Shown: one piece after another, positions 1-64,000 of the stretch
How positions within the stretch are numbered: the stretch's first letter is position 1
Layout of the letters: each line of letters opens with the position of its first letter
Assembly (NCBI RefSeq): GCF_932294415.1
Contig: NC_065535.1
Location: 67,229,862-67,293,861 of the forward strand
Length of the DNA: 64,000 bases
DNA from: Quercus robur
Taxonomy: Eukaryota > Streptophyta > Magnoliopsida > Fagales > Fagaceae
Direction: 5' to 3'
Position numbers and translations under genes: made by a program
The notes under the pieces: generated by a model
What the model saw: the letters and a program-made list of their open reading frames with translations, nothing else
The model's database searches: none
Told to the model about the DNA's origin: nothing

Positions 1-1729
1 GTTGATCCCCATAATAAATTAAAACATGATTGGTAGTATAAAAATAAACAAATAATTTAGCATTGCATAATTGTAACAACGCCCAAATTGGCAAGTAACA
101 CGCTCCTTGCCCTCATTCACACTAGGTGCTGAATTTTGTTTGTCCTGCAAAAAGTGCAGAAATACATAAATAATGTTCAATATATATATATATATATACA
201 CACACATTTATGTCCCAATTAATATACAACAAGTCAACAACAAAACCCCAGTAACAAAAAAAGTCAACAACAAAAACTTAGTACCACAACTTTGGGTTGA
301 CTTTATTAAACACAATGTTAATCAAAGTGTATACCTTAATCATTTTATTAACCAAACAATTAATAAATGAAATGAGAAGATCTAAGAGAAGTAGGTAGAA
401 AGTCAGGATATAAAACATTGACAATTTGGCACTACCAATCAGATGACTGTTTAATTAATCCAAACAAGCATCATGTCAAACCAAGCTATAGACCATTACA
501 TATGGGCTACACACCAATGCTTGCATCTGCTAAAGAGTATGGACTAGAGGGTGAATCCCTATTGCTTTTACAACATCAAAACAAAGACAAACCAATTGTT
601 TAACATACTTCATAGGCAAATGGTATATGGTTTTTGAAAAGTTGTAGATCCTTTACCACTTGACCCACTATTCATTTGACTCATTATTCATTAATTTGGG
701 AACATGTGAATCTCAAACTCATATTATCGCATAATTACTAGGGAAAGAACATTAATCTAAATATATATCAACAAAGTTTAGCTCTAAATTAGTTTGGAGT
801 TATTTCCTCCAATTCAATACATGGTAATTTATAAGACTATATCACATGTTTTATTTTTAAAAAGTCATTTGATTAAAATTAGACATAGATGGTCTCCAAA
901 CCAATTCAAAGCTAAACTTTTTCTAATGTATATTATCTTAAGATTCTTAGACCTTGCCAAAAGTCTTGTAACTCAACTAGCACCCCTGATGTTTTTGACA
1001 AAAGCGTCCAAAGTTCAAATCTCCTCACCTAATTGTAACTATTGAATTTAAAAAAGAAAAGAAAATAAGAAGAGATTCTTGGACAAAGATCGGATGTTTT
1101 GATCCAACTCCAATTCAAGACTTCTAAGTCCAAATGGAGCTGTAAAGTGTAAACAAGTTGAGCCGAGTATAAAAAGTTCATGTTTCTTCATTTAATTTTA
1201 TTTCAAACACTAGCCAAGTTAGAGCTTATTAGCAAACAAGATTACATATTTAAGCATGGTTCTTTTTTTCAAAACAAGCTAGAGTTTGTTTACGAGCTAC
1301 ATAATTAACTTTTTTTTTCCCTATATATAGTAAAACCATGACTAAAATTTCTTATCATTTCACAAATCTATGAATTTTACTATGAATGAATTGTTTATTT
1401 TATCAACAAACTACATATACAAATTTGATGTTATATGAACATAGTTTCAGACTTATACAATTCATTCACAAGTGTATATAAGTACACTTTTAGTCAAATA
1501 CACATATAAAACTATAATATTATATTATAGTTAAATCGAGTTTTTATGTTTACAAATACATTTTTACACTTGAGCTTAACTTTATTTAATTGACTTTAAA
1601 CACAACCCAACCCAAGTTAAGTTTGAGTGGTTTATAAACAATTTGGTTCATATACCGCTTGATTCACACCCAACGGAATGATCTAGAGGCTATATGTTTG
1701 TATTTTTCTGAATTGGTTCCTCGCCCGTT
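1..1729. other. AT-rich intergenic stretch
   Basis: I recognise no gene here. The stretch is AT-rich, with a short (TA)n run at about 181-197. A possible tRNA-like SINE remnant lies near 957-1047 and is listed separately. Small open frames carry no recognisable motif and look random. Confidence 0.6.
957..1047 (+). repeat. SINE-like remnant (tRNA-like B box)
   Basis: The stretch has the look of a tRNA-derived SINE: an A-box-like 'GTAACTCAACTAGCA' near 965 and a B-box-like 'AGTTCAAATCTCC' near 1012, followed by A-rich sequence. Similar pieces occur elsewhere in the window (5.3, 14.2, 17.3 and 27.9 kb). No target duplication was identified, so this is a tentative call. Confidence 0.35.
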
Positions 1730-1820
1730 ACTTCAGCGCTAAAAATCCAAAGGAAGAGACACACATAAATAGAGACGGCGCTTGGCAATTATTCTAGCTT
1801 TTCGCCCGCGGTCACCACAA
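1730..1820 (+). other. Possible 5'-UTR exon of the RRP36-like gene
   Basis: A locally GC-richer segment of about 90 bases ends in a consensus-like splice donor (GTGAGC at 1821). A good acceptor (tttaacttttag, ending at 3120) lies 34 bases before the ATG of the RRP36-like reading frame. The two would define a 1.3-kb 5'-UTR intron. This is inferred from splice signals and composition only. Confidence 0.35.
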
Positions 1821-3153
1821 GTGAGCTGCTTCTTTTACTTCTTATTAATTATTATTATTATTGACAGTTAACACAGGCACTCTCTTTTTCGTTTTGTGTG
1901 TTATTTATATTTTCTAGATTCTGGAATAATTTAGGCTCGTCAATTTGAGGCTTACCTTTTTATTATTATTATTATATATTTATATGAACATGACTTGTGC
2001 AAGAGAGAAATTAATATAGGATCATGCTAAATAAGGTCTTTTGGTTATTGGTTAAGAATCTATTTTAGAAAAATTTTAACATCACTTTTATGAAAAATAA
2101 AAAAAACTGTCAAAACATTAATTGTTTTTTTTCTTTTCCCATAAAAACTTTCTTTAATTGAATTTTTAATCAGTGCTCTAAGGCACTCATTAGTATTTTC
2201 CATTAATATAATATCAAGGATTTATTGTTGATTAGCATATGACATATAAGCCTTTCCCAACAGTTTCAATACAACCCAGTGGCCTAAGTTTGCTCTTTTG
2301 TTGGGTTGCTCATGATTTTGTTGGGTTTGTTCATGGTTAGGTGTGGTTTCTGAGAAAATGTAACCAAAATATATATATAAAAATATATTTTATGACACAT
2401 GAGAACTTCTTTCATGTTAGTTGCACATCTAGACAATAATACTCACCATTAATGAAATTCCTATGAGCAACTGACTTCACTTGTGAGAACTAGTTACCGG
2501 GTAATCCAGGGACTATTCACCCTTAATGGGCTAAGCAGTTTATTCTCATGCCAAGGAGGTAAGAAAATTTAACAAAAAATTAAAATGGGTTTTAGAGTTT
2601 TGTTGGGTTTGTTCATCATTAAGTGGACAACTCCATCCTTAGCAAAATTCTCTGTGCAAATTGGGGTATACTTGGATGAATTTGACTGTGGTGTTGTTCT
2701 GTAGTGCAGTATTTGAACTAGTGTCTGAAGTTGAGTTTGTTTAGACTCTTCATTTGTGTTCTGTTGGTTTGGATTAGCTGGCTCCCAGCCCTGGAGCAAG
2801 TTTAGTCTTGGGTTGAAATCTTTGTCCTTAGTTCAATGAAATCCTGAATGATTGATGAGTATGCTAGGTTTAGAAGATTGAGTATGCCTGTCTTTGTTAG
2901 TTGTTAAAAAGCAACTTATCATTCAGGAAAGTGGTTGGAAACATTGTTATTTGTGTTATGTTGTTTATTTGGGACATTATGTATGCTTATGGTGTTAGAT
3001 TTTTATTTCACTCATATTATACAATAATGTCACAATCAAATTTTTACCTTTATCATTATAAATTTTTAAAAAATGATAATTTCATTGAACAATGAACATC
3101 AAGTTTTGTTTAACTTTTAGGGCAAACAAACCTGTTTGGTTCAGAGGCTAACA
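1821..3153. other. Putative 5'-UTR intron or intergenic DNA
   Basis: I see no coding region. The phrase 'TTTGTTGGGTTTGTTCAT' occurs twice, near 2319 and 2601, which suggests a local duplication. If the 1730-1820 exon is real, this stretch is the leader intron of the RRP36-like copy. Confidence 0.4.
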
Positions 3154-4429
3154 ATGAAGAAAACCGATTACCTGGTTTCCAATTCAACCAAAACAAAGTT
3201 CAAGGACAGTGATGAACACGAATTGTCCTCTTTTGAACATGTGAGAAACCCTAAACACCTGCACATTTTTATTTAATTATTTTGTCAATAGTCCAATTTA
3301 TTTTACTTCTTAAAAATAAGTTCAATTATTTTTTTAAAATTTAGAAAAGTTTTCATTAATAATGCTTTGAATATTAAAAAAATTTTATTTTTTCTTTTTT
3401 TGAATAATAGGAGAATAGAGATGAACATGAATTGTCGTCTTTGGAAGATGTGAGTAACAGTAACCCACACAAAAAGTTTTCAGATTTCTAATTTAAATTG
3501 TTTTAAGTTCAATTATTGATTTTTTTTTTTAATATGTTCCTTTTAAACGATTTTTTTAATAATAGGAGGAGGAGGAGGAGATAGAGCGTGAGTGACATTT
3601 GAACATTTATAAAAAGTGCGTTCAGATGGTTCGCATTGGGTCTATAAAAAGCCGAATCAAGAAAAGAAATCCGGGCTGGCAAACAAGAATAGGTAATGAT
3701 TTGCTTGTGGCTTGGTTAAATTTTTATTTTGCTATGTTGTTTTGGTCATTTTTTAAGTAGTGTGTGGAATTAGTGGCTTATTGTTGGAATTGTGTAAAGG
3801 CCGATGAAGGCAAGTTGCAAGAAGCCGGTTGGAAGGCTTAGAGAGGTGGAACAAATTCCTAAGAGGGTAAGTTTGACTGTGTTAATGTTGTTTTTGTGAA
3901 ATATTTTTGTTGGTTGTTTTATAGTGGCTATTGTTGAGGTAGTGTTCAATTTTATGTATTTGTTTATTGGGTTGGAATTGTATGATTGAGATTTGTTTTG
4001 CTTTATAATTGATGGGTTTTGTAAATTGGATATTGTTCTATTAAGTGCTCTTGGTAAAAAAGAATGGAAAAATATAAGATTTCAAAGTAAGTAGCTGGTG
4101 TCTATGCTTGAATTTGAGGCTTTATAGACTCACCTGTGAGATCTGACGAGCAAACAGGACCTCAATAGAATGTTTCTTAATGACAAATTGGCCATGGATT
4201 TCTAATTAATTAGAATCAAATGCTTTTAGGAATTCTAGTTTTTATCCTTTGTAAAATAAGTTTGTGTCAATGGTAAAGATTCAGCTAGCAGCAGCAGGGC
4301 ATTTAAGGTATGTCTGCCATTGATCTATGTTTATCCCCAGATTGTACATACCTAAATAACTAGTAGGCTGCCAATGGGTAGCATTGTTCCTGGATTTTTT
4401 ATGTCTGGAGTCTAATGCTCATTGCTCAA

Positions 4430-4832
4430 GAGCTTTGGATTATGGTGTTCATTTTGTTTGGGTTCTTGTGGGTTATGCCAAGGGGTTTGCTGGAGCTTTT
4501 AGCTAGTTGGCAAGGCAGGTTTGGTAGAAGCGGTAGTGTGATTTGGAATGTGATCCCTCACTGTATCATGTGGTGTCTTTGGTGGAGAGAAATGCTAGGA
4601 CCTTTGAAGGACGTGAAAAATCTAGTCCAGATCTCAAGCTTTCCTTCCTCAAATCTTTATTTAAGTGGATGACTTTATTTTCTTTTGCTAATATGCTTGA
4701 GATGCTTGATAGTTGTTTGTTTTGCGCTAATTGTTGGTCTTTCTTTTTCTAATATGTTTGAGAGACACATCTTGTGTACATGGGTTGCCTCTTTTATCAT
4801 TTATTTAAATAAGTATTTTGTTATAAAAAAAT
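4430..4832 (+). mobile_element. LINE 3'-end fragment in RRP36 intron
   Basis: Within the large intron 3867-5087, two overlapping frames read like the C-terminus of an L1 LINE ORF2: 'WNVIPHCIMWCLWW' continues after a frameshift as 'RNARTFEGREKSS' and 'LSFLKSLFKWM'. The end is AT-rich with a short A run near 4826. It is 5'-truncated and broken. Confidence 0.6.
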
Positions 4833-5314
4833 GCTTACTTTTTATCATGCCCGTAATGATACATATTTTACTAGTTTGTGTTTCTATAAAGGGTCTTACT
4901 CTCCTTATTGCTATGATGGGACTGGTAAAATTTGTAGTCTTGGAATATAAGATGTACATAACATCTCATGTTCCAAATAAACATCTTTTGGTAAATTAGT
5001 AGTTATGTTTAGTTATGTTTATATATGCTCTTTTACATTGATGTATGTCAGAAATGTCAGATGACATTGATATTTCATTATCTTTAGGTTGTACGTGACC
5101 CCCGTTTTGAATCTTTATGTGGTACTGGTACATTTGATGATAAGCAGTAGCCTCTGTGTGTGTGTTTGTCTTTTTGGTTTCATTTTTTTTTTGGTCAAGT
5201 AATCCATGTTATTTCATCCTTCTTCTCCCCCCAGTGGTGGGCAATTCGGTGACAAGGCTCTAATTAAATATTTTCTGATGTGAGGTTTTCAGTACTTGCT
5301 AATATTTTATTGCA

Positions 5315-5428
5315 GATCATGCCAATGAGCTCTTATGCAAAGGAAACCTTCTCCCCTTGTAAGAGCAAGGTAGAGTTCGTGTGTTCAAGACCCCTTGGTT
5401 ATTTGTGTAGTTACTAATAAAGAAAATA
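5315..5428 (+). repeat. SINE-like fragment shared with 14.2 kb
   Basis: The segment starts with 'CCAATGAGCTC', then runs through 'GAGCAAGGTAGAGTT', a B-box-like 'GTGTTCAAGACCCC' and 'GTAGTTACTAATAA'. A clearly related copy lies at 14222-14335 in an RPE intron. Two copies in introns of different genes suggest a dispersed, SINE-type repeat. Confidence 0.5.
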
Positions 5429-5916
5429 TTGTAGATCATCTGTGTGCTGGTTGTCTTCTTCCCAGCACTGAATTTTTTTTTACTAAAATGGAAATCGACA
5501 TTTTCCAATTTTTTCTTTAACATTACTTTGTAAGCACTTTTGTTGTGTGGATAATATATATTGGATCTTACAGGTTTAGGAGAAAATATAATTTTCTATT
5601 TAAGAAATATCTTCCTGATGAAATAAAGGTAATCCCTTTTTTTCTTTTTTCTTTTTTTCTTTTTTTTTTTAATTTATGATGAATATGAAACTTTCTTTTA
5701 ATTTATTCTGCTTCTTGTTAATTACTCCTCTGTGAAACTTTATTTTCGGTGTAACAGGAAGAACAGAAGAAATTAGACAAATCCAAGGATCCATATGCCT
5801 GCAACAGATTTAAACGCAGCATAGTTTGGATGGTAAGTGCCCAACCCTTTTGGAAAATATCTAACTCTGATTCTTTTTTTTCTTTTTTTTTAGTAAAGAA
5901 GACGATTCATTAACAA

Positions 5917-6960
5917 CTAAAAAGAAACAACAAGGTCATTGCAGATCCTATTAAAGAATCTGCCATTACAATCCTCATCCAAAACACACCTAATATCTTC
6001 AGGTGGACTATCAAAACTAACAAAGCTTAAGACTTGCACAGTCCCTAATCTAGCTAACATGTCTGCACAGTGACTAGCTTGTCGGTAGCGGTGCTTAACT
6101 TGAACTTGTTGGAACAGCCCCATCAGCTGTCTACAGTCATCCAAGATCGGAGAAATTATGTTATTCTTATAGCTTGAATTCTGAAAAATATCAACAATTG
6201 CTTTGGCATCAAGCTCAACAATGATGGAAGGTATATTGAGATTATAGCATAAAGAAAGACCATCTCTAAGGCCCCATAGCTCTGCCACAAAGCTAGTAGT
6301 TGTCCCAATTCTCCTTGCAAAACCAGCCTGCTAGTTATCGTGATCATCCCTTAGCAACCCCCCACATCCTGCCAGTCCCGAGTTTCCATCAGCAGACCTG
6401 TCCGTATTAAGCTTTACCCAACCAAATGGTGGTTTCTCCCAGCGCACCCTCTTGATAACATGGCGTGTCAACCCCCTTGGTGTTGCAACACAGCACACAT
6501 ATTCCATAGCTTGTTTTAAAATCTCAGACGCCAAACTTGGATTCTGGCTTTTCCTATTGAAGACAAAACCATTCCTACTCTTCCAAATGCTCCAAATGGC
6601 AATGGGAAAAACAACTTTCCAAGGAGTTTTCCCAGCCATGTGATTGGTGTTTGTCCTACCATTCATATCTAGCCAGTCATGTAGTTTAGACATCCAAAAG
6701 CCGTGATTACTCAATTGCACACCAAGCTGTCTCCACACCGATTGAACCCAGGAGCAATCCCTGAGAGCATGCAAAATAGATTTAGCTTCCCTAATACAAA
6801 TGGGGCAAACCACATCTTCCACCACATCTTTCCTTGCAAGGCCCTCCTTCACTCCAATGCTATTGTGAACACATTGCCACATGAAAGTTTTAATGCGAGG
6901 TAAGGTTGGAGCTTTCCAAAGCCATCTCGCTGTAAAAGGAGAGGTTGAAACTTCCCCCAT
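5917..6960 (-). pseudogene. LINE ORF2, zf-RVT and RNase H region
   Basis: The 6960-6331 frame has the zinc-finger/RT-associated module: 'WLWKAPTLPRIKTFMWQC', 'CPICIREAKSILHALRDCSW' with paired cysteines and histidine. It then gives the start of an RNase H fold ('GWVKLNTDRSADG', 'AGCGGLLRDDHDN'). A frame change near 6330 leads into 6288-5917 with 'AELWGLRDGLSLCYNLN', 'VELDAKAIVDI' and 'HRYRQASHCADMLARLG', the rest of the RNase H. The stretch 7824-6960 between RT and this module is coding-like but broken. Confidence 0.82.
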
Positions 6961-7823
6961 TGCAACTTTGTAGGCACTCTTCAGCTCAAAACAGCCCTTC
7001 GGATTCTCAGCCCAAGCAAGCTTATCACGGCCTCTACTAGTAAGGGAAAAAGGGGTAGCTTGGAGCTTTTCCTTGATGTCTGGGGGAGATCAAAAGGCAT
7101 ATGACTCCAATCCAACCCCAATTCCACCATAATATCCTTTATTTCCTAGTTGGCAGCATCCCGGGTTAGGGGCCCTTGAATGAGCTGCCTGAGAAGGCCT
7201 TCCTTCAACCACTTGCCATACCAGAAGCTTAGAGTACTACACCTCCCAAACATCCAGACACTCCCTTTAGTAAAAACTTCTCTTCCTTTTTTAATTGCAG
7301 CCTAAACCCTTGACCAAGGCAACTTATCTGCATTTGCCGTATTCACCCTTCTGTTGTTACAGTATTTTGATCTAAGAACTTGAGACCAAGGAGCTTCATT
7401 CTCGGTATGGAATCTCCAATTGAGTTTTGCTAGCATGGCGATATTTCTCCCCCTAACTATTTGAAGTCCAAGACCCCCATCTTCCTTTGTCTTGGTAACT
7501 TTCTGCCACTCGACCCAATGAATCTTCTTTGCTAAATCTGAAGTGCCCCAAAGAAAATTACGATTAACTCTGTCTATACCATCTAGAATTTTCTCCGGTA
7601 ATAAGGTACACTACATGACATATGATGGAATTGCCGCTGAGGAAGCCTGAATGAGTACATTCCGTCCAACCAATGATAGTAAATTGACCTTCCAACCCGC
7701 AAGTTTCTACTTTACTCTATCCAAAATGAAGTTGTAATCTTGGAAAGAGGCACCCAACACCCTCATAGGAATTCCCAAGTACTTACCAATGTTTGGGGTA
7801 GATGCAAAACCCAGAACATCGCT

Positions 7824-9382
7824 CTAGGACTCTCTAGTGTCCCTATCAACATTAGGAGAGAAAAAAAAAACTCTTGACTTAGCTTCACTCACAGATTGAC
7901 CCGACAAGCTGCAGAACATATCCAAGACATCTCTTATAGCTAAGCAATTAGTGAGATCCACTTTGGCAAAAAACACAAGGTCATCCGCAAAGAGCAAATG
8001 AGAGAAGTCCATGAAAAGGTATGGGGATAACGGATCCCCTTGCCTTATCCCTCTTGAGGGGTAAAACAGATCAAACGCTTCACCATTGACCAACATCGAG
8101 GTAGATATCGTCGAAACATAGCTCATAATGACCTCAATAAGATCCATGGGAAAATTAGCTCTGTAAAGCATATCTTTAATGAAACTCCATTCGAGCTTAT
8201 CATATGCCTTCTCCAAATCAATTTTCAACACCATATAACCTACCTTTCCTCTCTTTTTGCTGATGGAATGTATGACTTCTTGGGCTATAATTGCATTGTC
8301 AATACCCCTTCTTCCCGGAACAAAGGCAGTTTGGAGGGGGGAGATGAGCTTGTCTAAAAAAGGTCTTAGTCTAGCCACTATGATCTTTGTGATAATCTTA
8401 TAGACTGTATTGCATAGACTTATAGGTCTATAATTTCCTAAAGTCTCCGGGCCTTGGATCTTTGGAATAAGAGTAATGTGAGTCCTATTCAAATATTCAA
8501 GAACTCTTCTCTCTACAAAAACCCTCTTAACTTCATCAATTACTAAGCTTCCCACTATCAACCAAAATCTATGGAAGAACCCCGCATGCAAACCATTTGG
8601 TCCCGAAGCTTTAAAAGCTTTTAAACACCACAAGGTAGCTTTAATTTCATCTTTCGTTGCAACCCCACTGATACTAAACTTCTTTTCATCCGTGAGTTTG
8701 GCCTGCCATTGGGAAGATGCCGAAGCTACCCTAGGGCCACTAAGGAAGGAGGATGTGATCCTTAACTCCACTGTCCTCATAAATCCATTCCCCCACTGCA
8801 TTTTTAATTGCCAAAATTTGGTTTCTTTTCCTTCTCACCAGCGTTGAGACATTGTAGAAGGCAATGTTCCTATCCCCTTGTATCATTTAGCTAACCCGAG
8901 ACTTGAGAGCCCAAAGTTCCTCTTCCTGACTTAGAATCGTATCAAATTCTTTCACCAAATCTTTCTCAAGGTTTAGGAGGAAATTTGAAGGCTTAGAAGC
9001 TACAGCCCGCTGGATACCGTTCAATCTCACCATAATATTCCTTTTTTTTAACAAAGATATTGCCAAAGTGTTTTCTATTCCACTCGATGGCATTCTTTGA
9101 AAAGAGATCAATTGCCTCTCCAAGGTTATGAGGCTGTCTCCAAGCCTGAGTTACAATGTTTGGGAAAATGGGGCCAGTCAACCAGCAGGTTTGGAACTTG
9201 AAAGGTTTGGCTCTCCCAGTGCTTGTTCTTGGGAGTATATCAAGCATAACAGGGTAGTGATTCGAGTGGCACCTAGTGAAATGCATAATTCTAGCATCCA
9301 AGTAGAGTAAGCACCAGCTAGGATTAACGAAAAATCTGTCTAGTCTTTCTTGAATAAGAGCATGGACTTCCCTTTTATTCGT
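7824..9382 (-). pseudogene. LINE ORF2, linker and reverse transcriptase domain
   Basis: After a linker (9301-8887) the RT domain (8801-7824) shows 'LIPKIQGPETLGNYRPISL', 'LRPFLDKLISPLQTAFVPGR', 'KIDLEKAYDKLEW' and 'SRGIRQGDPLSPYLF', then the FADD active-site box 'LLFADDLVFFAK'. Between 'SPYLF' and 'FSHLLFADD' about 30 residues usual for plant L1 RTs are missing, consistent with an in-frame deletion near 8015. With the linker stops, this makes the domain inactive. Confidence 0.85.
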
Positions 9383-9934
9383 CTAAGTGAATTGCGGACC
9401 CGTAAACCTAATGTCAATCATGTTGCAATTATTCAGACACTCCTTGAATAGCAAAAAACTATTAACCCCAATAGCTCTACCCCTAAACTTATCCTCAGCT
9501 GTAAGAGTTTCATTGAAATCACTCGCAAGAACCCACGACATATCATGAAGCTCTACGATTTTATTTAAATTATTCCATAAAATGCGCATTTCGGCCCTTC
9601 TAAGACTAGCATAAATTGCAGAAATTAACCAGCTAGAATTAGAATTCAATACCTTAACTACGGCGTGGATCTCTTGCTCGGTATTGGACAGTAGGTTAAT
9701 CTCCACCTTGTCTGAATTCCAGAGCATCCAAAGTCCACTTGCATACCTGATAATGTCCGTGTGAATCACACCATCAAAAGGGAGTCGGTCAGTAATTTCT
9801 CTAGCCCTCTCACCACCAACTTTTGTTTCCATCAGGACTAGAATAGCTGAGTTGTGGATCCGAATCAATTCTCTAACATGACTTTGGAAGGTGGGCTTCA
9901 AAGCTCCCCTACAATTCCATATAATGACATTCAT
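9383..9934 (-). pseudogene. LINE ORF2, AP-endonuclease domain
   Basis: The frame begins 'MNVIIWNCRG', the conserved start of the exonuclease-endonuclease-phosphatase fold that nicks the target site. It continues with 'VLMETKVGG' (catalytic Glu region), 'ISAIYAS' and 'WVLASDFNET' (the usual D-N pair is present). It ends at a TAG right after 'FTGPQFT'. The same frame stays coding-like beyond that stop ('TNKREVHALIQERLDRFF'), so the stop is a single inactivating change. Confidence 0.8.
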
Positions 9935-10830
9935 GAGAAAAAAACGTGTTGAAGGATGAGACGCTCGTCAAAAGGAGGCATCAACTTGACCACCTCCCTC
10001 AAAATCCATCCGAGCCAATTCAGTATCTCCATGGTTTGTCCCTCCCTAGAAACAGCGTCGGGTTGTGTTAAAGCACACTCATCTCCAATATCTGCGATAA
10101 AGCCTGAAGACTGAACATCTTTGTCAGTTGAACGACATGTACCCACCACGGTTGAACCATCATTATCGGCTGGAACGCATGTACCCACCATGGGTTCATC
10201 GCTTCCAACCAAGCTGGATCCACGAAAGCTAGATCGCCCTCCCTCATGCTTGTCTCGGTCCATGGAAAAATTATCTTCCATCGGAACTCTGTTAGGACGA
10301 TTTCTGGAATCTCCACCACAATTCCCTCTAAACATAAAAGCCCACCTCTAGCGACGGCATGGTTGAGGATTGAAGCTCAGTCAGAGTTCTTGAATGTGGT
10401 TCACCCTTACTTCTCTGCTCTGGCATTCCATCACTCTTGATTTGAAACGATCTTTTCTGGTGAAGCTAGTTTACAAACTAATCTGGTGTGGAGAAGGCTT
10501 GGCAACTACTAGCTGCTCCTTGTAAAACTTCCTTATGTGCCCTAGCTCGTGTAAAGGCTTTCTTGCCTTTGACCGAAGCTCTAAGGCTAGGCTTACTAGA
10601 CATTACTTCGGCCTCAACCCACCCTTTAGCGTTACCCACTTCAATCTTATATGGGCTTTGTTCCGTAGAAGCTGAGGCTTGAAGAGTATCAATACTACCT
10701 ACACTGAAGGCAACATTTGCCATATGGGCTTCATTAATAGGCTTTTGAGGTGTGAGTTTCCTTTTAGCCTCCTTAGTAGGCCCCTCACTGAACTTAAACT
10801 TCCCCATAGCGTTATTGATTCTGGCCTCGT
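9931..10830 (-). pseudogene. LINE ORF1 remnant (gag-like C-terminal part)
   Basis: Two adjoining minus-strand frames (about 10830-10478 and 10335-9931) fit the low-complexity C-terminal half of a plant L1 ORF1: basic and Ser/Thr-rich, e.g. 'MGKFKFSEGPTKEAKRKLTP'. The usual DUF4283 and CCHC zinc knuckle at the N-terminus are not present, so the element is probably 5'-truncated. Its stop codon overlaps the ORF2 start as ATGA (9934-9931), a stop/start overlap that would suit reinitiation of translation. Confidence 0.6.
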
Positions 10831-11465
10831 TAACAATCGGTACATGATAGTCTCATTATCTATGCTACAAACTACATCTCTTTCAATGTACAAAACCAAA
10901 CAATCATTCATCCACTGAATGTAGAACAAATTATGGAGAAAATTTTAATTTTATTGGCATAAAAAAAACTGAGGGTGTTACCAATTTTTTTTTGGAAGGG
11001 TAGACAAATAAATTTTTTTAAATAATTATGTATATAAAAAAAAAAATTCAGGTCAGGGTGGTCCTAGGAGATGTATACGTGTATATCCTTCCATCTTGGT
11101 TAAGGTGGTAAATATCTCCACTCTGCAGGGGGAGTTGGGTTTAGGTTTTTTAAGTTTTGTCACTGTAGTTTAGGTTCCTTTTGCTTCTTAATTTTTTTTT
11201 CTCATAAGTTGGATTGATGCAAGAAGTATAATCTATGTAAGTTACTAAGTTGTTTTTTTTTTTTTTTTTTTTAAATGTTTTTCCAAATTTAATTTTTGAG
11301 TTTGAATTTGTTTTCTTTTTCAATTTTGGTCTTTAATGTTGTTGAGGATTTTATAGGATGTAATTTTGGTTCAATATAATCCCTTAAGTCCATTAAAAAG
11401 AGGCTCTAGGAATGGAATAATAAGATGGTTCTCCAAGCTTGGTGGTGATTCCAACTTCAAATACC

Positions 11466-12770
11466 CTTAAGGCTTCGTTTGAGAGTTCATAGGGGAATGA
11501 AATGGAATGATTATAAGGGAATGGAAAGAAATGGAATGGAATGTAATAGAATGAGATGTATTTAAGCAAGGGAATAGAATGAAATGGAATTGAATAACCT
11601 TATTTGGATATTTTAAAATAAATGAATGGAAAAGAATGAAAATGAATGGAATATAAGTAACCTTATTTGGAAGTAACATAAAGGGAAAAGAATGAAATTA
11701 TTTTATGATAATATTACTGTGGGGACTACGGCCCAAAATAATGAGTTGGGCCTTGGGCTCGTCCGAGGAGGCAACGTGGCTCAGCGATCCAGGTTTTAAG
11801 CCTTATCACGAGAGGCAAAGAAAAAGGTCCGAGGAGGAATTCCTCCCCGGACACTGAAAATCCGGAGCAGAGATACATCCAAGCCACTAAAACCCATCCC
11901 CTAAATACGTGAAAAGGATGGAAACACTAAATATCTCAGCAAAAGCTGCTACCACCGCATTGAATACACTACAACTACCTTCCTGGCCGCATTAATGTGG
12001 AGAAGACTCCTAAACAGTGTTGCCTTGGCCACTGCAACTCACAAAGGATTGAAAGAGGTGTCTGATGGGATGGGTGCTCAAGTGGAGGCTTAGATGACCA
12101 ACAAGTGTAAAGCCCAGATGGTAAGGAAGAGTCTATATAATGTATAGAAACCCCCATAAGAAAGGGGGATATAGAAAAAAGAGGTGAGAATATTGTGGCA
12201 TGCAAAGTAACACTAATGTGCTAGTCTGTATGCATAAATTAGACTTTGAATCTCCTCAGACTGTGAGATTTTTCAACGTAATGGTTTTTGTTCTTGTCCA
12301 TGTATACCTTTATCCCATGCAAACCTCTGTCTAACTTATCTAACCTTAGTTCTTAAACCCATACTCTACTAAATTCATTGTGTTGGGTTTTTTGGATCGA
12401 GACTTCACACGATTGGGGTTTGGGCTCCAAAAATTGTCCCCTTACAATTACTATTAGGCTCCTATTTTTAAAAAAAATGTTGAATATATAGGGGTATTTT
12501 GGGAGTTTTAGTAAAACATTCATTAAATCTAATTTCATTCCTCCTCATTCCTCCCAATTTCGGGAGGAATGAAAATTTAAAGTTTTAAGAGCCTAGAGAG
12601 GAATGAGTATTTCCTTCTACTTATTCCATTTCCTCCATTAAAACTCCCAAACAAGGAAATGAAAAGTCTATTTTCTCCATTAAAACTCCTAAAGAGGAGA
12701 GAAAAACATTTTAAAATTATTTTTTTCATTCCTTTCCAATCCCTCATTCCAAATGAGGGCTTAGGTAGAT
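11466..12770. mobile_element. MITE-like inverted-repeat element split by a solo LTR
   Basis: The left end starts near 11469 with 'AAGGCTTCGTTTGAGAG' and is rich in GGAATG/GAATGA; the right end finishes near 12765 with 'TTCCAAATGAGGGCTTA', roughly its inverse, and is rich in CATTCC. The arms are about 240-320 bp and are separated by the LTR at 11718-12446. No clear target duplication is visible, so family and exact borders are unsure. Confidence 0.5.
11718..12446. mobile_element. Solo LTR, 729 bp, with ATTAC target duplication
   Basis: The element begins TGTGGGGAC and ends GTCCCCTTACA, giving TG...CA ends with short inverted repeats. It is flanked by the identical 5-bp sequence ATTAC (11713-11717 and 12447-12451). 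There is one LTR and no internal region, as expected after LTR-LTR recombination. A TATA-like 'TCTATATAATG' near 12131 could be its promoter. Orientation cannot be fixed without an internal domain. Confidence 0.85.
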
Positions 12771-12792
12771 CTTAGGTGGTGAGATCTTTATT

Positions 12793-12925
12793 TAATGTGA
12801 ATAAATGCCATACTGTGAAATCTTGATTTTTGGTGTAGTTTCAATTTGGTTTTAAGGATGTGAATAAATGCCCGAATGTGAAATCTTGATTTTTTGGTGT
12901 AGTTTCCAATTTGGTTTTAAGGAAA
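12793..12925. repeat. Two-copy tandem duplication (~63 bp)
   Basis: The phrase 'TGTGAATAAATGCC' followed by 'TGTGAAATCTTGATTTTT', 'GGTGTAGTTTC' and 'AATTTGGTTTTAAGGA' appears twice in a row with a few substitutions. It lies between the MITE-like element and the RPE promoter. Confidence 0.7.
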
Positions 12926-13271
12926 CCAAAAAGGAAGAATATTATTAAATATTTTTTTAGGAGATGTTAATGGATTGATTTAAAAATTATTTTAAGAAAT
13001 TTTATATGTAAAAAAGAAATTAATTTTTTTGACAATTATTTATATTTTTAATAAAAGTGGTGTCAAAATTTTTTTAAAATAATTTATTAACAACTGTCTA
13101 CAGACATCCATTAATAAGACCTATTTTTTTAAAAAAATAACGAATAATACTTGTTAGGTGGGTAGTTAGGTAAGAAATCAAGGGCCATGGGCCGTCAAAA
13201 ATCACAAGGTCGAAAAAACACCCCCCAAAAAAACAAAGAGAAAAAGAAAAAAACCTGGAAAACGACACCGC

Positions 13272-13279
13272 TTTATATA
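13272..13279 (+). promoter_or_regulatory. Candidate TATA box of the RPE gene
   Basis: TTTATATA lies about 275 bases before the RPE start codon, in a stretch that becomes GC-richer and pyrimidine-rich toward the ATG. This is a position-based inference; the transcription start is unknown. Confidence 0.4.
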
Positions 13280-13550
13280 CAAGTCCGACCAAACCCTTTT
13301 GAACAAACACGCAAAAAAAAAAACAATCAATTGCGTTCTTAAAACCGCGTTATGGTTTCGCAGGTACAAGGCAGCCTCTTTTGAATTTGGGAAAACGAAA
13401 GGAAAGTTAGTTTGAAATCAAAGTCACACGTTCTCGAATATTCGTTTAACGACAAAGAACATCAGACAGAAGAAGTGAAAAAACCTCCTCCGATCCCCTC
13501 ACACTCCTCTGTTTCTCTCTCATCGCCGTACCGGGTTGCTGAATCCTGAA

Positions 13551-16500
13551 ATGGGTGTAGCGGCGAAAATAGCACCGTCGATGCTATCATCGGACTTCGC
13601 CAATTTGGCTTCCGAGGCTAAGCGCATGCTCAGTCTAGGCGCCGATTGGCTCCACATGGACATCATGGTACTTTTACTACCATGTTTATCAATCAAACAC
13701 GTATCACTATACTTTGAAATTTTGTTACTTTAACTGATTTCTAGTTTGCTTTTGCAGGATGGGTAGGTTTGGCTGCTTTTCTCATACCCTGTTATGCTTG
13801 CAATCGAATTCGCTTCATCCTACTTTTCGGTTTGGAATTGCGTTTCTTTTATTTTGATTATTTCTATTTTAAGGTACTGAATATGATGAGAGGATATAAA
13901 TGTAGATAAGTTAGAAATAAGGATAAATGTATATTATATGATTCCCAATGTTCTGGACATTCATTTCAATTGTTGTTATAATCTCAACCAATAAAACTGG
14001 CTATATTCCAATGGATGGTTAGGATTTTTGTGTGTTACATAACCCCCCAAATGTATTAGATACCATAGAAGGACCTGAGGTGTTTGTTTTAGTTAGAGAG
14101 AGCTCAACTAGATTTTTTTCTTCTTCTTATAAATAGAAAAGAGTTTTCTTAAGTGCATGTGTCTTAAATATTGATACAATGATTCCAAAGTAGTCGATTT
14201 CCTTCGAAATGTTATTCTGTTTTCCAATGAGCTCAAGTTCAAATGGTGCCTCCACCCTTTGAAAGAGCAAAGTAGAGTTGTGTTCAAGACCCATCAAGTG
14301 TGTAAGTTGCCAATAATTTGTTAAAAAAATTTTAGTAATAAATTATTGGGTGTGCTTAAATAACTGTTTGTATGCAATACTCTTTTTGTAAAATAAAAGG
14401 TATGGTTATCATTTATCAATGAAAAAGAAGTGTCGACTTTGGTGGCTGTAATTGTGAATTATGTGAATGCTATATTGTAAATTGTAGGGAGAATGGGGGT
14501 TCTCTACATGCTGAAATCAAGAGGGTATTGGATTTTGAGAAAGACAGAGATGTAACATGGGATAGGATTGTGGCTCAGGGCATTAAGAAGTTCCTTTAGC
14601 AAAATTATGAGTTTAGGTCATTTTTGTTTTAAATTTTCAATAAACAGTGCGAATTTTGGGTGGGCACTTGGCCTTTTTTAACAGCAAAGGAGCTGTCTGG
14701 CCTGATTGAAGGAAGATAGTTCCAAGTGGTTTCACTTCCTGTCAATATGCATTTCTTGGATTTCAGTATTGTTAGTGCTAACTTGGGATTAAGGCTTTGT
14801 TGTAGTTATTGTAGTGCTAACTTGCACGGTTAAATCAAATTGCGCTAACTGGAAGTTGTTACAAATGATGATTGCATACTTGCTGATAAGACGCAAGAAA
14901 TGATGTTTATTAATATTCTCTACTCATTTCCTATTTGGAACTGGTGAATTGCTCAACATTATTATTATTTAAGTTTTTTTTGCTCTTGCAGGCACTTCGT
15001 CCCAAATCTAACCATTGGTGCTCCAGTCATTGAAAGTTTGAGAAAACACACAACGTAAAACTTCTTTTAGCCTTCACTTTAAATCTTTTTAACATCAATT
15101 TTTCTTGGTTACTGGTTTACTAGTATAACTAGGTGAGGTGTGGATTTTCATTTGTTTCAGTGCCTATCTTGATTGCCACCTCATGGTCACAAATCCTCTT
15201 GATTATGTTGATCCTATGGGAAAAGCTGGTGCTTCTGGTTTTACATTTCATGTTGAGGTCTCCAAAGGTGGGTTTTAACGTCTGCCATGTTGTTGCCTTC
15301 CTCTCCCCCCCCCTCCCCCTGTGTCTTTTTCTATTTAGTTATTTTCTTTAAAGGAGTCTTATGGTACTTTTTGCAGAAAATTGGCAAGAACTAGTCCAGA
15401 AAATTAAGGCAAAGGGCATGAGGCCTGGGGTGGCATTAAAACCTGGGACGCCTATTGAAGAAGTTTATCCACTGGTATGCCTTCCTGTGATTTTCATGCT
15501 CTCAGATTGTGTAGCTGGATTTTATATTGTTTGGAATAATCTAAACACAACCAAATCCGACTTTACCTTAACCAAATGATATAAGGTTTCCTAGTATTCT
15601 GTCTATATTGAATATTAGTAACATATTTATTTAGAGGATTTTAAAATTGATAAAACGTTTAGAGTCTGTTTGGTAACTTTTTTTTCTCCTTATTTTCTGT
15701 TTTCAAAAACATTTTTCTATTTTTGAAACTAAAAAACTTGTCTGGCAACTCAAAATGGATAGAAAACAAAAAATGTTCTCAAAACTCAATTTGTGAAGGA
15801 AATTAAAAACATGCAAAATGTTGTTTTCAATTTCTAATTTTCAAAAGTCAATGAAAATACGCATTTAATTTAATGAATCTGTCTCATTTAATGAGTTAGC
15901 ATTAGAGTTCAAATCTTAGTAACAACATATTTTAGTATTTTCTATTTGTTTTATTTGAAAAACTAATTTTTTAATTTCAACTAACCAAACATGTTTTTTA
16001 TTTCAAAAATACAAGAAAATTGTTTTTTCTTTATATTCCCAAAAACAAGTTTTTGAAAATAGAAAACAAATATTGTTACCAAACATAACCTTAACTTTTT
16101 TTCCCTTAACCCACAGGTTGAAGGCGAATATCCTGTGGAAATGGTCCTTGTAATGACTGTAGAACCTGGATTTGGCGGACAAAAGTTCATGCCAGAGACT
16201 ATGGAAAAGGTTCAGTTACATTTTTTAGTTCCTCTTGTGACTAGCATCTCTTGTTCATTCCCATGACTCTCTCTCTGGTTTTCTTTATCCAGGTTCGGGT
16301 GCTAAGAAAGAAGTACCCATCACTTGATATAGAGGTGAGTCAATCTCTTACTTTCGATTTATAACTTCTTGCTAGCAAATCGTGAATTTTTCATCTTCTT
16401 GGATTTATTGGTAATTTCTTGTTTCAGTTTACTGTTTTGTGGTAATGTTATTGTCATGTTGCATATTTTGTTGTCCATGTTGGGCTGTTAAGTAGCAGCA

Positions 16501-17855
16501 TATTCATAAAATAAGTGTAGTTGAAATGAGAATGTTAAGATGAATAAGTGGAAATACACGAAAAGATAAGATTCGAAATGAATAAATTCGCTTAAAGATA
16601 AGGGTAGCTTGTAGCCCCTGCTAATGAATAGATGAGGGAGAGTCACTTAAGATGGTTCGGTCATGTTTAAAGGAGAGTGATTAATGCACCAGTAAGAAAG
16701 AGCGAGTTAATCCAAGTTGAGGGAATGAAAAAAGGTAGAGGAAGACCAAAAATCATATTAGTACAAGTAATAAAAAAGGACATGACAATTAAGGAAGTAA
16801 CAAAGAGTATGACTATAGATAGAGTAGAATGGAGGAATAGAATACATATGGCTGATCCTAAATAACTTGTTGAGGATCCATAGCTGACTGTTGTGTATTG
16901 TGTTGTCTATTTGTTCAGCATAGCAACTAAATCCTGTTCTACTGAGGAATGTTGGGTAATGCTAGAAACTTTGAAATTTTATAATTTTGGGAGCATTTTT
17001 TGAAACTTTTATAGACATTCTGGTAGTACTGGACACATTATTTTCCTGTGGATTACATTTTTAAACAGTTTCCTAGATGTTATGTTTGGTTCATTCTTAA
17101 AAATGGTTTTAGCCTTCTATATGTTTCTCTAGATTTCACTCTGTAGCTGTCTTGCATTACTTGTGGGTTCCTTAGTGAATTTTAAATCTTTCATCTCCTT
17201 TTTTTCACATCTTTTTTTAATTGATTCCATCCCACCTCCTGTTTTCCATATATGTAAGTCACTTGGATTTAACCCCAAGGGGTTGGCTTAATGATTTTTC
17301 CTAAGGCCTCATGAGATCTATGCGGTTTTGGGTTCAAAACCTCTAGTCAACATTTTGAGGCTACCCAAGGGATTATTTGCTCAAATTACTTGTTTTGTGG
17401 GACGGGGAACTACACACATTTAGGGGAATGGTCAGGTACTTAGAGATCTCTGGACACCTTCATTACATTTTTTTTTTTTAAAACCCTTGGATTTTGGAAG
17501 ATAAAAAATGGCTCTATCATAGGAAAAAGTATCTTATGAGATGGTCTCATGAAATCTCTCTCTTACGGTCACAGCATGTGTGGGTCCCACATACTCTGGA
17601 GAGTGGTCCCTTGAGACACCCTCTCCTATTATAGAAAAGCATCGGTCTCTGTGCATGTGGGAAGCGACAACTAATTGAAAAATATGCTTTATTTTGCAGG
17701 TTGATGGTGGTTTAGGGCCTTCGACCGTTGATGTGGCAGCTTCAGCAGGGGCAAACTGCATTGTTGCAGGAAGTTCAGTATTTGGAGCTTCTGAGCCAGG
17801 CCAAGTAATATCCCTCCTGAGGAAGAGTGTACAGGGAGCCCAGCAAAACAATTGA
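13551..17855 (+). CDS. RPE: Ribulose-5-phosphate 3-epimerase, cytosolic (8 exons)
   Basis: The enzyme interconverts ribulose-5-phosphate and xylulose-5-phosphate in the pentose phosphate pathway. Exons 13551-13667, 13758-13762, 14992-15054, 15161-15267, 15377-15474, 16117-16209, 16293-16334 and 17700-17855 join in frame to 681 nt (226 aa), normal for the cytosolic form. The protein starts '[20 protein letters not shown]' with no transit peptide. Expected metal ligands are present: H35 and D37 ('HMDIMDGHF'), H68 ('LDCHLMV') and D177 ('VDGGL'). Phosphate-binding motifs '[10 protein letters not shown]' and '[13 protein letters not shown]' are seen. All introns are GT/AG. Exon 2 is only 5 nt (GATGG) and is needed to restore 'DIMDGHFVPN'. 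The introns hold SINE, MITE and RTE-LINE fragments, but the coding frame is intact. Start chosen as the ATG that gives the family N-terminus. Confidence 0.95.
14222..14345 (+). repeat. SINE-like fragment in RPE intron 2
   Basis: This copy matches the 5315-5428 repeat: 'CAATGAGCTC', 'GAGCAAAGTAGAGTT', B-box-like 'GTGTTCAAGACCC', then 'GTGTAAGTTGCCAATAA'. It is diverged and no target duplication is evident. Confidence 0.5.
15658..16092. mobile_element. MITE in RPE intron 5
   Basis: The element has inverted ends: 'GTCTGTTTGGTAAC' at about 15664-15677 and 'GTTACCAAACATAACC' near 16075-16090. The interior is AT-rich and low in complexity, with no coding capacity. TIR sequence and length fit a non-autonomous hAT-type MITE. 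The target duplication is not clear. Confidence 0.6.
16480..16905 (+). mobile_element. RTE-type LINE 3' fragment in RPE intron 7
   Basis: The translated text fits the C-terminus of plant RTE-type non-LTR retrotransposons: '[16 protein letters not shown]'-like sequence near 16530, 'RWFGHV' near 16650, then the open frame 16677-16865 with '[20 protein letters not shown]', '[15 protein letters not shown]', '[16 protein letters not shown]'. It is 5'-truncated, inactive, and in the same orientation as RPE. Confidence 0.75.
17265..17480 (+). repeat. SINE-like element in RPE intron 7
   Basis: A Pol-III-like promoter layout is visible: A-box-like 'GGGTTGGCTTAATGATT' near 17280 and B-box-like 'GGGTTCAAAACCTC' near 17328. 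The element ends in a T-rich run (17468-17480), as in Au-type plant SINEs. Confidence 0.55.
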
Positions 17856-20800
17856 CATGGTACAAACCAAATACATCATGATTGGATTGTATTAAACTTA
17901 TTTACTGTGTACATTACTTATCTGTTTGATGAATTAAAATTGCAGGGCCTGTACTTTCTAAAGTGTAATAAGCGACACTTGCAAACATTTTGGAAATAAA
18001 TTTATAGGACAATACCATTTATTTCATTTACAGCTTTTGTCTTCAGCCTTCAAGTACCATCACTCTAATAAATTGTTCTGGCACATGATGACTTTGTCAC
18101 TGCTCAACTAAACGGGACTTCTGTAAAACAGATAATGAATCACTGGCTTTATGATTCCTTTGTACATCTTTAGCCTTGTTTTTTAGCTCCCATCTTATCC
18201 TGTTACGTATATGGATCCTACTCTAGCTAGCACCTGGCAGATATGGTTTACCTTAGTTAAGATGATTTCACTTGCTGGATGCTATCAAATGTATTTGCCT
18301 TCATGGCAAGCCATTTTCCCTTTACATTAGTATCTGCCTATATCTTGAAGAAATAGATACTAATCATTATCAGACGCATTTTTCCTTAGCTGTCTTGGAT
18401 TCTGTCTCTAGTTCTTTGATGTGTTTAGTAGTATTGTCTTCCCGAATTGTAGTACCAGTTGGGCTTATGTTGCCTCTGTTTGCTCTAATCTCTGGGTTGT
18501 GCTTTGTCTTAAACGGTTAAACCTGTCGGGGTGTGCCATTTTGTTGTAACGCTATATCAATTTGGTTTGTTGGCTCAATTCAAAATTTCTGATTTACCCA
18601 AAAAATGAGTTATTTTGGAGTGACAAAAATAAGCTTAACATGTATCCCAATTATTTTGTTGAACTTCTCTCCCTAACGTGGACCCGACGCATGATATTGT
18701 CACTAGGCAAGATATTGTCACTTGCTATATATTATTCTGATTAGAATCTGCCAGATTATTTCCTTGTCACAGAAGGAACAAATTGCTAGATTATAAATGT
18801 CACTGTCTCATACAAATGAGGGAAAATTTAATTATTCGAATTGACATGTTTGTTTCCCCTATTATAGATTAGCTTTTGTTTGAATGCAACAGAAGCTTTA
18901 TACAGGCTTTAGAGCACCTGGATGATTGACCTCATATGCACCCTTAAACATGAGTTTGCATTGTACCTTGTTTGCTGCTTCTTTCTTGACAGATTCATTC
19001 TTTAACATTCTCAATTTGTCAATAATTGAATAATCTTGCAAATTTTCGAAACTGGTGCAAATGTATCTTGGTTTAAGACAACTCTTACCCAATTTGTCTA
19101 ATGTCTACTACAACAGCACGTTTTTTTTTTTCCTTCTCCTGAGGCATGACCTAGAACACTACGGTTTTAAAATCCCATTTTTTGAAGCGCAGAAACAGGA
19201 TTATGTTCCACACCATGTCAATTTTTTCTTGAGCATATGCATAGGAATATGCGACCTACAAGATTGTGGCACATCACATGCATGGAAGTTTATAACTTCT
19301 TTAAATGGATGGATCTTGATCTGATGTTTCTTACCTGGATCTGTCCAAATCTCACTCTTTTTCCTTTCCTCTTTGAATATATGCTATTAGTTTAACACCA
19401 AATAATATATTCCTTTGCTTTGCTTCTGCCCCAAGTGTCGCATTGCCTTCGATGGATCACTGGATCTAGATGTTTTGAGAGGAATGAGGATTGGTCACAT
19501 GGTACACTATTTCTAGTTTTCCATGCTTTGGCTCCAATCATAAGAGATTTTTTGGAGCATCCTCGACATGAGAAAAATATATTCATGTCTTAGCAAAGGC
19601 ATGCTCCAAACTCCAAAAATAGTGTTTGTAAAAGTTAGAAAAAAAATGTCTGGTAACTAACATAGGTGGTTAACATGTGTTATCACGTGCATGTAATCCA
19701 AGATTCAAGACTTATTTTAAAGATAGATTCACAAGGGCAAAAATACCATTGATGCAAGATAGAGGAGGAATTAATGGTTACAACTTACAAGTGATGTGAT
19801 AAGTCCCGTGGTAATGACATTATTTGAATTGTCTACTGTCTGTGGACTGTGGTACAAATCCTGCCTCACCCTTCCTATTATCTACTTATAAAAAAACAGA
19901 AATATTTTCCCTTTTGTCATTATTTTTATCCACTGAATTTTAATGGACTCATCTCATTCTTGGATTATTATCTTCCACTTTCGGTTCATTGGTACTGGAT
20001 CCTAATGCTGGTTTCGTTTTCAGAAAAATGCTTTTACTTTCGGTCAAGGGATGCTACAAATTACAATCATTCTTTCTCCTCTTTGAGATTTCTTTTAGAG
20101 ACTTGCATAAAGGAAAATATTTTAGTAATTTCCTTTAAGGGAGAGAATTTTTGGTACTTGTGCTATAGGGAAAGAAAAATTTAGTGAATCCTCCAATCTT
20201 TTGGCCAGAATGAACTAATGACTCCTAAAATGATGGTACCCACTTTCGTCAAACTTTCTGGTTTGCTTAAAAACTTAAAAGGCCACTGTTCTTCTATTTT
20301 AATATTTATTTGATTAATTACTGTTTTTTTATATACTAAAAATCAACTTAGAACTGTTACTTTTAGCACAAATCTCAAGGAATTTTTCTAATTGAAAGAG
20401 TCCCATGCCTTCTTTGTCACCTTTCTTATACATAATGTACTGGTTTCATGTATTAAACCCATAATTTTATAATTGTTGCAATCTAGTTATATTAGGTGGT
20501 AGTTGAAAGATATGATAGATAAAGGTAATCCCTTGGACGAATGACATGTGAATTGAAGTTGTGTTGTGTGGGTACAATTGACTGTAGCTGGTACTTTTAA
20601 AAGTTATTGGTGCTTGTCAACTTAGGATATTCATGGCCAGTGTGACCTATCAATCCCTAGCCTTTCTTTCATGCCCCAACTTTGCCATGCATTAGGTCTC
20701 TTCAACTGTGTATAGCCATTGTCCATATCTTTTCGCACTTATCTACATTTTCCAAAATCTACATCATATCTATCCATACTGCTTGACAAATCATCAATTC

Positions 20801-22546
20801 TTGCTTTCATCCTTTGCCTTTTGGGTTAAAAAAAGAAAAAAAAAATAAAAAGTCTAGAACCACGTCCTTTTGTGCCACAACTTTGTTACAATTCTGATGT
20901 AGCACACTGTGAGTGGTGAAGAAAAAATAGTGAATTCAAGTAAAAGTAATATAAAACCAATCACAATCTGTGACATAAGATAGTTGTGAAAAAAGAATGT
21001 GATAAAGAGTGTTGAGCATAAAGTTACTATTTCTTGTACATGACATCTATAGGAGCATAAAATTGTATGTACGTGAAAGCACTATGCCCTCATATGATTG
21101 GACCTTAGAATACAACTGACATATGTTCTCTCATGCTCATATTGTCTGAGAGGAATCGATTGCCCCATGAATGCGAGAAATTATTCTTTACAGCACATCT
21201 CTCTCACATAAGCGTGAATTTTATGTGCGAAAACTTATATGTGAAGTCAGTCTTTATATAAGTAGTCGGTATAATACATTGGATATACTTAATAATTTCA
21301 TGGTAAATAGAACAGAGTTGTCATGGATTATTTTTCTGACTTGTGCATAAGCTCTTTCATAAGATGAAGGGATTCTGGTCATGGAATCATGAGTTGCATG
21401 GACAACTAGACCGAGTTATTTATAAGGAATGTGAGAATGATGTAGGCAGATCTGAAGCTCTTACTGTTATCTGCAATATCCTGAACGAGGGTACTTTCTT
21501 TGATCTTCTAAAGGTACAATGGCGCACTAAATCTGAAAGTTGAAATTGTGGTGGTTAGAAGCATCATCGAGGTGGATTCTTACTTTCTGCATTTATTAAA
21601 AAAAAGAAAAGAAAGTGCCCATTTTACTTGTTCCTATTATGTCTAAATCAGGCAAAATGTTTGTCATATGCCAAATGAATGGTATCTGTAAACAGATAAG
21701 GTTTATATACCAAATTACTGTGGTTTTACCATTCCATGCCCACATGAGAGCCATAAAATATAAACAAAATTTTGGAAATCTACTTGGAACTCTAGAATCT
21801 AGATTACCACAGTTTGCTTAGACTCCTAACCAGCATGAAGTTAGTTCTTACTAGACAAATACTTTAAATAAAAATGCATGTATGTGAACACAACTTTTGT
21901 GCCTCAACCTTAACATGTGTGATTGTGACTCATGGAAAAAAGGTGGAGAGTCTATATGAAAATGATAATTTACCAATTGCAGTCGCACTCTCACATATTA
22001 TCCAGTTATGATAAATGGCGTGACCTTAAAACAATTGAATGCTCTTACATTAAAACCAGAGCAATATTTTATGATATGCACGTGATATCTGCATGTGTAC
22101 CATTTGCATCTATGAGACATATGCCAATGAACTACAGTATGTCGGTACACCAAATTCAATATGTTGAGATAAGTCTAATCACGCATTGGAATGGACTAGC
22201 TATAACACATGTTGATGCATGTAAGATAGGATTTGAGCCCAATGAGTCTTCTGACGTAAATTAAGAGTGGTGATAATGATTACTGGCAAAGAAAACTTGG
22301 GATAGATAGCCAACCCTTTGAGAATGAAATAAAGCCCAAGATAAAGGGGGTTAACCAAACAGCTGGAATTTGAGTAAAAATATAAGACAACTTTGTAAAA
22401 CCCAAGAACCCTGTCCAGGAACAAATTTGAGAAATACTCTTATTTTTTACTCCATTTCTGTATGGATCCAAAATATTCATTTTCTTGGAATTAGAAAGCT
22501 CTTTATTTTTAATCGTCCTTTCTTTGAAGAAGTGTGTTACATAGGC
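17856..22546. other. RPE 3'-UTR and LYK2 upstream intergenic region
   Basis: The first ~150 bases are probably RPE 3'-UTR, with AATAAA near 17996. Beyond that I see no gene. Several frames of 60-110 codons have no recognisable domain. A weak SINE-like piece lies at about 19795-19885 ('GGTACAAATCCTGCC'). A short coding-like segment at 21355-21540 ('KGFWSWNHELHGQLDRVI') was not recognised. The LYK2 promoter should lie at the right end. Confidence 0.5.
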
Positions 22547-24601
22547 ATGGCTCTAATCGGTAAGCTCCACTTGAGAGTTTTAGTCTTATTCATTTGGCTA
22601 TTTGTCTCTGCACTTGGACAGAACCTGCTAAGTTGTGACATTACATCTCCAGATGCTTCTGGCTACCACTGCAATGTTGGAAACGCCTCACAGGTTCAGT
22701 GTGAGACATTTGTAATTCTTCGCACCAATTCCTACTTCTCATCACTTTCCAACCTGAGCTTTTACTTGGGCATCAGTCGTTTCGTGATTGCAGAAGCTAA
22801 TAAATTTTCTGCAGAGACAGAATACCTTCCAAAAGATCAGTCTTTGTTGATTCCAATTGATTGTAAGTGCAAAGGTGGTTTCTTTCAGGCTGAAGTAACA
22901 AAAACAACCACAAAGGGAGAGAGCTTTTATGGAATTGCTGAATCTTTGGAGGGCTTGACAACCTGCAAAGCCATCCAAGAGAAGAACCCTGGAGTGTCAC
23001 CATGGAGTCTTGGTGATAAAGTTCAGTTACTGATCCCATTGAGATGTGCCTGTCCTTCTTCATCTGAAGCAGGTCCAAAGACGAGGCTATTGCTGTCTTA
23101 TCCGGTAATTGCAGGTGATACAATTTCTAACTTGGCCATTAAGTTCAATACTACTCCAGAAGCTATTATATTTGCAAACAACAAATCTTTACAGACCTTT
23201 AGACCTCAAAGCCTAATACCTCTTACATCTCTTCTGATTCCAATCAATGGTGAGCCAGAGCCTGTTCTTGGTCCTCTTGCAAAACCTCGAGAAACCAATT
23301 TACATTTTCCAGCAACTAGCATCCCAGTAATTAGTCCCCGCAAGAAAAAGTCCAAAATGAGGAAGATTGTTTTATATATTGCACTCAGTGGGGTTGTAGT
23401 TTCTGTGAGCATTGGTATTGCAGTAGCCTTTGTGGTGATCCAACAGAAAAAGAAGAAGAAACAAAGTTCCTGCAAGGGAGTAGTAGATGTGGAGTTGCAA
23501 CAGCTTAGTCTCAGTGTAAGAACTACAAGTGATAAGAAAGTCTCATTTGAGGGGTCTCAGGATCCTCTAGATGGTAGGACCGTAGATGCTACACCACGTA
23601 AGATGCTGATCGAGACTTATACTGTTGAGGAACTCAGAAAAGCAACTGAAGACTTCAATTCAAGTAATCAGATTGAGGGATCTGTTTATCATGGTCGTCT
23701 CAATGGGAAGAATCTGGCAATAAAGCAAACGCAACCAGATACAATCTCAAAGATTGAGCTTGGACTCTTCCATGATGCAATTCACAATCACCCCAACATA
23801 CTTAGGCTGCTGGGGACATGTTGGAGTGAGGGTCCTGATTCTGATTCGTTTTTGGTCTTTGAGTATGCCAACAATGGGTCATTGAAAGATTGGCTTCATG
23901 GTGGTTTGGCAATGAAAAACCAATTCATTGCTTCTTGTTATTGTTTCTTGACATGGAGTCAGCGGCTGAGAATCTGTCTTGATATAGCCATGGCCTTGCA
24001 CTACATGCACCGCGTAATGAACCCGAGCTATGTTCACAGAAATGTTAAGAGTCGGAACATTTTCTTAAACGAAGACTTCAATGCCAAAGTTGGGAACTTT
24101 GGCATGGCAAGGTGCATTGAAGAAGATATTGGAGACCCTCAATTTTATTCAACCAATCCAGCCTCTTGGAGTCTAGGCTATTTGGCTCCTGAATATGTTC
24201 ACCAAGGTGTAATTTCTCCAAGCATTGATATTTTTGCTTATGGGGTGGTTTTACTAGAGGTTTTATCAGGTCAAACGCCAATAACAAGGCCAGATAATAA
24301 GGGAGAAGGGAGTATATGGCTCTCAGAGAAAATCAAGTCCATATTGCAGTCAGAAGATGCAGATGAGCTAAGGGAATGGATGGACAATGCATTGGGGGAG
24401 AATTATTCATTTGAAGCAGCTGTCACATTGGCCAATCTTGCAAGAGCTTGTGTAGAGGAAGACCCTTCTTTGAGACCAAGTGCTGGAGAAGCTGTGGAAA
24501 AATTATCAAGATTGGTAGAAGAATTACCAGAAGGAGAGAATATGTTAATGTGTGAAAGCTCTTCCAAGCCTTTAGTAAAGGCATCAGCAAACCATATGTG
24601 A
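22547..24601 (+). CDS. LYK2: LYK2-type LysM receptor-like pseudokinase
   Basis: This is a single-exon gene of 684 aa. Residues 1-24 form a signal peptide. The ectodomain has LysM-receptor Cys-X-Cys motifs ('IDCKCKGG', 'LRCACPSSS') and LysM-like blocks ('TISNLAIKFNTTPEAIIFAN'). A transmembrane helix spans about 275-299, followed by a Lys-rich stop-transfer stretch. The juxtamembrane 'LSLSVRTTSDKKVSFEGSQD' is characteristic of LYK2. In the kinase domain (about 360-650) the glycine-rich loop is replaced by 'QIEGSVYHG'; the ATP lysine is kept (K393, 'LAIK'), but HRD reads HRN (N499) and DFG reads NFG (N517), so phosphotransfer is unlikely. The family acts at the plasma membrane in perceiving chitin-like oligosaccharides, usually with an active partner such as CERK1. 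The frame stays open upstream to 22370, but the Met at 22547 directly precedes the signal peptide. Confidence 0.92.
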   Translation: MALIGKLHLRVLVLFIWLFVSALGQNLLSCDITSPDASGYHCNVGNASQVQCETFVILRTNSYFSSLSNLSFYLGISRFVIAEANKFSAETEYLPKDQSLLIPIDCKCKGGFFQAEVTKTTTKGESFYGIAESLEGLTTCKAIQEKNPGVSPWSLGDKVQLLIPLRCACPSSSEAGPKTRLLLSYPVIAGDTISNLAIKFNTTPEAIIFANNKSLQTFRPQSLIPLTSLLIPINGEPEPVLGPLAKPRETNLHFPATSIPVISPRKKKSKMRKIVLYIALSGVVVSVSIGIAVAFVVIQQKKKKKQSSCKGVVDVELQQLSLSVRTTSDKKVSFEGSQDPLDGRTVDATPRKMLIETYTVEELRKATEDFNSSNQIEGSVYHGRLNGKNLAIKQTQPDTISKIELGLFHDAIHNHPNILRLLGTCWSEGPDSDSFLVFEYANNGSLKDWLHGGLAMKNQFIASCYCFLTWSQRLRICLDIAMALHYMHRVMNPSYVHRNVKSRNIFLNEDFNAKVGNFGMARCIEEDIGDPQFYSTNPASWSLGYLAPEYVHQGVISPSIDIFAYGVVLLEVLSGQTPITRPDNKGEGSIWLSEKIKSILQSEDADELREWMDNALGENYSFEAAVTLANLARACVEEDPSLRPSAGEAVEKLSRLVEELPEGENMLMCESSSKPLVKASANHM

Positions 24602-25290
24602 ATAATCATCATCCAGTGAAGTTAGTCCAACCAATTTAAAACCAGTTATTCTACTCCTAGTGTTTTGTTTTAAATGTTTTTACTTTTTAAGGTTTGAGAC
24701 CACTTGACAAGGTCAGTGGAATCCTGTATATATGTCATTAAGAAACTCAATTCGAAACAAAAAGTGCAGGTTTCTACTCTGTATTCTCTGTTTCGAAAAT
24801 AATAAATTGCTGTTATTCTATAAATTTAATCTAATCTGCCACATATTTGAAAAGCTACAAAGATCACTCAGGGGTGCGTTTTGTTTAACATAATTTGCTT
24901 GTGATGCTTCTTCGTAGCAAGCGCTGTGTTGACTATTTCAGTAAAAAAGGTTTAGGAAATCTTATTGTAAAGAAAAATTTTCGGGTGCTCTTCCTGGCAC
25001 AGCTCACGTCCATTGGATTGCCAAATAAGTTAGAATCCTCAGGAATTGTTTAAGTCAAACAGAGTTGATTAATCTATGCACTTGTTTATCCAACTCTTTT
25101 TTTGACCGACTTGTAAGGAGAACAGACAAAGAACAAAAGAGGAAAGATTAGAGGATTGAGGGTCATTGCACCACGTTGAAGGGTTGAGATTAAAAGCACT
25201 TTTGATCTCAGCCCTTGGATCCCAAAAAAAAAAAAAAACCTTTTAACCTTCACCTTTTTACATCTTTACTTTTTTTTAAACCTTCTTCAC
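24602..25290. other. LYK2 3'-UTR and intergenic DNA
   Basis: An AATAA-type poly(A) signal lies near 24800. No further gene is seen. Confidence 0.45.
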
Positions 25291-25299
25291 ATAGTGGAT

Positions 25300-25452
25300 A
25301 AGTGATGTAGTCCACCATTCTACTAAAAAACTTCCATCTGTTTAAAATTGTTGGTTATAAATTTTTTTTAAACAAAAATTAATTACTGACTCAGTAATTT
25401 TAAACAAGTGAAAGTTTTTTAGTAGAATGGTGAACAAGTGACGTAGTCCACC
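25300..25452. repeat. Stem-loop inverted repeat with direct flanking repeats
   Basis: The left arm begins 'CACCATTCTACTAAAAAAC' near 25313 and the right arm ends 'GTTTTTTAGTAGAATGGTG' at 25432. The arms are about 40 bp with a ~45-bp loop. Both sides carry the direct repeat 'AAGTGAYGTAGTCCACC'. This looks like a tiny hairpin MITE. Confidence 0.6.
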
Positions 25453-25639
25453 AGAGGACCCTATAATTTCTTCACATTAAGGTGTGGTTTTGCACTATTA
25501 CACCGGATCTTAATTCAAGATTCAGAATAATATATATAACAAAATGATGTACATATCACATTGTACACTTTACCTCACTCGCTTATTTATTAAAGAACAA
25601 AACTCTAGAAAGCTCTATCTTATTTGATTAAGGATATAG

Positions 25640-26010
25640 TTTGGATACAAATTTGGTTATAGTTAATGCCTACAACTCTCGCTAAACAAATTAACATGAC
25701 TACATATTTTAAAAATCTAACTATTGGATTTGATATTTTTAATACGCATGTCAAATTTTATGTCAATTGGATATTATTTACTATTTGACCCATAAATTTA
25801 TTTTTATGCATAATTTTAGCCCAAAAATTTGATATTTAAATATTTGATTGATGACATAACTATTAATTTTTAATCTTCTGAAAATTTTGCAAATATAGAG
25901 GATATAAGAAGCAAATGTAATCTAATTGTAGATTTGTCAAAATCACATTCAATAAAAAAATATTGATTGGAGTTGTAGCCATTAACTACAACAAAGTTTA
26001 TAATCAAATT
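25640..26010. mobile_element. MITE with ~40-bp terminal inverted repeats
   Basis: The left end 'GGTTATAGTTAATGCCTAC' is inverted at the right end as 'GTAGCCATTAACTACAAC'. The arms extend to about 40 bp with mismatches. The interior is AT-rich and non-coding. Size and TIR length suit a MULE-like or similar non-autonomous DNA transposon. Confidence 0.6.
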
Positions 26011-26194
26011 TTGTCATTTTATGAATGTTTCTCTCTATTAGAGATATATTAGCCTAATAGTATAGGTCCAATCCCAATCCTAATTTATGTACAAGCCAAG
26101 TAATATACTTGTCCTACAAGTCTATTAACCATAACTACTAACTAGTATTGTTATTAATTAGTTTTGGTTTTAATCTACTATATATATCCATATT

Positions 26195-26350
26195 GAGTTA
26201 ATTGTAACACATAACCCAACATTAGAGTGTTTGTAACACATAACCTAACAAACTCTATTAATTGTAACACATAACCTAACATAATAGTGTTTGTATTATG
26301 TTAATAGTGTTTGTAACACTAGAGTTTGTTAGGTTTTAACCTACTAGTGT
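26195..26350. repeat. Interleaved short repeats (GTAACACATAACC / TAGTGTTTGTAACAC)
   Basis: 'TTGTAACACATAACCYAAC' recurs three times, interleaved with 'AGTGTTTGTAACAC', and both direct and inverted relatives are present ('GTTAGGTTTTAACC'). It looks like replication-slippage expansion of a small palindromic seed. No coding function is seen. Confidence 0.6.
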
Positions 26351-27289
26351 TTGAAGGCAAGCCAATAGAGTTTGTACTGTATTAGGAGTATGTTTTTAAG
26401 TTTGATTAATTTTATTTAATTTATTGAAAAGAGTATTCCAACACTAACTACGAAACATTTATTTGAGGTAGGAGTCCTAAATTCTATCATGTCACCTGGT
26501 TTGTAAAAAAACAGATCCAAAAGAGGTTCATTCCAACCGGGTAAATTCGTATTTCAAATTTTTGATAATTTTATTTATTTATTTAAAAAATAGAAATTTT
26601 CTATACTTTGTTTGGGCAATTTTGGAAACTTATATCTTTCAATGATGTTTCCTTAAAAAATGTTGGGTTTTCTAAATAAGACTAACAAGTTAGGACAGAA
26701 TGAGTACATCATTAACAACGATAAGACTATTCCTTAAACTTCGATTGTAAACTCCCAACCATCAAGATTCATCACCTAACGTCCCCTTGACACCATTCAT
26801 CCTTATTAGTAGTTAGTTCGAACCCCACATTCCATGATTGTTGATCTATTAGATAACTCAAACTATGTTGTCTCTGATGGGTTGCCCTCGAACCATACGA
26901 AAGCAAAGCAGAGATAGAGATTTAAAATTACAAACATGCCATGCCTTAGTACTAAAACGAACTTAAAAATGACTCAATATAGTCTAATAATCAATGTTAT
27001 CTGATACATGTTGATATTCTCATTGTTATGAAACATTAGAAAAATTATTCATTACTACATGATGACTCTCTCGTAGGTGTGAATATTTTCTATCAAAAGG
27101 TTCTCTGTGGTTATTTGGTACTAGTATTGAAAATATTGACCATACTTATCACTACAAAATAGAATTTAGAATGTTAGTTAACATGCTAAAAGAATCGATC
27201 AAGATTGATTAGAAATTCCTAAATGTCGAGAGTATTATAGTTAACGCTCCGATTATTTTGAAGTAATATATTTTTTGAAAAATGCTTTC

Positions 27290-27925
27290 TCAAATTTTAG
27301 GTGTTTGTTTGCAAGTAAAATGTGGTTAAACTGTAAAATATTTTTCTTTAATCGTAAAATCCTTTAAAGAAAGTTGTAAAACATTTTACCTTTAAAATTT
27401 TGGTAAAACATTTTACAAAAACACATAGTGGCTTCATTCACCCTAGTTGGTGGCTAGGTCACATGTCTAGTGGGCTAGGCAACTGGTGCTAGCAGTTTGG
27501 TGGTTGGAGTTACCATTCCGGTGACCAATGCCGGGGTTTGATGGCCAAAGCTACCACTCCGGCAATTAGGTGGCCGAAGCCACTGCTTTGACAATTGATA
27601 CTAGTAGTTTGGTCATCGGAGATGCTGTTCCGATGATTTGTGCCGGAGGTTCGATAATCAAAGCCACAATTTCTATAACTAGAGACACAATTCTAGCCAC
27701 CGATGCTGGCGATCTAGTCACCGATGACACTACTCCAGCAGTGATCAATGGAGCCACCATTTGGGCTGCCAATTCTAGTGGTTCAGTCACTGGACCTCTA
27801 ACATAGCGGCTTCGGCAACTGAGCCACTAGTTTTGGTAGTTTGCTTGAAATCTTTTACTTGTCATACCAAATATTTTATTGAAAATGTTTTATATGTAAA
27901 ATTTTTTACTTCAAAATAAACAAAG
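27290..27925. mobile_element. TIR element with GC-rich minisatellite core
   Basis: The outer arms are AT-rich and inverted: 'GTGTTTGTTTGCAAGTAAAA' at about 27301 and the reverse of 'TTTTACTTCAAAATAAACAA' at about 27904. Between them, 27430-27830 is much richer in GC and consists of degenerate ~30-60-bp tandem units built on 'GCCACTNNTCCGGCAATT', 'GTGCCGGAGGTT' and 'TGGCCGAAGC'. Open frames run on both strands through this core only because the repeat lacks stops. I regard it as a non-autonomous transposon with an internal minisatellite. Confidence 0.55.
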
Positions 27926-28015
27926 TGCTAGTGGCATAACTTTTTTTTTTTCATCAGGAAAACCAGGGTTCGAATCTCCCTTTCCTATTGTGATAACTAT
28001 CAAATTATAAAATAA
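27925..28015 (+). repeat. SINE-like remnant
   Basis: A B-box-like 'GGGTTCGAATCTCCC' at about 27967 follows an A-box-like 'GCTAGTGGCATAAC' and ends in A-rich sequence (AAATAAAATAAAAAA). This is the usual layout of a tRNA-derived SINE. Confidence 0.45.
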
Positions 28016-28089
28016 AATAAAAAATTTCAAATAAAATCTATTAGGTTCTAAATATTTAGGATTAAATGTTTCTTTTCCAAATATTTGTA

Positions 28090-28740
28090 TGTTGGCAAAT
28101 CGGGAATAAAAGCATGTCTAGATTAGGTGTTAAACATTGCTCAAGTTAGTTCAAGTCAAGTTTGAAGAGCTGTCAAGCTGAAGAAAGAAGAAGCAAACTA
28201 TTGTGAAGCTTGACTGATTGAAAGATAGGTTTGACTAATCGAATGTTCTGCAAAATTTGAAGTCAAGGCCAAGCCCACAAAAATGTTTAGAGTTTCAGTT
28301 CAACACTACTAGGTATAAAAGGAAAACCCTAATTACGTTTTACAAGTCCTTAGAAGTCTTGTGAGTTACTCCTGTGAGATTTGTGAGGTTTTTGTGCCTT
28401 CTAACTCAACAAGCATCTGCTGGAACAAGAGATCTACAATTAAGAACTGGTGGAAACAAGTTGTTGCATAAAGATCTATTACTGATGGTGGTCTAAAACC
28501 TTTGAGTGGAATCTCAAAGTCACAAGCATGGGAGTTTGTGTTCAGTAAATCCAAGATAGAAGAGTCCATGGAGTCGGAGCTGCACGTGGTCGTGTTAGTA
28601 AGTTCTACAAGAGGTAGCTTTATATTTAGGGTTTAAATCTATTGTAATCTTTCATTCTATCATAGTCGATTTGTTTACCTTGAAGATAGCTAGATTAAAT
28701 TCTCCTCAGGTTTTTACCTTTAAATGATTGGTATCATTGG
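28090..28740 (+). mobile_element. LTR-like segment (copia-type remnant, tentative)
   Basis: The segment starts TGTTGG, has a promoter-like 'GGTATAAAAGG' near 28313, and shows 'TGGTATCA' at 28729-28736, which matches the start of an initiator-Met-tRNA primer-binding site. No internal gag-pol follows and no matching partner LTR or target duplication is visible, so the call is tentative. Confidence 0.35.
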
Positions 28741-28849
28741 TTTTATTGGGTGTAAAGTTGTGATTTACAACTATTTTGTGTTGGCTTTAATTCCGTGCCA
28801 AATTTGATAGTAATTTTATTCAATCATATTTTCTTGTATTTATGTGGGG

Positions 28850-29831
28850 GTTTTGTGTGTGTGTGTGTGTGTAAGGGATGAGTGTGAGAGAGTGTGAAGA
28901 CTTAAGCTTAAAATGAAGAACATGTGGAGTTCGCGAGAAGCTAACCCGCGAAATAGCTACGTGTAGAGCACATGACTGGAATGCAAAGAGTCATGCCAGC
29001 CTAGAGTTTTTATGAGTGTGTCATGGGTAAGGCCTTCCTGCGAGATACTCGCAAAACATTCTGTTGAGCTAATTTGTCATGTTTGTTTTACCAAGTCTTT
29101 ACTCATACTATATATACCCTTATTACCCATATATTGTAAGGTGTGCTTTTCAGAGAGAAAACCCTAGAATACACACTTGAGAGTTAGAGATTGTTATACC
29201 CGCAATCATCTACACATTTCTTTGTGGTTTTTCTTTACTCCTACCTCTCCATTTCTAAATCATTGAGAGGTTGATAGCCCAAACATTTACCACACCCAAT
29301 CTGAGTGTCAAGTCAGATTTTGGTGCTACTAGGAAGCATTAAAAGGAGCCAGTCATTGGTGGATGCAATCGAGCGTATTGTGGAATTTGGGAAAGGTAGA
29401 GAAGACAAGGTTCCGAGAAGCCAATTGGAAGCAGGAGCATGGAGGGCTTAAGTACATTGGGTAGACTAGGCTTGAATGGTCTTTTGTTATTTGTGTACTC
29501 CAACTTTATTCTCTAATAGATCGATTACCGCTTGAAGGGCGGCGGAGAGGTTTTTCGCCGAGTTCTTCGGTTTTCTCTTCGATAACACGCCTCGGTGTTA
29601 TCTTGTGTTTGCATCTCTCTTCTTTACTCTTAAACTTTACTTTATACCATTGATAATGGATGAATATGGCTTAGGGTAGTGTTATCAGTTGCTTGCATTC
29701 ATTTACTCTTATTCTGCACTTATTCTAAGTTAGAGTAAAACCAATCTAGCCGAAATTTTAATTTTGGGGGGGGGGGGGGTATAAACAAGCTCTTGTGTTT
29801 TTCACACAAATCTAAGCTTTCACTGGATAAT
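28850..29831. other. Unclassified repetitive-looking segment with (GT)n and a 14-G run
   Basis: It begins with a (GT)n run (about 28855-28872) and contains a 14-G homopolymer at 29766-29779. In between, features such as 'CTATATATACCC' and inverted phrases around 'GATAACACGCCTCGGTGTTATC' (29581-29602, a perfect hairpin) resemble an LTR with its terminator/poly(A) region. No coding sequence is recognised and no boundaries are proven. Confidence 0.35.
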
Positions 29832-31505
29832 CATATTACTGTCTTCTTTAATTTTTCGCACTAAGTAATATGTTTGCATGTGTTTAACCTAGATCTCATA
29901 ATTAACCTATGTAACTATTTGGCTAATTCATTAGGTTAAACTAATTTGGATTTAAGGGGTCTAAACATAAGCAAACAAAATCAATAAACATGGAGAGATA
30001 TTTATATTCTAGAAAATTCTAGAAGATACAAAATTAAAAATAACTACTTCTAATTCTAATAATTAACAAGCGGCTACATAATAATCAATGAACAAGGATT
30101 TTATTTTTTTAAATTAAAAAAGAATCTTAATATAAAGATTTTTATTACATATGAAAATGGAAGATATCATATTACTGTCTTCTTTAATTTTTCGCACTAA
30201 GTAATATGTTTGCATATATTTAACCTAGATCTCATAATTAACCTAAGTAACTATTTGGCTAATTCATTAGGTTAAACTAATTTGGGTTTAAGGGGTCTAA
30301 ACATAAGCAAACAAAATCAATAAACATGGAGAGATATTTATATTCTAGAAAATTCTAGAAGATACAAAATTAAAAATAACTACTTCTAATTCTAATAATT
30401 AACAAGCGGCTACATAATAATCAATGAAGAAGGAATTTTTTTTTTAAATAAAAAAAGAATCTGAATATAAAGATTTTTATTACATATGAAAATGGAAGAT
30501 ATCATATTGCTGGCTTCTTTAATTTTTCGCACTAAGTAATATGTTTGCATGTGTTTAACCTAGATCTCATAATTAACCTAAGTAACTATATGGCTAATTC
30601 ATTAGGTTAACCTAATTTGGGTTTAAGGGGTCTAAACATAAGCAAACAAAATCAATAAACATGGAGAGATATTTATATTCTAGAAAATTCTAGAAGATAC
30701 AAAATTAAAAATAACTACTTCTAATTCTAATAATTAACAAGCGGCTACATAATAATCAATGAACAAGGATTTTTTTTTTAAATAAAAAAAGAATCTGAAT
30801 ATAAAGATTTTAATTACATATGAAAATGGAAGATATCATATTACTGTCTTCTTTAATTTTTCGCACTAAGTAATATGTTTGCATGTGTTTAACCTAGATC
30901 TCACAATTAATCTAAGTAACTATTTGGCTAATTCATTAGGTTAAACTAATTTGGGTTTAAGGGGTCTAAACATAAGCAAACAAAATCAATAAACATGGAG
31001 AGATATTTATATTCTAGAAAATTCTAGAAGATACAAAATTAAAAATAACTACTTCTAATTCTAATAATTAACAAGCGGCTACATAATAATCAATGAAGAA
31101 GGATTTTTTTTTTTAAATAAAAAAAGAATTTGAATATAAAGATTTTTATTACATATGAACATAGAAGATATCATATTACTGTCTTCTTTAATTTTTCGCA
31201 CTAAGTAATATGTTTGCATGTGTTTAACCTAGATCTCATAATTAACCTAAGTAGCTATTTGGCTAATTCATTAGGTTAAACTAATTTGGGTTTAAGGAGT
31301 CTAAACATAAGCAAACAAAATCAATAAACATGGAGAGATTTTTATATTCTAGAAAATTCTAGAAGATACAAAATTAAAAATAACTACTTCTAATTCTAAT
31401 AATTAACAAGCGGCTACATAATAATCAATGAACAAGGATTTTTTTTTTTAATAAAAAAAGAATCTGAATATAAAGATTTTAATTACATATGAAAATGGAA
31501 GATAT
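29832..31505. repeat. Higher-order repeat copy 1 (monomers 1-5)
   Basis: Five diverged monomers, 1674 bp in all, each more like its counterpart five positions downstream than like its neighbour. Confidence 0.9.
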
Positions 31506-33188
31506 CATATTACTGTCTTCTTTAATTTTTCGCACTAAGTAATATATTTGCATGTGTTTAACCTAGATCTCATAATTAACCTATGTAACTATTTGGCTAA
31601 TTCATTAGGTTAAACTAATTTGGGTTTAAGGGGTCTAAACATAAGCAAACAAAATCAATAAACATGGAGAGATATTTATATTCTAGAAAATTCTAGAAGA
31701 TACAAAATTAAAAATAACTACTTCTAATTCTAATAATTAACAAGCGGCTACATAATAATCAATGAACAAGGATTTTATTTTTTTAAATTAAAAAAGAATC
31801 TTAATATAAAGATTTTTATTACATATGAAAATGGAAGATATCATATTACTGTCTTCTTTAATTTTTCGCACTAAGTAATATGTTTGCATATATTTAACCT
31901 AGATCTCATAATTAACCTAAGTAACTATTTGGCTAGTTCATTAGGTTAAACTAATTTGGGTTTAAGGGGTCTAAACATAAGCAAACAAAATCAATAAACA
32001 TGGAGAGATATTTATATTCTAGAAAATTCTAGAAGATACAAAATTAAAAATAACTACTTCTAATTCTAATAATTAACAAGCGGCTACATAATAATCAATG
32101 AAGAAGGAATTTTTTTTTAAAAAAATAAAAAAAGAATCTGAATATAAAGATTTTTATTACATATGAAAATGGAAGATATCATATTGCTGGCTTCTCTAAT
32201 TTTTCGCACTAAGTAATATGTTTGCATGTGTTTAACCTAGATCTCATAATTAACTTAAGTAACTATATGGCTAATTCATTAGGTTAACCTAATTTGGGTT
32301 TAAGGAGTCTAAACATAAGCAAACAAAATCAATAAACATGGAGAGATATTTATATTCTAGAAAATTCTAGAAGATACAAAATTAAAAATAACTACTTCTA
32401 ATTCTAATAATTAACAAGCGGCTACATAATAATCAATGAACAAGGATTTTTTTTTTTTAAATAAAAAAAGAATCTGAATATAAAGATTTTAATTACATAT
32501 GAAAATGGAAGATATCATATTACTGTCTTCTTTAATTTTTCGCACTAAGTAATATGTTTGCATGTGTTTAACCTAGATCTCACAATTAATCTAAGTAACT
32601 ATTTGGCTAATTCATTAGGTTAAACTAATTTGGGTTTAAGGGGTCTAAACATAAGCAAACAAAATCAATAAACATGGAGAGATATTTATATTCTAGAAAA
32701 TTCTAGAAGATACAAAATTAAGAATAACTACTTCTAATTCTAATAATTAACAAGCGGCTACATAATAATCAATGAAGAAGGATTTTTTTAAAAAAAAATA
32801 AAAAAAGAATCTGAATATAAAGATTTTTATTACATATGAACATAGAAGATATCATATTACTGTCTTCTTTAATTTTTCGCACTAAGTAATATGTTTGCAT
32901 GTGTTTAACCTAGATCTCATAATTAACCTAAGTAGCTATTTGGCTAATTCATTAGGTTAAACTAATTTGGGTTTAAGGAGTCTAAACATAAGCAAACAAA
33001 ATCAATAAACATGGAGAGATTTTTATATTCTAGAAAATTCTAGAAGATTCAAAATTAAAAATAACTACTTCTAATTCTAATAATTAACAAGCGGCTACAT
33101 AATAATCAATGAACAAGGATTTTTTTTTTTTTTTTTAATAAAAAAAGAATCTGAATATATAGATTTTTATTACATATGAAAACGGAAG
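31506..33188. repeat. Higher-order repeat copy 2 (monomers 6-10)
   Basis: Same monomer order as copy 1, 1683 bp. Length differences lie mainly in the T-rich/A-rich run near each monomer's end (for example a longer T run near 33121-33136). Confidence 0.9.
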
Positions 33189-33352
33189 AGATGCTAGCCT
33201 AGCTAGGACCTAACCATTTATATCTTCGGCTAAACGAATTATAAATCTTTGAAATAGATATAGGCCCTGCCTCATTACAAAAGAATTATTGTGGGTCGCC
33301 CCACAACGTAGCTATTAATCTAGATTATTATACAACGAAGTTAAAAGAAGAA

Positions 33353-33775
33353 TCATGACATCATGACCCTAAATTCATCAAAATTGAGGACCCCATCACC
33401 ATTGAGATCAAATTGAGAAATCATCACCTTACAGTCATCGATAGTTCTGGACTCACCCAGTCTACTAAGCATCTTCTTAAGGCTCTTGGGTGTAATACAT
33501 CCACTACCATCCATTTCATACATCTTAAATGCTTCTTTCAAATCCTTCACTTTCTCTTCCTCTTCCCCTCCTTCAAGAAACCTCACGAAGTCTTCAAAAC
33601 CCAACAACCCATCTCCATCTGAGTCCAGCAACTCCACCACCGCATCCGCCTCCGCCAGCAAAAGCTCCCCACCTATTGCCTCAACACATTGCTGCAGCTC
33701 CGAGGGTGATATCTTTGAATCTCCATTGTCATCAAAGTGATTGAACACACGCTCATATTGTGTGAGTTTGTCCAT
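33353..33775 (-). CDS. Calmodulin-like calcium sensor (CML38/CML31-like)
   Basis: This is an intact single-exon gene of 140 aa, close to the usual size of the small CML37/38/39 group. Four EF-hand positions are visible: loop 1 D15-E26 (DDNGDSKISPSE), loop 2 D51-D62 (DSDGDGLLGFED), a degenerate loop 3 at E87-S98 (starts with E, no terminal acid) and loop 4 D123-E134 (DLNGDGVLNFDE). Hence three sites probably bind calcium. An acidic linker 'EGGEEEEKVKD' separates the two lobes. 'CITPKSLKKMLSRLGESRT' is the group's signature in the third hand. There is no N-terminal acylation or membrane signal. Members are cytosolic/nuclear sensors induced by wounding, hypoxia and calcium; that is family knowledge. 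The 3' end abuts the satellite array. Confidence 0.93.
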   Translation of the reverse strand: MDKLTQYERVFNHFDDNGDSKISPSELQQCVEAIGGELLLAEADAVVELLDSDGDGLLGFEDFVRFLEGGEEEEKVKDLKEAFKMYEMDGSGCITPKSLKKMLSRLGESRTIDDCKVMISQFDLNGDGVLNFDEFRVMMS

Positions 33776-34097
33776 ACTGCTGTTATGGAAGTTTATGTTA
33801 TAGCCTATTTTACTTTCAAAAAAAATATGTACTCAAACCAAATTAGCTATAAAACTAAAAATACAAAACTAAACCAAGCAAAAGAACTAAAAAACTAACC
33901 CAAAAACGCTATAAGAAAATAGACAAGGGTGACGCTTATATATGCCCTTAATTAGGCAAGGGTAAGAACTAAGAACTTGGTATTGCTTTACAAAGAAATA
34001 TTCGGAAAGTGAGCTTCTTTGAAAGTAGAAAAGTGAACTTTTTTCTCGTGAAAAATCAAAAATGAATCTGAACCTGTTTCTGGTACGGAATGCGTGG

Positions 34098-34136
34098 TTT
34101 AAATAGATGCTACGATGCCGCGTGTCGTAGTTGACC
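34098..34136 (-). promoter_or_regulatory. CML promoter: TATA, CGCG box and W box
   Basis: Read on the minus strand, TATTTAAA (34105-34098) lies about 325 bases upstream of the CML ATG. Just upstream are the CGCG-box core CCGCGT (plus strand 34118-34123, the type bound by CAMTA factors) and a W box, TTGACC (plus strand 34131-34136, the type bound by WRKY factors). These fit the stress-inducible expression known for CML38-type genes. Function is inferred from motif and position. Confidence 0.5.
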
Positions 34137-34139
34137 AAC

Positions 34140-36380
34140 TAACTTGTAAGACCGGGAATTTTCAACTGAACTTGCAAGGTGATTTCGTAATTACGACGAT
34201 GTGAAGACCGTGGACCTGTAATTGTCTCACGTCATGGAGCACGACTGAGCTCTTTTCTTTGAGATTGTTCCAAAATTTTCAGTAAAGCTCTTGCCCAAAT
34301 TCATAAACGTGATACTACAAGAACTTTCTCTATCTTATCTAATGACAAATGTAAATATTAAAAAAATTAAGACAGAATGGCCCAAACCAGTTGTAAACTC
34401 ATGTTTTTGTAGAACAAATAATTTAATCTCTTGGTATTTTTATGGAGTAGTACATAAATCCTAGCCGTCAGCATAGTACTCAAGCGCTTTTTAGTAAAAA
34501 AATTCTACCTTATGTTTAGCCGCCGTCATAGTGTTTTCACACTCTGCATTGGATCCATTGTAAATTCAATTTTAACCGCAAATAAGTATTTTATATAAAA
34601 TGACACTATGTTATCTGTATCAAAATCCAATAATTAAACAAGAGACATGCATGTAATAATATTGACAAATCTCACATTTATTGAATTTTAATATTGTGAT
34701 ATAGTATAATTTGATACCAAATACATACGATACATGGCCCCAAAAAAACTCACCGTCTCCATTTTCTTGGGCTGCTTCAACTCCACCGAGAACAATACTA
34801 TTCTTTCTTCATCAGGCATCAAGACACAGCAGGGCGGGCCGCCTCCCATCGATCAGTCACCATGCATCCACCAAACCATGCCGGTTCAACAACCGTCCAA
34901 TTCACGTGGTGCTCACAATAGCGACCCAGCCGAGTCAACTCACGTGGTGCTCTCAAGCTCTAGATTTGCGACATCCAATAAGTCGACCACCACCATCAAA
35001 TCAAAAGTTGATGTACCGAATATCTGTATCCACGCTGTTTATGGGTTTGAGATCCAAAAAACTAATGACTCAAGTCTCAAGGGTTGTTAGTCATGTGATT
35101 ACTAATGACTCATTGGGTTCAAAAGCTTAGACGAGGCAGTCACTCTTGGTCGGAGGCAATTCACAACCCACACGGAGTCCGATGGAATTGCTTCTAAAAA
35201 AAATAAAAGGAAGGCTCTGTAGACCTTCCAGTGCTCCTTCACCAAAATGCAAAGTGGGACACAAGTGGGCCAGCCCACTTGTTTTTTGTATGTTCAAATT
35301 TTGGACCTTCGTTTCAAAAAAGAAAAAAAAAAGAAGCCAATGTGGAATTTCAATATGTTGCTATATTAGCCCTATCCATGTCAAGTAATGACATAGGAAC
35401 CTATGTCAGCCAGATGTTAGCTTTGTCATCAATGCCATGTTAATGATACAAAACCTTCTAATGTCAATGGAGTAGCGTTGGTGTCATATTAAGCTATAGA
35501 TTTAAGACATTTTAAACTAAAGTTTTCACTATTAATTTACTAGTCACCTTAGAAATCAGATTAATAGCCCTAGGGTTGTTTTTCCTATTTAAGAGCTTTT
35601 TAACCTCCCAAGACAATTTAGTTTTCTCATCAATAAAATTTTATAGGGTTTTTCTCCTATATTTTCAAGTGGATTTAGGAATTCTTCATGTAGATTCAAG
35701 AGTTTACAACTTAAAGCAAACGTGTATTGTTTCTTGTGGCTTTTTGCCTGTATTAGATTCGAACTCCACCCATACCCAAAAAAAAAAAAACTAATCACTG
35801 TCTTATCTTGTGATGATGAAAAACAATTATCATGAAACAAATTACATAATATCTAAAAAAAGAATATAAAAATTCCAAACACAAAACCCTTTCTTCTTTA
35901 GTTTTGTTGGTTTTGATTTTTTTCCCCTTGTGGGTGGCTTTGAATCACCTCAAACACAAGTATGATGGATTGGACTTGGACCCCATGCAGCCACGCCCAA
36001 TAACTATGCATGGGGCATGATGATGAAGAGTCGCCCCAAAGTCCACAATTGAGAATGAGCTAGAAGGCATTGTGCGAAAGGAATCAAGTCATAGGAAGAA
36101 ATACCGGCTTTGATGTACTAGAAGGTAGATATCCAACAACCGTCAAAACTACCTCAACCATATGAACCAATATGAATTACGTACCAAAAAAAAAGTGGCA
36201 TGGACGGAGTTTCGGACAAAAAAGCATCTTCCCCTAATTCGATTTTTCATTGACTTCTGAAATTTTGTGGTATATAAACAATATGGAGTGCTTTTTAACT
36301 AGAATTCCACGTTTTTGAAGCCACTTTAATACTGCACTTTGGCCATGTTTTTCAAGTCAAACCGGCAATCATGACGATAT
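34140..36380. other. Intergenic DNA, no recognised gene
   Basis: AT-rich sequence with one more balanced island at 34730-35130. An open frame there (34734-35090, 118 codons, Ser/Thr-rich) matches nothing I know and is probably chance. The rest shows A/T runs and no recognisable element. Confidence 0.4.
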
Positions 36381-36384
36381 AAAA

Positions 36385-36545
36385 TCATATATAAAATAAA
36401 TTATTTTACAATATATTTACTAATTATTGTTGTAGTCAATTTTTATTGTGGTTCCCATCTGAATTTATAGTTAACATTAATTTTTCATTTATCAATATCC
36501 ATTTAATACATTAATAGTTTGTAAAATAATTTATATATTTAACAT
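36385..36545. repeat. AT-rich inverted repeat (MITE-like)
   Basis: 'ATAAATTATTTTACAA' near 36396 is inverted as 'TTGTAAAATAATTTAT' near 36519. There is no coding content. AT-richness makes chance partly possible. Confidence 0.35.
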
Positions 36546-36744
36546 TTTTATAAAATATTTTTGCCGAGTTTTGTTAACAAATATTAATATAAAGGGTTGT
36601 TAGGTAAGTGAGAGTGCATTATAAAGGTTTCTTTTTATAAAAAAAAGGAAAGTATTATAAAGGGTTGTTAGGTAACTGAGTGTATCCCCAATTCCCACAT
36701 ATGTTCCTTGACCAATGAGTCTCACATTTGTTGAGGAGAGGCAG

Positions 36745-37215
36745 ATTAATTTATTTTTATTTTTTATTTTAGTAAAAATTCAGAACTTTATTGAATAAAC
36801 TTCAAGATATTACATCAGCTGTCAAAACAGCAACAAAATTTAAAGGTAAGTGCTCCAACCAAAGAGAAACATCTTTATAGATGTCACTAGATGAGAAGCA
36901 AACATAAAAGCAACATTAATATTATTGGAAGCTCTACAAACAAAATCCAAAGTACAAGAACGAGCATGTTGTAATTTTTCTAGAATGTCCTCTAACAAAT
37001 TACAAATGACCATATGTTAGTTGTTGGATTGCTCCCAATCCCATCCTTCAAAACTTTGACAGAACAAAACGCAGTACCAAACTTTGACAGAACCATGCTC
37101 ATCTTCAATCACAGCACCAAACAAACGCAGTGAATATATCCTTGCATGGCAAATTAAAATTTTATTCATATTGATCAGAACTGGGCCATGCAACTTATTT
37201 GTGATGAACTGGCCC
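36745..37215 (-). mobile_element. LINE 3'-end remnant (RNase H tail), tentative
   Basis: T-rich sequence at 36749-36775 is followed by 'AACTTTATTGAATAAA', as expected for the poly(A) end of a minus-strand LINE. Minus-strand translation gives scattered RNase-H-tail-like phrases ('RASNNINVAFMFASHLV', 'LFGAVIEDEHGSV'). Frames are broken. The family assignment is weak. Confidence 0.4.
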
Positions 37216-37974
37216 AACTAGCATTATAAAAGACTAGAAATGGTGGGCCATTATATTGGGTTAGAGATGAGATATATGTTTTTTTTTTATAAAAAGCCCT
37301 TTAACTTATAAATAATTATATATACTAGTCAATAATCCATATAATGCATGGTAAATTTTTATAAAATACAATATTTTCTCTGTTTTATTTTTTAAAATAT
37401 ATTTAATTTGATAATTACGATAGTTATTAATATAATTTTTTCATGATTGTATTTATATATAAATTATTAATTTGTGGCAAATATTCTATTAGAATTTATA
37501 GATATATAAAGTTTTATAGGAATTCCTTATAAAGTTTTAAACTCAATTAATATATATCATCATGGAAAAATGTGGGCTTTCAAAAACTTATGAGTCAATA
37601 TTAGAAAAAGTCAACAAAAAGTTAAAATTTTTTGTTTTATATATATGGTGATAATCTTGAAATAGTAAACTAGTATTAGTTGATACTGAAATATTTCGTT
37701 TCTTACTAAACTATAATGGCCTTGTATTGACAACTTTGCTCCAAGCATAAAATATTATCATCAATGGGATTTTTTGCAACGTTATTGGTGCCATCAACTC
37801 CTCGTTCGCACAAGGAGACTGGAATATAAAAGGCTACATCCACTTGGGCTTATCTAGCTTTCAAGTTTGGATTGCTTCCCAAAGTCCTTGGGTTGCAAAT
37901 ACAGCGGCCCGGGTCTTACAAAATGGGCTTCTACTGTCATCATCTATGGGCCTCTTGTCCTCCTATCTATACTA
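37216..37974. other. AT-rich intergenic DNA
   Basis: No gene, no clear repeat; long A/T tracts only. Confidence 0.4.
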
Positions 37975-37982
37975 GCTCTTTT

Positions 37983-38664
37983 TGGCGATTTTGGCCCATT
38001 AGCATTTATTTTTAAAATATTTAGGCCCGAAACACTGTTTGGGAAATATATAGCAATATACCACTTTTTTAGGTACTCGAGTTTGGCAAGCTCGAGTACC
38101 ATGTTTTTTTAATCCACTATCGCCCCATATTCAAGGAACCCTATAGTGGCGTTTTTAAGCCCTATAGTGACGTTTTCGGGCCAAAAAACGCCACTATAGG
38201 GCCCCTTGAACCTGTTATGGGGGCTTATAAAAAAATTTTGCAGGAAAACGCCGCTATAGGGACCAAAAACGTCACTATAGGGCTTAAAAACGCCACTATA
38301 GGGCCACTTGAACCTGTTATGGGGACTTATAAAAAAATTTTGCAGGAAAACGCCGCTATAGGGCCCGAAAACGTCACTATAGGGCTTAAAAACGCCACTA
38401 TAGGGCCCCTTGAACCTGTTATGGGGACTTATAAAAAAAATTTTGCAGGAAAACGCCGCTATAGGGCCCGAAAACGTCACTATAGGGCTTAAAAACGCCA
38501 CTATAGGGCTCCTTGAATATGGGGCGATAGTGGATTAAAAAAACATGGTACTCGAGCTTGCCAAGCTCGAGTATCTAAAAAAGTGGTATATTGCTATATA
38601 TTTCCCAAACAGTGTTTCGAGCCTAAATATTTTAAAAATCAATGCTAATGGGCCAAAATCGCCA
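37983..38664. mobile_element. Non-autonomous TIR transposon with ~170-bp inverted arms and 102-bp tandem core
   Basis: The ends are TGGCGATTTTGGCCC and GGGCCAAAATCGCCA, flanked by identical GCTCTTTT (37975-37982 and 38665-38672; 9 bp if the adjoining A is counted). The arms stay nearly identical for about 170 bp. Each arm also contains its own hairpin built on TACTCGAG...CTCGAGTA. The core (about 38143-38505) is a tandem repeat: CCACTATAGGG recurs at 38191, 38293, 38395 and 38498, a 102-103-bp period, with related 'CGCCGCTATAGGG' and 'CGTCACTATAGGG' in each unit. Long open frames on both strands (38109-38501 minus, 38217-38492 plus) just translate the repeat. TSD length fits hAT (8) or MULE (9). 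Confidence 0.85.
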
Positions 38665-38672
38665 GCTCTTTT

Positions 38673-39027
38673 TTCTCTTTTACTGTGCAACGGTGCGATT
38701 AATACCTTTTAACGTATTCCTCTTTTTTTGAAAAGTCAGTTCAGAGTTCAGGACTCTGAGGATTCTCTCTGAATTCCCTCTAGCTGAGGTACACTCATCG
38801 TTCTCTTTGTGAATCCACTTATGGGTCCTTCATTTCTCAGCTTAAATTTAACCGCTTTACTTAGCTTCCTTTTACTTGTGCTGCTTTTGAATTTGAAATT
38901 TGTGGGTTATACTTGGTCCTCCAATTCAATTATGTATCTCAACCAGCTAAGCTTCTGGGTTTATATATTGCTACCAAACTTTGAACTTTAGTGTTGCCAA
39001 GCCTATTCTAAAATGAATTTAATGGAA

Positions 39028-39059
<32 letters not shown>

Positions 39060-40235
39060 GGGTGTGTGGCTGGCAAGTGGTTAGATATTACATTAATATG
39101 AAGATGGGTTTTGATTTAGGCCTTCAGCACTAGGCTGAGGAGGCTTTATCTGCTTGGAAAGGGAGCAATCACCAATGCAAGAAGAATAATAGGGGATGTA
39201 GATTGAAGTAGAGGTTTTTTTTGCTGTGTGTACAGTATGCACTATGCACTACCTTACCGTATGATTTTGCCGTCTGGATTCGAGTGGAGAAAATAATGTT
39301 GTGCCATATCAAGGTTGAAGCTTTTTTTTTTTTTTTTTTTTTTTTTTGCACAATTGGTAAGGTAGTTCAAACAACAATTTTCAATATTTAAACACTGAAA
39401 ATTGTGGGCCAATAAAAAAAAAAATCACGTTTGGCAAGAGATTTCATTTGGAAGAGTTTGAGTTACGTTTCTCATTTTATCTCTTTTTACTAGTTTTCAA
39501 TTTTCAAATAACATTACTTAATAACACTTTTCTAAATATTTAGAAAAGTATGAGATCCATTTGATAAGACTTAACATAAGTACATCTCTCTTTCTTTTAC
39601 ATTCACACCTCATCTTTTTTTTTTTTTTTTTTTTCCCTTTTTTTTTTCTCTCTTTTCCTCCCTTTTCTCTCTCACACGTGCACTCCTCTAATAAATATTA
39701 ATAAAATAATTGTACCTGTCAGAAAGTTACAACTTAAAAAAAAAAAAAAAATACATCCACATACTATATATACAATTATATTTTTTCACATTTTAAAATA
39801 TGTTGTTTGAAATATGGTACCAAACATATTTTTTGTATTATGAATATTTTAAACACATATTTTCACAACACTTTTTAAACAACAATTTTCACATCATTTT
39901 GAACAACAATACTTAAAAGTTACTACCAAATAGCCTATAGCATTTATTGTATTTGCAACTCAAAAGGAGAAAAAGGAAATTTGTATAAAAGAAACAAAGA
40001 AAGATTACCAAATAAGACTTGATAGTTAGATTGTACTAAATTTTTTGTTTCAGGGCTTGTTTGGTACAAGTAAAACACAATATGAACTTTATTTCCACAT
40101 TGGACATCAGGGGACAAGTGCACCCAAAGAGGATCCGTACCCCTTTTAAGGATATGAATTACCATGTGACGTGGTACATTCAGTGTTAGGATAAGAATAC
40201 AAGCCTCTTGGAGTTTGGGTGCAAAATCAAAATTT
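38673..40235. other. Intergenic DNA with long T homopolymers
   Basis: T runs near 39030-39059 and 39322-39347 bracket a ~260-bp segment, and others lie near 39617-39650. No gene is recognised. A splice-donor-like CTGAG|GTACAC near 38787 could mark an unknown leader exon, but nothing coding follows. Confidence 0.35.
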
Positions 40236-40375
40236 AAGGAGAAAATACACCATGTATTTATTATATGTTTCCTCTCTCTCACATTGAGGTGGACCTCACA
40301 TGTGTAGAGTCTACCTCCATGTGAGATGAGGGATACATGCACTAAATACATGGTATACGGTATATCTCCTCAAGT
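40236..40375. mobile_element. Small hairpin MITE
   Basis: The left end 'AGGAGAAAATACACCATG' and right end 'ATACGGTATATCTCCT' are inverted copies with a few gaps, and 'CCATGTATTTA' / 'TAAATACATGG' extends the stem. Inner sequence 'CTCACATTGAGGTGG' / 'CCTCCATGTGAG' adds a second stem. Length is about 138 bp. Confidence 0.55.
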
Positions 40376-40770
40376 GTAAGATGGATTAACTTTAATCGTA
40401 CGTTTTTCAAATATATAATATAATAATTTCTAATAAAAATATGCATAGCATATACTAATAAAAAGAAGTTAATAGAGTCAAAAAATTAATGTATTTTTCT
40501 AATTAGCTAAAATTGATGGTGCAATTGCACTATTTGTAAGTTCAAAATTTGATATAAGTTATTTCCATTTCTTAAATTTTTATATAGTAAAAGTGATAAC
40601 AATTATTTATGGACAACAATATGATAACAATCTTCTCATAGAAAGTTCAAATAAACATTTTGTATAATTGGGATAGCTATGATAAAATGAAAAATATGGT
40701 TCTTTAAAAATAAATCCAAAAGGTAAAGACCAAAAACCCACAGGAATAGTAAATAATCCTTGTTCATGTA

Positions 40771-40805
<35 letters not shown>

Positions 40806-40864
40806 GTAATACAACACCATAAGAAATGTTTCTTTAATAAATCAATGTTCATATCATTTTCTTA
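40376..40864. other. AT-rich intergenic DNA with (TA)n
   Basis: A (TA)n microsatellite lies at about 40775-40802. No gene is seen. The gypsy insertion begins right after the AAGAT at 40865-40869. Confidence 0.4.
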
Positions 40865-40869
40865 AAGAT

Positions 40870-42823
40870 TGTGGTGGGCCTTTTTTGAGATATAAGGCTG
40901 GGCTGCCTCCTACTGTACTGGGCCTAAGTGTTCTAGATAAGAGAGTTGAGACCGGTCCAATTGTAACCCAACTTGGTCCGACTTGTGCACAAACTATGCC
41001 CCGTTTGCCGAAATTTTGGTCACATGCCCATGACAGGCGGAGCTGCTATGGAAGAGTTATGGTAAACAGATGTAATAATAATAAAAGAAAGCATGTTTGC
41101 CATTAGACAGAATAAATAAAGGATCCTTAATTAAAATGAAGACCACAACGACAAGAAACGCCTCGTAAATGAAATAGTAGAAATAAGCAGAGAAGAAATG
41201 AGTTATCAAAGAAGGAAAAGATCAATCCACCACGCTAAGTTATGTTATAGGACCAAGACCAAGGAGGGAACCATTTCCTCAATGTGAGTAATCTCTTAGG
41301 AAGATCCTGTCATAGAAATTAATCACTTTGAGGGAACGGGCCTAAATGACTTGTGCCCAAAAAAGTCCTTTGCCTCTAACAAAGAGTAGGCATTTAGGGG
41401 GAGAGAGGAGATTAACCTATTGGTGCATGCCTGCCATTCTATGCTCTCTATTTTTGTTCTTCTTTATCCTCTTTTCTTTTCTCAATGCTTACCTATCTAG
41501 TAATGTTGTGATTCTCTCCTAGAGGTTACTATTGTCGTAATGATGATCCCCTTTTACTATGCATGACAAGGGTTCTTTATATACTGCCTGTCGTGACTGA
41601 TTTTTACCATTTTAGCCTTTAACTACCCTTGTCTGGTCTGGAAATCCCTGCCGACTACCACTGGCTTGTCAGTTGTCCAACCACCATCATTTACTTGTGC
41701 TGGTTGCTCCACTTCCCATTACCAGACAAATAAGATTATTTTGTTTGCTTGCTCACCGTGGCATTCTTATCCATCACGATGTGGGTGTTCTCTCTTTCTA
41801 TCCCTCATGGCATGCACCTAGTGGTTCCAACTCATCCTTACTTCTTTTGAGCAATATGTTATCCCAGCAGGACATTTTCCCAAAAAAACCTGAGTAGGAA
41901 TCCTAGAATAGGTTTTCCCTTCTCCCCATCGCCAGACCATACCCTTTCTTACCTCTGACTCATGACTCACCACTTCCTGTATTGGCTGGGAACAAACTGG
42001 TGATGTCTGGGCCTTGCGCGTGCTTCACTTTTGTGTACGTCCAAAACTTGTTCGCTGCTCATGCATTTGCCGTGGTCTGGAGGCTCATCTGTACATTCTG
42101 CCGCTCATCCTTGACTTCTTATGGCTTGAGCTATTTTCTGATTTCCCATTCTTTATGGCCTACTCCTTTTAGGGGCTAGGCTTCGCTTGATTGTGGGCTT
42201 TTCTTCCTTCAACCTACTCTTTTACTCATTCCGTAGTCTTGCTACCATTCCTACCGTACCACTCTACCATTCCTGTTGTGATGTTATTTGACCCAAGTTT
42301 GCTCGGCCTCTTTGGGCCTGCTGCTTATTCTTCTCTCAATGACTCAATATGGTCATTGGATTCATACTCAAGCTATTTTAGGCTTTTTTATTACATTGCT
42401 TGTGGGCTCCTTTGTTCCATTTATTTCTTCTTGGGCATCCTTGGCCCTTTTTCTAATTCTGCGATCCCATGGGTTTTTACTAACTCTTTTGGGCTTCCTT
42501 AGTCCAATTACCTTATCCTTCATCCTTGGGGGCTCATGGACTTTCTATCAACCCCTTACTTTCTTTACTTGTATTACTTCGGGCCTGCTGTGGCCCATTC
42601 TCACTTTTCTACATCACATACTGCCCATGGGTTTGCTACTTCTCTCTCCAGGCTCTTTTAGGCCCGTTTGCTTCCTCAAGGCCCATTTATTTATTTTATG
42701 GGCCTATGATCCATTATTCCTGCCACTCGGATTTAGTGGTTTTTCTATCCACTCATTAACTCTTCTCTGCCCATATTATTGGGCTTCTTCCCTCTACTGG
42801 GCTTTCCAAAATGAGCATCAATA
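40870..42823 (-). repeat. 3' LTR of the gypsy element (1954 bp)
   Basis: Begins TGTGGTGGGCC on the plus strand and ends at a position aligned with the other LTR's CAACA, here mutated to CAATA. From about 42300 to 42820 it has a dozen TGGGCC/TGGGCT motifs on both strands, the core of TCP-bound site II elements. This dense block lies just upstream of the plus-strand PMD gene. Long open frames inside (e.g. 42288-42836) are stop-free LTR sequence, not genes. Confidence 0.9.
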
Positions 42824-43216
42824 TTTAGCCCCCTGAGCATATGAAGCGTTCCTGAGGTTTATATGCGAATAATAGACTTTCCTGTCCTTTCTGTCTTTCC
42901 TTCTTCTTTTTCTTCGTGGGCTTTTTTGAACAGTGGACCCTAATTCATATGTTTTTCTTTTCTTGCCATGAACATTGTTGTCTTTTCAAATTTCCCAATT
43001 TAGCAGTTATTTTGAAACACAGCCCCCGCTTCATTAATTTCATCCTTTATCCGATGGCTAACCCATTGCATCCTTTTGCGTCAACTTTAATGACGTTGGT
43101 ACTTAAGGGAGATTCTCTTCATATTCCAAACACAATCACTTTCTCCCTTTTCCTTCCTTCACTGTGTTCTTTCTCTCAAACACCATCATCCATTTACTCC
43201 AACCAACCGCTACACC

Positions 43217-46200
43217 ATGACATTGGCGAAAGGCCACGGTTCTTCCCGTTGTAAGGAAAAAAAGAGGTTGTCTTCAATGATCTGGTTGCGTGAGATGTAG
43301 GCGAAGGGGCCGTCTATTCCGAATCGGACCATTCCGATGAGAAGGAGGCACGGCGTGATCCTGATAGTGAGTGCGCTCCTCTTATAGACCCTTGGTATAA
43401 TACCCATGCCTATTTCCCAAAAGTTCCTGGTGATTACACACTGCCGCTGCCAGGCCATGTGTGACTTGCCCTTTGCCGTCACAACATGGATGTATCTTGG
43501 GCTCTGTTGGCTTCTTCGATTCCAGATCTTGCCATCCGCCAAGGTACTTCACTCCCTGTGTCTATTCTCTTCTAGTTTAGATTGGGTACTGCTTTGGTTG
43601 GAAGGAGTGGGTGGACTAGGAGTTGTCCGACGCGGGTTTTATGGAGGCGCTACAGTGGGCAGGTGTATTGAAGGCCATTATTTCATCCCGCTGCTTGTCT
43701 AACTATAAGGACCTCTTCAACCTCCACCTTTTGGTTCGTCGATGGTGCACTGCCACTCATAGTTTTTTTTCTCTCCTGTGGTAAGATTGTCGTGACCTTC
43801 GAGGATGTGGCCAACTAGTTGCTTTTGCCCATTCTTGGGGATGTTGACCTTGGTGCCTTGGAGCTCTCTCCGGAGGAAGAAGTTGTGGAGGCCGAATTGA
43901 AGAAGTGGATGAGTGGTAACGTGAAGTTGTCATATTGGGTTAGTTCCTCTTCTAAGATCTTCGTTGCTGCTCGCCGTGTGGCCTTCATCACGTTCTGGCT
44001 CTGTAAGTTTATCTCTAGCTTTCATCCCCACTATGCTGTGAAGCCTTTGTATTTTCAGTTAGCCATTAAGATATCTGCTGGGGTAAGTCTGCTGTTGGCA
44101 CCCATGTTCTTGGGATATTTTTATGTTCAATTGGATATCCTGCGGAGTGATGAGGATCAGGCAGGTTCCTGCCACATAGTTACTACCTCTGTTCACAGTA
44201 CCATCCCACAACATTTGCTATATGAGCGCTATGCTAAGCATTTGGCAAAGTGTAGGCCTGTTCACTTTGCCAAGGAGAGATACAAGTCATGCCCGAGAGT
44301 TATCACTGATTTCTGTAGCAGATTTGAGCTTGATTTTCCATTGGCTTTTTGTTGGGTTGGTTTGAAGCCGATTGGTCATCCTGCTGTTGAATTTTTTGAC
44401 AAAAAGAGTTGGGTTTTCTTGGAGAGCATATAGGAACTTAGGCACGGGTTATACATGTGCTGATTCTATGATGGGTCCATTTGTTGATATTGTTGGGACC
44501 ACTCCCCTGTTGACTGGTTTTGAGGAAAGGGGTATCACTTACTTGGTAGCCACCAATGTTGGGTGGTTGCCTTACTTGGCTGATGAGGGTGTTAGATTTG
44601 TGCATTATCCTGCTAACAGGGTGAGGAGGCAGTTCGGGTTGGATCAGGATATTCCTGAAGACCTTTCTTCCCTTATAGAGTCCCCTACTTTTGTTTGGCC
44701 ATTCCTGCAGCACACTGCTTTTGAGTTTTGGAGCAAGCATTTTACTACAGTCACTATCCCAGGTTCACAAAGAGAGGGTATTTTTACTGCTACCATGCAC
44801 GAATACTGGCAGGCTGTGATGACCTCATTTAAGAAGGAGTTATTAGGCAGCTATGGGTTTTCTCTTATTCCTCATAACGGACTTGGTGCAGTTATTTCTG
44901 CCAACCCTCAGTTGCTTTTGCCCTCTAAATTTGTGTTGGCATACGCTAGGAAGTAGAGTCGATTTGCTATATTCGAGTGGGTTGAGGAGGATAGAGGGTG
45001 GATCTGGCATGCCGGTGACTATCTCCCGGGTTGGGAGAAGAGAGTAAAGGTGACAAACATTTCTGTGCCTGGTAAGAAGAGTTCTGCCAAGTCTAAGTCT
45101 GCTAAGAAGGGTGATGATTCTTCTGAGACTTGTTCAGACATTATACCTTTTGAGAGTGACCTTCCTCCCATGGGTAACATTGTTTTAGAAAGCTTTCCTC
45201 CCCTTTCTGCTCGCACTCGTTCTAGCAGGCGCCCTACTGCTAGTAAGTCCAAGCCTACTGCTCCATGGCCCTCTACTGATGCTCCTCCTTCTAGTAGGAC
45301 CTGAGGAAGTAAGAGAAAGACATCTCCCCCTCCTACGTCCACCACTATTGAGAGGAGAGTATGTTATCTCTAATTTTGCTTCATCTTATTTATATATTTT
45401 TTTATAGGGCTTTTCTATGGCTAACCCCTTGTATTTGTTAACTCATCTCCTTATCCTTGTCTTCTGTTTTTCTTTTGCAATCTAAACACAAGGAGGATGC
45501 GTTTGCCACCCGTCCTATATTACTGGATGAGCCCGAGTCTGAGGTATATCTCCTTCCTTTCTTTCTTCCTTTTCTTCTCTTTTGCACATATTTCCTTTGC
45601 CATATGCCATTGTTTGTCCTATCTCCCTTTCTACCCTCATTTCTCTCTCTGTTTGTTTTTCATCATCAACCGTTATGCATTCCTCTCTTCCTTTTTTTTT
45701 TTTTTTTTTTTTTGTTTCCCAAGCTGAGCTCGAGCCTATCTCCATATATCACCCCACAGCTGAAGAGATTTCTACCTCCATGGACACACCCGTGGAAGGT
45801 TTCTTTAATGGGGCTGATGTGGTGTTTGAGGCCACGGCTTCTGCCACTCCTGCTATTGCACAGGGAGTTCCTGCTGAGACTCCTATCCCTTCTACTGAGC
45901 TGGTACCCATGGATGAGGGTACTCATACTAAGAGGGTTAGTGAGGCCGCTCCCATTCCTACTGAGACGCTTACTCCCTAAGAGGGAGCCATTTCTCCTGT
46001 TGCTGCTCAGACTAAGGTTGCTTCTCCTGCCACACCTCTCGTTATCTCTACCAGTGATCCCTTCACAGCTTTATCTTAGGTCGTGAAGGATGGCTCTTCT
46101 TGGTGGTTACCCCTTCTTCCATCCCTAGCTCTGCTACACGTGGGCCTGATGCAGACTTGTCCTCTGAGGGATCCGAGGATGTTCTTGAGGATCCTGATGA

Positions 46201-46339
46201 TGAACCCACCATGAAAAAGAGGATTTTTGATTTTAATGAAAAGGAGAGTGTTGACCATAAGGCCGAGTTCATGGGTATGTATCTCTATTATCTTGTTAAG
46301 TTCCCCCTTTTTTTTTATTGCCCTCCTCTTTCTTCTCCT

Positions 46340-46379
<40 letters not shown>

Positions 46380-47381
46380 CTATTTAACCTTCTGATGCGG
46401 TCTGCCCTTTACTTTGCATGTTTGTTCCTTTGATTGCAGAGACTTTTAAGGAACCAGAAGTTGTAGCAGACACAAAGATGCCCATAGCCACTTCTCCTGC
46501 CGCACCTGTAGCTCCCGTTTTTGCCATACTTTCAGCACCAATTTCTGCCGTACCTACAGTATCAGTTTCTGCCATACCTACAGTATCAATTTCTACCATT
46601 CCTACAGTGCCAATTTCTACCGTACTTTCTGTAACTACTTTTGCCATTCCCACAGCCCCCATTCTCACAAGTCCTGGTAAGTTTCCTTTCCTTTATCTCC
46701 TTCTTCATTTCTTCATTGTGAGTTCATTCTTCCTTGCTTCATGGTTTCTCATACCACACTCCATGCTTCTTACCAGATTCGATTCTTACTCCCCCTTCTC
46801 AATTTGAGGTGAGCAGCAGTTCTACTCCAATTCCGAACCTTGTGGGTGGGTCTGCAGCCTTCTTTACATATTTTGATCAACCTGAGGTTAATGAATTTGA
46901 TCCTGCGGACTTCTGGGGTTCCGAGCCTCCCTATGTTGACTTCCATGGCTTCAGAGTTCTTGGGGATTGTGCTTCTCATTTGGAGGCAGTCTATAGTAGT
47001 CGTGGTGACTTCATGCAGGTATTCCGCCTCGGCCATTCTGCTAGGAAACACTTCTTGAAGTTGCTGGGAAGCGTGATGAACGATATTGAGCATAACTTTG
47101 TTGACACAGTTTCCACCGAGAGGATCCTGCAGTGGAGGGCTACGATTCAAGAGCTTGTTAGCGTGGGCTTTGTTGTGGAGGTCATTCTAGACCATCTTCG
47201 TGAGATTGCTCGAGCCTTCTTCATGAAAAAGGTTCAACCTGCTGTTGATGCCATTGATACATGCCTCCAGGCTCTGAGGAAAGAGGTGGCAAACTTGAAG
47301 GGTTGCCGTGAGCGCCTTCTTTCTAGTATTGGTGGATCCAGTCACTTTGGAGATCAGCCTTTCATTTCTGGGCTTCGTTGA
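43217..47381 (+). pseudogene. Plant mobile domain (PMD) gene, antisense inside the gypsy element
   Basis: The frame starts 'MTLAKGHGSSRCKEKKRLSS' at 43217. The PMD fold (PF10536, aminotransferase-like) follows: 'AGFMEALQWAGVLKAIISSR', 'FNLHLLVRRWCTATHS', 'VVTFEDVAN', 'RRVAFITFWLCKFISSFHP', 'LAIKISAGVSLLLAPMFLG' and 'TIPQHLLYERYAKHLAKC', then 'PANRVRRQFGLDQDIPED' and 'YWQAVMTSFKKELLGSYG'. A Lys/Ser-rich tail, a Pro/Thr/Ala/Val repeat (46510-46670) and a helical C-terminal region (46800-47381) complete it. Introns with GT/AG sites are visible (donors near 45543, 46275, 46678; acceptors near 45722, 46439, 46778). Stops (43617, 43818, 44954, 45301, 45978) and frameshifts (near 43760, 44430) mean it is dead. 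PMD genes are known as host silencing factors (MAIN/MAIL) and as passengers in gypsy and Mutator elements. Confidence 0.82.
46345..46372. repeat. (TA)n microsatellite
   Basis: About 13 TA units, inside an intron of the antisense PMD gene. Confidence 0.9.
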
Positions 47382-47390
47382 TGATGTAGT

Positions 47391-47490
47391 TTCCCTTTTA
47401 TTTTTCTTCACTTACTCCCCTATCTGGTACACTTTATGTTTTCCCTTTTATTTTTCTTCACTTACTCCCCTATCTGGTACACTTTATGTT
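47391..47490. repeat. Perfect 50-bp tandem duplication
   Basis: The 50 bases starting 'TTCCCTTTTATTTTTCTTCA' at 47391 are repeated without any visible difference at 47441-47490, just after the PMD stop codon. Confidence 0.9.
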
Positions 47491-47774
47491 TCCTATAGCA
47501 CTTATTTGGCAAATTTGATATGATTGCCATAGTTTGGATTTGTAATTATGATGTTACACTTTGCTACTACTTTTGGCTATTGCTATGACATAGTATGCTT
47601 TTGTAATGCTTCATACTCTTTCATTACATACTATTAAAAGCATGTTACAATCATGTCTCGTGACATAGTCACTTGAAGGAAAAACATAAAACTCATTAAA
47701 CAAAAAGGGATAACTACACAACTTTTTCTTTTAAGCATAATAATGTTTCAGCCACTTCCCATTGATGGGATCCA

Positions 47775-49148
47775 TCAGGTCTGGGCCAAACGGTAATACC
47801 CACTTGCATGCGCCTCTCTTATCACAAGGGGTCCCTCCCACTTTGATGAAAACTTAGATGGTCCTGCCATACCTCGCTTGACGTGGTCCGCTACTTTTAA
47901 CACGAGTTGCCCTTCTACGAACACTTTCTCTTTAGTCATTCTGCCATAGGCTTCAGTCATCCTCTGTCTATATCTGTGGCTGTGCTCTTGGGCCTCCTCC
48001 CTTTTTTCATTAAGCCCCTCTAGGTCTTTACATCTTTTTGCTGTATAGGCCCCCTTTTCTTTTTCTTTTTCCCGCATCTGCATAACCCTTAAAGATGGAG
48101 TCATCACTTCTACCGAGCTTATTACCTCTGTCCCGTAGACCAAGGAAAAGGGTGAAAACCTTGTGGCAGACTTTGGTGAATTTCTATAAGCCCAAAGAGC
48201 ATCTGGCAGGTGCATTGCATATCCTCCTGTATATTCTTGGCTCATTTTGCTGATGATCTTTATGAGAGTTTTGTTTGTCGCCTCTACTTGTCCATTTCCT
48301 TGCGGGTAATAGGGTGATGAATAATGGTGTTTGACTTGGTAGAATTCTAGCATCTTCCTCACATCACTGTCGACAAAGGGTGTGCCCTTGGCACTGATGA
48401 TCCAATGGGGTACCCCAAACCTCACAATTATATTTTTCTTTGATGAAGTTATCTACTGCTCCCCTCGTGGCTTTACGGAGTGGCACTGCTTCCGCCCATT
48501 TGGTGAAGTACTCTGTAGTCACCAAGATCCATATGTATCCACGTGATGGTGGGTTAATTGGTCCTACCAAATCAAGCCCCTAAGTGTGGAAGGGCCATGA
48601 GGTGACCATGCTGTGTAAGTTCTGTGGATGAGTGTGAATCATGTTGGCTTGTACTTGGCAACTGTGGCATTTTTTCACAAATTCTACTGTATCTTTCTTC
48701 ATGGTGGGCTAGTAGTAACCCATTTGTAGCAGGCATCTGTACAACTTTTTCATCCCTGGTGTTCTCCACACTCTCCTGCGTGTACTTCTTTTACCATCTC
48801 TCTTGCTTCCTCGAGACCCAAACATTATAATGGGTCCCCATCATACCTTTTCTTGAAAAGGACTCCATTATGCAAAAAGTAATGTGTTGCCAACCTTTTA
48901 AGCTTGTACCTTTCACTGTACTTTTATGGCAGAATACCTTCTGTCAAATACTGAGTGAATGGACTTCTCCAGTCTTTGCTGATGAACACAGTGTAACTTT
49001 CCTCTTTGTCTATCGCAAGCTGGCAGGTCTTGTATTGGTTTTGGACTTGATCTATGTCTTTACCCATACTTGGCCAATAGAAGCCTGTCCTTTGAAGTCT
49101 GCGGTAAAGATTGACTTCTCCGCATGAACCACAAGTCTTATCATGCAC
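47775..49148 (-). pseudogene. Gypsy integrase remnant
   Basis: The zinc-binding N-terminal region is at 49148-48924 ('LYRRLQRTGFYWPSMGKDI', 'CQLAID'). The catalytic core follows: 'GLDLVGPINPPSRGYIWILV', 'TKWAEAVPLRKATRGAVDNF', then 48425-47775 with 'FGVPHWIISAKGTPFVDSDV' and 'YYPQGNGQVEATNKTL'. The first Asp and the Glu of DDE are visible, but the second Asp position reads Ala (ISAKG). A frameshift near 48420-48360 and stops break it. The C-terminal part ends 'GPLVIREAHASGYYRLAQT'. Confidence 0.85.
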
Positions 49149-49496
49149 TTCCTTTAACTTTTTTTGGGCCTCTTTTCACCCTACGCATCTGGACAATACC
49201 CCACCTGGCATCCTGCTGTACAATTCTTCTCTTACCAAGGCGTAGTCTTTTAGCACCTACAATTCTGCCGTATCTTCTCCCTTCGTCAAAGCTTCCTTTA
49301 TAGGAATCCTCCAATCTTCTTCACATTGTTCCTCTTGGAACCTTTCCTTCAACATCTCCATAATAGACTCCTTCCTCTTGTTGACTTTTATCCTGGTGCT
49401 ATCTCCTTCAAAAAATATCTATGAGCCTAATGAGGCCAATGCGTCCATGTATTGATTCTCATTCCTTGGGGCATGCTCTATTTCAAAAGTTGCAAA

Positions 49497-49739
49497 CTAT
49501 TCCTCCATCTTCTGGGCCATTGTTCTGTACGAGGCCAAGTTGGGTTCCTTCACAGAGAAGCTTCCCTTGGCCTGGCAGACCACCAGGTTCAAATCACCCA
49601 TTACTTTTAAAAGCTTGATCCCTATTTCAAAGGCCATGGCTAATCTAGTTAGATAGGCCTCATATTTTGCTGTGTTGTTTGAACAAGGGAATTCTAATTT
49701 GAATGAAAGCACCACAGCCTTATCTTTTTTGTGATACAA
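49497..49739 (-). pseudogene. Second (archaeal-type) RNase H remnant
   Basis: 'VVLSFKLEFPCSNNTAKYEA' and 'EIGIKLLKVMGDLNLVVCQA' match the additional RVT_3/aRNH domain of Tat-clade gypsy elements (Ogre, Retand, Grande types). Its position between the first RNase H and integrase supports the clade call. Confidence 0.75.
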
Positions 49740-49795
49740 AACTACCCCACTCCTCCTGATTGGGTGGTAGAAGACCCATCAAACTTCATCACCCA

Positions 49796-50278
49796 TTACT
49801 CTCTGACTTCTTCTACCATAGCTACCTCTCTTGGGACCTCATCATCCAGCGAGAATTCTTCTTCTCCTGGGAATTGTGCCAGTAAGTCTGCTATAGCTTG
49901 GCTCTTTACTACCTTGGGTGTTCCCGCTTTCAAGTTGTATTGTGACAATTGTAACAGCCACTGGGATATTCTGCTAGAAAGAATTGGCTGCTGCAGCAAA
50001 GCATTGATTGTGTGAGACTTAGTCATTAGCCACACCTCGTAGGCCAAGAAATAATGGCGTAGCCTTTGTGAGGCATGTACCATAGCCAAGCATGCCCTTT
50101 CTGCCCTTGGGTAATGAGTCTTTGTATCCTTTAAGGCACGACTGATGTAGTAAACTGGATGCTCAATGCCACCTCCATCTTCTTGGGCAATCAATGCACC
50201 TATGGCATACGAGTTGGTGTCCAAGTAGAGCAACAATGGCTTTTTGCGAATTGGGGCTTGCACAATAGGGAGGTTCAT
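49796..50278 (-). pseudogene. Gypsy RNase H (RT-associated) remnant
   Basis: An open stretch of 160 codons has 'KPLLLYLDTNSYAIGALIAQ', 'HPVYYISRALKDTKTHYP', 'ERACLAMVHASQRLRHYF' and 'RISQWLLQLSQYNL', the standard RNase H domain following gypsy RT. It belongs to the same polyprotein as the flanking domains. Confidence 0.85.
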
Positions 50279-51488
50279 TATAATCTACTGTAGCCTTTTG
50301 AAGGCCGTCTATTGTGCTCCTCCCCACTCAAAACTTTTTCCTTTCTTGAGTAATCTGGTGAAAGTAGAAGTGATTGATGCCATTCCAGGGATGAATCTCC
50401 AGATGTATAAGACTTTGCCCAGGAACTTTTTAACTCCTTCATTGTGGTTGGCGGTTTCATGGTTGCTATAGCCGTAGCTTTGGCCGGGTCTACGTCTATT
50501 CCTTTAGTGTGAACCAGGAAACCCAAGAATTTCCCAGAGGACACTCCAAATGCACACTTGAGAGGGTTCATTCTCAGTTTGAAAGCCCTACATCCCTCAA
50601 ATACCCTTCTCAAAACTTGGGCGTGCTCTTCTCGCTTCTTTTATTTCACCACTATGTAATCCACATGGTTCTCCAGTTCCGGATGCATCATGTCATGAAA
50701 TATAGCCATCATTGTCCGTTGATAAGTTGCACCTGCATTTTTCAACCTAAAAGGCATCACAGTGTAGTAGAAGTTGCCTATGGATGTTCTGAAAGTAGTT
50801 TTCTCTGCATCCTTTGGCACCATCCTGATCTAATTATACCCATTGAATTTGTCCATAAATGAAAACATGGCGCTCCCCGCTGTAGAATCTATCAATAAAT
50901 CCATGTTTGGCAGTGAGAATTCATCCTTTGGGCAGAATCTATTGAGATTTCTGAAATCTACACAACACCTTATCTGCCCGTTCTTCTTCTTTACCGACAC
51001 TCTGTTGGATAACCAACACTAGTGTTGAATGGACTTAATGAATCCTATGACCAGCAATTTCTGTACCTCTTTAACTATTTGCCTTTCTATCTCAGTGTGG
51101 AATATCCTAGCAGGTTGGGCCACTAGCTTGGCCTCGGGGTCCACATTCAATGTATGTACTACTAGCCCTGGATCCAACCCTGGCATTTCACTGTAATCTC
51201 ATGCGAAGACATTTTGAATTCTTTCAGCAACAGTATCAATTCTAATTTTTCCTTTTCCGACAGTCTTGAACTAATTGAGATGGGTCTTGGTTCCTGTGAG
51301 TTAGACCCCAAGTTAATTTCCTCCAACTTTTCTTCTGCCACAACTTGTGCATCTTTTTCTGCCACAAATTCCTCGTCTTTTTCTTTGCCAATTCCTTCCT
51401 TTGAACCTTCTTGAGCCATGCAGCATACCATGCTTTTGTGTTGCCACTCTTGTCTAGGGCCCACTTGCATTTCACACGTGTGCCCCAC
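50278..51488 (-). pseudogene. Gypsy reverse transcriptase remnant
   Basis: Recognisable blocks on the minus strand are 'PGLVVHTLNVDPEAKLV' (about 51170), 'SVKKKNGQIRCCVDFRNLN' (about 50990), 'TTFRTSIGNFYYTVMPF' and 'NAGATYQRTMMAIFHDMM' (50823-50641), then 'GFLVHTKGIDVDPAKA'. The active-site box usually written Y-V-D-D reads H-V-D-Y here, so a metal-binding aspartate is lost. Stops lie near 51020, 50831 and 50640. Confidence 0.85.
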
Positions 51489-51747
51489 GCACCTTCATAA
51501 TTTGTATACAATCCTACCGTCAAGGCCTCAGACATTGACACATTGTGGTGCGTCATCTGACTCTAAGGCGGGTGCTTCCTTCCTTTTCTTCTTCTGCGAT
51601 AGCAACTCCCTTAAATCGGGTTCTGGATCACTTTGGATGTCTTCCCACCTAGGTACGAAGGTGCCTCGCAGCTTTGATATTGAGCTCTCCCTAGATGGTG
51701 CCCATTGGTCGTAGAACATAGTCTCTACTAGATAAGCTTCTGCATGC

Positions 51748-52180
51748 TTAAATGGCGATGGATTTGCTGCTATGCGTATCATTTTGCCATTCAATCTCTC
51801 TTTCACGCACTAGTGATAGGTGGACGGGACTAATCGGTACTTGTGTAACCATGGCCTCCCCAAAAGCACATGATATGAGACTTTCAGTTTTACCATGTGA
51901 AACCGAGCTAGGGAAGCTATGGGGCCCACCTTTAACCATAGTTGAATGTGGCCTGTGGTGTATTTGCCCCTTCCTCCAAACCCTGTCACTTCCATTAGGC
52001 ACCCCTGAATCTTTCTTTCTAAAATTTCTGCCGCTTGTAAAGTGCTTAATGGGATGAGATTTACAAAAGCGCCCATATCTACCAAGGCTCTCTTGATGGG
52101 TATTTGGTTTATGGATGCTGCTAAATAAAGGGGCCTCTTGTGGTCTGAGTACCCCACCTCCATATCCTTATAATTAAAAG
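51748..52180 (-). pseudogene. Gypsy aspartic protease remnant
   Basis: The 52163-51810 frame has the retropepsin pattern: 'RALVDMGAFVNLIPLSTL' and, near the end, 'YHVLLGRPWLHKYRLVPSTY'. The catalytic triad position reads D-M-G instead of D-T/S-G, a change expected to abolish activity. Frame continuity with gag and RT is lost. Confidence 0.8.
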
Positions 52181-52439
52181 TGATCTCACTTGATTCCTAC
52201 AAGAGGGCTCTGTCCTCTGCGACTTTTGCTGTTAAACATTCTATTCCTGCCTTAGAGGCAATGCTTACTAGGACCTCTGTGGCTATCCTTCGCTTCTTTG
52301 CTGTAAGCCCCAGTTGGTCAAACAAATTCTTGAACTTGGAGCTTTTCTGTAAGGTGGTAATTGCTGCAGCAAGCAGGGCTGGATTTTCTTCTTCGCCCTC
52401 CCCTGGATCTGCACAAATCACAACTGCTGCTACACCTTT

Positions 52440-53714
52440 CCCTTTGTGGTTTGGGAATGGATTTCTTTGAACTTCCGGCTAGGACAGCTCCAAGGTCCCT
52501 TCCTTGATTCTGCAGTGTACCAATCTGCGGAGTGCCCAACATTCTGCGGTGGGATGTTGCACGTAGTTGTGCAAACAGCAGAAGCGTGGGTCCCTCCGCT
52601 CTTCTTCTGTGGGCTTTCTGGAAACTTGGTTGGGCTTAAAGACTCCATCTGCTATCCACTTATCTAAGAGCACATCGAGCTCTTTTGGGGTACATGGTAG
52701 GGGTGGAAGGGTATCATATTCCCTTTCGTCAGTTTTCCTCTTTCTTTCTCCAGTGGATACTGCCATGGCCTACGAAGCGCTTCTTTTGTCCGAGCTTAGC
52801 TTCACTAACTAAGCTGTCTTTCTAGCCTTCTGCAATAATTGTGCAAACTGGGAGATTTCCAAGTTTTCCAAGGCGGCTCTGTACTCCTTGATCATATTTG
52901 TCATACACATTTCCAGCAATGTCCTTTCTTCACAATAATCATAGCAGTCGAGTGCTATATCTCTGAACCTTTTGATGTATTCCATTAAATCCTCACCATT
53001 TCTTTGCTTGGTTGCTTGCAAGGTTGCAAGCGTTACTGTTTCCTCTCCATGGAAGTATTTAGTGCAAAATACATCCACCATCTCATCCCAAGTTGGGATT
53101 GATCTTGGCTTTAAGCCGATGTATCAGGTGTATGCCCGGTCACATAGTGATTTGGAAAATTCCGGAAGGCATAAGTCCTCGTTTGTCGCATAAGGGCCAA
53201 GAGTATCAATAAACTTGCTCATGTGCTCAACGACACTTCTTTTCCTGCCATCGTACTGCGCAAAGACTTGCAGTTTGTATCTCTCTGGGTATAGTTTGCT
53301 GAGTATCCTTAGTGGGTAAGGAGGTCTTCGTGCATAGAATCTCTCCTTGGGCGCCCTGGCCCTTTCCTACTCCAGGAAAGTTGCTACTTCAGCTATAGTG
53401 ATGAAACGTTGTTCCGTATTCTACGGGACACCTCCTGTTGGTGTCTCTTCTTTGTCTACCACATGTTCCGGGTCATGCTGGCTTCCTTTCTTTCTTGTTT
53501 TGTCTGTCTTCAACTAATGGATTTCTTCCCTCATCTGTTGCTACGATTGCTGCAGTGACTGCAACACCTCAATGAAAACGTTGACATTGTCCGTGGGGAC
53601 TTTTGGCTGCAGTTGGGGTTCAACCCCCACTCTGTTGATACCTTCCGTCTGGTTGGGCTGCTGTTGATGAAGCGTTGTTGGCTTGGACTCTGCCTACGAG
53701 GGCACGACACTCAT
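52440..53714 (-). pseudogene. Gypsy gag remnant
   Basis: Minus-strand frames give the retrotransposon gag domain: 'FCTKYFHGEETVTLATLQAT' and 'YIKRFRDIALDCYDYCEE' (about 53081-52809). This is followed by 'MAVSTGERKRK...' and a Cys/His stretch 'FCCLHNYVQHPTAECW' (52766-52479) resembling the zinc-finger-like end of Tat gag proteins. The first Met candidate is at 53714. Several in-frame stops interrupt the reading frame, so no gag protein can be made. Confidence 0.8.
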
Positions 53715-53807
53715 GTTTCGCGTCGTCCTGGATTTTGGGGGCATTTGTTTGCAAGGGCTTCTATCCCTATCTGTTTCCCAACTCTCTAATGGAGTCACCA
53801 ATTTAAA

Positions 53808-55745
53808 TGTGGTGGGCCTTTTTTAAGATGTTGAGCTGGACTACCTCCTACTGTACTGGGCCGAAGTGTTCTGGATAAGAGAGTTAGGACTGGTCCAATT
53901 GTAACCCACCTTGGTCTGGCTTGTGCACAAACTATGCCTCGTTTGCCGAAACTTTGGTCACATGCCCATGGCAGGCAGAGCTGCTATGGAAGAGTTATAA
54001 CAAATAGATGTAATAATAATAAAAGAAAGCATGTTTGCCATTAGATAAAATAAATAAAGGATCCTTAATTAAAATGAAGACCGCAATGACAAGAAACGCC
54101 TTGTAAATGAAATGGCAGAAATAAGCAGAGAAGAAATGAGTTATCAAAGAAGGAAAAGATCAATCCACCATGCCAAGTTATGTTACAGGATCAAGACCAA
54201 GGAGGGAACCATTTCCTCAATGTGAGTAATCTCTCAGGAAGACCTGCCGTAGAAATTAATCACTTTAAGGGAAACGGACTTGAATGGCTACTACCCAAAA
54301 GAGTCCTTTGCCTCTAATAGAGAGTAGGCCTTTAGAGGGAGAGAAAGGATTAACCTATTGGTGCATGTCTGCCATTCTATGCTCTCTATTTTTTTTTCTT
54401 CTTTTTCCTCTTTTCTTTTTTCAGTGCTTACCTATCTAGTAATGTTGTGATTCTCTCCTTGATGTTAATATTGCCATCAGGATGATCCCCCCTTACTGTG
54501 TATGGTAAGGGTTCTTTATATACTGCCTGTCGTGACTGGTTTTTACCATTTTAACCTTTAGCTACCGCTGTCTGGTCTAGGTATCCCTACCAACTACCAC
54601 TGGCTTGTTAGTTGTCCAACCACCACCCCTTACCTATGCTGATTGCTCACCGTGGCATTCTTATCTGCCACGATGTGGGTGTTCTCTCTTCCTATCCCTC
54701 ATGGCATGCACCTAGTGCTTCCTACTCATCTTTACTTCTTTTGAGCAGTATGTCATCCTAGTAGGACATTTTCTCCAAAAAAACCTAAGCGAGAACCCCA
54801 GAATAGATTTTCCCCTCGCCCCACCGCCAGACCATACCCTCTCTTACCTTTGACCCATGACCCACCACTTCTTGTATTGGCTGGGTACAGGTTGGTGATG
54901 TTTGGGCCTTTAGTGTGCTTCACTTCTGTGTATGTCTAAAACTTGTCCACTACTCATGTGTTTGCCGTGGTCTGGAGGCTCATCTGCACATTCTGCTGCT
55001 CATCCTTGACTTCTTATGGCGTGAGCTATTTTTTGATTTCCCATTCTTTATGGCCTGCTCCCTTTAGGGGCTAGGCTTTGCTTGATTGTGGGTTTTTCTT
55101 CCTTCAGCCAACTCTGTTACTCCTTCCGTAGTCTTGCTACCATTCCTGTCGTACCACTCTGTCATTCCTACTGTGATGTTATTTAACCCAAGCTTGCAAG
55201 ACCTCTTTGGACCTGCTGCTAATTCTTCTCTCAATGACTCTATATGGTCATTGGACTCATACTCATACTATTTTGGGATTTTTTATTACATTGCTTGTGG
55301 GCTCCTTTGTCTCATTTATTTCTTCTTAGGCATTATTGGCCCATTTGCTTTCCTTGGGCATCCTTGGCCCTTTTTCTAATTCTGCATTCCCATGGGCTTT
55401 TACTAACTCTTTTGGGCTTTCTTGGCCTAATTAACTTATCCTTCATCCTTGGGGCTCATGGGCTTTCTATCAACCCTTTACTTTCTTTACTTGCATTATT
55501 TCGGGCTTACTATGGCCCATTCTCACTTTTCTACATCACATACTACCCATGGGTTTGCTACTTCTCTCTCTGGGCTCTTTTAGGCCCGTTTACTTCCTCA
55601 AGGCCCATTTATTTATTTTATGGGCCTATGATCCATTATTCCTGCCACTCGGGCTTAATGGTTTTTCTATCCACTCACTAACTCTTCTCTGCCCATATTG
55701 TTGGGCTTCTTCCTTCTACTGGGCTTTCCAAAATGAGCATCAACA
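53808..55745 (-). repeat. 5' LTR of the gypsy element (1938 bp)
   Basis: Matches the left LTR over its whole length with many substitutions and small indels. It begins TGTGGTGGGCC and ends CAACA on the plus strand, followed by the AAGAT target duplication. The TGGGCY-rich block is also present (about 55200-55740). Confidence 0.9.
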
Positions 55746-55750
55746 AAGAT

Positions 55751-56321
55751 CAAGGAGTTAATTTTGATGATTCATTATATATTTTTTAGCAAAAAAATTA
55801 AAAGCGCACATAAGCGTGCTTTACTTTCCACTTTCACTTGCATCAAAGTTTTGATGATTAGCTAATTATTTTAACAAAGTGGGAAGAGTTGATCTTTCTT
55901 CCAAAATTGATGATTTAGTAATGCCTTAATACTTTGTGGTGGAAATTGTGTGTGTGTCTATATATATATATATATATAGTGATGCCCCAATTTGATTGAT
56001 TGTGTGTGTTGTGTGGGTGTGTGATGAGTCTCACATCGGGTATATAATGGGTAGATTTGGGCTTTATTAACAACTACAATGAGTCTTAATTGTGACTAAT
56101 CATTTTGAGGTATAGTATAGATGTGCAAAATTCTTTACATTAAATGTTCCTTTGTTTTGGCAGTCTTACATTGAATCTTGAGATTAGTTGAACCCCACAA
56201 ATTGGAATAGATTGCGTTAATTTAATTTGCAATTTACATTTCATATTACCAATTTTACCATCATACTGCTCTATTTTTGTCTAGCTTTCGTGATGATTAT
56301 TACTTTTTTGTTCGTTTATAG
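55751..56321. other. Flank between gypsy element and SHH-like fragment
   Basis: AT-rich sequence with (TA)n near 55962-55979 and 'GAGTCTCACATCGGGTATA' near 56026, a phrase common in plant LTR/TRIM termini. I find no exon 1 of the SHH-like gene here. Confidence 0.35.
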
Positions 56322-56798
56322 ATTAAAGAAATGGAGAAGATAATTAAGGAGATAGGGGAAGAATCAATTGGCCAGGTGTTTTTCCGAGATATTGCAACCA
56401 ATTTTAGGTGAACTTCCATTTCACTCATATCTTAACTATAGCGTACTTCAATGAAACTGTTTCTTCTTGAAGTGATAAGCACATAATGTGCTTCATTATA
56501 ATAGGGTTTAACTAATCCTCATATCATATATCTTGTTCTTGGCATGCTTTATCATTGCAGTCGCGCAGCTAGTCGTGCTGGAAAATTTGCCATAACATGG
56601 GAGTAGGTTTTTCATTCTAACTTTTAAAACTCTTATCTTGTTCTCATTGTGTTATAGGTGCAAAGTTGGTTCCAAAATAGACCAGAACAGTTGCAAGATA
56701 AAGTTACTCCCTCATCTGGTGCCCTGAAATTATTTGATGATCTTTCAAATGCACCTATTTCAAGCAAAGCCCCTCAAAGCTCTTTAAATCCTAAGTCT
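56322..56798 (+). pseudogene. SHH-type (SAWADEE homeodomain homolog) gene fragment
   Basis: SHH1/SHH2 read H3K9 methylation in RNA-directed DNA methylation. Three consecutive exon-like pieces encode the homeodomain-like region: 56322-56407 ('EMEKIIKEIGEESIGQVFFR', 'DIATNF'), 56561-56603 ('SRAASRAGKFAITWE') and 56658 onward ('VQSWFQNRPEQLQDKVTPSS', 'GALKLFDDLSNAPISS'). The WFQNR core is kept. Defects: the donor after 'TWE' reads GAG|TAGG and no longer allows in-frame splicing, and the codon before 'VQSWF' is TAG. Exon 1 and the whole SAWADEE domain are missing. It is therefore a partial duplicate. Which SHH paralog it came from cannot be told here. Confidence 0.75.
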
Positions 56799-57993
56799 TT
56801 TATATTTTTTCAGCATGGGTGCAAACTGCAAACAAGATAGTCATGATTAATATTATGTTCAATACTTGTTCCATGGGTTTTAAATTCGCTGCTTCAAATT
56901 GTGATTGCATACAGATAAATTATTTATATAAAAAAAATTGTTTAATTTATCACAAATTTATATTTTGGTTTTTTTACTGCAATATCAACAAAAAATATCT
57001 CTCCCTTTTCAGCAAAAATTGATACTTTGTTGTCAAAATACATTGTTGGTCCAAGATCTCTAATTTTTTGCTTGTGAGAGATCTTAGTCCCTAAATTTTA
57101 AAGTGATCAATTTAAATCCCTAACAAACTTTTAGTGATTGCTTTAGTTTATAAGGAGTGATGATGTGTCAATTTTTAGTTTGGCTATGTCATCTATGGGA
57201 CTAAGTGATCATTTAAAACTTCAGGGACTGAATTGGTCTAAACTTTAGGGACCAGCAGTATTATTAAGCCATTATTTATGTTGACATATCACTAAATTCA
57301 TTACTAAGAGAAGAAGACAAGAAAATCACAATACAAAATATTTCAATCTAATGAATCTCCTAATGTGGATTCATTTGCTTAAAACTCATCAAAATCCTTG
57401 ATAGTATGATGGTCCAGGCTTGGCATATAAAGCTTGGTCTGGTTAGGGTTCAATTTTTCAATAGTGCACATTCCTTAATCAATAGATTGTGAGTTAAGAA
57501 ATTTGTGCTAATGCATGGTTGCACACAATTGCCTGTTGCTTCAACAACCTAAAGTGGATACCTTATTAGCACGTTGGCCTCAACGTAAGAACTATTGCTC
57601 AGCTTATGGTGCTCAAAAGTTTACTATTGGCTCTGTTCTTAGATTTTGCTTTCTTTTCTTCTTTTTTTTTTTTTTTTTTTTGAGTTAAATTAGCTTACTT
57701 GTGTACAGTTTTTGAAGACTTACTTTTTCTAGGCATAAGGATACTTTTACCCACTTTCAACAAATCAGCAAATTAGTAAATGAGCCAAATTAATGGTGTT
57801 CAATTCTATTATGTCAAACTTTACCTTTTTTCTAGATAGTGTTTAGCAACAATTGGATTGCAATTTATAAAGAGGAACAGTAAAATTGATAAGAGTCCTT
57901 ATAAATAGCAAACAGGAATAGGCAAAATAAATAACATATCCCTCGAAGATACGCTACCATACAATAACACAAGAAGTTCACTTTTCCGTACTC
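56799..57993. other. Intergenic DNA with dispersed repeat
   Basis: No gene is recognised. A dispersed-repeat-like segment is listed at 57045-57275, and a T run lies near 57662-57680. Confidence 0.4.
57045..57275. repeat. 'Agggacta' dispersed repeat
   Basis: Phrases such as 'TTAGTCCCTAAATTTTAAAG', 'GGGACTAAGTGATCA', 'CAGGGACTGAATTGGTC' and 'CTTTAGGGACC' occur in direct and inverted arrangement. This is a pattern widely dispersed in eudicot genomes; family and borders are unclear. Confidence 0.4.
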
Positions 57994-59298
57994 TTATTTC
58001 CTATAGATGGTGTACCAAGTTTGTACGAAGGAGAGGATAAGTAGGATGATAGCTGCCGCTGTTGACAGAATAGCCCATGGAGTGTTGAAATAATTGCGCA
58101 CAAGCATAGCACGCCATCTAGGCCACCTACGATTGTAATATTCATTCACTTCCTTGCAAAGGCTCTGGTAATAGATTTCAATGACACCTGTATTGTAGTA
58201 TAGCTTGTTGAAGAATGGGACCACATCCTCTGGATTCAACCAATTCTTAATGATCTTATTCTCACAAAGTATGTCCACGTCCTTGACAGTGTTAATGAGG
58301 TTGTCTAGGAGTATAGCATAGGAAGTGAATCTAGGTTTACAATTTGGGTAGCATTGTTCAAAGCTGATGATATTCCGAAAGAAGGATTCTGTTGTCTCCT
58401 CAATTTTTAATTGAGGGATTTCTAGGACACCATTATCAAATTTTATGTCCAAGAAACTTTTGGACTCACCCTTTCTGATGATTTTCACTCCAGCCTCTAC
58501 TAGGCTTGTAGCAGAGGGCAAGGGAGTCCACTCTATTGGATCTTCACCCGCTTCAATTGATGAAACCAACAACTTTCTAATCAAGTCAAGGATATGCTTT
58601 ATTTCTTGGATAGGAGGGTGAACAGAAGGAAGCTCTATCCCTAAATTCATATTAACAAAGACTTTGACCAGTTCAATTAGGGCAGCGTTGGCGTTGTTGT
58701 CTGTAAGATCCACGATCAAGTTAAACAAACGCTCCAGTACTATCCAAGGTACTTGGTTTTCTAGCAATATCAAGTCATGGGCTAGAAATTGCCTCATACA
58801 TGCCATGGAGAAAATTGGGTCATTATCCCCTATAAGCTCCATAAAAACCTGCTTGCAAAATAATTCAATAATGATGCAACCATCAATCACCAACATTTTT
58901 ACAAATTCATCTAGGTTGTAAACAATTGGCCCAGCATAACACTCATGAGCCTCTCTCCACATCTATGATTGAATTGATTAAATTTCTCAACATTTCCTCT
59001 GGAAAGGGTGATCAGAAATGAAGCCTTGCAAATACATACTTTTAATTTATTATGTTTCTTCGAACTTTGGATGGCCATGGTGGAAAGGCCCAATAGAAAA
59101 TGCATCAGGCACATAAGCCTTTTTATTAAGCTCTAGGAGTATGGTTGGGGTTTTGAAGATGCAACATTTAGGTGACATGAATCTATCTTGGGACATCTGA
59201 GCTTTTATAGAAGACACCAAACCTTCTATATCAATTGCAGCATTATTTGCAATTGATAATGAAAAAATTACATCATTATTTGCTTCATTCTCAGCCAT
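57994..59298 (-). pseudogene. DUF247 (UPF0481) membrane protein pseudogene
   Basis: DUF247 genes are usually single-exon and encode ~420-500-aa proteins with a C-terminal membrane helix. The N-terminal piece (59298-59050) has 'FKTPTILLELNKKAYVPDAF' and 'SIGPFHHGHPKFEET', then two adjacent TAA codons. Family-like text resumes in other frames and, from 58962, in a long frame: 'AHECYAGPIVYNLDEFVKML', 'DLILLENQVPWIVLERLFNL', 'LPSATSLVEAGVKI', 'FLDIKFDNGVLEIPQLKIEE', 'SFFRNIISFEQC', 'FTSYAILLDNLINTVKDVDI' and the terminal helix 'AILSTAAAIILLILSFVQTW'. At least one short deletion near 58955 and two stops break the N-terminal third. A truncated protein from 58962 is conceivable but would lack the N-terminus. 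Confidence 0.85.
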
Positions 59299-60172
59299 AT
59301 TTTAGGTTTCGCTTCCTGTTCCTTTTTTGCCTCCTTAAATTGCTTCTTCTGGAATGACCCAAAAATAAAATAAAATCTGTAATTTTAGGCTCAATTATTT
59401 TCAAATGGAATACTAAACAAAACTTTACTGATAAAATTATGAAGTTGTTTGAGAATTAATAGGTACTCCCATCATGATAAATGATACTCTCTTCTTACAT
59501 GATAGATCCCATCGTGAATTTAATTAATCTATCAATTATTATGTGAGAAGGAGCAAGTGCTAGTACTAAATAATTACTGGAAATTGTCAAAAAAAAAAGT
59601 GTCTAACATTGACACACAATGTTTTCTTAACTCTTGGAAGCCAATCGCATATGATCTGTCTTGCCTTTAAATATGAATGAGAGAAATTACATTCTGCTTA
59701 CAAACTCCCTTGCTTTTGAAAGTGAAAATTGCTTTGAATTTATTCTAAAATAATGGCAGTAATACTTCAAATGCAAGGCAAAACTGGTTAAAATTAAATT
59801 ATATACCAGATAAGAGTGTAACTGTTGCAGGCTTCACCACTAGTCTTATGACTACCTTTAGTGTCCTACAAAAAAGATTAGTTCATGTAGACCCATCACG
59901 AAATCTAAAGTTAAATTATGAGAAGATATTTCAGATAAGCTCTACATAATTATTAGAACCACTGGCAGAGCCACATTGAAAAGCTCTAATTTTTGCTCCA
60001 TACTTATTGAAAAACCTTTTTCACTTACTTTGGACTTTTGGAGTTGACAGCAAGAAGTCCCCTCTTCATCCTCAAAAAATTACCAGCCACGTAGTCGTAG
60101 ACATTAGGGTGTAGCAGATTGCATCTAGGCAGATAGTTAACACACTCGACCACAGGTCAGTGAGTCTACTTT
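59299..60172. other. Upstream region of the DUF247 pseudogene
   Basis: No gene. A ~220-bp segment at about 59740-59960 is repeated at 61110-61330 and listed separately. Confidence 0.4.
59740..59960. repeat. Diverged direct repeat, copy 1
   Basis: Shares 'TACCAGATAAGA', 'TTGCAGGCWTCACCACT', 'GTGTAGACCCATCAC' and 'AAAGTTAAATTATGAGAAG' in the same order and orientation with 61110-61330. Confidence 0.75.
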
Positions 60173-60545
60173 CACTACAAAACACGTGGGCTATAGCCGT
60201 GTTTTTTTTAGCCGTATTTGCAAAAACGCGACTATAGGCAGGCTATATCTGTGTTTTAAGTAAACGCTGCTTAAAATATTCACCAATAGTTGCGTGTTTA
60301 AAACGCGGCTATAGGATATGTCTATAGCTGCGTTTATAGGTGTTTATAGCTGCCTTTTTTGGTTAGGACCTATTGCCGTGTTTTAAACACGTGGCTATAG
60401 GACTAACCAAATCTTTTTTTTTTTTTTTTTTTTTAAGCTGACCTATGGCCGCGTTTGGAAAATGTGGCTTTAGCTTGCCTATAGCCGCTTTTTTTAAATG
60501 CAGCTATAAATTTAGTCTGTAGCCATGTTTATAAACCATGGCTTT
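60173..60545 (+). mobile_element. CACTA-type transposon terminus with subterminal repeats
   Basis: CACTACAAAA at 60173 is the terminus typical of CACTA (En/Spm) elements. It is followed by many degenerate subterminal repeats in both orientations built on 'AACGCGGCTATAGG' and 'CCTATAGCCGCGTTT'. No opposite CACTA end was found, so it is a truncated or very small remnant. It ends near an A run at about 60560. Confidence 0.6.
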
Positions 60546-60559
60546 AGATATTATTTGTT

Positions 60560-61109
60560 CAAAAAAAAAAAAAAAAACTTCAAAAATATTGTTACATTAG
60601 TTGTTGCTAAAGCAGAGTGTATACCACATAATACAATATTAGAAAGTACGGACACTTTGTTTAGAGTGTTGTATACGTGTCATATCTGTGTTGTACCAGT
60701 GTCATATCGATGTCGTGCTAGTCTTTTTATGTTAAAATTTTTTAGAAATTGCTCCTATCGCCATGTCATAACCATACCAGTACACGTAGCTGTGTTTGTG
60801 ACCGTACTTAGACTATATATATTGTTAGATATCATAATAAAATTTTTCATTGTAAAATTGATTGTTTCTATATCATTTGAAACTGGAAGCATCCTAATTC
60901 CATGACCCAATGTTTGTTTTTCAGTTAATGTGTTTTTGGAAGAATTTGCATTTTGATGATTATCTTCCTTGCCTTTGAAAGCACAAAATTTATTGTTATT
61001 ATTATTATTATTATAACATGGAGAGAAGATTTGAACTATAAACATTGCCGTTGTAAGTACTAAGAAAGTAAAAAGTGTCAATTGAGCTCTAAGGCTCTTT
61101 GCATAAAAT
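60560..61109. other. Intergenic DNA, no recognised gene
   Basis: AT-rich, with an (ATT)n run near 60992-61012. I see nothing else. Confidence 0.4.
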
Positions 61110-61330
61110 ACTTCAAATTAATGCAAGCAAACCAAGGCAAAAATACTTAAGCACTAAATTACATACCAGATAAGAACGAAACTACTTGCAGGCATCACCA
61201 CTCTTATTAATTCCTTTTGTATCCTGCAAGAGAAGTTCGTGTAGACCCATCACAAAAACTAAAGTTAAATTATGAGAAGATATTGCAGAACACATGAGCT
61301 CTGCATAAGAAACCTATTGTTTAATTTAAA
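61110..61330. repeat. Diverged direct repeat, copy 2
   Basis: Second copy of the 59740-59960 segment. Spacing between copies is about 1.37 kb and includes the CACTA remnant. It suggests an old tandem duplication of the DUF247 upstream region. Confidence 0.75.
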
Positions 61331-61788
61331 AAATAATAATAATAAAAAAGGGAAACTCATACTAAACATGGCAATTCTTTCTTGAGCAATTTCTTTAGAA
61401 GAAGTTCACTGCCCTACCCGTAAAAAATGCCACTATTTATAGGGTGCTAAAAGAATCAGAAACAACCAGCACCAAGCAATTGCCTTAACTCTTAAACTCT
61501 TACGTGACAATCAAATGCCTTTACTTTATACATTGTAACTTGTACATAGCTCTAGAGTGTGTATTTCATTCGAAGTTCAGAACACTACCTTTTCTATTTG
61601 ATAAGCGCATTTCGAATGATTTTTTTTTAAAGTGCCACCTAAATCTACAAAGCAAATAATAAAGGCTCGTGGGGGATTAATTAGCGGTTTTGATATTATT
61701 ACAATACTAATATGATTTAATTTTTGTATTAAATAAATAAAAAGAAACTTGAACATAATTTTTGTTGTTGTTATTGTCTTTCTTCCAA

Positions 61789-61792
<4 letters not shown>

Positions 61793-61850
<58 letters not shown>
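61793..61850. repeat. Compound (CT)n(AT)n microsatellite
   Basis: A CT run passes directly into an AT run without interruption. Confidence 0.95.
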
Positions 61851-61852
<2 letters not shown>

Positions 61853-61859
61853 GTAGCCA

Positions 61860-62100
61860 AAGCTCAGAGAAAATCTAATTAGATTTTAATTGGATTCTCA
61901 AATTTGCGCCACTTGTCCCATTTAATTTTTAATTTTGTGCCAAGTGAATTATTAAGTGTAAAGAAGAGTCCAAATACAATTAGATTCTAAATTAGATTTC
62001 AATTAGAATCCAATTTTCCACCACATGTCCATCTAAGTTTTTAATTTTTGTGGTAAGTGAATTATTGGGTGTAAAAACTAAAGAGTCTAAAACTAATTAA
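61860..62100. repeat. Two-copy tandem repeat (~125 bp)
   Basis: 'TCTAATTAGATTTTAATTGG' then 'CCACTTGTCCCATTTAATTT', 'AAGTGAATTATTAAGTGTAA' recur as 'TCTAAATTAGATTTCAATTA', 'CCACATGTCCATCTAAGTTT', 'AAGTGAATTATTGGGTGTAA'. The pattern is common in eudicot intergenic DNA, perhaps Helitron-related; that is a guess. Confidence 0.65.
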
Positions 62101-62107
62101 CTTCTAA

Positions 62108-62145
<38 letters not shown>

Positions 62146-62519
62146 GAGAGCACATTATATATTTTTGAAATGTATGGTTTAAAAAAAAGTGTAAGTTAAT
62201 ACCATGTATAATTTGAACATCTTCTAAATATATATATATATATATATATATAATTTGAACCGTATAATTGTAATTATTTTTAATTGTACCCGTACATATA
62301 CATGAGACTACACATTAGTAAGAGAATAAAGAAATAGAACCATTCAAAAATATATTTTGGATAATACATAAATCCTTGGATCTATAATATGATAATTAAT
62401 TAAAATTTTCTTTAGTCTAACATTTCACTATATATAAATTAAAAAAAAAAAGATGCCATAATTTAAAGATCGCCCTAGGATGCACTTCTTGTATGTAAAA
62501 TATGAAATAAAGTTAACTT

Positions 62520-63230
62520 ATCTGATGATGCGTAAATCATCAGTCCTGTTGGTTCGTCCAAATAGAGATGAATCCTTGTCACTATTCCTGCAACCCTAGG
62601 ACAAAGTCTCTCCTAAGGTGGTCACTGGTGTAATGCCTGCCATAACGTCTCTGATGCCAAAGTTAGTGTATGGAAGCTTTTTGAGTGTAATAAGAAAGTT
62701 CTGAATATCAGAGTATTTTTGGGTGAATCTATGTACCTTGTTTGTCTCTGATGAGCGTGTATATATAGCTTCATAGTTTCTAGCCGTTGGAGCCTTAATT
62801 GTGGCTTTAGTGCTCTTTCTGTAACGCCTCAGGGCTCATGAATGTAGGTTTTGATGAGGCTCCAATAGTCTGCCAACTAACTGGTAACTATCCGAGGCAT
62901 TGAATTCTCTTGTTAATGACTCGCTTGCGTTTGTCTGTGTCGTGCCAAGGTGGACGAGTATATTTGATGAGGTCGTCCAAGGGAAGTGAGTTCGTTAGTC
63001 CCATCAGCTGCTCCCCAGGTTCTGTGGTCGTCGTGGTGTGTCATGACGACCACCAGAAGATGAAAGGCTTTCTGTCCAAACATGGCTCTTGGGGTTTTGT
63101 TCCACATTTAATGCATAGTGGCGGCGCCACACACGTCGTGGCCACATGGCATGTTCTGACCGGTGGAGTTAATGCTCCATTTGTGTGACTCTTGGGTTTC
63201 TCGTTGAATTTCAGTTTTTTGTGCCTTAGT
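62520..63230 (-). mobile_element. Probable LTR of a second gypsy element
   Basis: A GC-richer block that starts near TGATGATGCG (62522) and precedes a plus-strand Transposase_28-like ORF, the same layout as the LTR/antisense-gene pair at 42-43 kb. No second LTR can be seen because the window ends; boundaries are approximate. Confidence 0.4.
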
Positions 63231-63711
63231 TTTTAAACTTCCTTTCTTTCCTCTTTCCCCTTCACTTTTTCCAACTCTTTCTCAATCATTGCTCTGTGTT
63301 TCTTCTTCTCCAATCTATTCTTGCAATTTTCTCCGAGCTTTTACATTCTGTGGTTGCTTCCTTTGAGGTATGTCTCTATTTTCCTTTTTTCTTTGCTTTT
63401 TTATGGCATAGATAGATTGTGTTTGGTTTCTGATTTCTTTTCTGTTTTGGGGCTTTTAGGATCATCCTCTCCCTCCTTTTGTTTTCTAGGTTTCCATGGT
63501 TAGTAGCTCTGAGGTTAGGATAGTTTGCCCCTCAATTTCATTCTTTTTTGCGCATTTAGGGGCTTCTTTAGGTGTTTCCCGTACTTTTTTCCCTTTAGTT
63601 GAAAGCTTTGTTTTTTAGGGTAGTAGTTTGAGCATTGCATTGGGTGATTTGCTCCCTTTGCTTTGTCAGTCAATTGATTGGTTCGAAGGTTTAGTGAGTG
63701 AGCGAGGAGCA

Positions 63712-64000
63712 ATGTCTGAGGTGAGATCGAGTGAGCTTAAGACGAGGTTGTTGTGTAGCAATGATCCTGTGGAGGTGGAGGAGGACACCGTAGTTTCTGT
63801 CCCTCGGGAGGTTAGGGCTTTCCATGCCCCTGGGGAGGTGTGTAATCTGGATGATGAAACAATCTCCAGGTTCAGGGTAGGTTCCAATTTCCTGATAGGG
63901 TTAGGATTCGTCTTCCTCGATAGGAGGAACGGGCTTGTCATTTTTCGCTTGGGGAGGTGTGCTTCTACGAGGTTGCTTTCCTGTCCAGGCTTAGATTCCC
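63712..64000 (+). pseudogene. Transposase_28-like ('putative gypsy type') ORF, cut by window end
   Basis: From the ATG at 63712 the sequence gives 'MSEVRSSELKTRLLCSNDPV', 'VSVPREVRAFHAPGEVC' and, after a frame change near 63880-63930, 'GEVCFYEVAFLSRLRFP' in a shifted frame. This is the N-terminal signature of PF04195-type proteins carried by plant gypsy elements. The frame change suggests a broken copy. The rest lies outside the window. A splice-donor-like GAG|GTATGT near 63366 may mark a leader exon. Confidence 0.55.

Follow-up and report, generated by a model that had tools for sequence, protein, structure and literature searches.

A probable Ogre-group retrotransposon of Quercus robur with a reverse-oriented, multi-exon plant mobile domain gene

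We identified a full-length, decayed LTR retrotransposon at positions 40870-55745 of a 64-kb stretch of Quercus robur DNA (the window), in which gag-pol occupies the minus strand and a gene matching the plant mobile domain (PMD) occupies the plus strand. For this one copy, known here from its DNA alone, we observed the limits of the element, the opposite strands of the two coding regions, the PMD match, two supported introns in the antisense gene, and similar decay in both regions. We consider it probable that this is a decayed Tat-lineage, probably Ogre, copy whose reverse-oriented, multi-exon PMD accessory gene, located between pol and the 3′ LTR, was expressed and kept its introns in the manner proposed below.

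Structure and lineage of the host element

As in Ty3/gypsy elements, two LTRs and a target-site duplication delimit the copy, and pieces of gag-pol were recognized between the LTRs with Pfam profiles:

40865..40869, no strand: left target-site duplication AAGAT, same letters as 55746-55750
40870..42823, minus: 3′ LTR, 1954 bp
47775..48452, minus: integrase, C-terminal part (PF13683 at E 0.0085, PF00665 at E 0.015; neither reaches its cut-off)
48924..49175, minus: integrase zinc-binding domain (PF17921, E 3.2e-7; passes cut-off)
49497..49778, minus: candidate additional RNase H, aRH (PF13456, E 0.011, 16.1 bits against a cut-off of 21.6)
49796..50284, minus: RNase H of pol (PF17917, E 7.8e-23; passes cut-off)
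50278..50640, minus: reverse transcriptase, C-terminal part (PF00078, E 0.0012; below cut-off)
51810..52196, minus: aspartic protease-like piece (PF13975, E 0.00074; below cut-off)
52809..53123, minus: gag (PF03732, E 2e-9; passes the Pfam cut-off)
53791..53800, minus: candidate primer-binding site, TGGTGACTCC on the minus strand, 7 bases past the 5′ LTR
53808..55745, minus: 5′ LTR, 1938 bp; TATA-like words at 54520-54522 (minus strand)
55746..55750, no strand: right target-site duplication AAGAT, same letters as 40865-40869

The end of the reverse transcriptase (50640-50278), the RNase H (50284-49796) and the integrase (49175-47775) follow one another along the minus strand in Gypsy order, and the candidate aRH, a match below the cut-off, has the RNase H on one side and the integrase on the other. 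Together with the gag and protease-like pieces, these matches bear out the first-pass annotation in its placement of gag-pol on the minus strand; its reading of the host element as a Tat-like gypsy retrotransposon also appears right. The candidate primer-binding site beside the 5′ LTR may correspond to tRNA-Arg. The two LTRs (40870-42823 and 53808-55745) are 90.1% identical over 1907 aligned columns, differing by 155 transitions and 34 transversions (K2P 0.109). ARAGORN and Rfam searches returned zero matches across the 64-kb window, and CpG depletion did not separate the element from the host genes of the window.

The element is most likely a Tat-lineage Ty3/gypsy element of the Ogre group, an assignment made because of its PMD, its LTR length and the below-cut-off aRH match. 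An aRH between RNase H and integrase has been reported for both Ogre and Retand, and a PMD extra ORF for 57% of Ogre elements (PMC6317226, Neumann et al. 2019); the present copy has such a PMD, as judged by its PF10536 matches. Its LTRs of 1954 and 1938 bp fall at the lower edge of the 1.9-6.5 kb reported for Ogre (PMC6431247) and, at 1.94-1.95 kb, outside the 315-1,194 bp reported for the Retand clusters (PMC11963269). The primer-binding site described for Ogre is that of tRNA-Arg (PMC9289625). The antisense TRP28 domain of Retand (PF04195) was found in none of eight pieces of the antisense gene at E up to 10, a setting at which the HMMER filters discard most matches above 0.1, and the single exon-4 piece searched at E up to 0.1 gave no match either.

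The antisense gene, its introns and its decay

The plus-strand gene (43217-47381) is placed ahead of the 3′ LTR and tail-to-tail with pol; the two converge, separated by 393 nt. Its parts and their surroundings are as follows:

42824..43216, plus: spacer of 393 nt separating the 3′ LTR from the antisense gene's first ATG, with a purine-rich stretch (minus strand) adjoining the LTR
43217..43543, plus: presumed exon 1, with ATG, broken; open frames, GT donor at 43544
43544..43575, plus: candidate intron 1, 32 nt, GTACTT...TTCTAG, phase-compatible
43576..45358, plus: exon 2, plant mobile domain; PF10536 matches, in-frame stops and two frame changes
45359..45492, plus: candidate intron 2, 50% T and 10% G
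45493..45543, plus: candidate exon 3, 17 codons, an open frame between candidate introns
45544..45728, plus: candidate intron 3, 54% T and 8% G, splice-site score not above chance
45729..46274, plus: exon 4, low-complexity linker, broken; open frames
46275..46439, plus: intron 4, 165 nt, phase 1, GTATGT...TTGCAG; 6 of 1000 randomised sequences scored at least as high
46440..46676, plus: exon 5, by eye enriched in Pro, Ala, Thr, Ser and Val; a 24-nt repeat lies at 46518-46625
46677..46776, plus: intron 5, 100 nt, phase 1, GTAAGT...TACCAG; its score of 8.01 was equalled or exceeded in 5 of 1000 randomised sequences
46777..47381, plus: exon 6, open up to the stop, with a weak PEARLI-4 match (PF05278)
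47390..47491, no strand: perfect tandem duplication, 50 bp x 2, directly beyond the antisense gene

Two plus-strand stretches match the PMD profile PF10536, at 43819-44430 (E 2e-6, 27.7 bits, profile positions 86-168 of 347) and at 44366-44953 (E 2.9e-5, 23.8 bits, positions 275-342 of 347). The profile match that the first-pass annotation had anticipated is thus present as two neighbouring pieces, successive along the profile, which place the gene in the family, although either piece alone falls short of the Pfam cut-off of 34.9 bits. With these matches and their coordinates, its claim of a plus-strand PMD gene between integrase and the 3′ LTR stands. None of three pieces from the start of the gene, between 43294 and 43781, matched the PMD, so this start is assigned to the gene only provisionally; neither of the two exon 1 pieces searched had a Pfam match, nor did exon 5. 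Exon 6 matched PF05278 at E 0.0019, with 18.3 bits against a cut-off of 29.9, and its NCBIfam matches were weak and unconvincing (E 0.044 and 0.14). The two PMD pieces had zero NCBIfam matches, and PDB sequences gave none at E up to 1 for two pieces (PMD and exon 6). The longest stop-free plus-strand frame (219 aa) and the best four such frames (833 aa) were reached by none of 300 dinucleotide shuffles, the shuffle maxima being 202 and 541 aa, respectively. The spacer 42824..43216 is a possible antisense promoter region; no TATA[AT]A word occurs on the plus strand within 42424-43217.

We scored frame-keeping GT/AG pairs in four gaps against 1000 first-order Markov randomisations per gap, with intron 1 outside the test. 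Introns 4 and 5 scored above chance at the rates listed, and the antisense control of intron 5 was close to the real gap (7.28 against 8.01). For candidate introns 2 and 3, the best pairs were equalled in 658 and 576 of the 1000 randomisations, and the antisense controls exceeded the real gaps (0.21 against -1.79 and -1.08 against -2.31); in the gap of candidate intron 2, the best frame-keeping GT/AG pair, itself at chance, differs from the pair drawn. Candidate intron 1, at 32 nt, is under the usual size of plant introns. The earlier count of at least three GT/AG introns therefore holds for two (46275-46439 and 46677-46776), while two others are at chance and the fifth is the 32-nt candidate. 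With limits drawn by eye, the five proposed introns pooled are 50% T and 9% G, against 31% T and 25% G for the exons. We rejected a reading as one unspliced ORF, because the frame shifts or meets stops across the T-rich gaps.

The present copy has at least nine breaks and, as it stands, could not encode the whole protein. The break density of the PMD gene (2.54 per kb) is about equal to that of gag-pol (2.86 per kb), from which we conclude that the copy is dead.

Known elements and rival explanations

Elements with such a passenger are of a known kind. Later papers cite Steinbauerova et al. 2011 as the survey of such extra ORFs. The Ogre PMD elements described in PMC6317226 share with the present copy a pol in Gypsy order, the place of the candidate aRH, a PMD extra ORF and long LTRs (the LTR length of Ogre being from PMC6431247); that survey was limited to ORFs running without interruption for 250 codons or more, whereas the present gene is intron-split and decayed. 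In Retand elements (Vicient 2025, PMC11963269) the region between pol and the 3′ LTR is similarly long, but the antisense ORFs there carry TRP28 (PF04195) where ours carries a PMD, and the word “intron” is absent from the main text of that paper. Maize Grande gene23 likewise lies in reverse orientation between pol and the 3′ LTR and is an accessory gene transcribed from a promoter of its own, but its product is described as a nuclear protein without clear similarity to other proteins (PMC7264820). Introns inside plant LTR retrotransposons have been reported for Ogre and EVADE, where they share the orientation of gag-pol and splicing removes them from the element's sense RNA (PMC12786077); the present introns are on the opposite strand. 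Plant mobile domains inside Gypsy elements were described by Ikeda et al. 2017 (PMC5418596), who placed them in their own clades, PMD-A1 and A2, apart from the MAIN/MAIL clade PMD-C, and left open the direction of descent between the two; unlike the element-borne PMD studied here, MAIN and MAIL are host genes. In viral contigs, the PMD piece and the integrase piece gave one pattern match each, and in bacterial or archaeal contigs the PMD piece gave 52, with no relative confirmed; since the contigs scanned are viral and bacterial or archaeal, not plant, they are uninformative on sibling elements.

The PMD segment could be a later nested insertion, such as a MULE or a gene fragment, in an ordinary gypsy element. 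MULE transposons also carry PMDs (PMC5418596), and introns of host-like type are retained here, yet we regard this origin as highly improbable. Comparison of the flanks revealed no terminal repeat common to both sides of the segment: the best 15 short matches listed between 42824-43300 and 47301-47800 were 8-13 bases long, none with an E better than 0.18, and 42824-43217 and 47382-47775 share no exact direct repeat of at least 11 bases, a comparison that decayed or more distant ends would escape. Moreover, the decay of the PMD resembles that of gag-pol, and PMDs are reported to recur in Ogre elements (PMC6317226). Recent capture of a host PMD gene by the present copy only, without function for the element, would account for the introns, which an antisense capture would retain, and LTR elements are reported to capture genes (PMC7264820); we nevertheless consider it very unlikely, as both the frequency of PMDs among Ogre elements (PMC6317226) and the existence of Gypsy-only PMD clades (PMC5418596) point to an old, shared part.

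It is also conceivable, though in our judgement unlikely, that the antisense transcript matters and not the protein, with convergent transcription giving rise to dsRNA by which the element is regulated or silenced, the PMD frame being a remnant. The convergent layout of the PMD gene and pol is consistent with this, tea plant PMD loci are reported to yield 21-nt phasiRNAs (PMC10673657), and a dsRNA role has been proposed in a review (PMC7264820), but a long, multi-exon frame that matches a protein domain would be needless for mere antisense RNA.

Proposed expression and implications

Under the preferred reading of a PMD accessory gene, its product would begin with or contain the plant mobile domain, which a low-complexity linker would connect to a C-terminal region. 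In active relatives, the gene would be transcribed by Pol II from the adjoining spacer or LTR, heading towards pol. The genomic RNA serving as the template of reverse transcription would hold the reverse complement of the introns and remain unspliced there, and the introns would persist for that reason; the first-pass argument that introns antisense to the genomic RNA escape removal before reverse transcription appears sound. The function of reverse-oriented accessory genes of plant retrotransposons is reported as not known (PMC7264820, PMC11963269). The protein would most likely be nuclear and work for the element, and we suggest only tentatively that it may compete with or copy the host silencing PMD proteins. 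The first-pass suggestion that such a PMD could disturb the MAIN/MAIL silencing pathway, or be its origin, is likewise conjectural.

What may be new here is that the antisense gene has several exons, a structure that surveys of uninterrupted ORFs would shorten. A wider generalisation, which we think rather improbable, is that Tat elements typically carry their PMD passengers as multi-exon genes antisense to gag-pol, the introns surviving every retrotransposition cycle since they are never spliced from the genomic RNA. Surveys of uninterrupted ORFs would then have truncated these genes and lost the C-terminal part joined to the PMD via introns, and the full proteins would oppose host PMD-based silencing. 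If PMD passengers are spliced, their expression would come solely from an antisense promoter, which would allow a clean strand-specific expression test and a comparison of the full protein with MAIN and MAIL1, both active in transposon silencing.

Host element and its antisense gene

We delimited a complete LTR retrotransposon of 14,876 bp at 40870-55745, with AAGAT flanking each side. The LTRs (1954 and 1938 bp) share 90.1% identity across 1907 aligned columns and differ by 155 transitions and 34 transversions (K2P 0.109), which, at 1.3e-8 or 6.5e-9 substitutions per site per year, corresponds to an age of about 4 to 8 million years. Pfam matches of the gag-pol pieces place the element on the minus strand.

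Pfam matches of the gag-pol pieces
gag, minus strand: PF03732, E 2e-9
protease-like, minus strand: E 0.00074, under Pfam's cut-off
reverse transcriptase end, minus strand: E 0.0012, under Pfam's cut-off
RNase H, minus strand: E 7.8e-23
second RNase H-like piece, minus strand: E 0.011, under Pfam's cut-off
integrase zinc domain, minus strand: E 3.2e-7
integrase core/end, minus strand: E 0.0085, the integrase-core match under Pfam's cut-off

A plus-strand gene (43217-47381) sits in the interval between the low end of integrase (47775) and the high end of the 3' LTR (42823), tail-to-tail with pol at a distance of 393 nt, and its ATG lies also 393 nt from the 3' LTR. A perfect 50-bp tandem duplication (47390-47491) is found between the convergent genes, its copies identical despite the decay of the element. 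The longest plus-strand stop-free frame measures 219 aa and the best four sum to 833 aa, values reached in none of 300 dinucleotide shuffles (maxima 202 and 541); on the minus strand, the corresponding figures for this stretch are 138 and 496.

The first-pass annotation had called this a plant mobile domain (PMD) gene. When nine pieces (six plus-strand, three minus-strand) were scanned with Pfam, two matched PF10536, spanning profile positions 86-168 and then 275-342, in order, and a repeat scan gave the same result; the order favours the call, although both scores (27.7 and 23.8 bits) are below the cut-off of 34.9. The Pfam search returned no PMD match in any of the three pieces upstream, which we take to be the putative gene start from their frame, their position and the usual make-up of PMD proteins. 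A weak match to PEARLI-4 (E 0.0019, under the cut-off) falls in the last exon.

An Ogre element is indicated by the PMD, by the length of the LTRs and by where the second RNase H lies. Ogre LTRs measure 1.9-6.5 kb (PMC6431247), a range that includes those found here, whereas those of Retand clusters measure 315-1,194 bp (PMC11963269); the position of this RNase H, a below-cut-off match here, is common to both (PMC6317226). TRP28, the usual antisense domain of Retand elements, was not found by Pfam in eight pieces of the antisense gene.

Candidate introns of the antisense gene

Five GT/AG introns can be drawn in the antisense gene:

43544-43575, plus strand, candidate intron 1 (32 nt)
45359-45492, plus strand, candidate intron 2
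45544-45728, plus strand, candidate intron 3
46275-46439, plus strand, candidate intron 4
46677-46776, plus strand, candidate intron 5

For the four gaps of candidates 2 to 5, splice-site pairs that keep the reading frame were scored with typical plant splice-site frequencies, and each gap was compared with 1000 first-order Markov randomisations. The intron 4 and intron 5 pairs scored 7.54 and 8.01, reached by 6 and 5 randomisations, respectively, and exceeded their antisense controls (2.92 and 7.28, the latter close). For introns 2 and 3, the best frame-keeping pairs were at chance (658/1000 and 576/1000) and their scores (-1.79 and -2.31) fell below the antisense controls (0.21 and -1.08); in the intron 2 gap the top-scoring pair was 45337-45407, which differs from the one drawn. 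Together, the five candidates are 50% T and 9% G, as against 31% T and 25% G in the exons, a contrast that is support rather than proof because the intron limits were chosen by hand. Thus the at least three introns first proposed are likely, though just two of them are individually supported.

PMD passengers are a known kind of thing. Earlier work reports a PMD in 57% of Ogre elements, in a survey of ORFs of at least 250 codons (PMC6317226), and the PMD as the most frequent non-canonical domain across 121 screened plant genomes (PMC9289625). We met no account of introns in an antisense PMD gene among the open-literature matches listed; the intron structure may or may not be new. A review calls for a search for spliced antisense transcripts (PMC7264820).

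Decay and the origin of the PMD segment

In hand-drawn pieces, the PMD gene carries 9 breaks over 3549 nt of exon sequence (2.54 per kb), a rough count that omits two stops between 43576 and 43619 and rises to 11 (3.1 per kb) with them. The gag-pol count, equally rough, is 16 breaks in 5592 nt (2.86 per kb), where gaps between pieces may hide further breaks and no intron was allowed for. By either break count, nothing suggests that the passenger arrived later than the remainder of the element or was shielded better from decay.

The PMD segment could alternatively be a later nested insertion, the reading that the first-pass annotation had set against its own, and this finds no support: boundaries of its own, in the form of repeats, were looked for at this copy's flanks and not found. 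The flanks 42824-43300 and 47301-47800 have no common terminal repeat, the best 15 short matches listed being of 8-13 bases with E 0.18 or worse, and 42824-43217 and 47382-47775 share no exact direct repeat of at least 11 bases. The G+C content of the PMD gene (45.7%) resembles that of gag-pol (44.5%) and exceeds that of the window (36.6%). CpG depletion is alike in the PMD gene (0.39) and gag-pol (0.36), which says little because values of 0.25-0.39 are found in three of the window's host genes.

Other features were observed in the window:

5917-9967, minus strand, broken LINE-type element with endonuclease, reverse transcriptase, zf-RVT and RNase H pieces
22355-24601, 748-aa stop-to-stop frame encoding three LysM domains plus a protein kinase, which Pfam names after NFP/LYK receptors
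29830-33189, satellite-like tandem array in which a 336-bp unit is present ten times, with 95% matches
33353-33832, calmodulin-like EF-hand protein in a 159-aa stop-to-stop frame, adjoining the satellite array
37983-38664, inverted repeat with 200-bp arms (98% complementary) enclosing a 102-bp tandem repeat in which the word CGCCACTATAGGGC recurs; its appearance suggests a small foldback or the relic of a DNA transposon
57994-58962, DUF247 protein, 322-aa frame spanning positions 71-401 of the 401 in the profile (E 5.3e-88)

Proposed expression and role

Genomic RNA would be read along the minus strand from the 5' LTR; it would hold the reverse complement of the introns, which therefore would not be spliced from it. 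To be expressed, the antisense gene would need a promoter on the plus strand, either in the spacer or in the LTR. No TATA[AT]A word occurs in 42424-43217; an antisense promoter of this kind has a precedent in Grande gene23 (PMC7264820).

For antisense genes at the same place, the published proposal is a nuclear, regulatory role that benefits the element. Gypsy PMDs form clades PMD-A1 and A2 and the host silencing proteins MAIN/MAIL fall in PMD-C, with the direction of descent left undecided by Ikeda et al. (PMC5418596). There, the authors speculated on an anti-silencing use for MULE-captured PMDs, and our guess is that the PMD passenger may compete with host PMD silencing.
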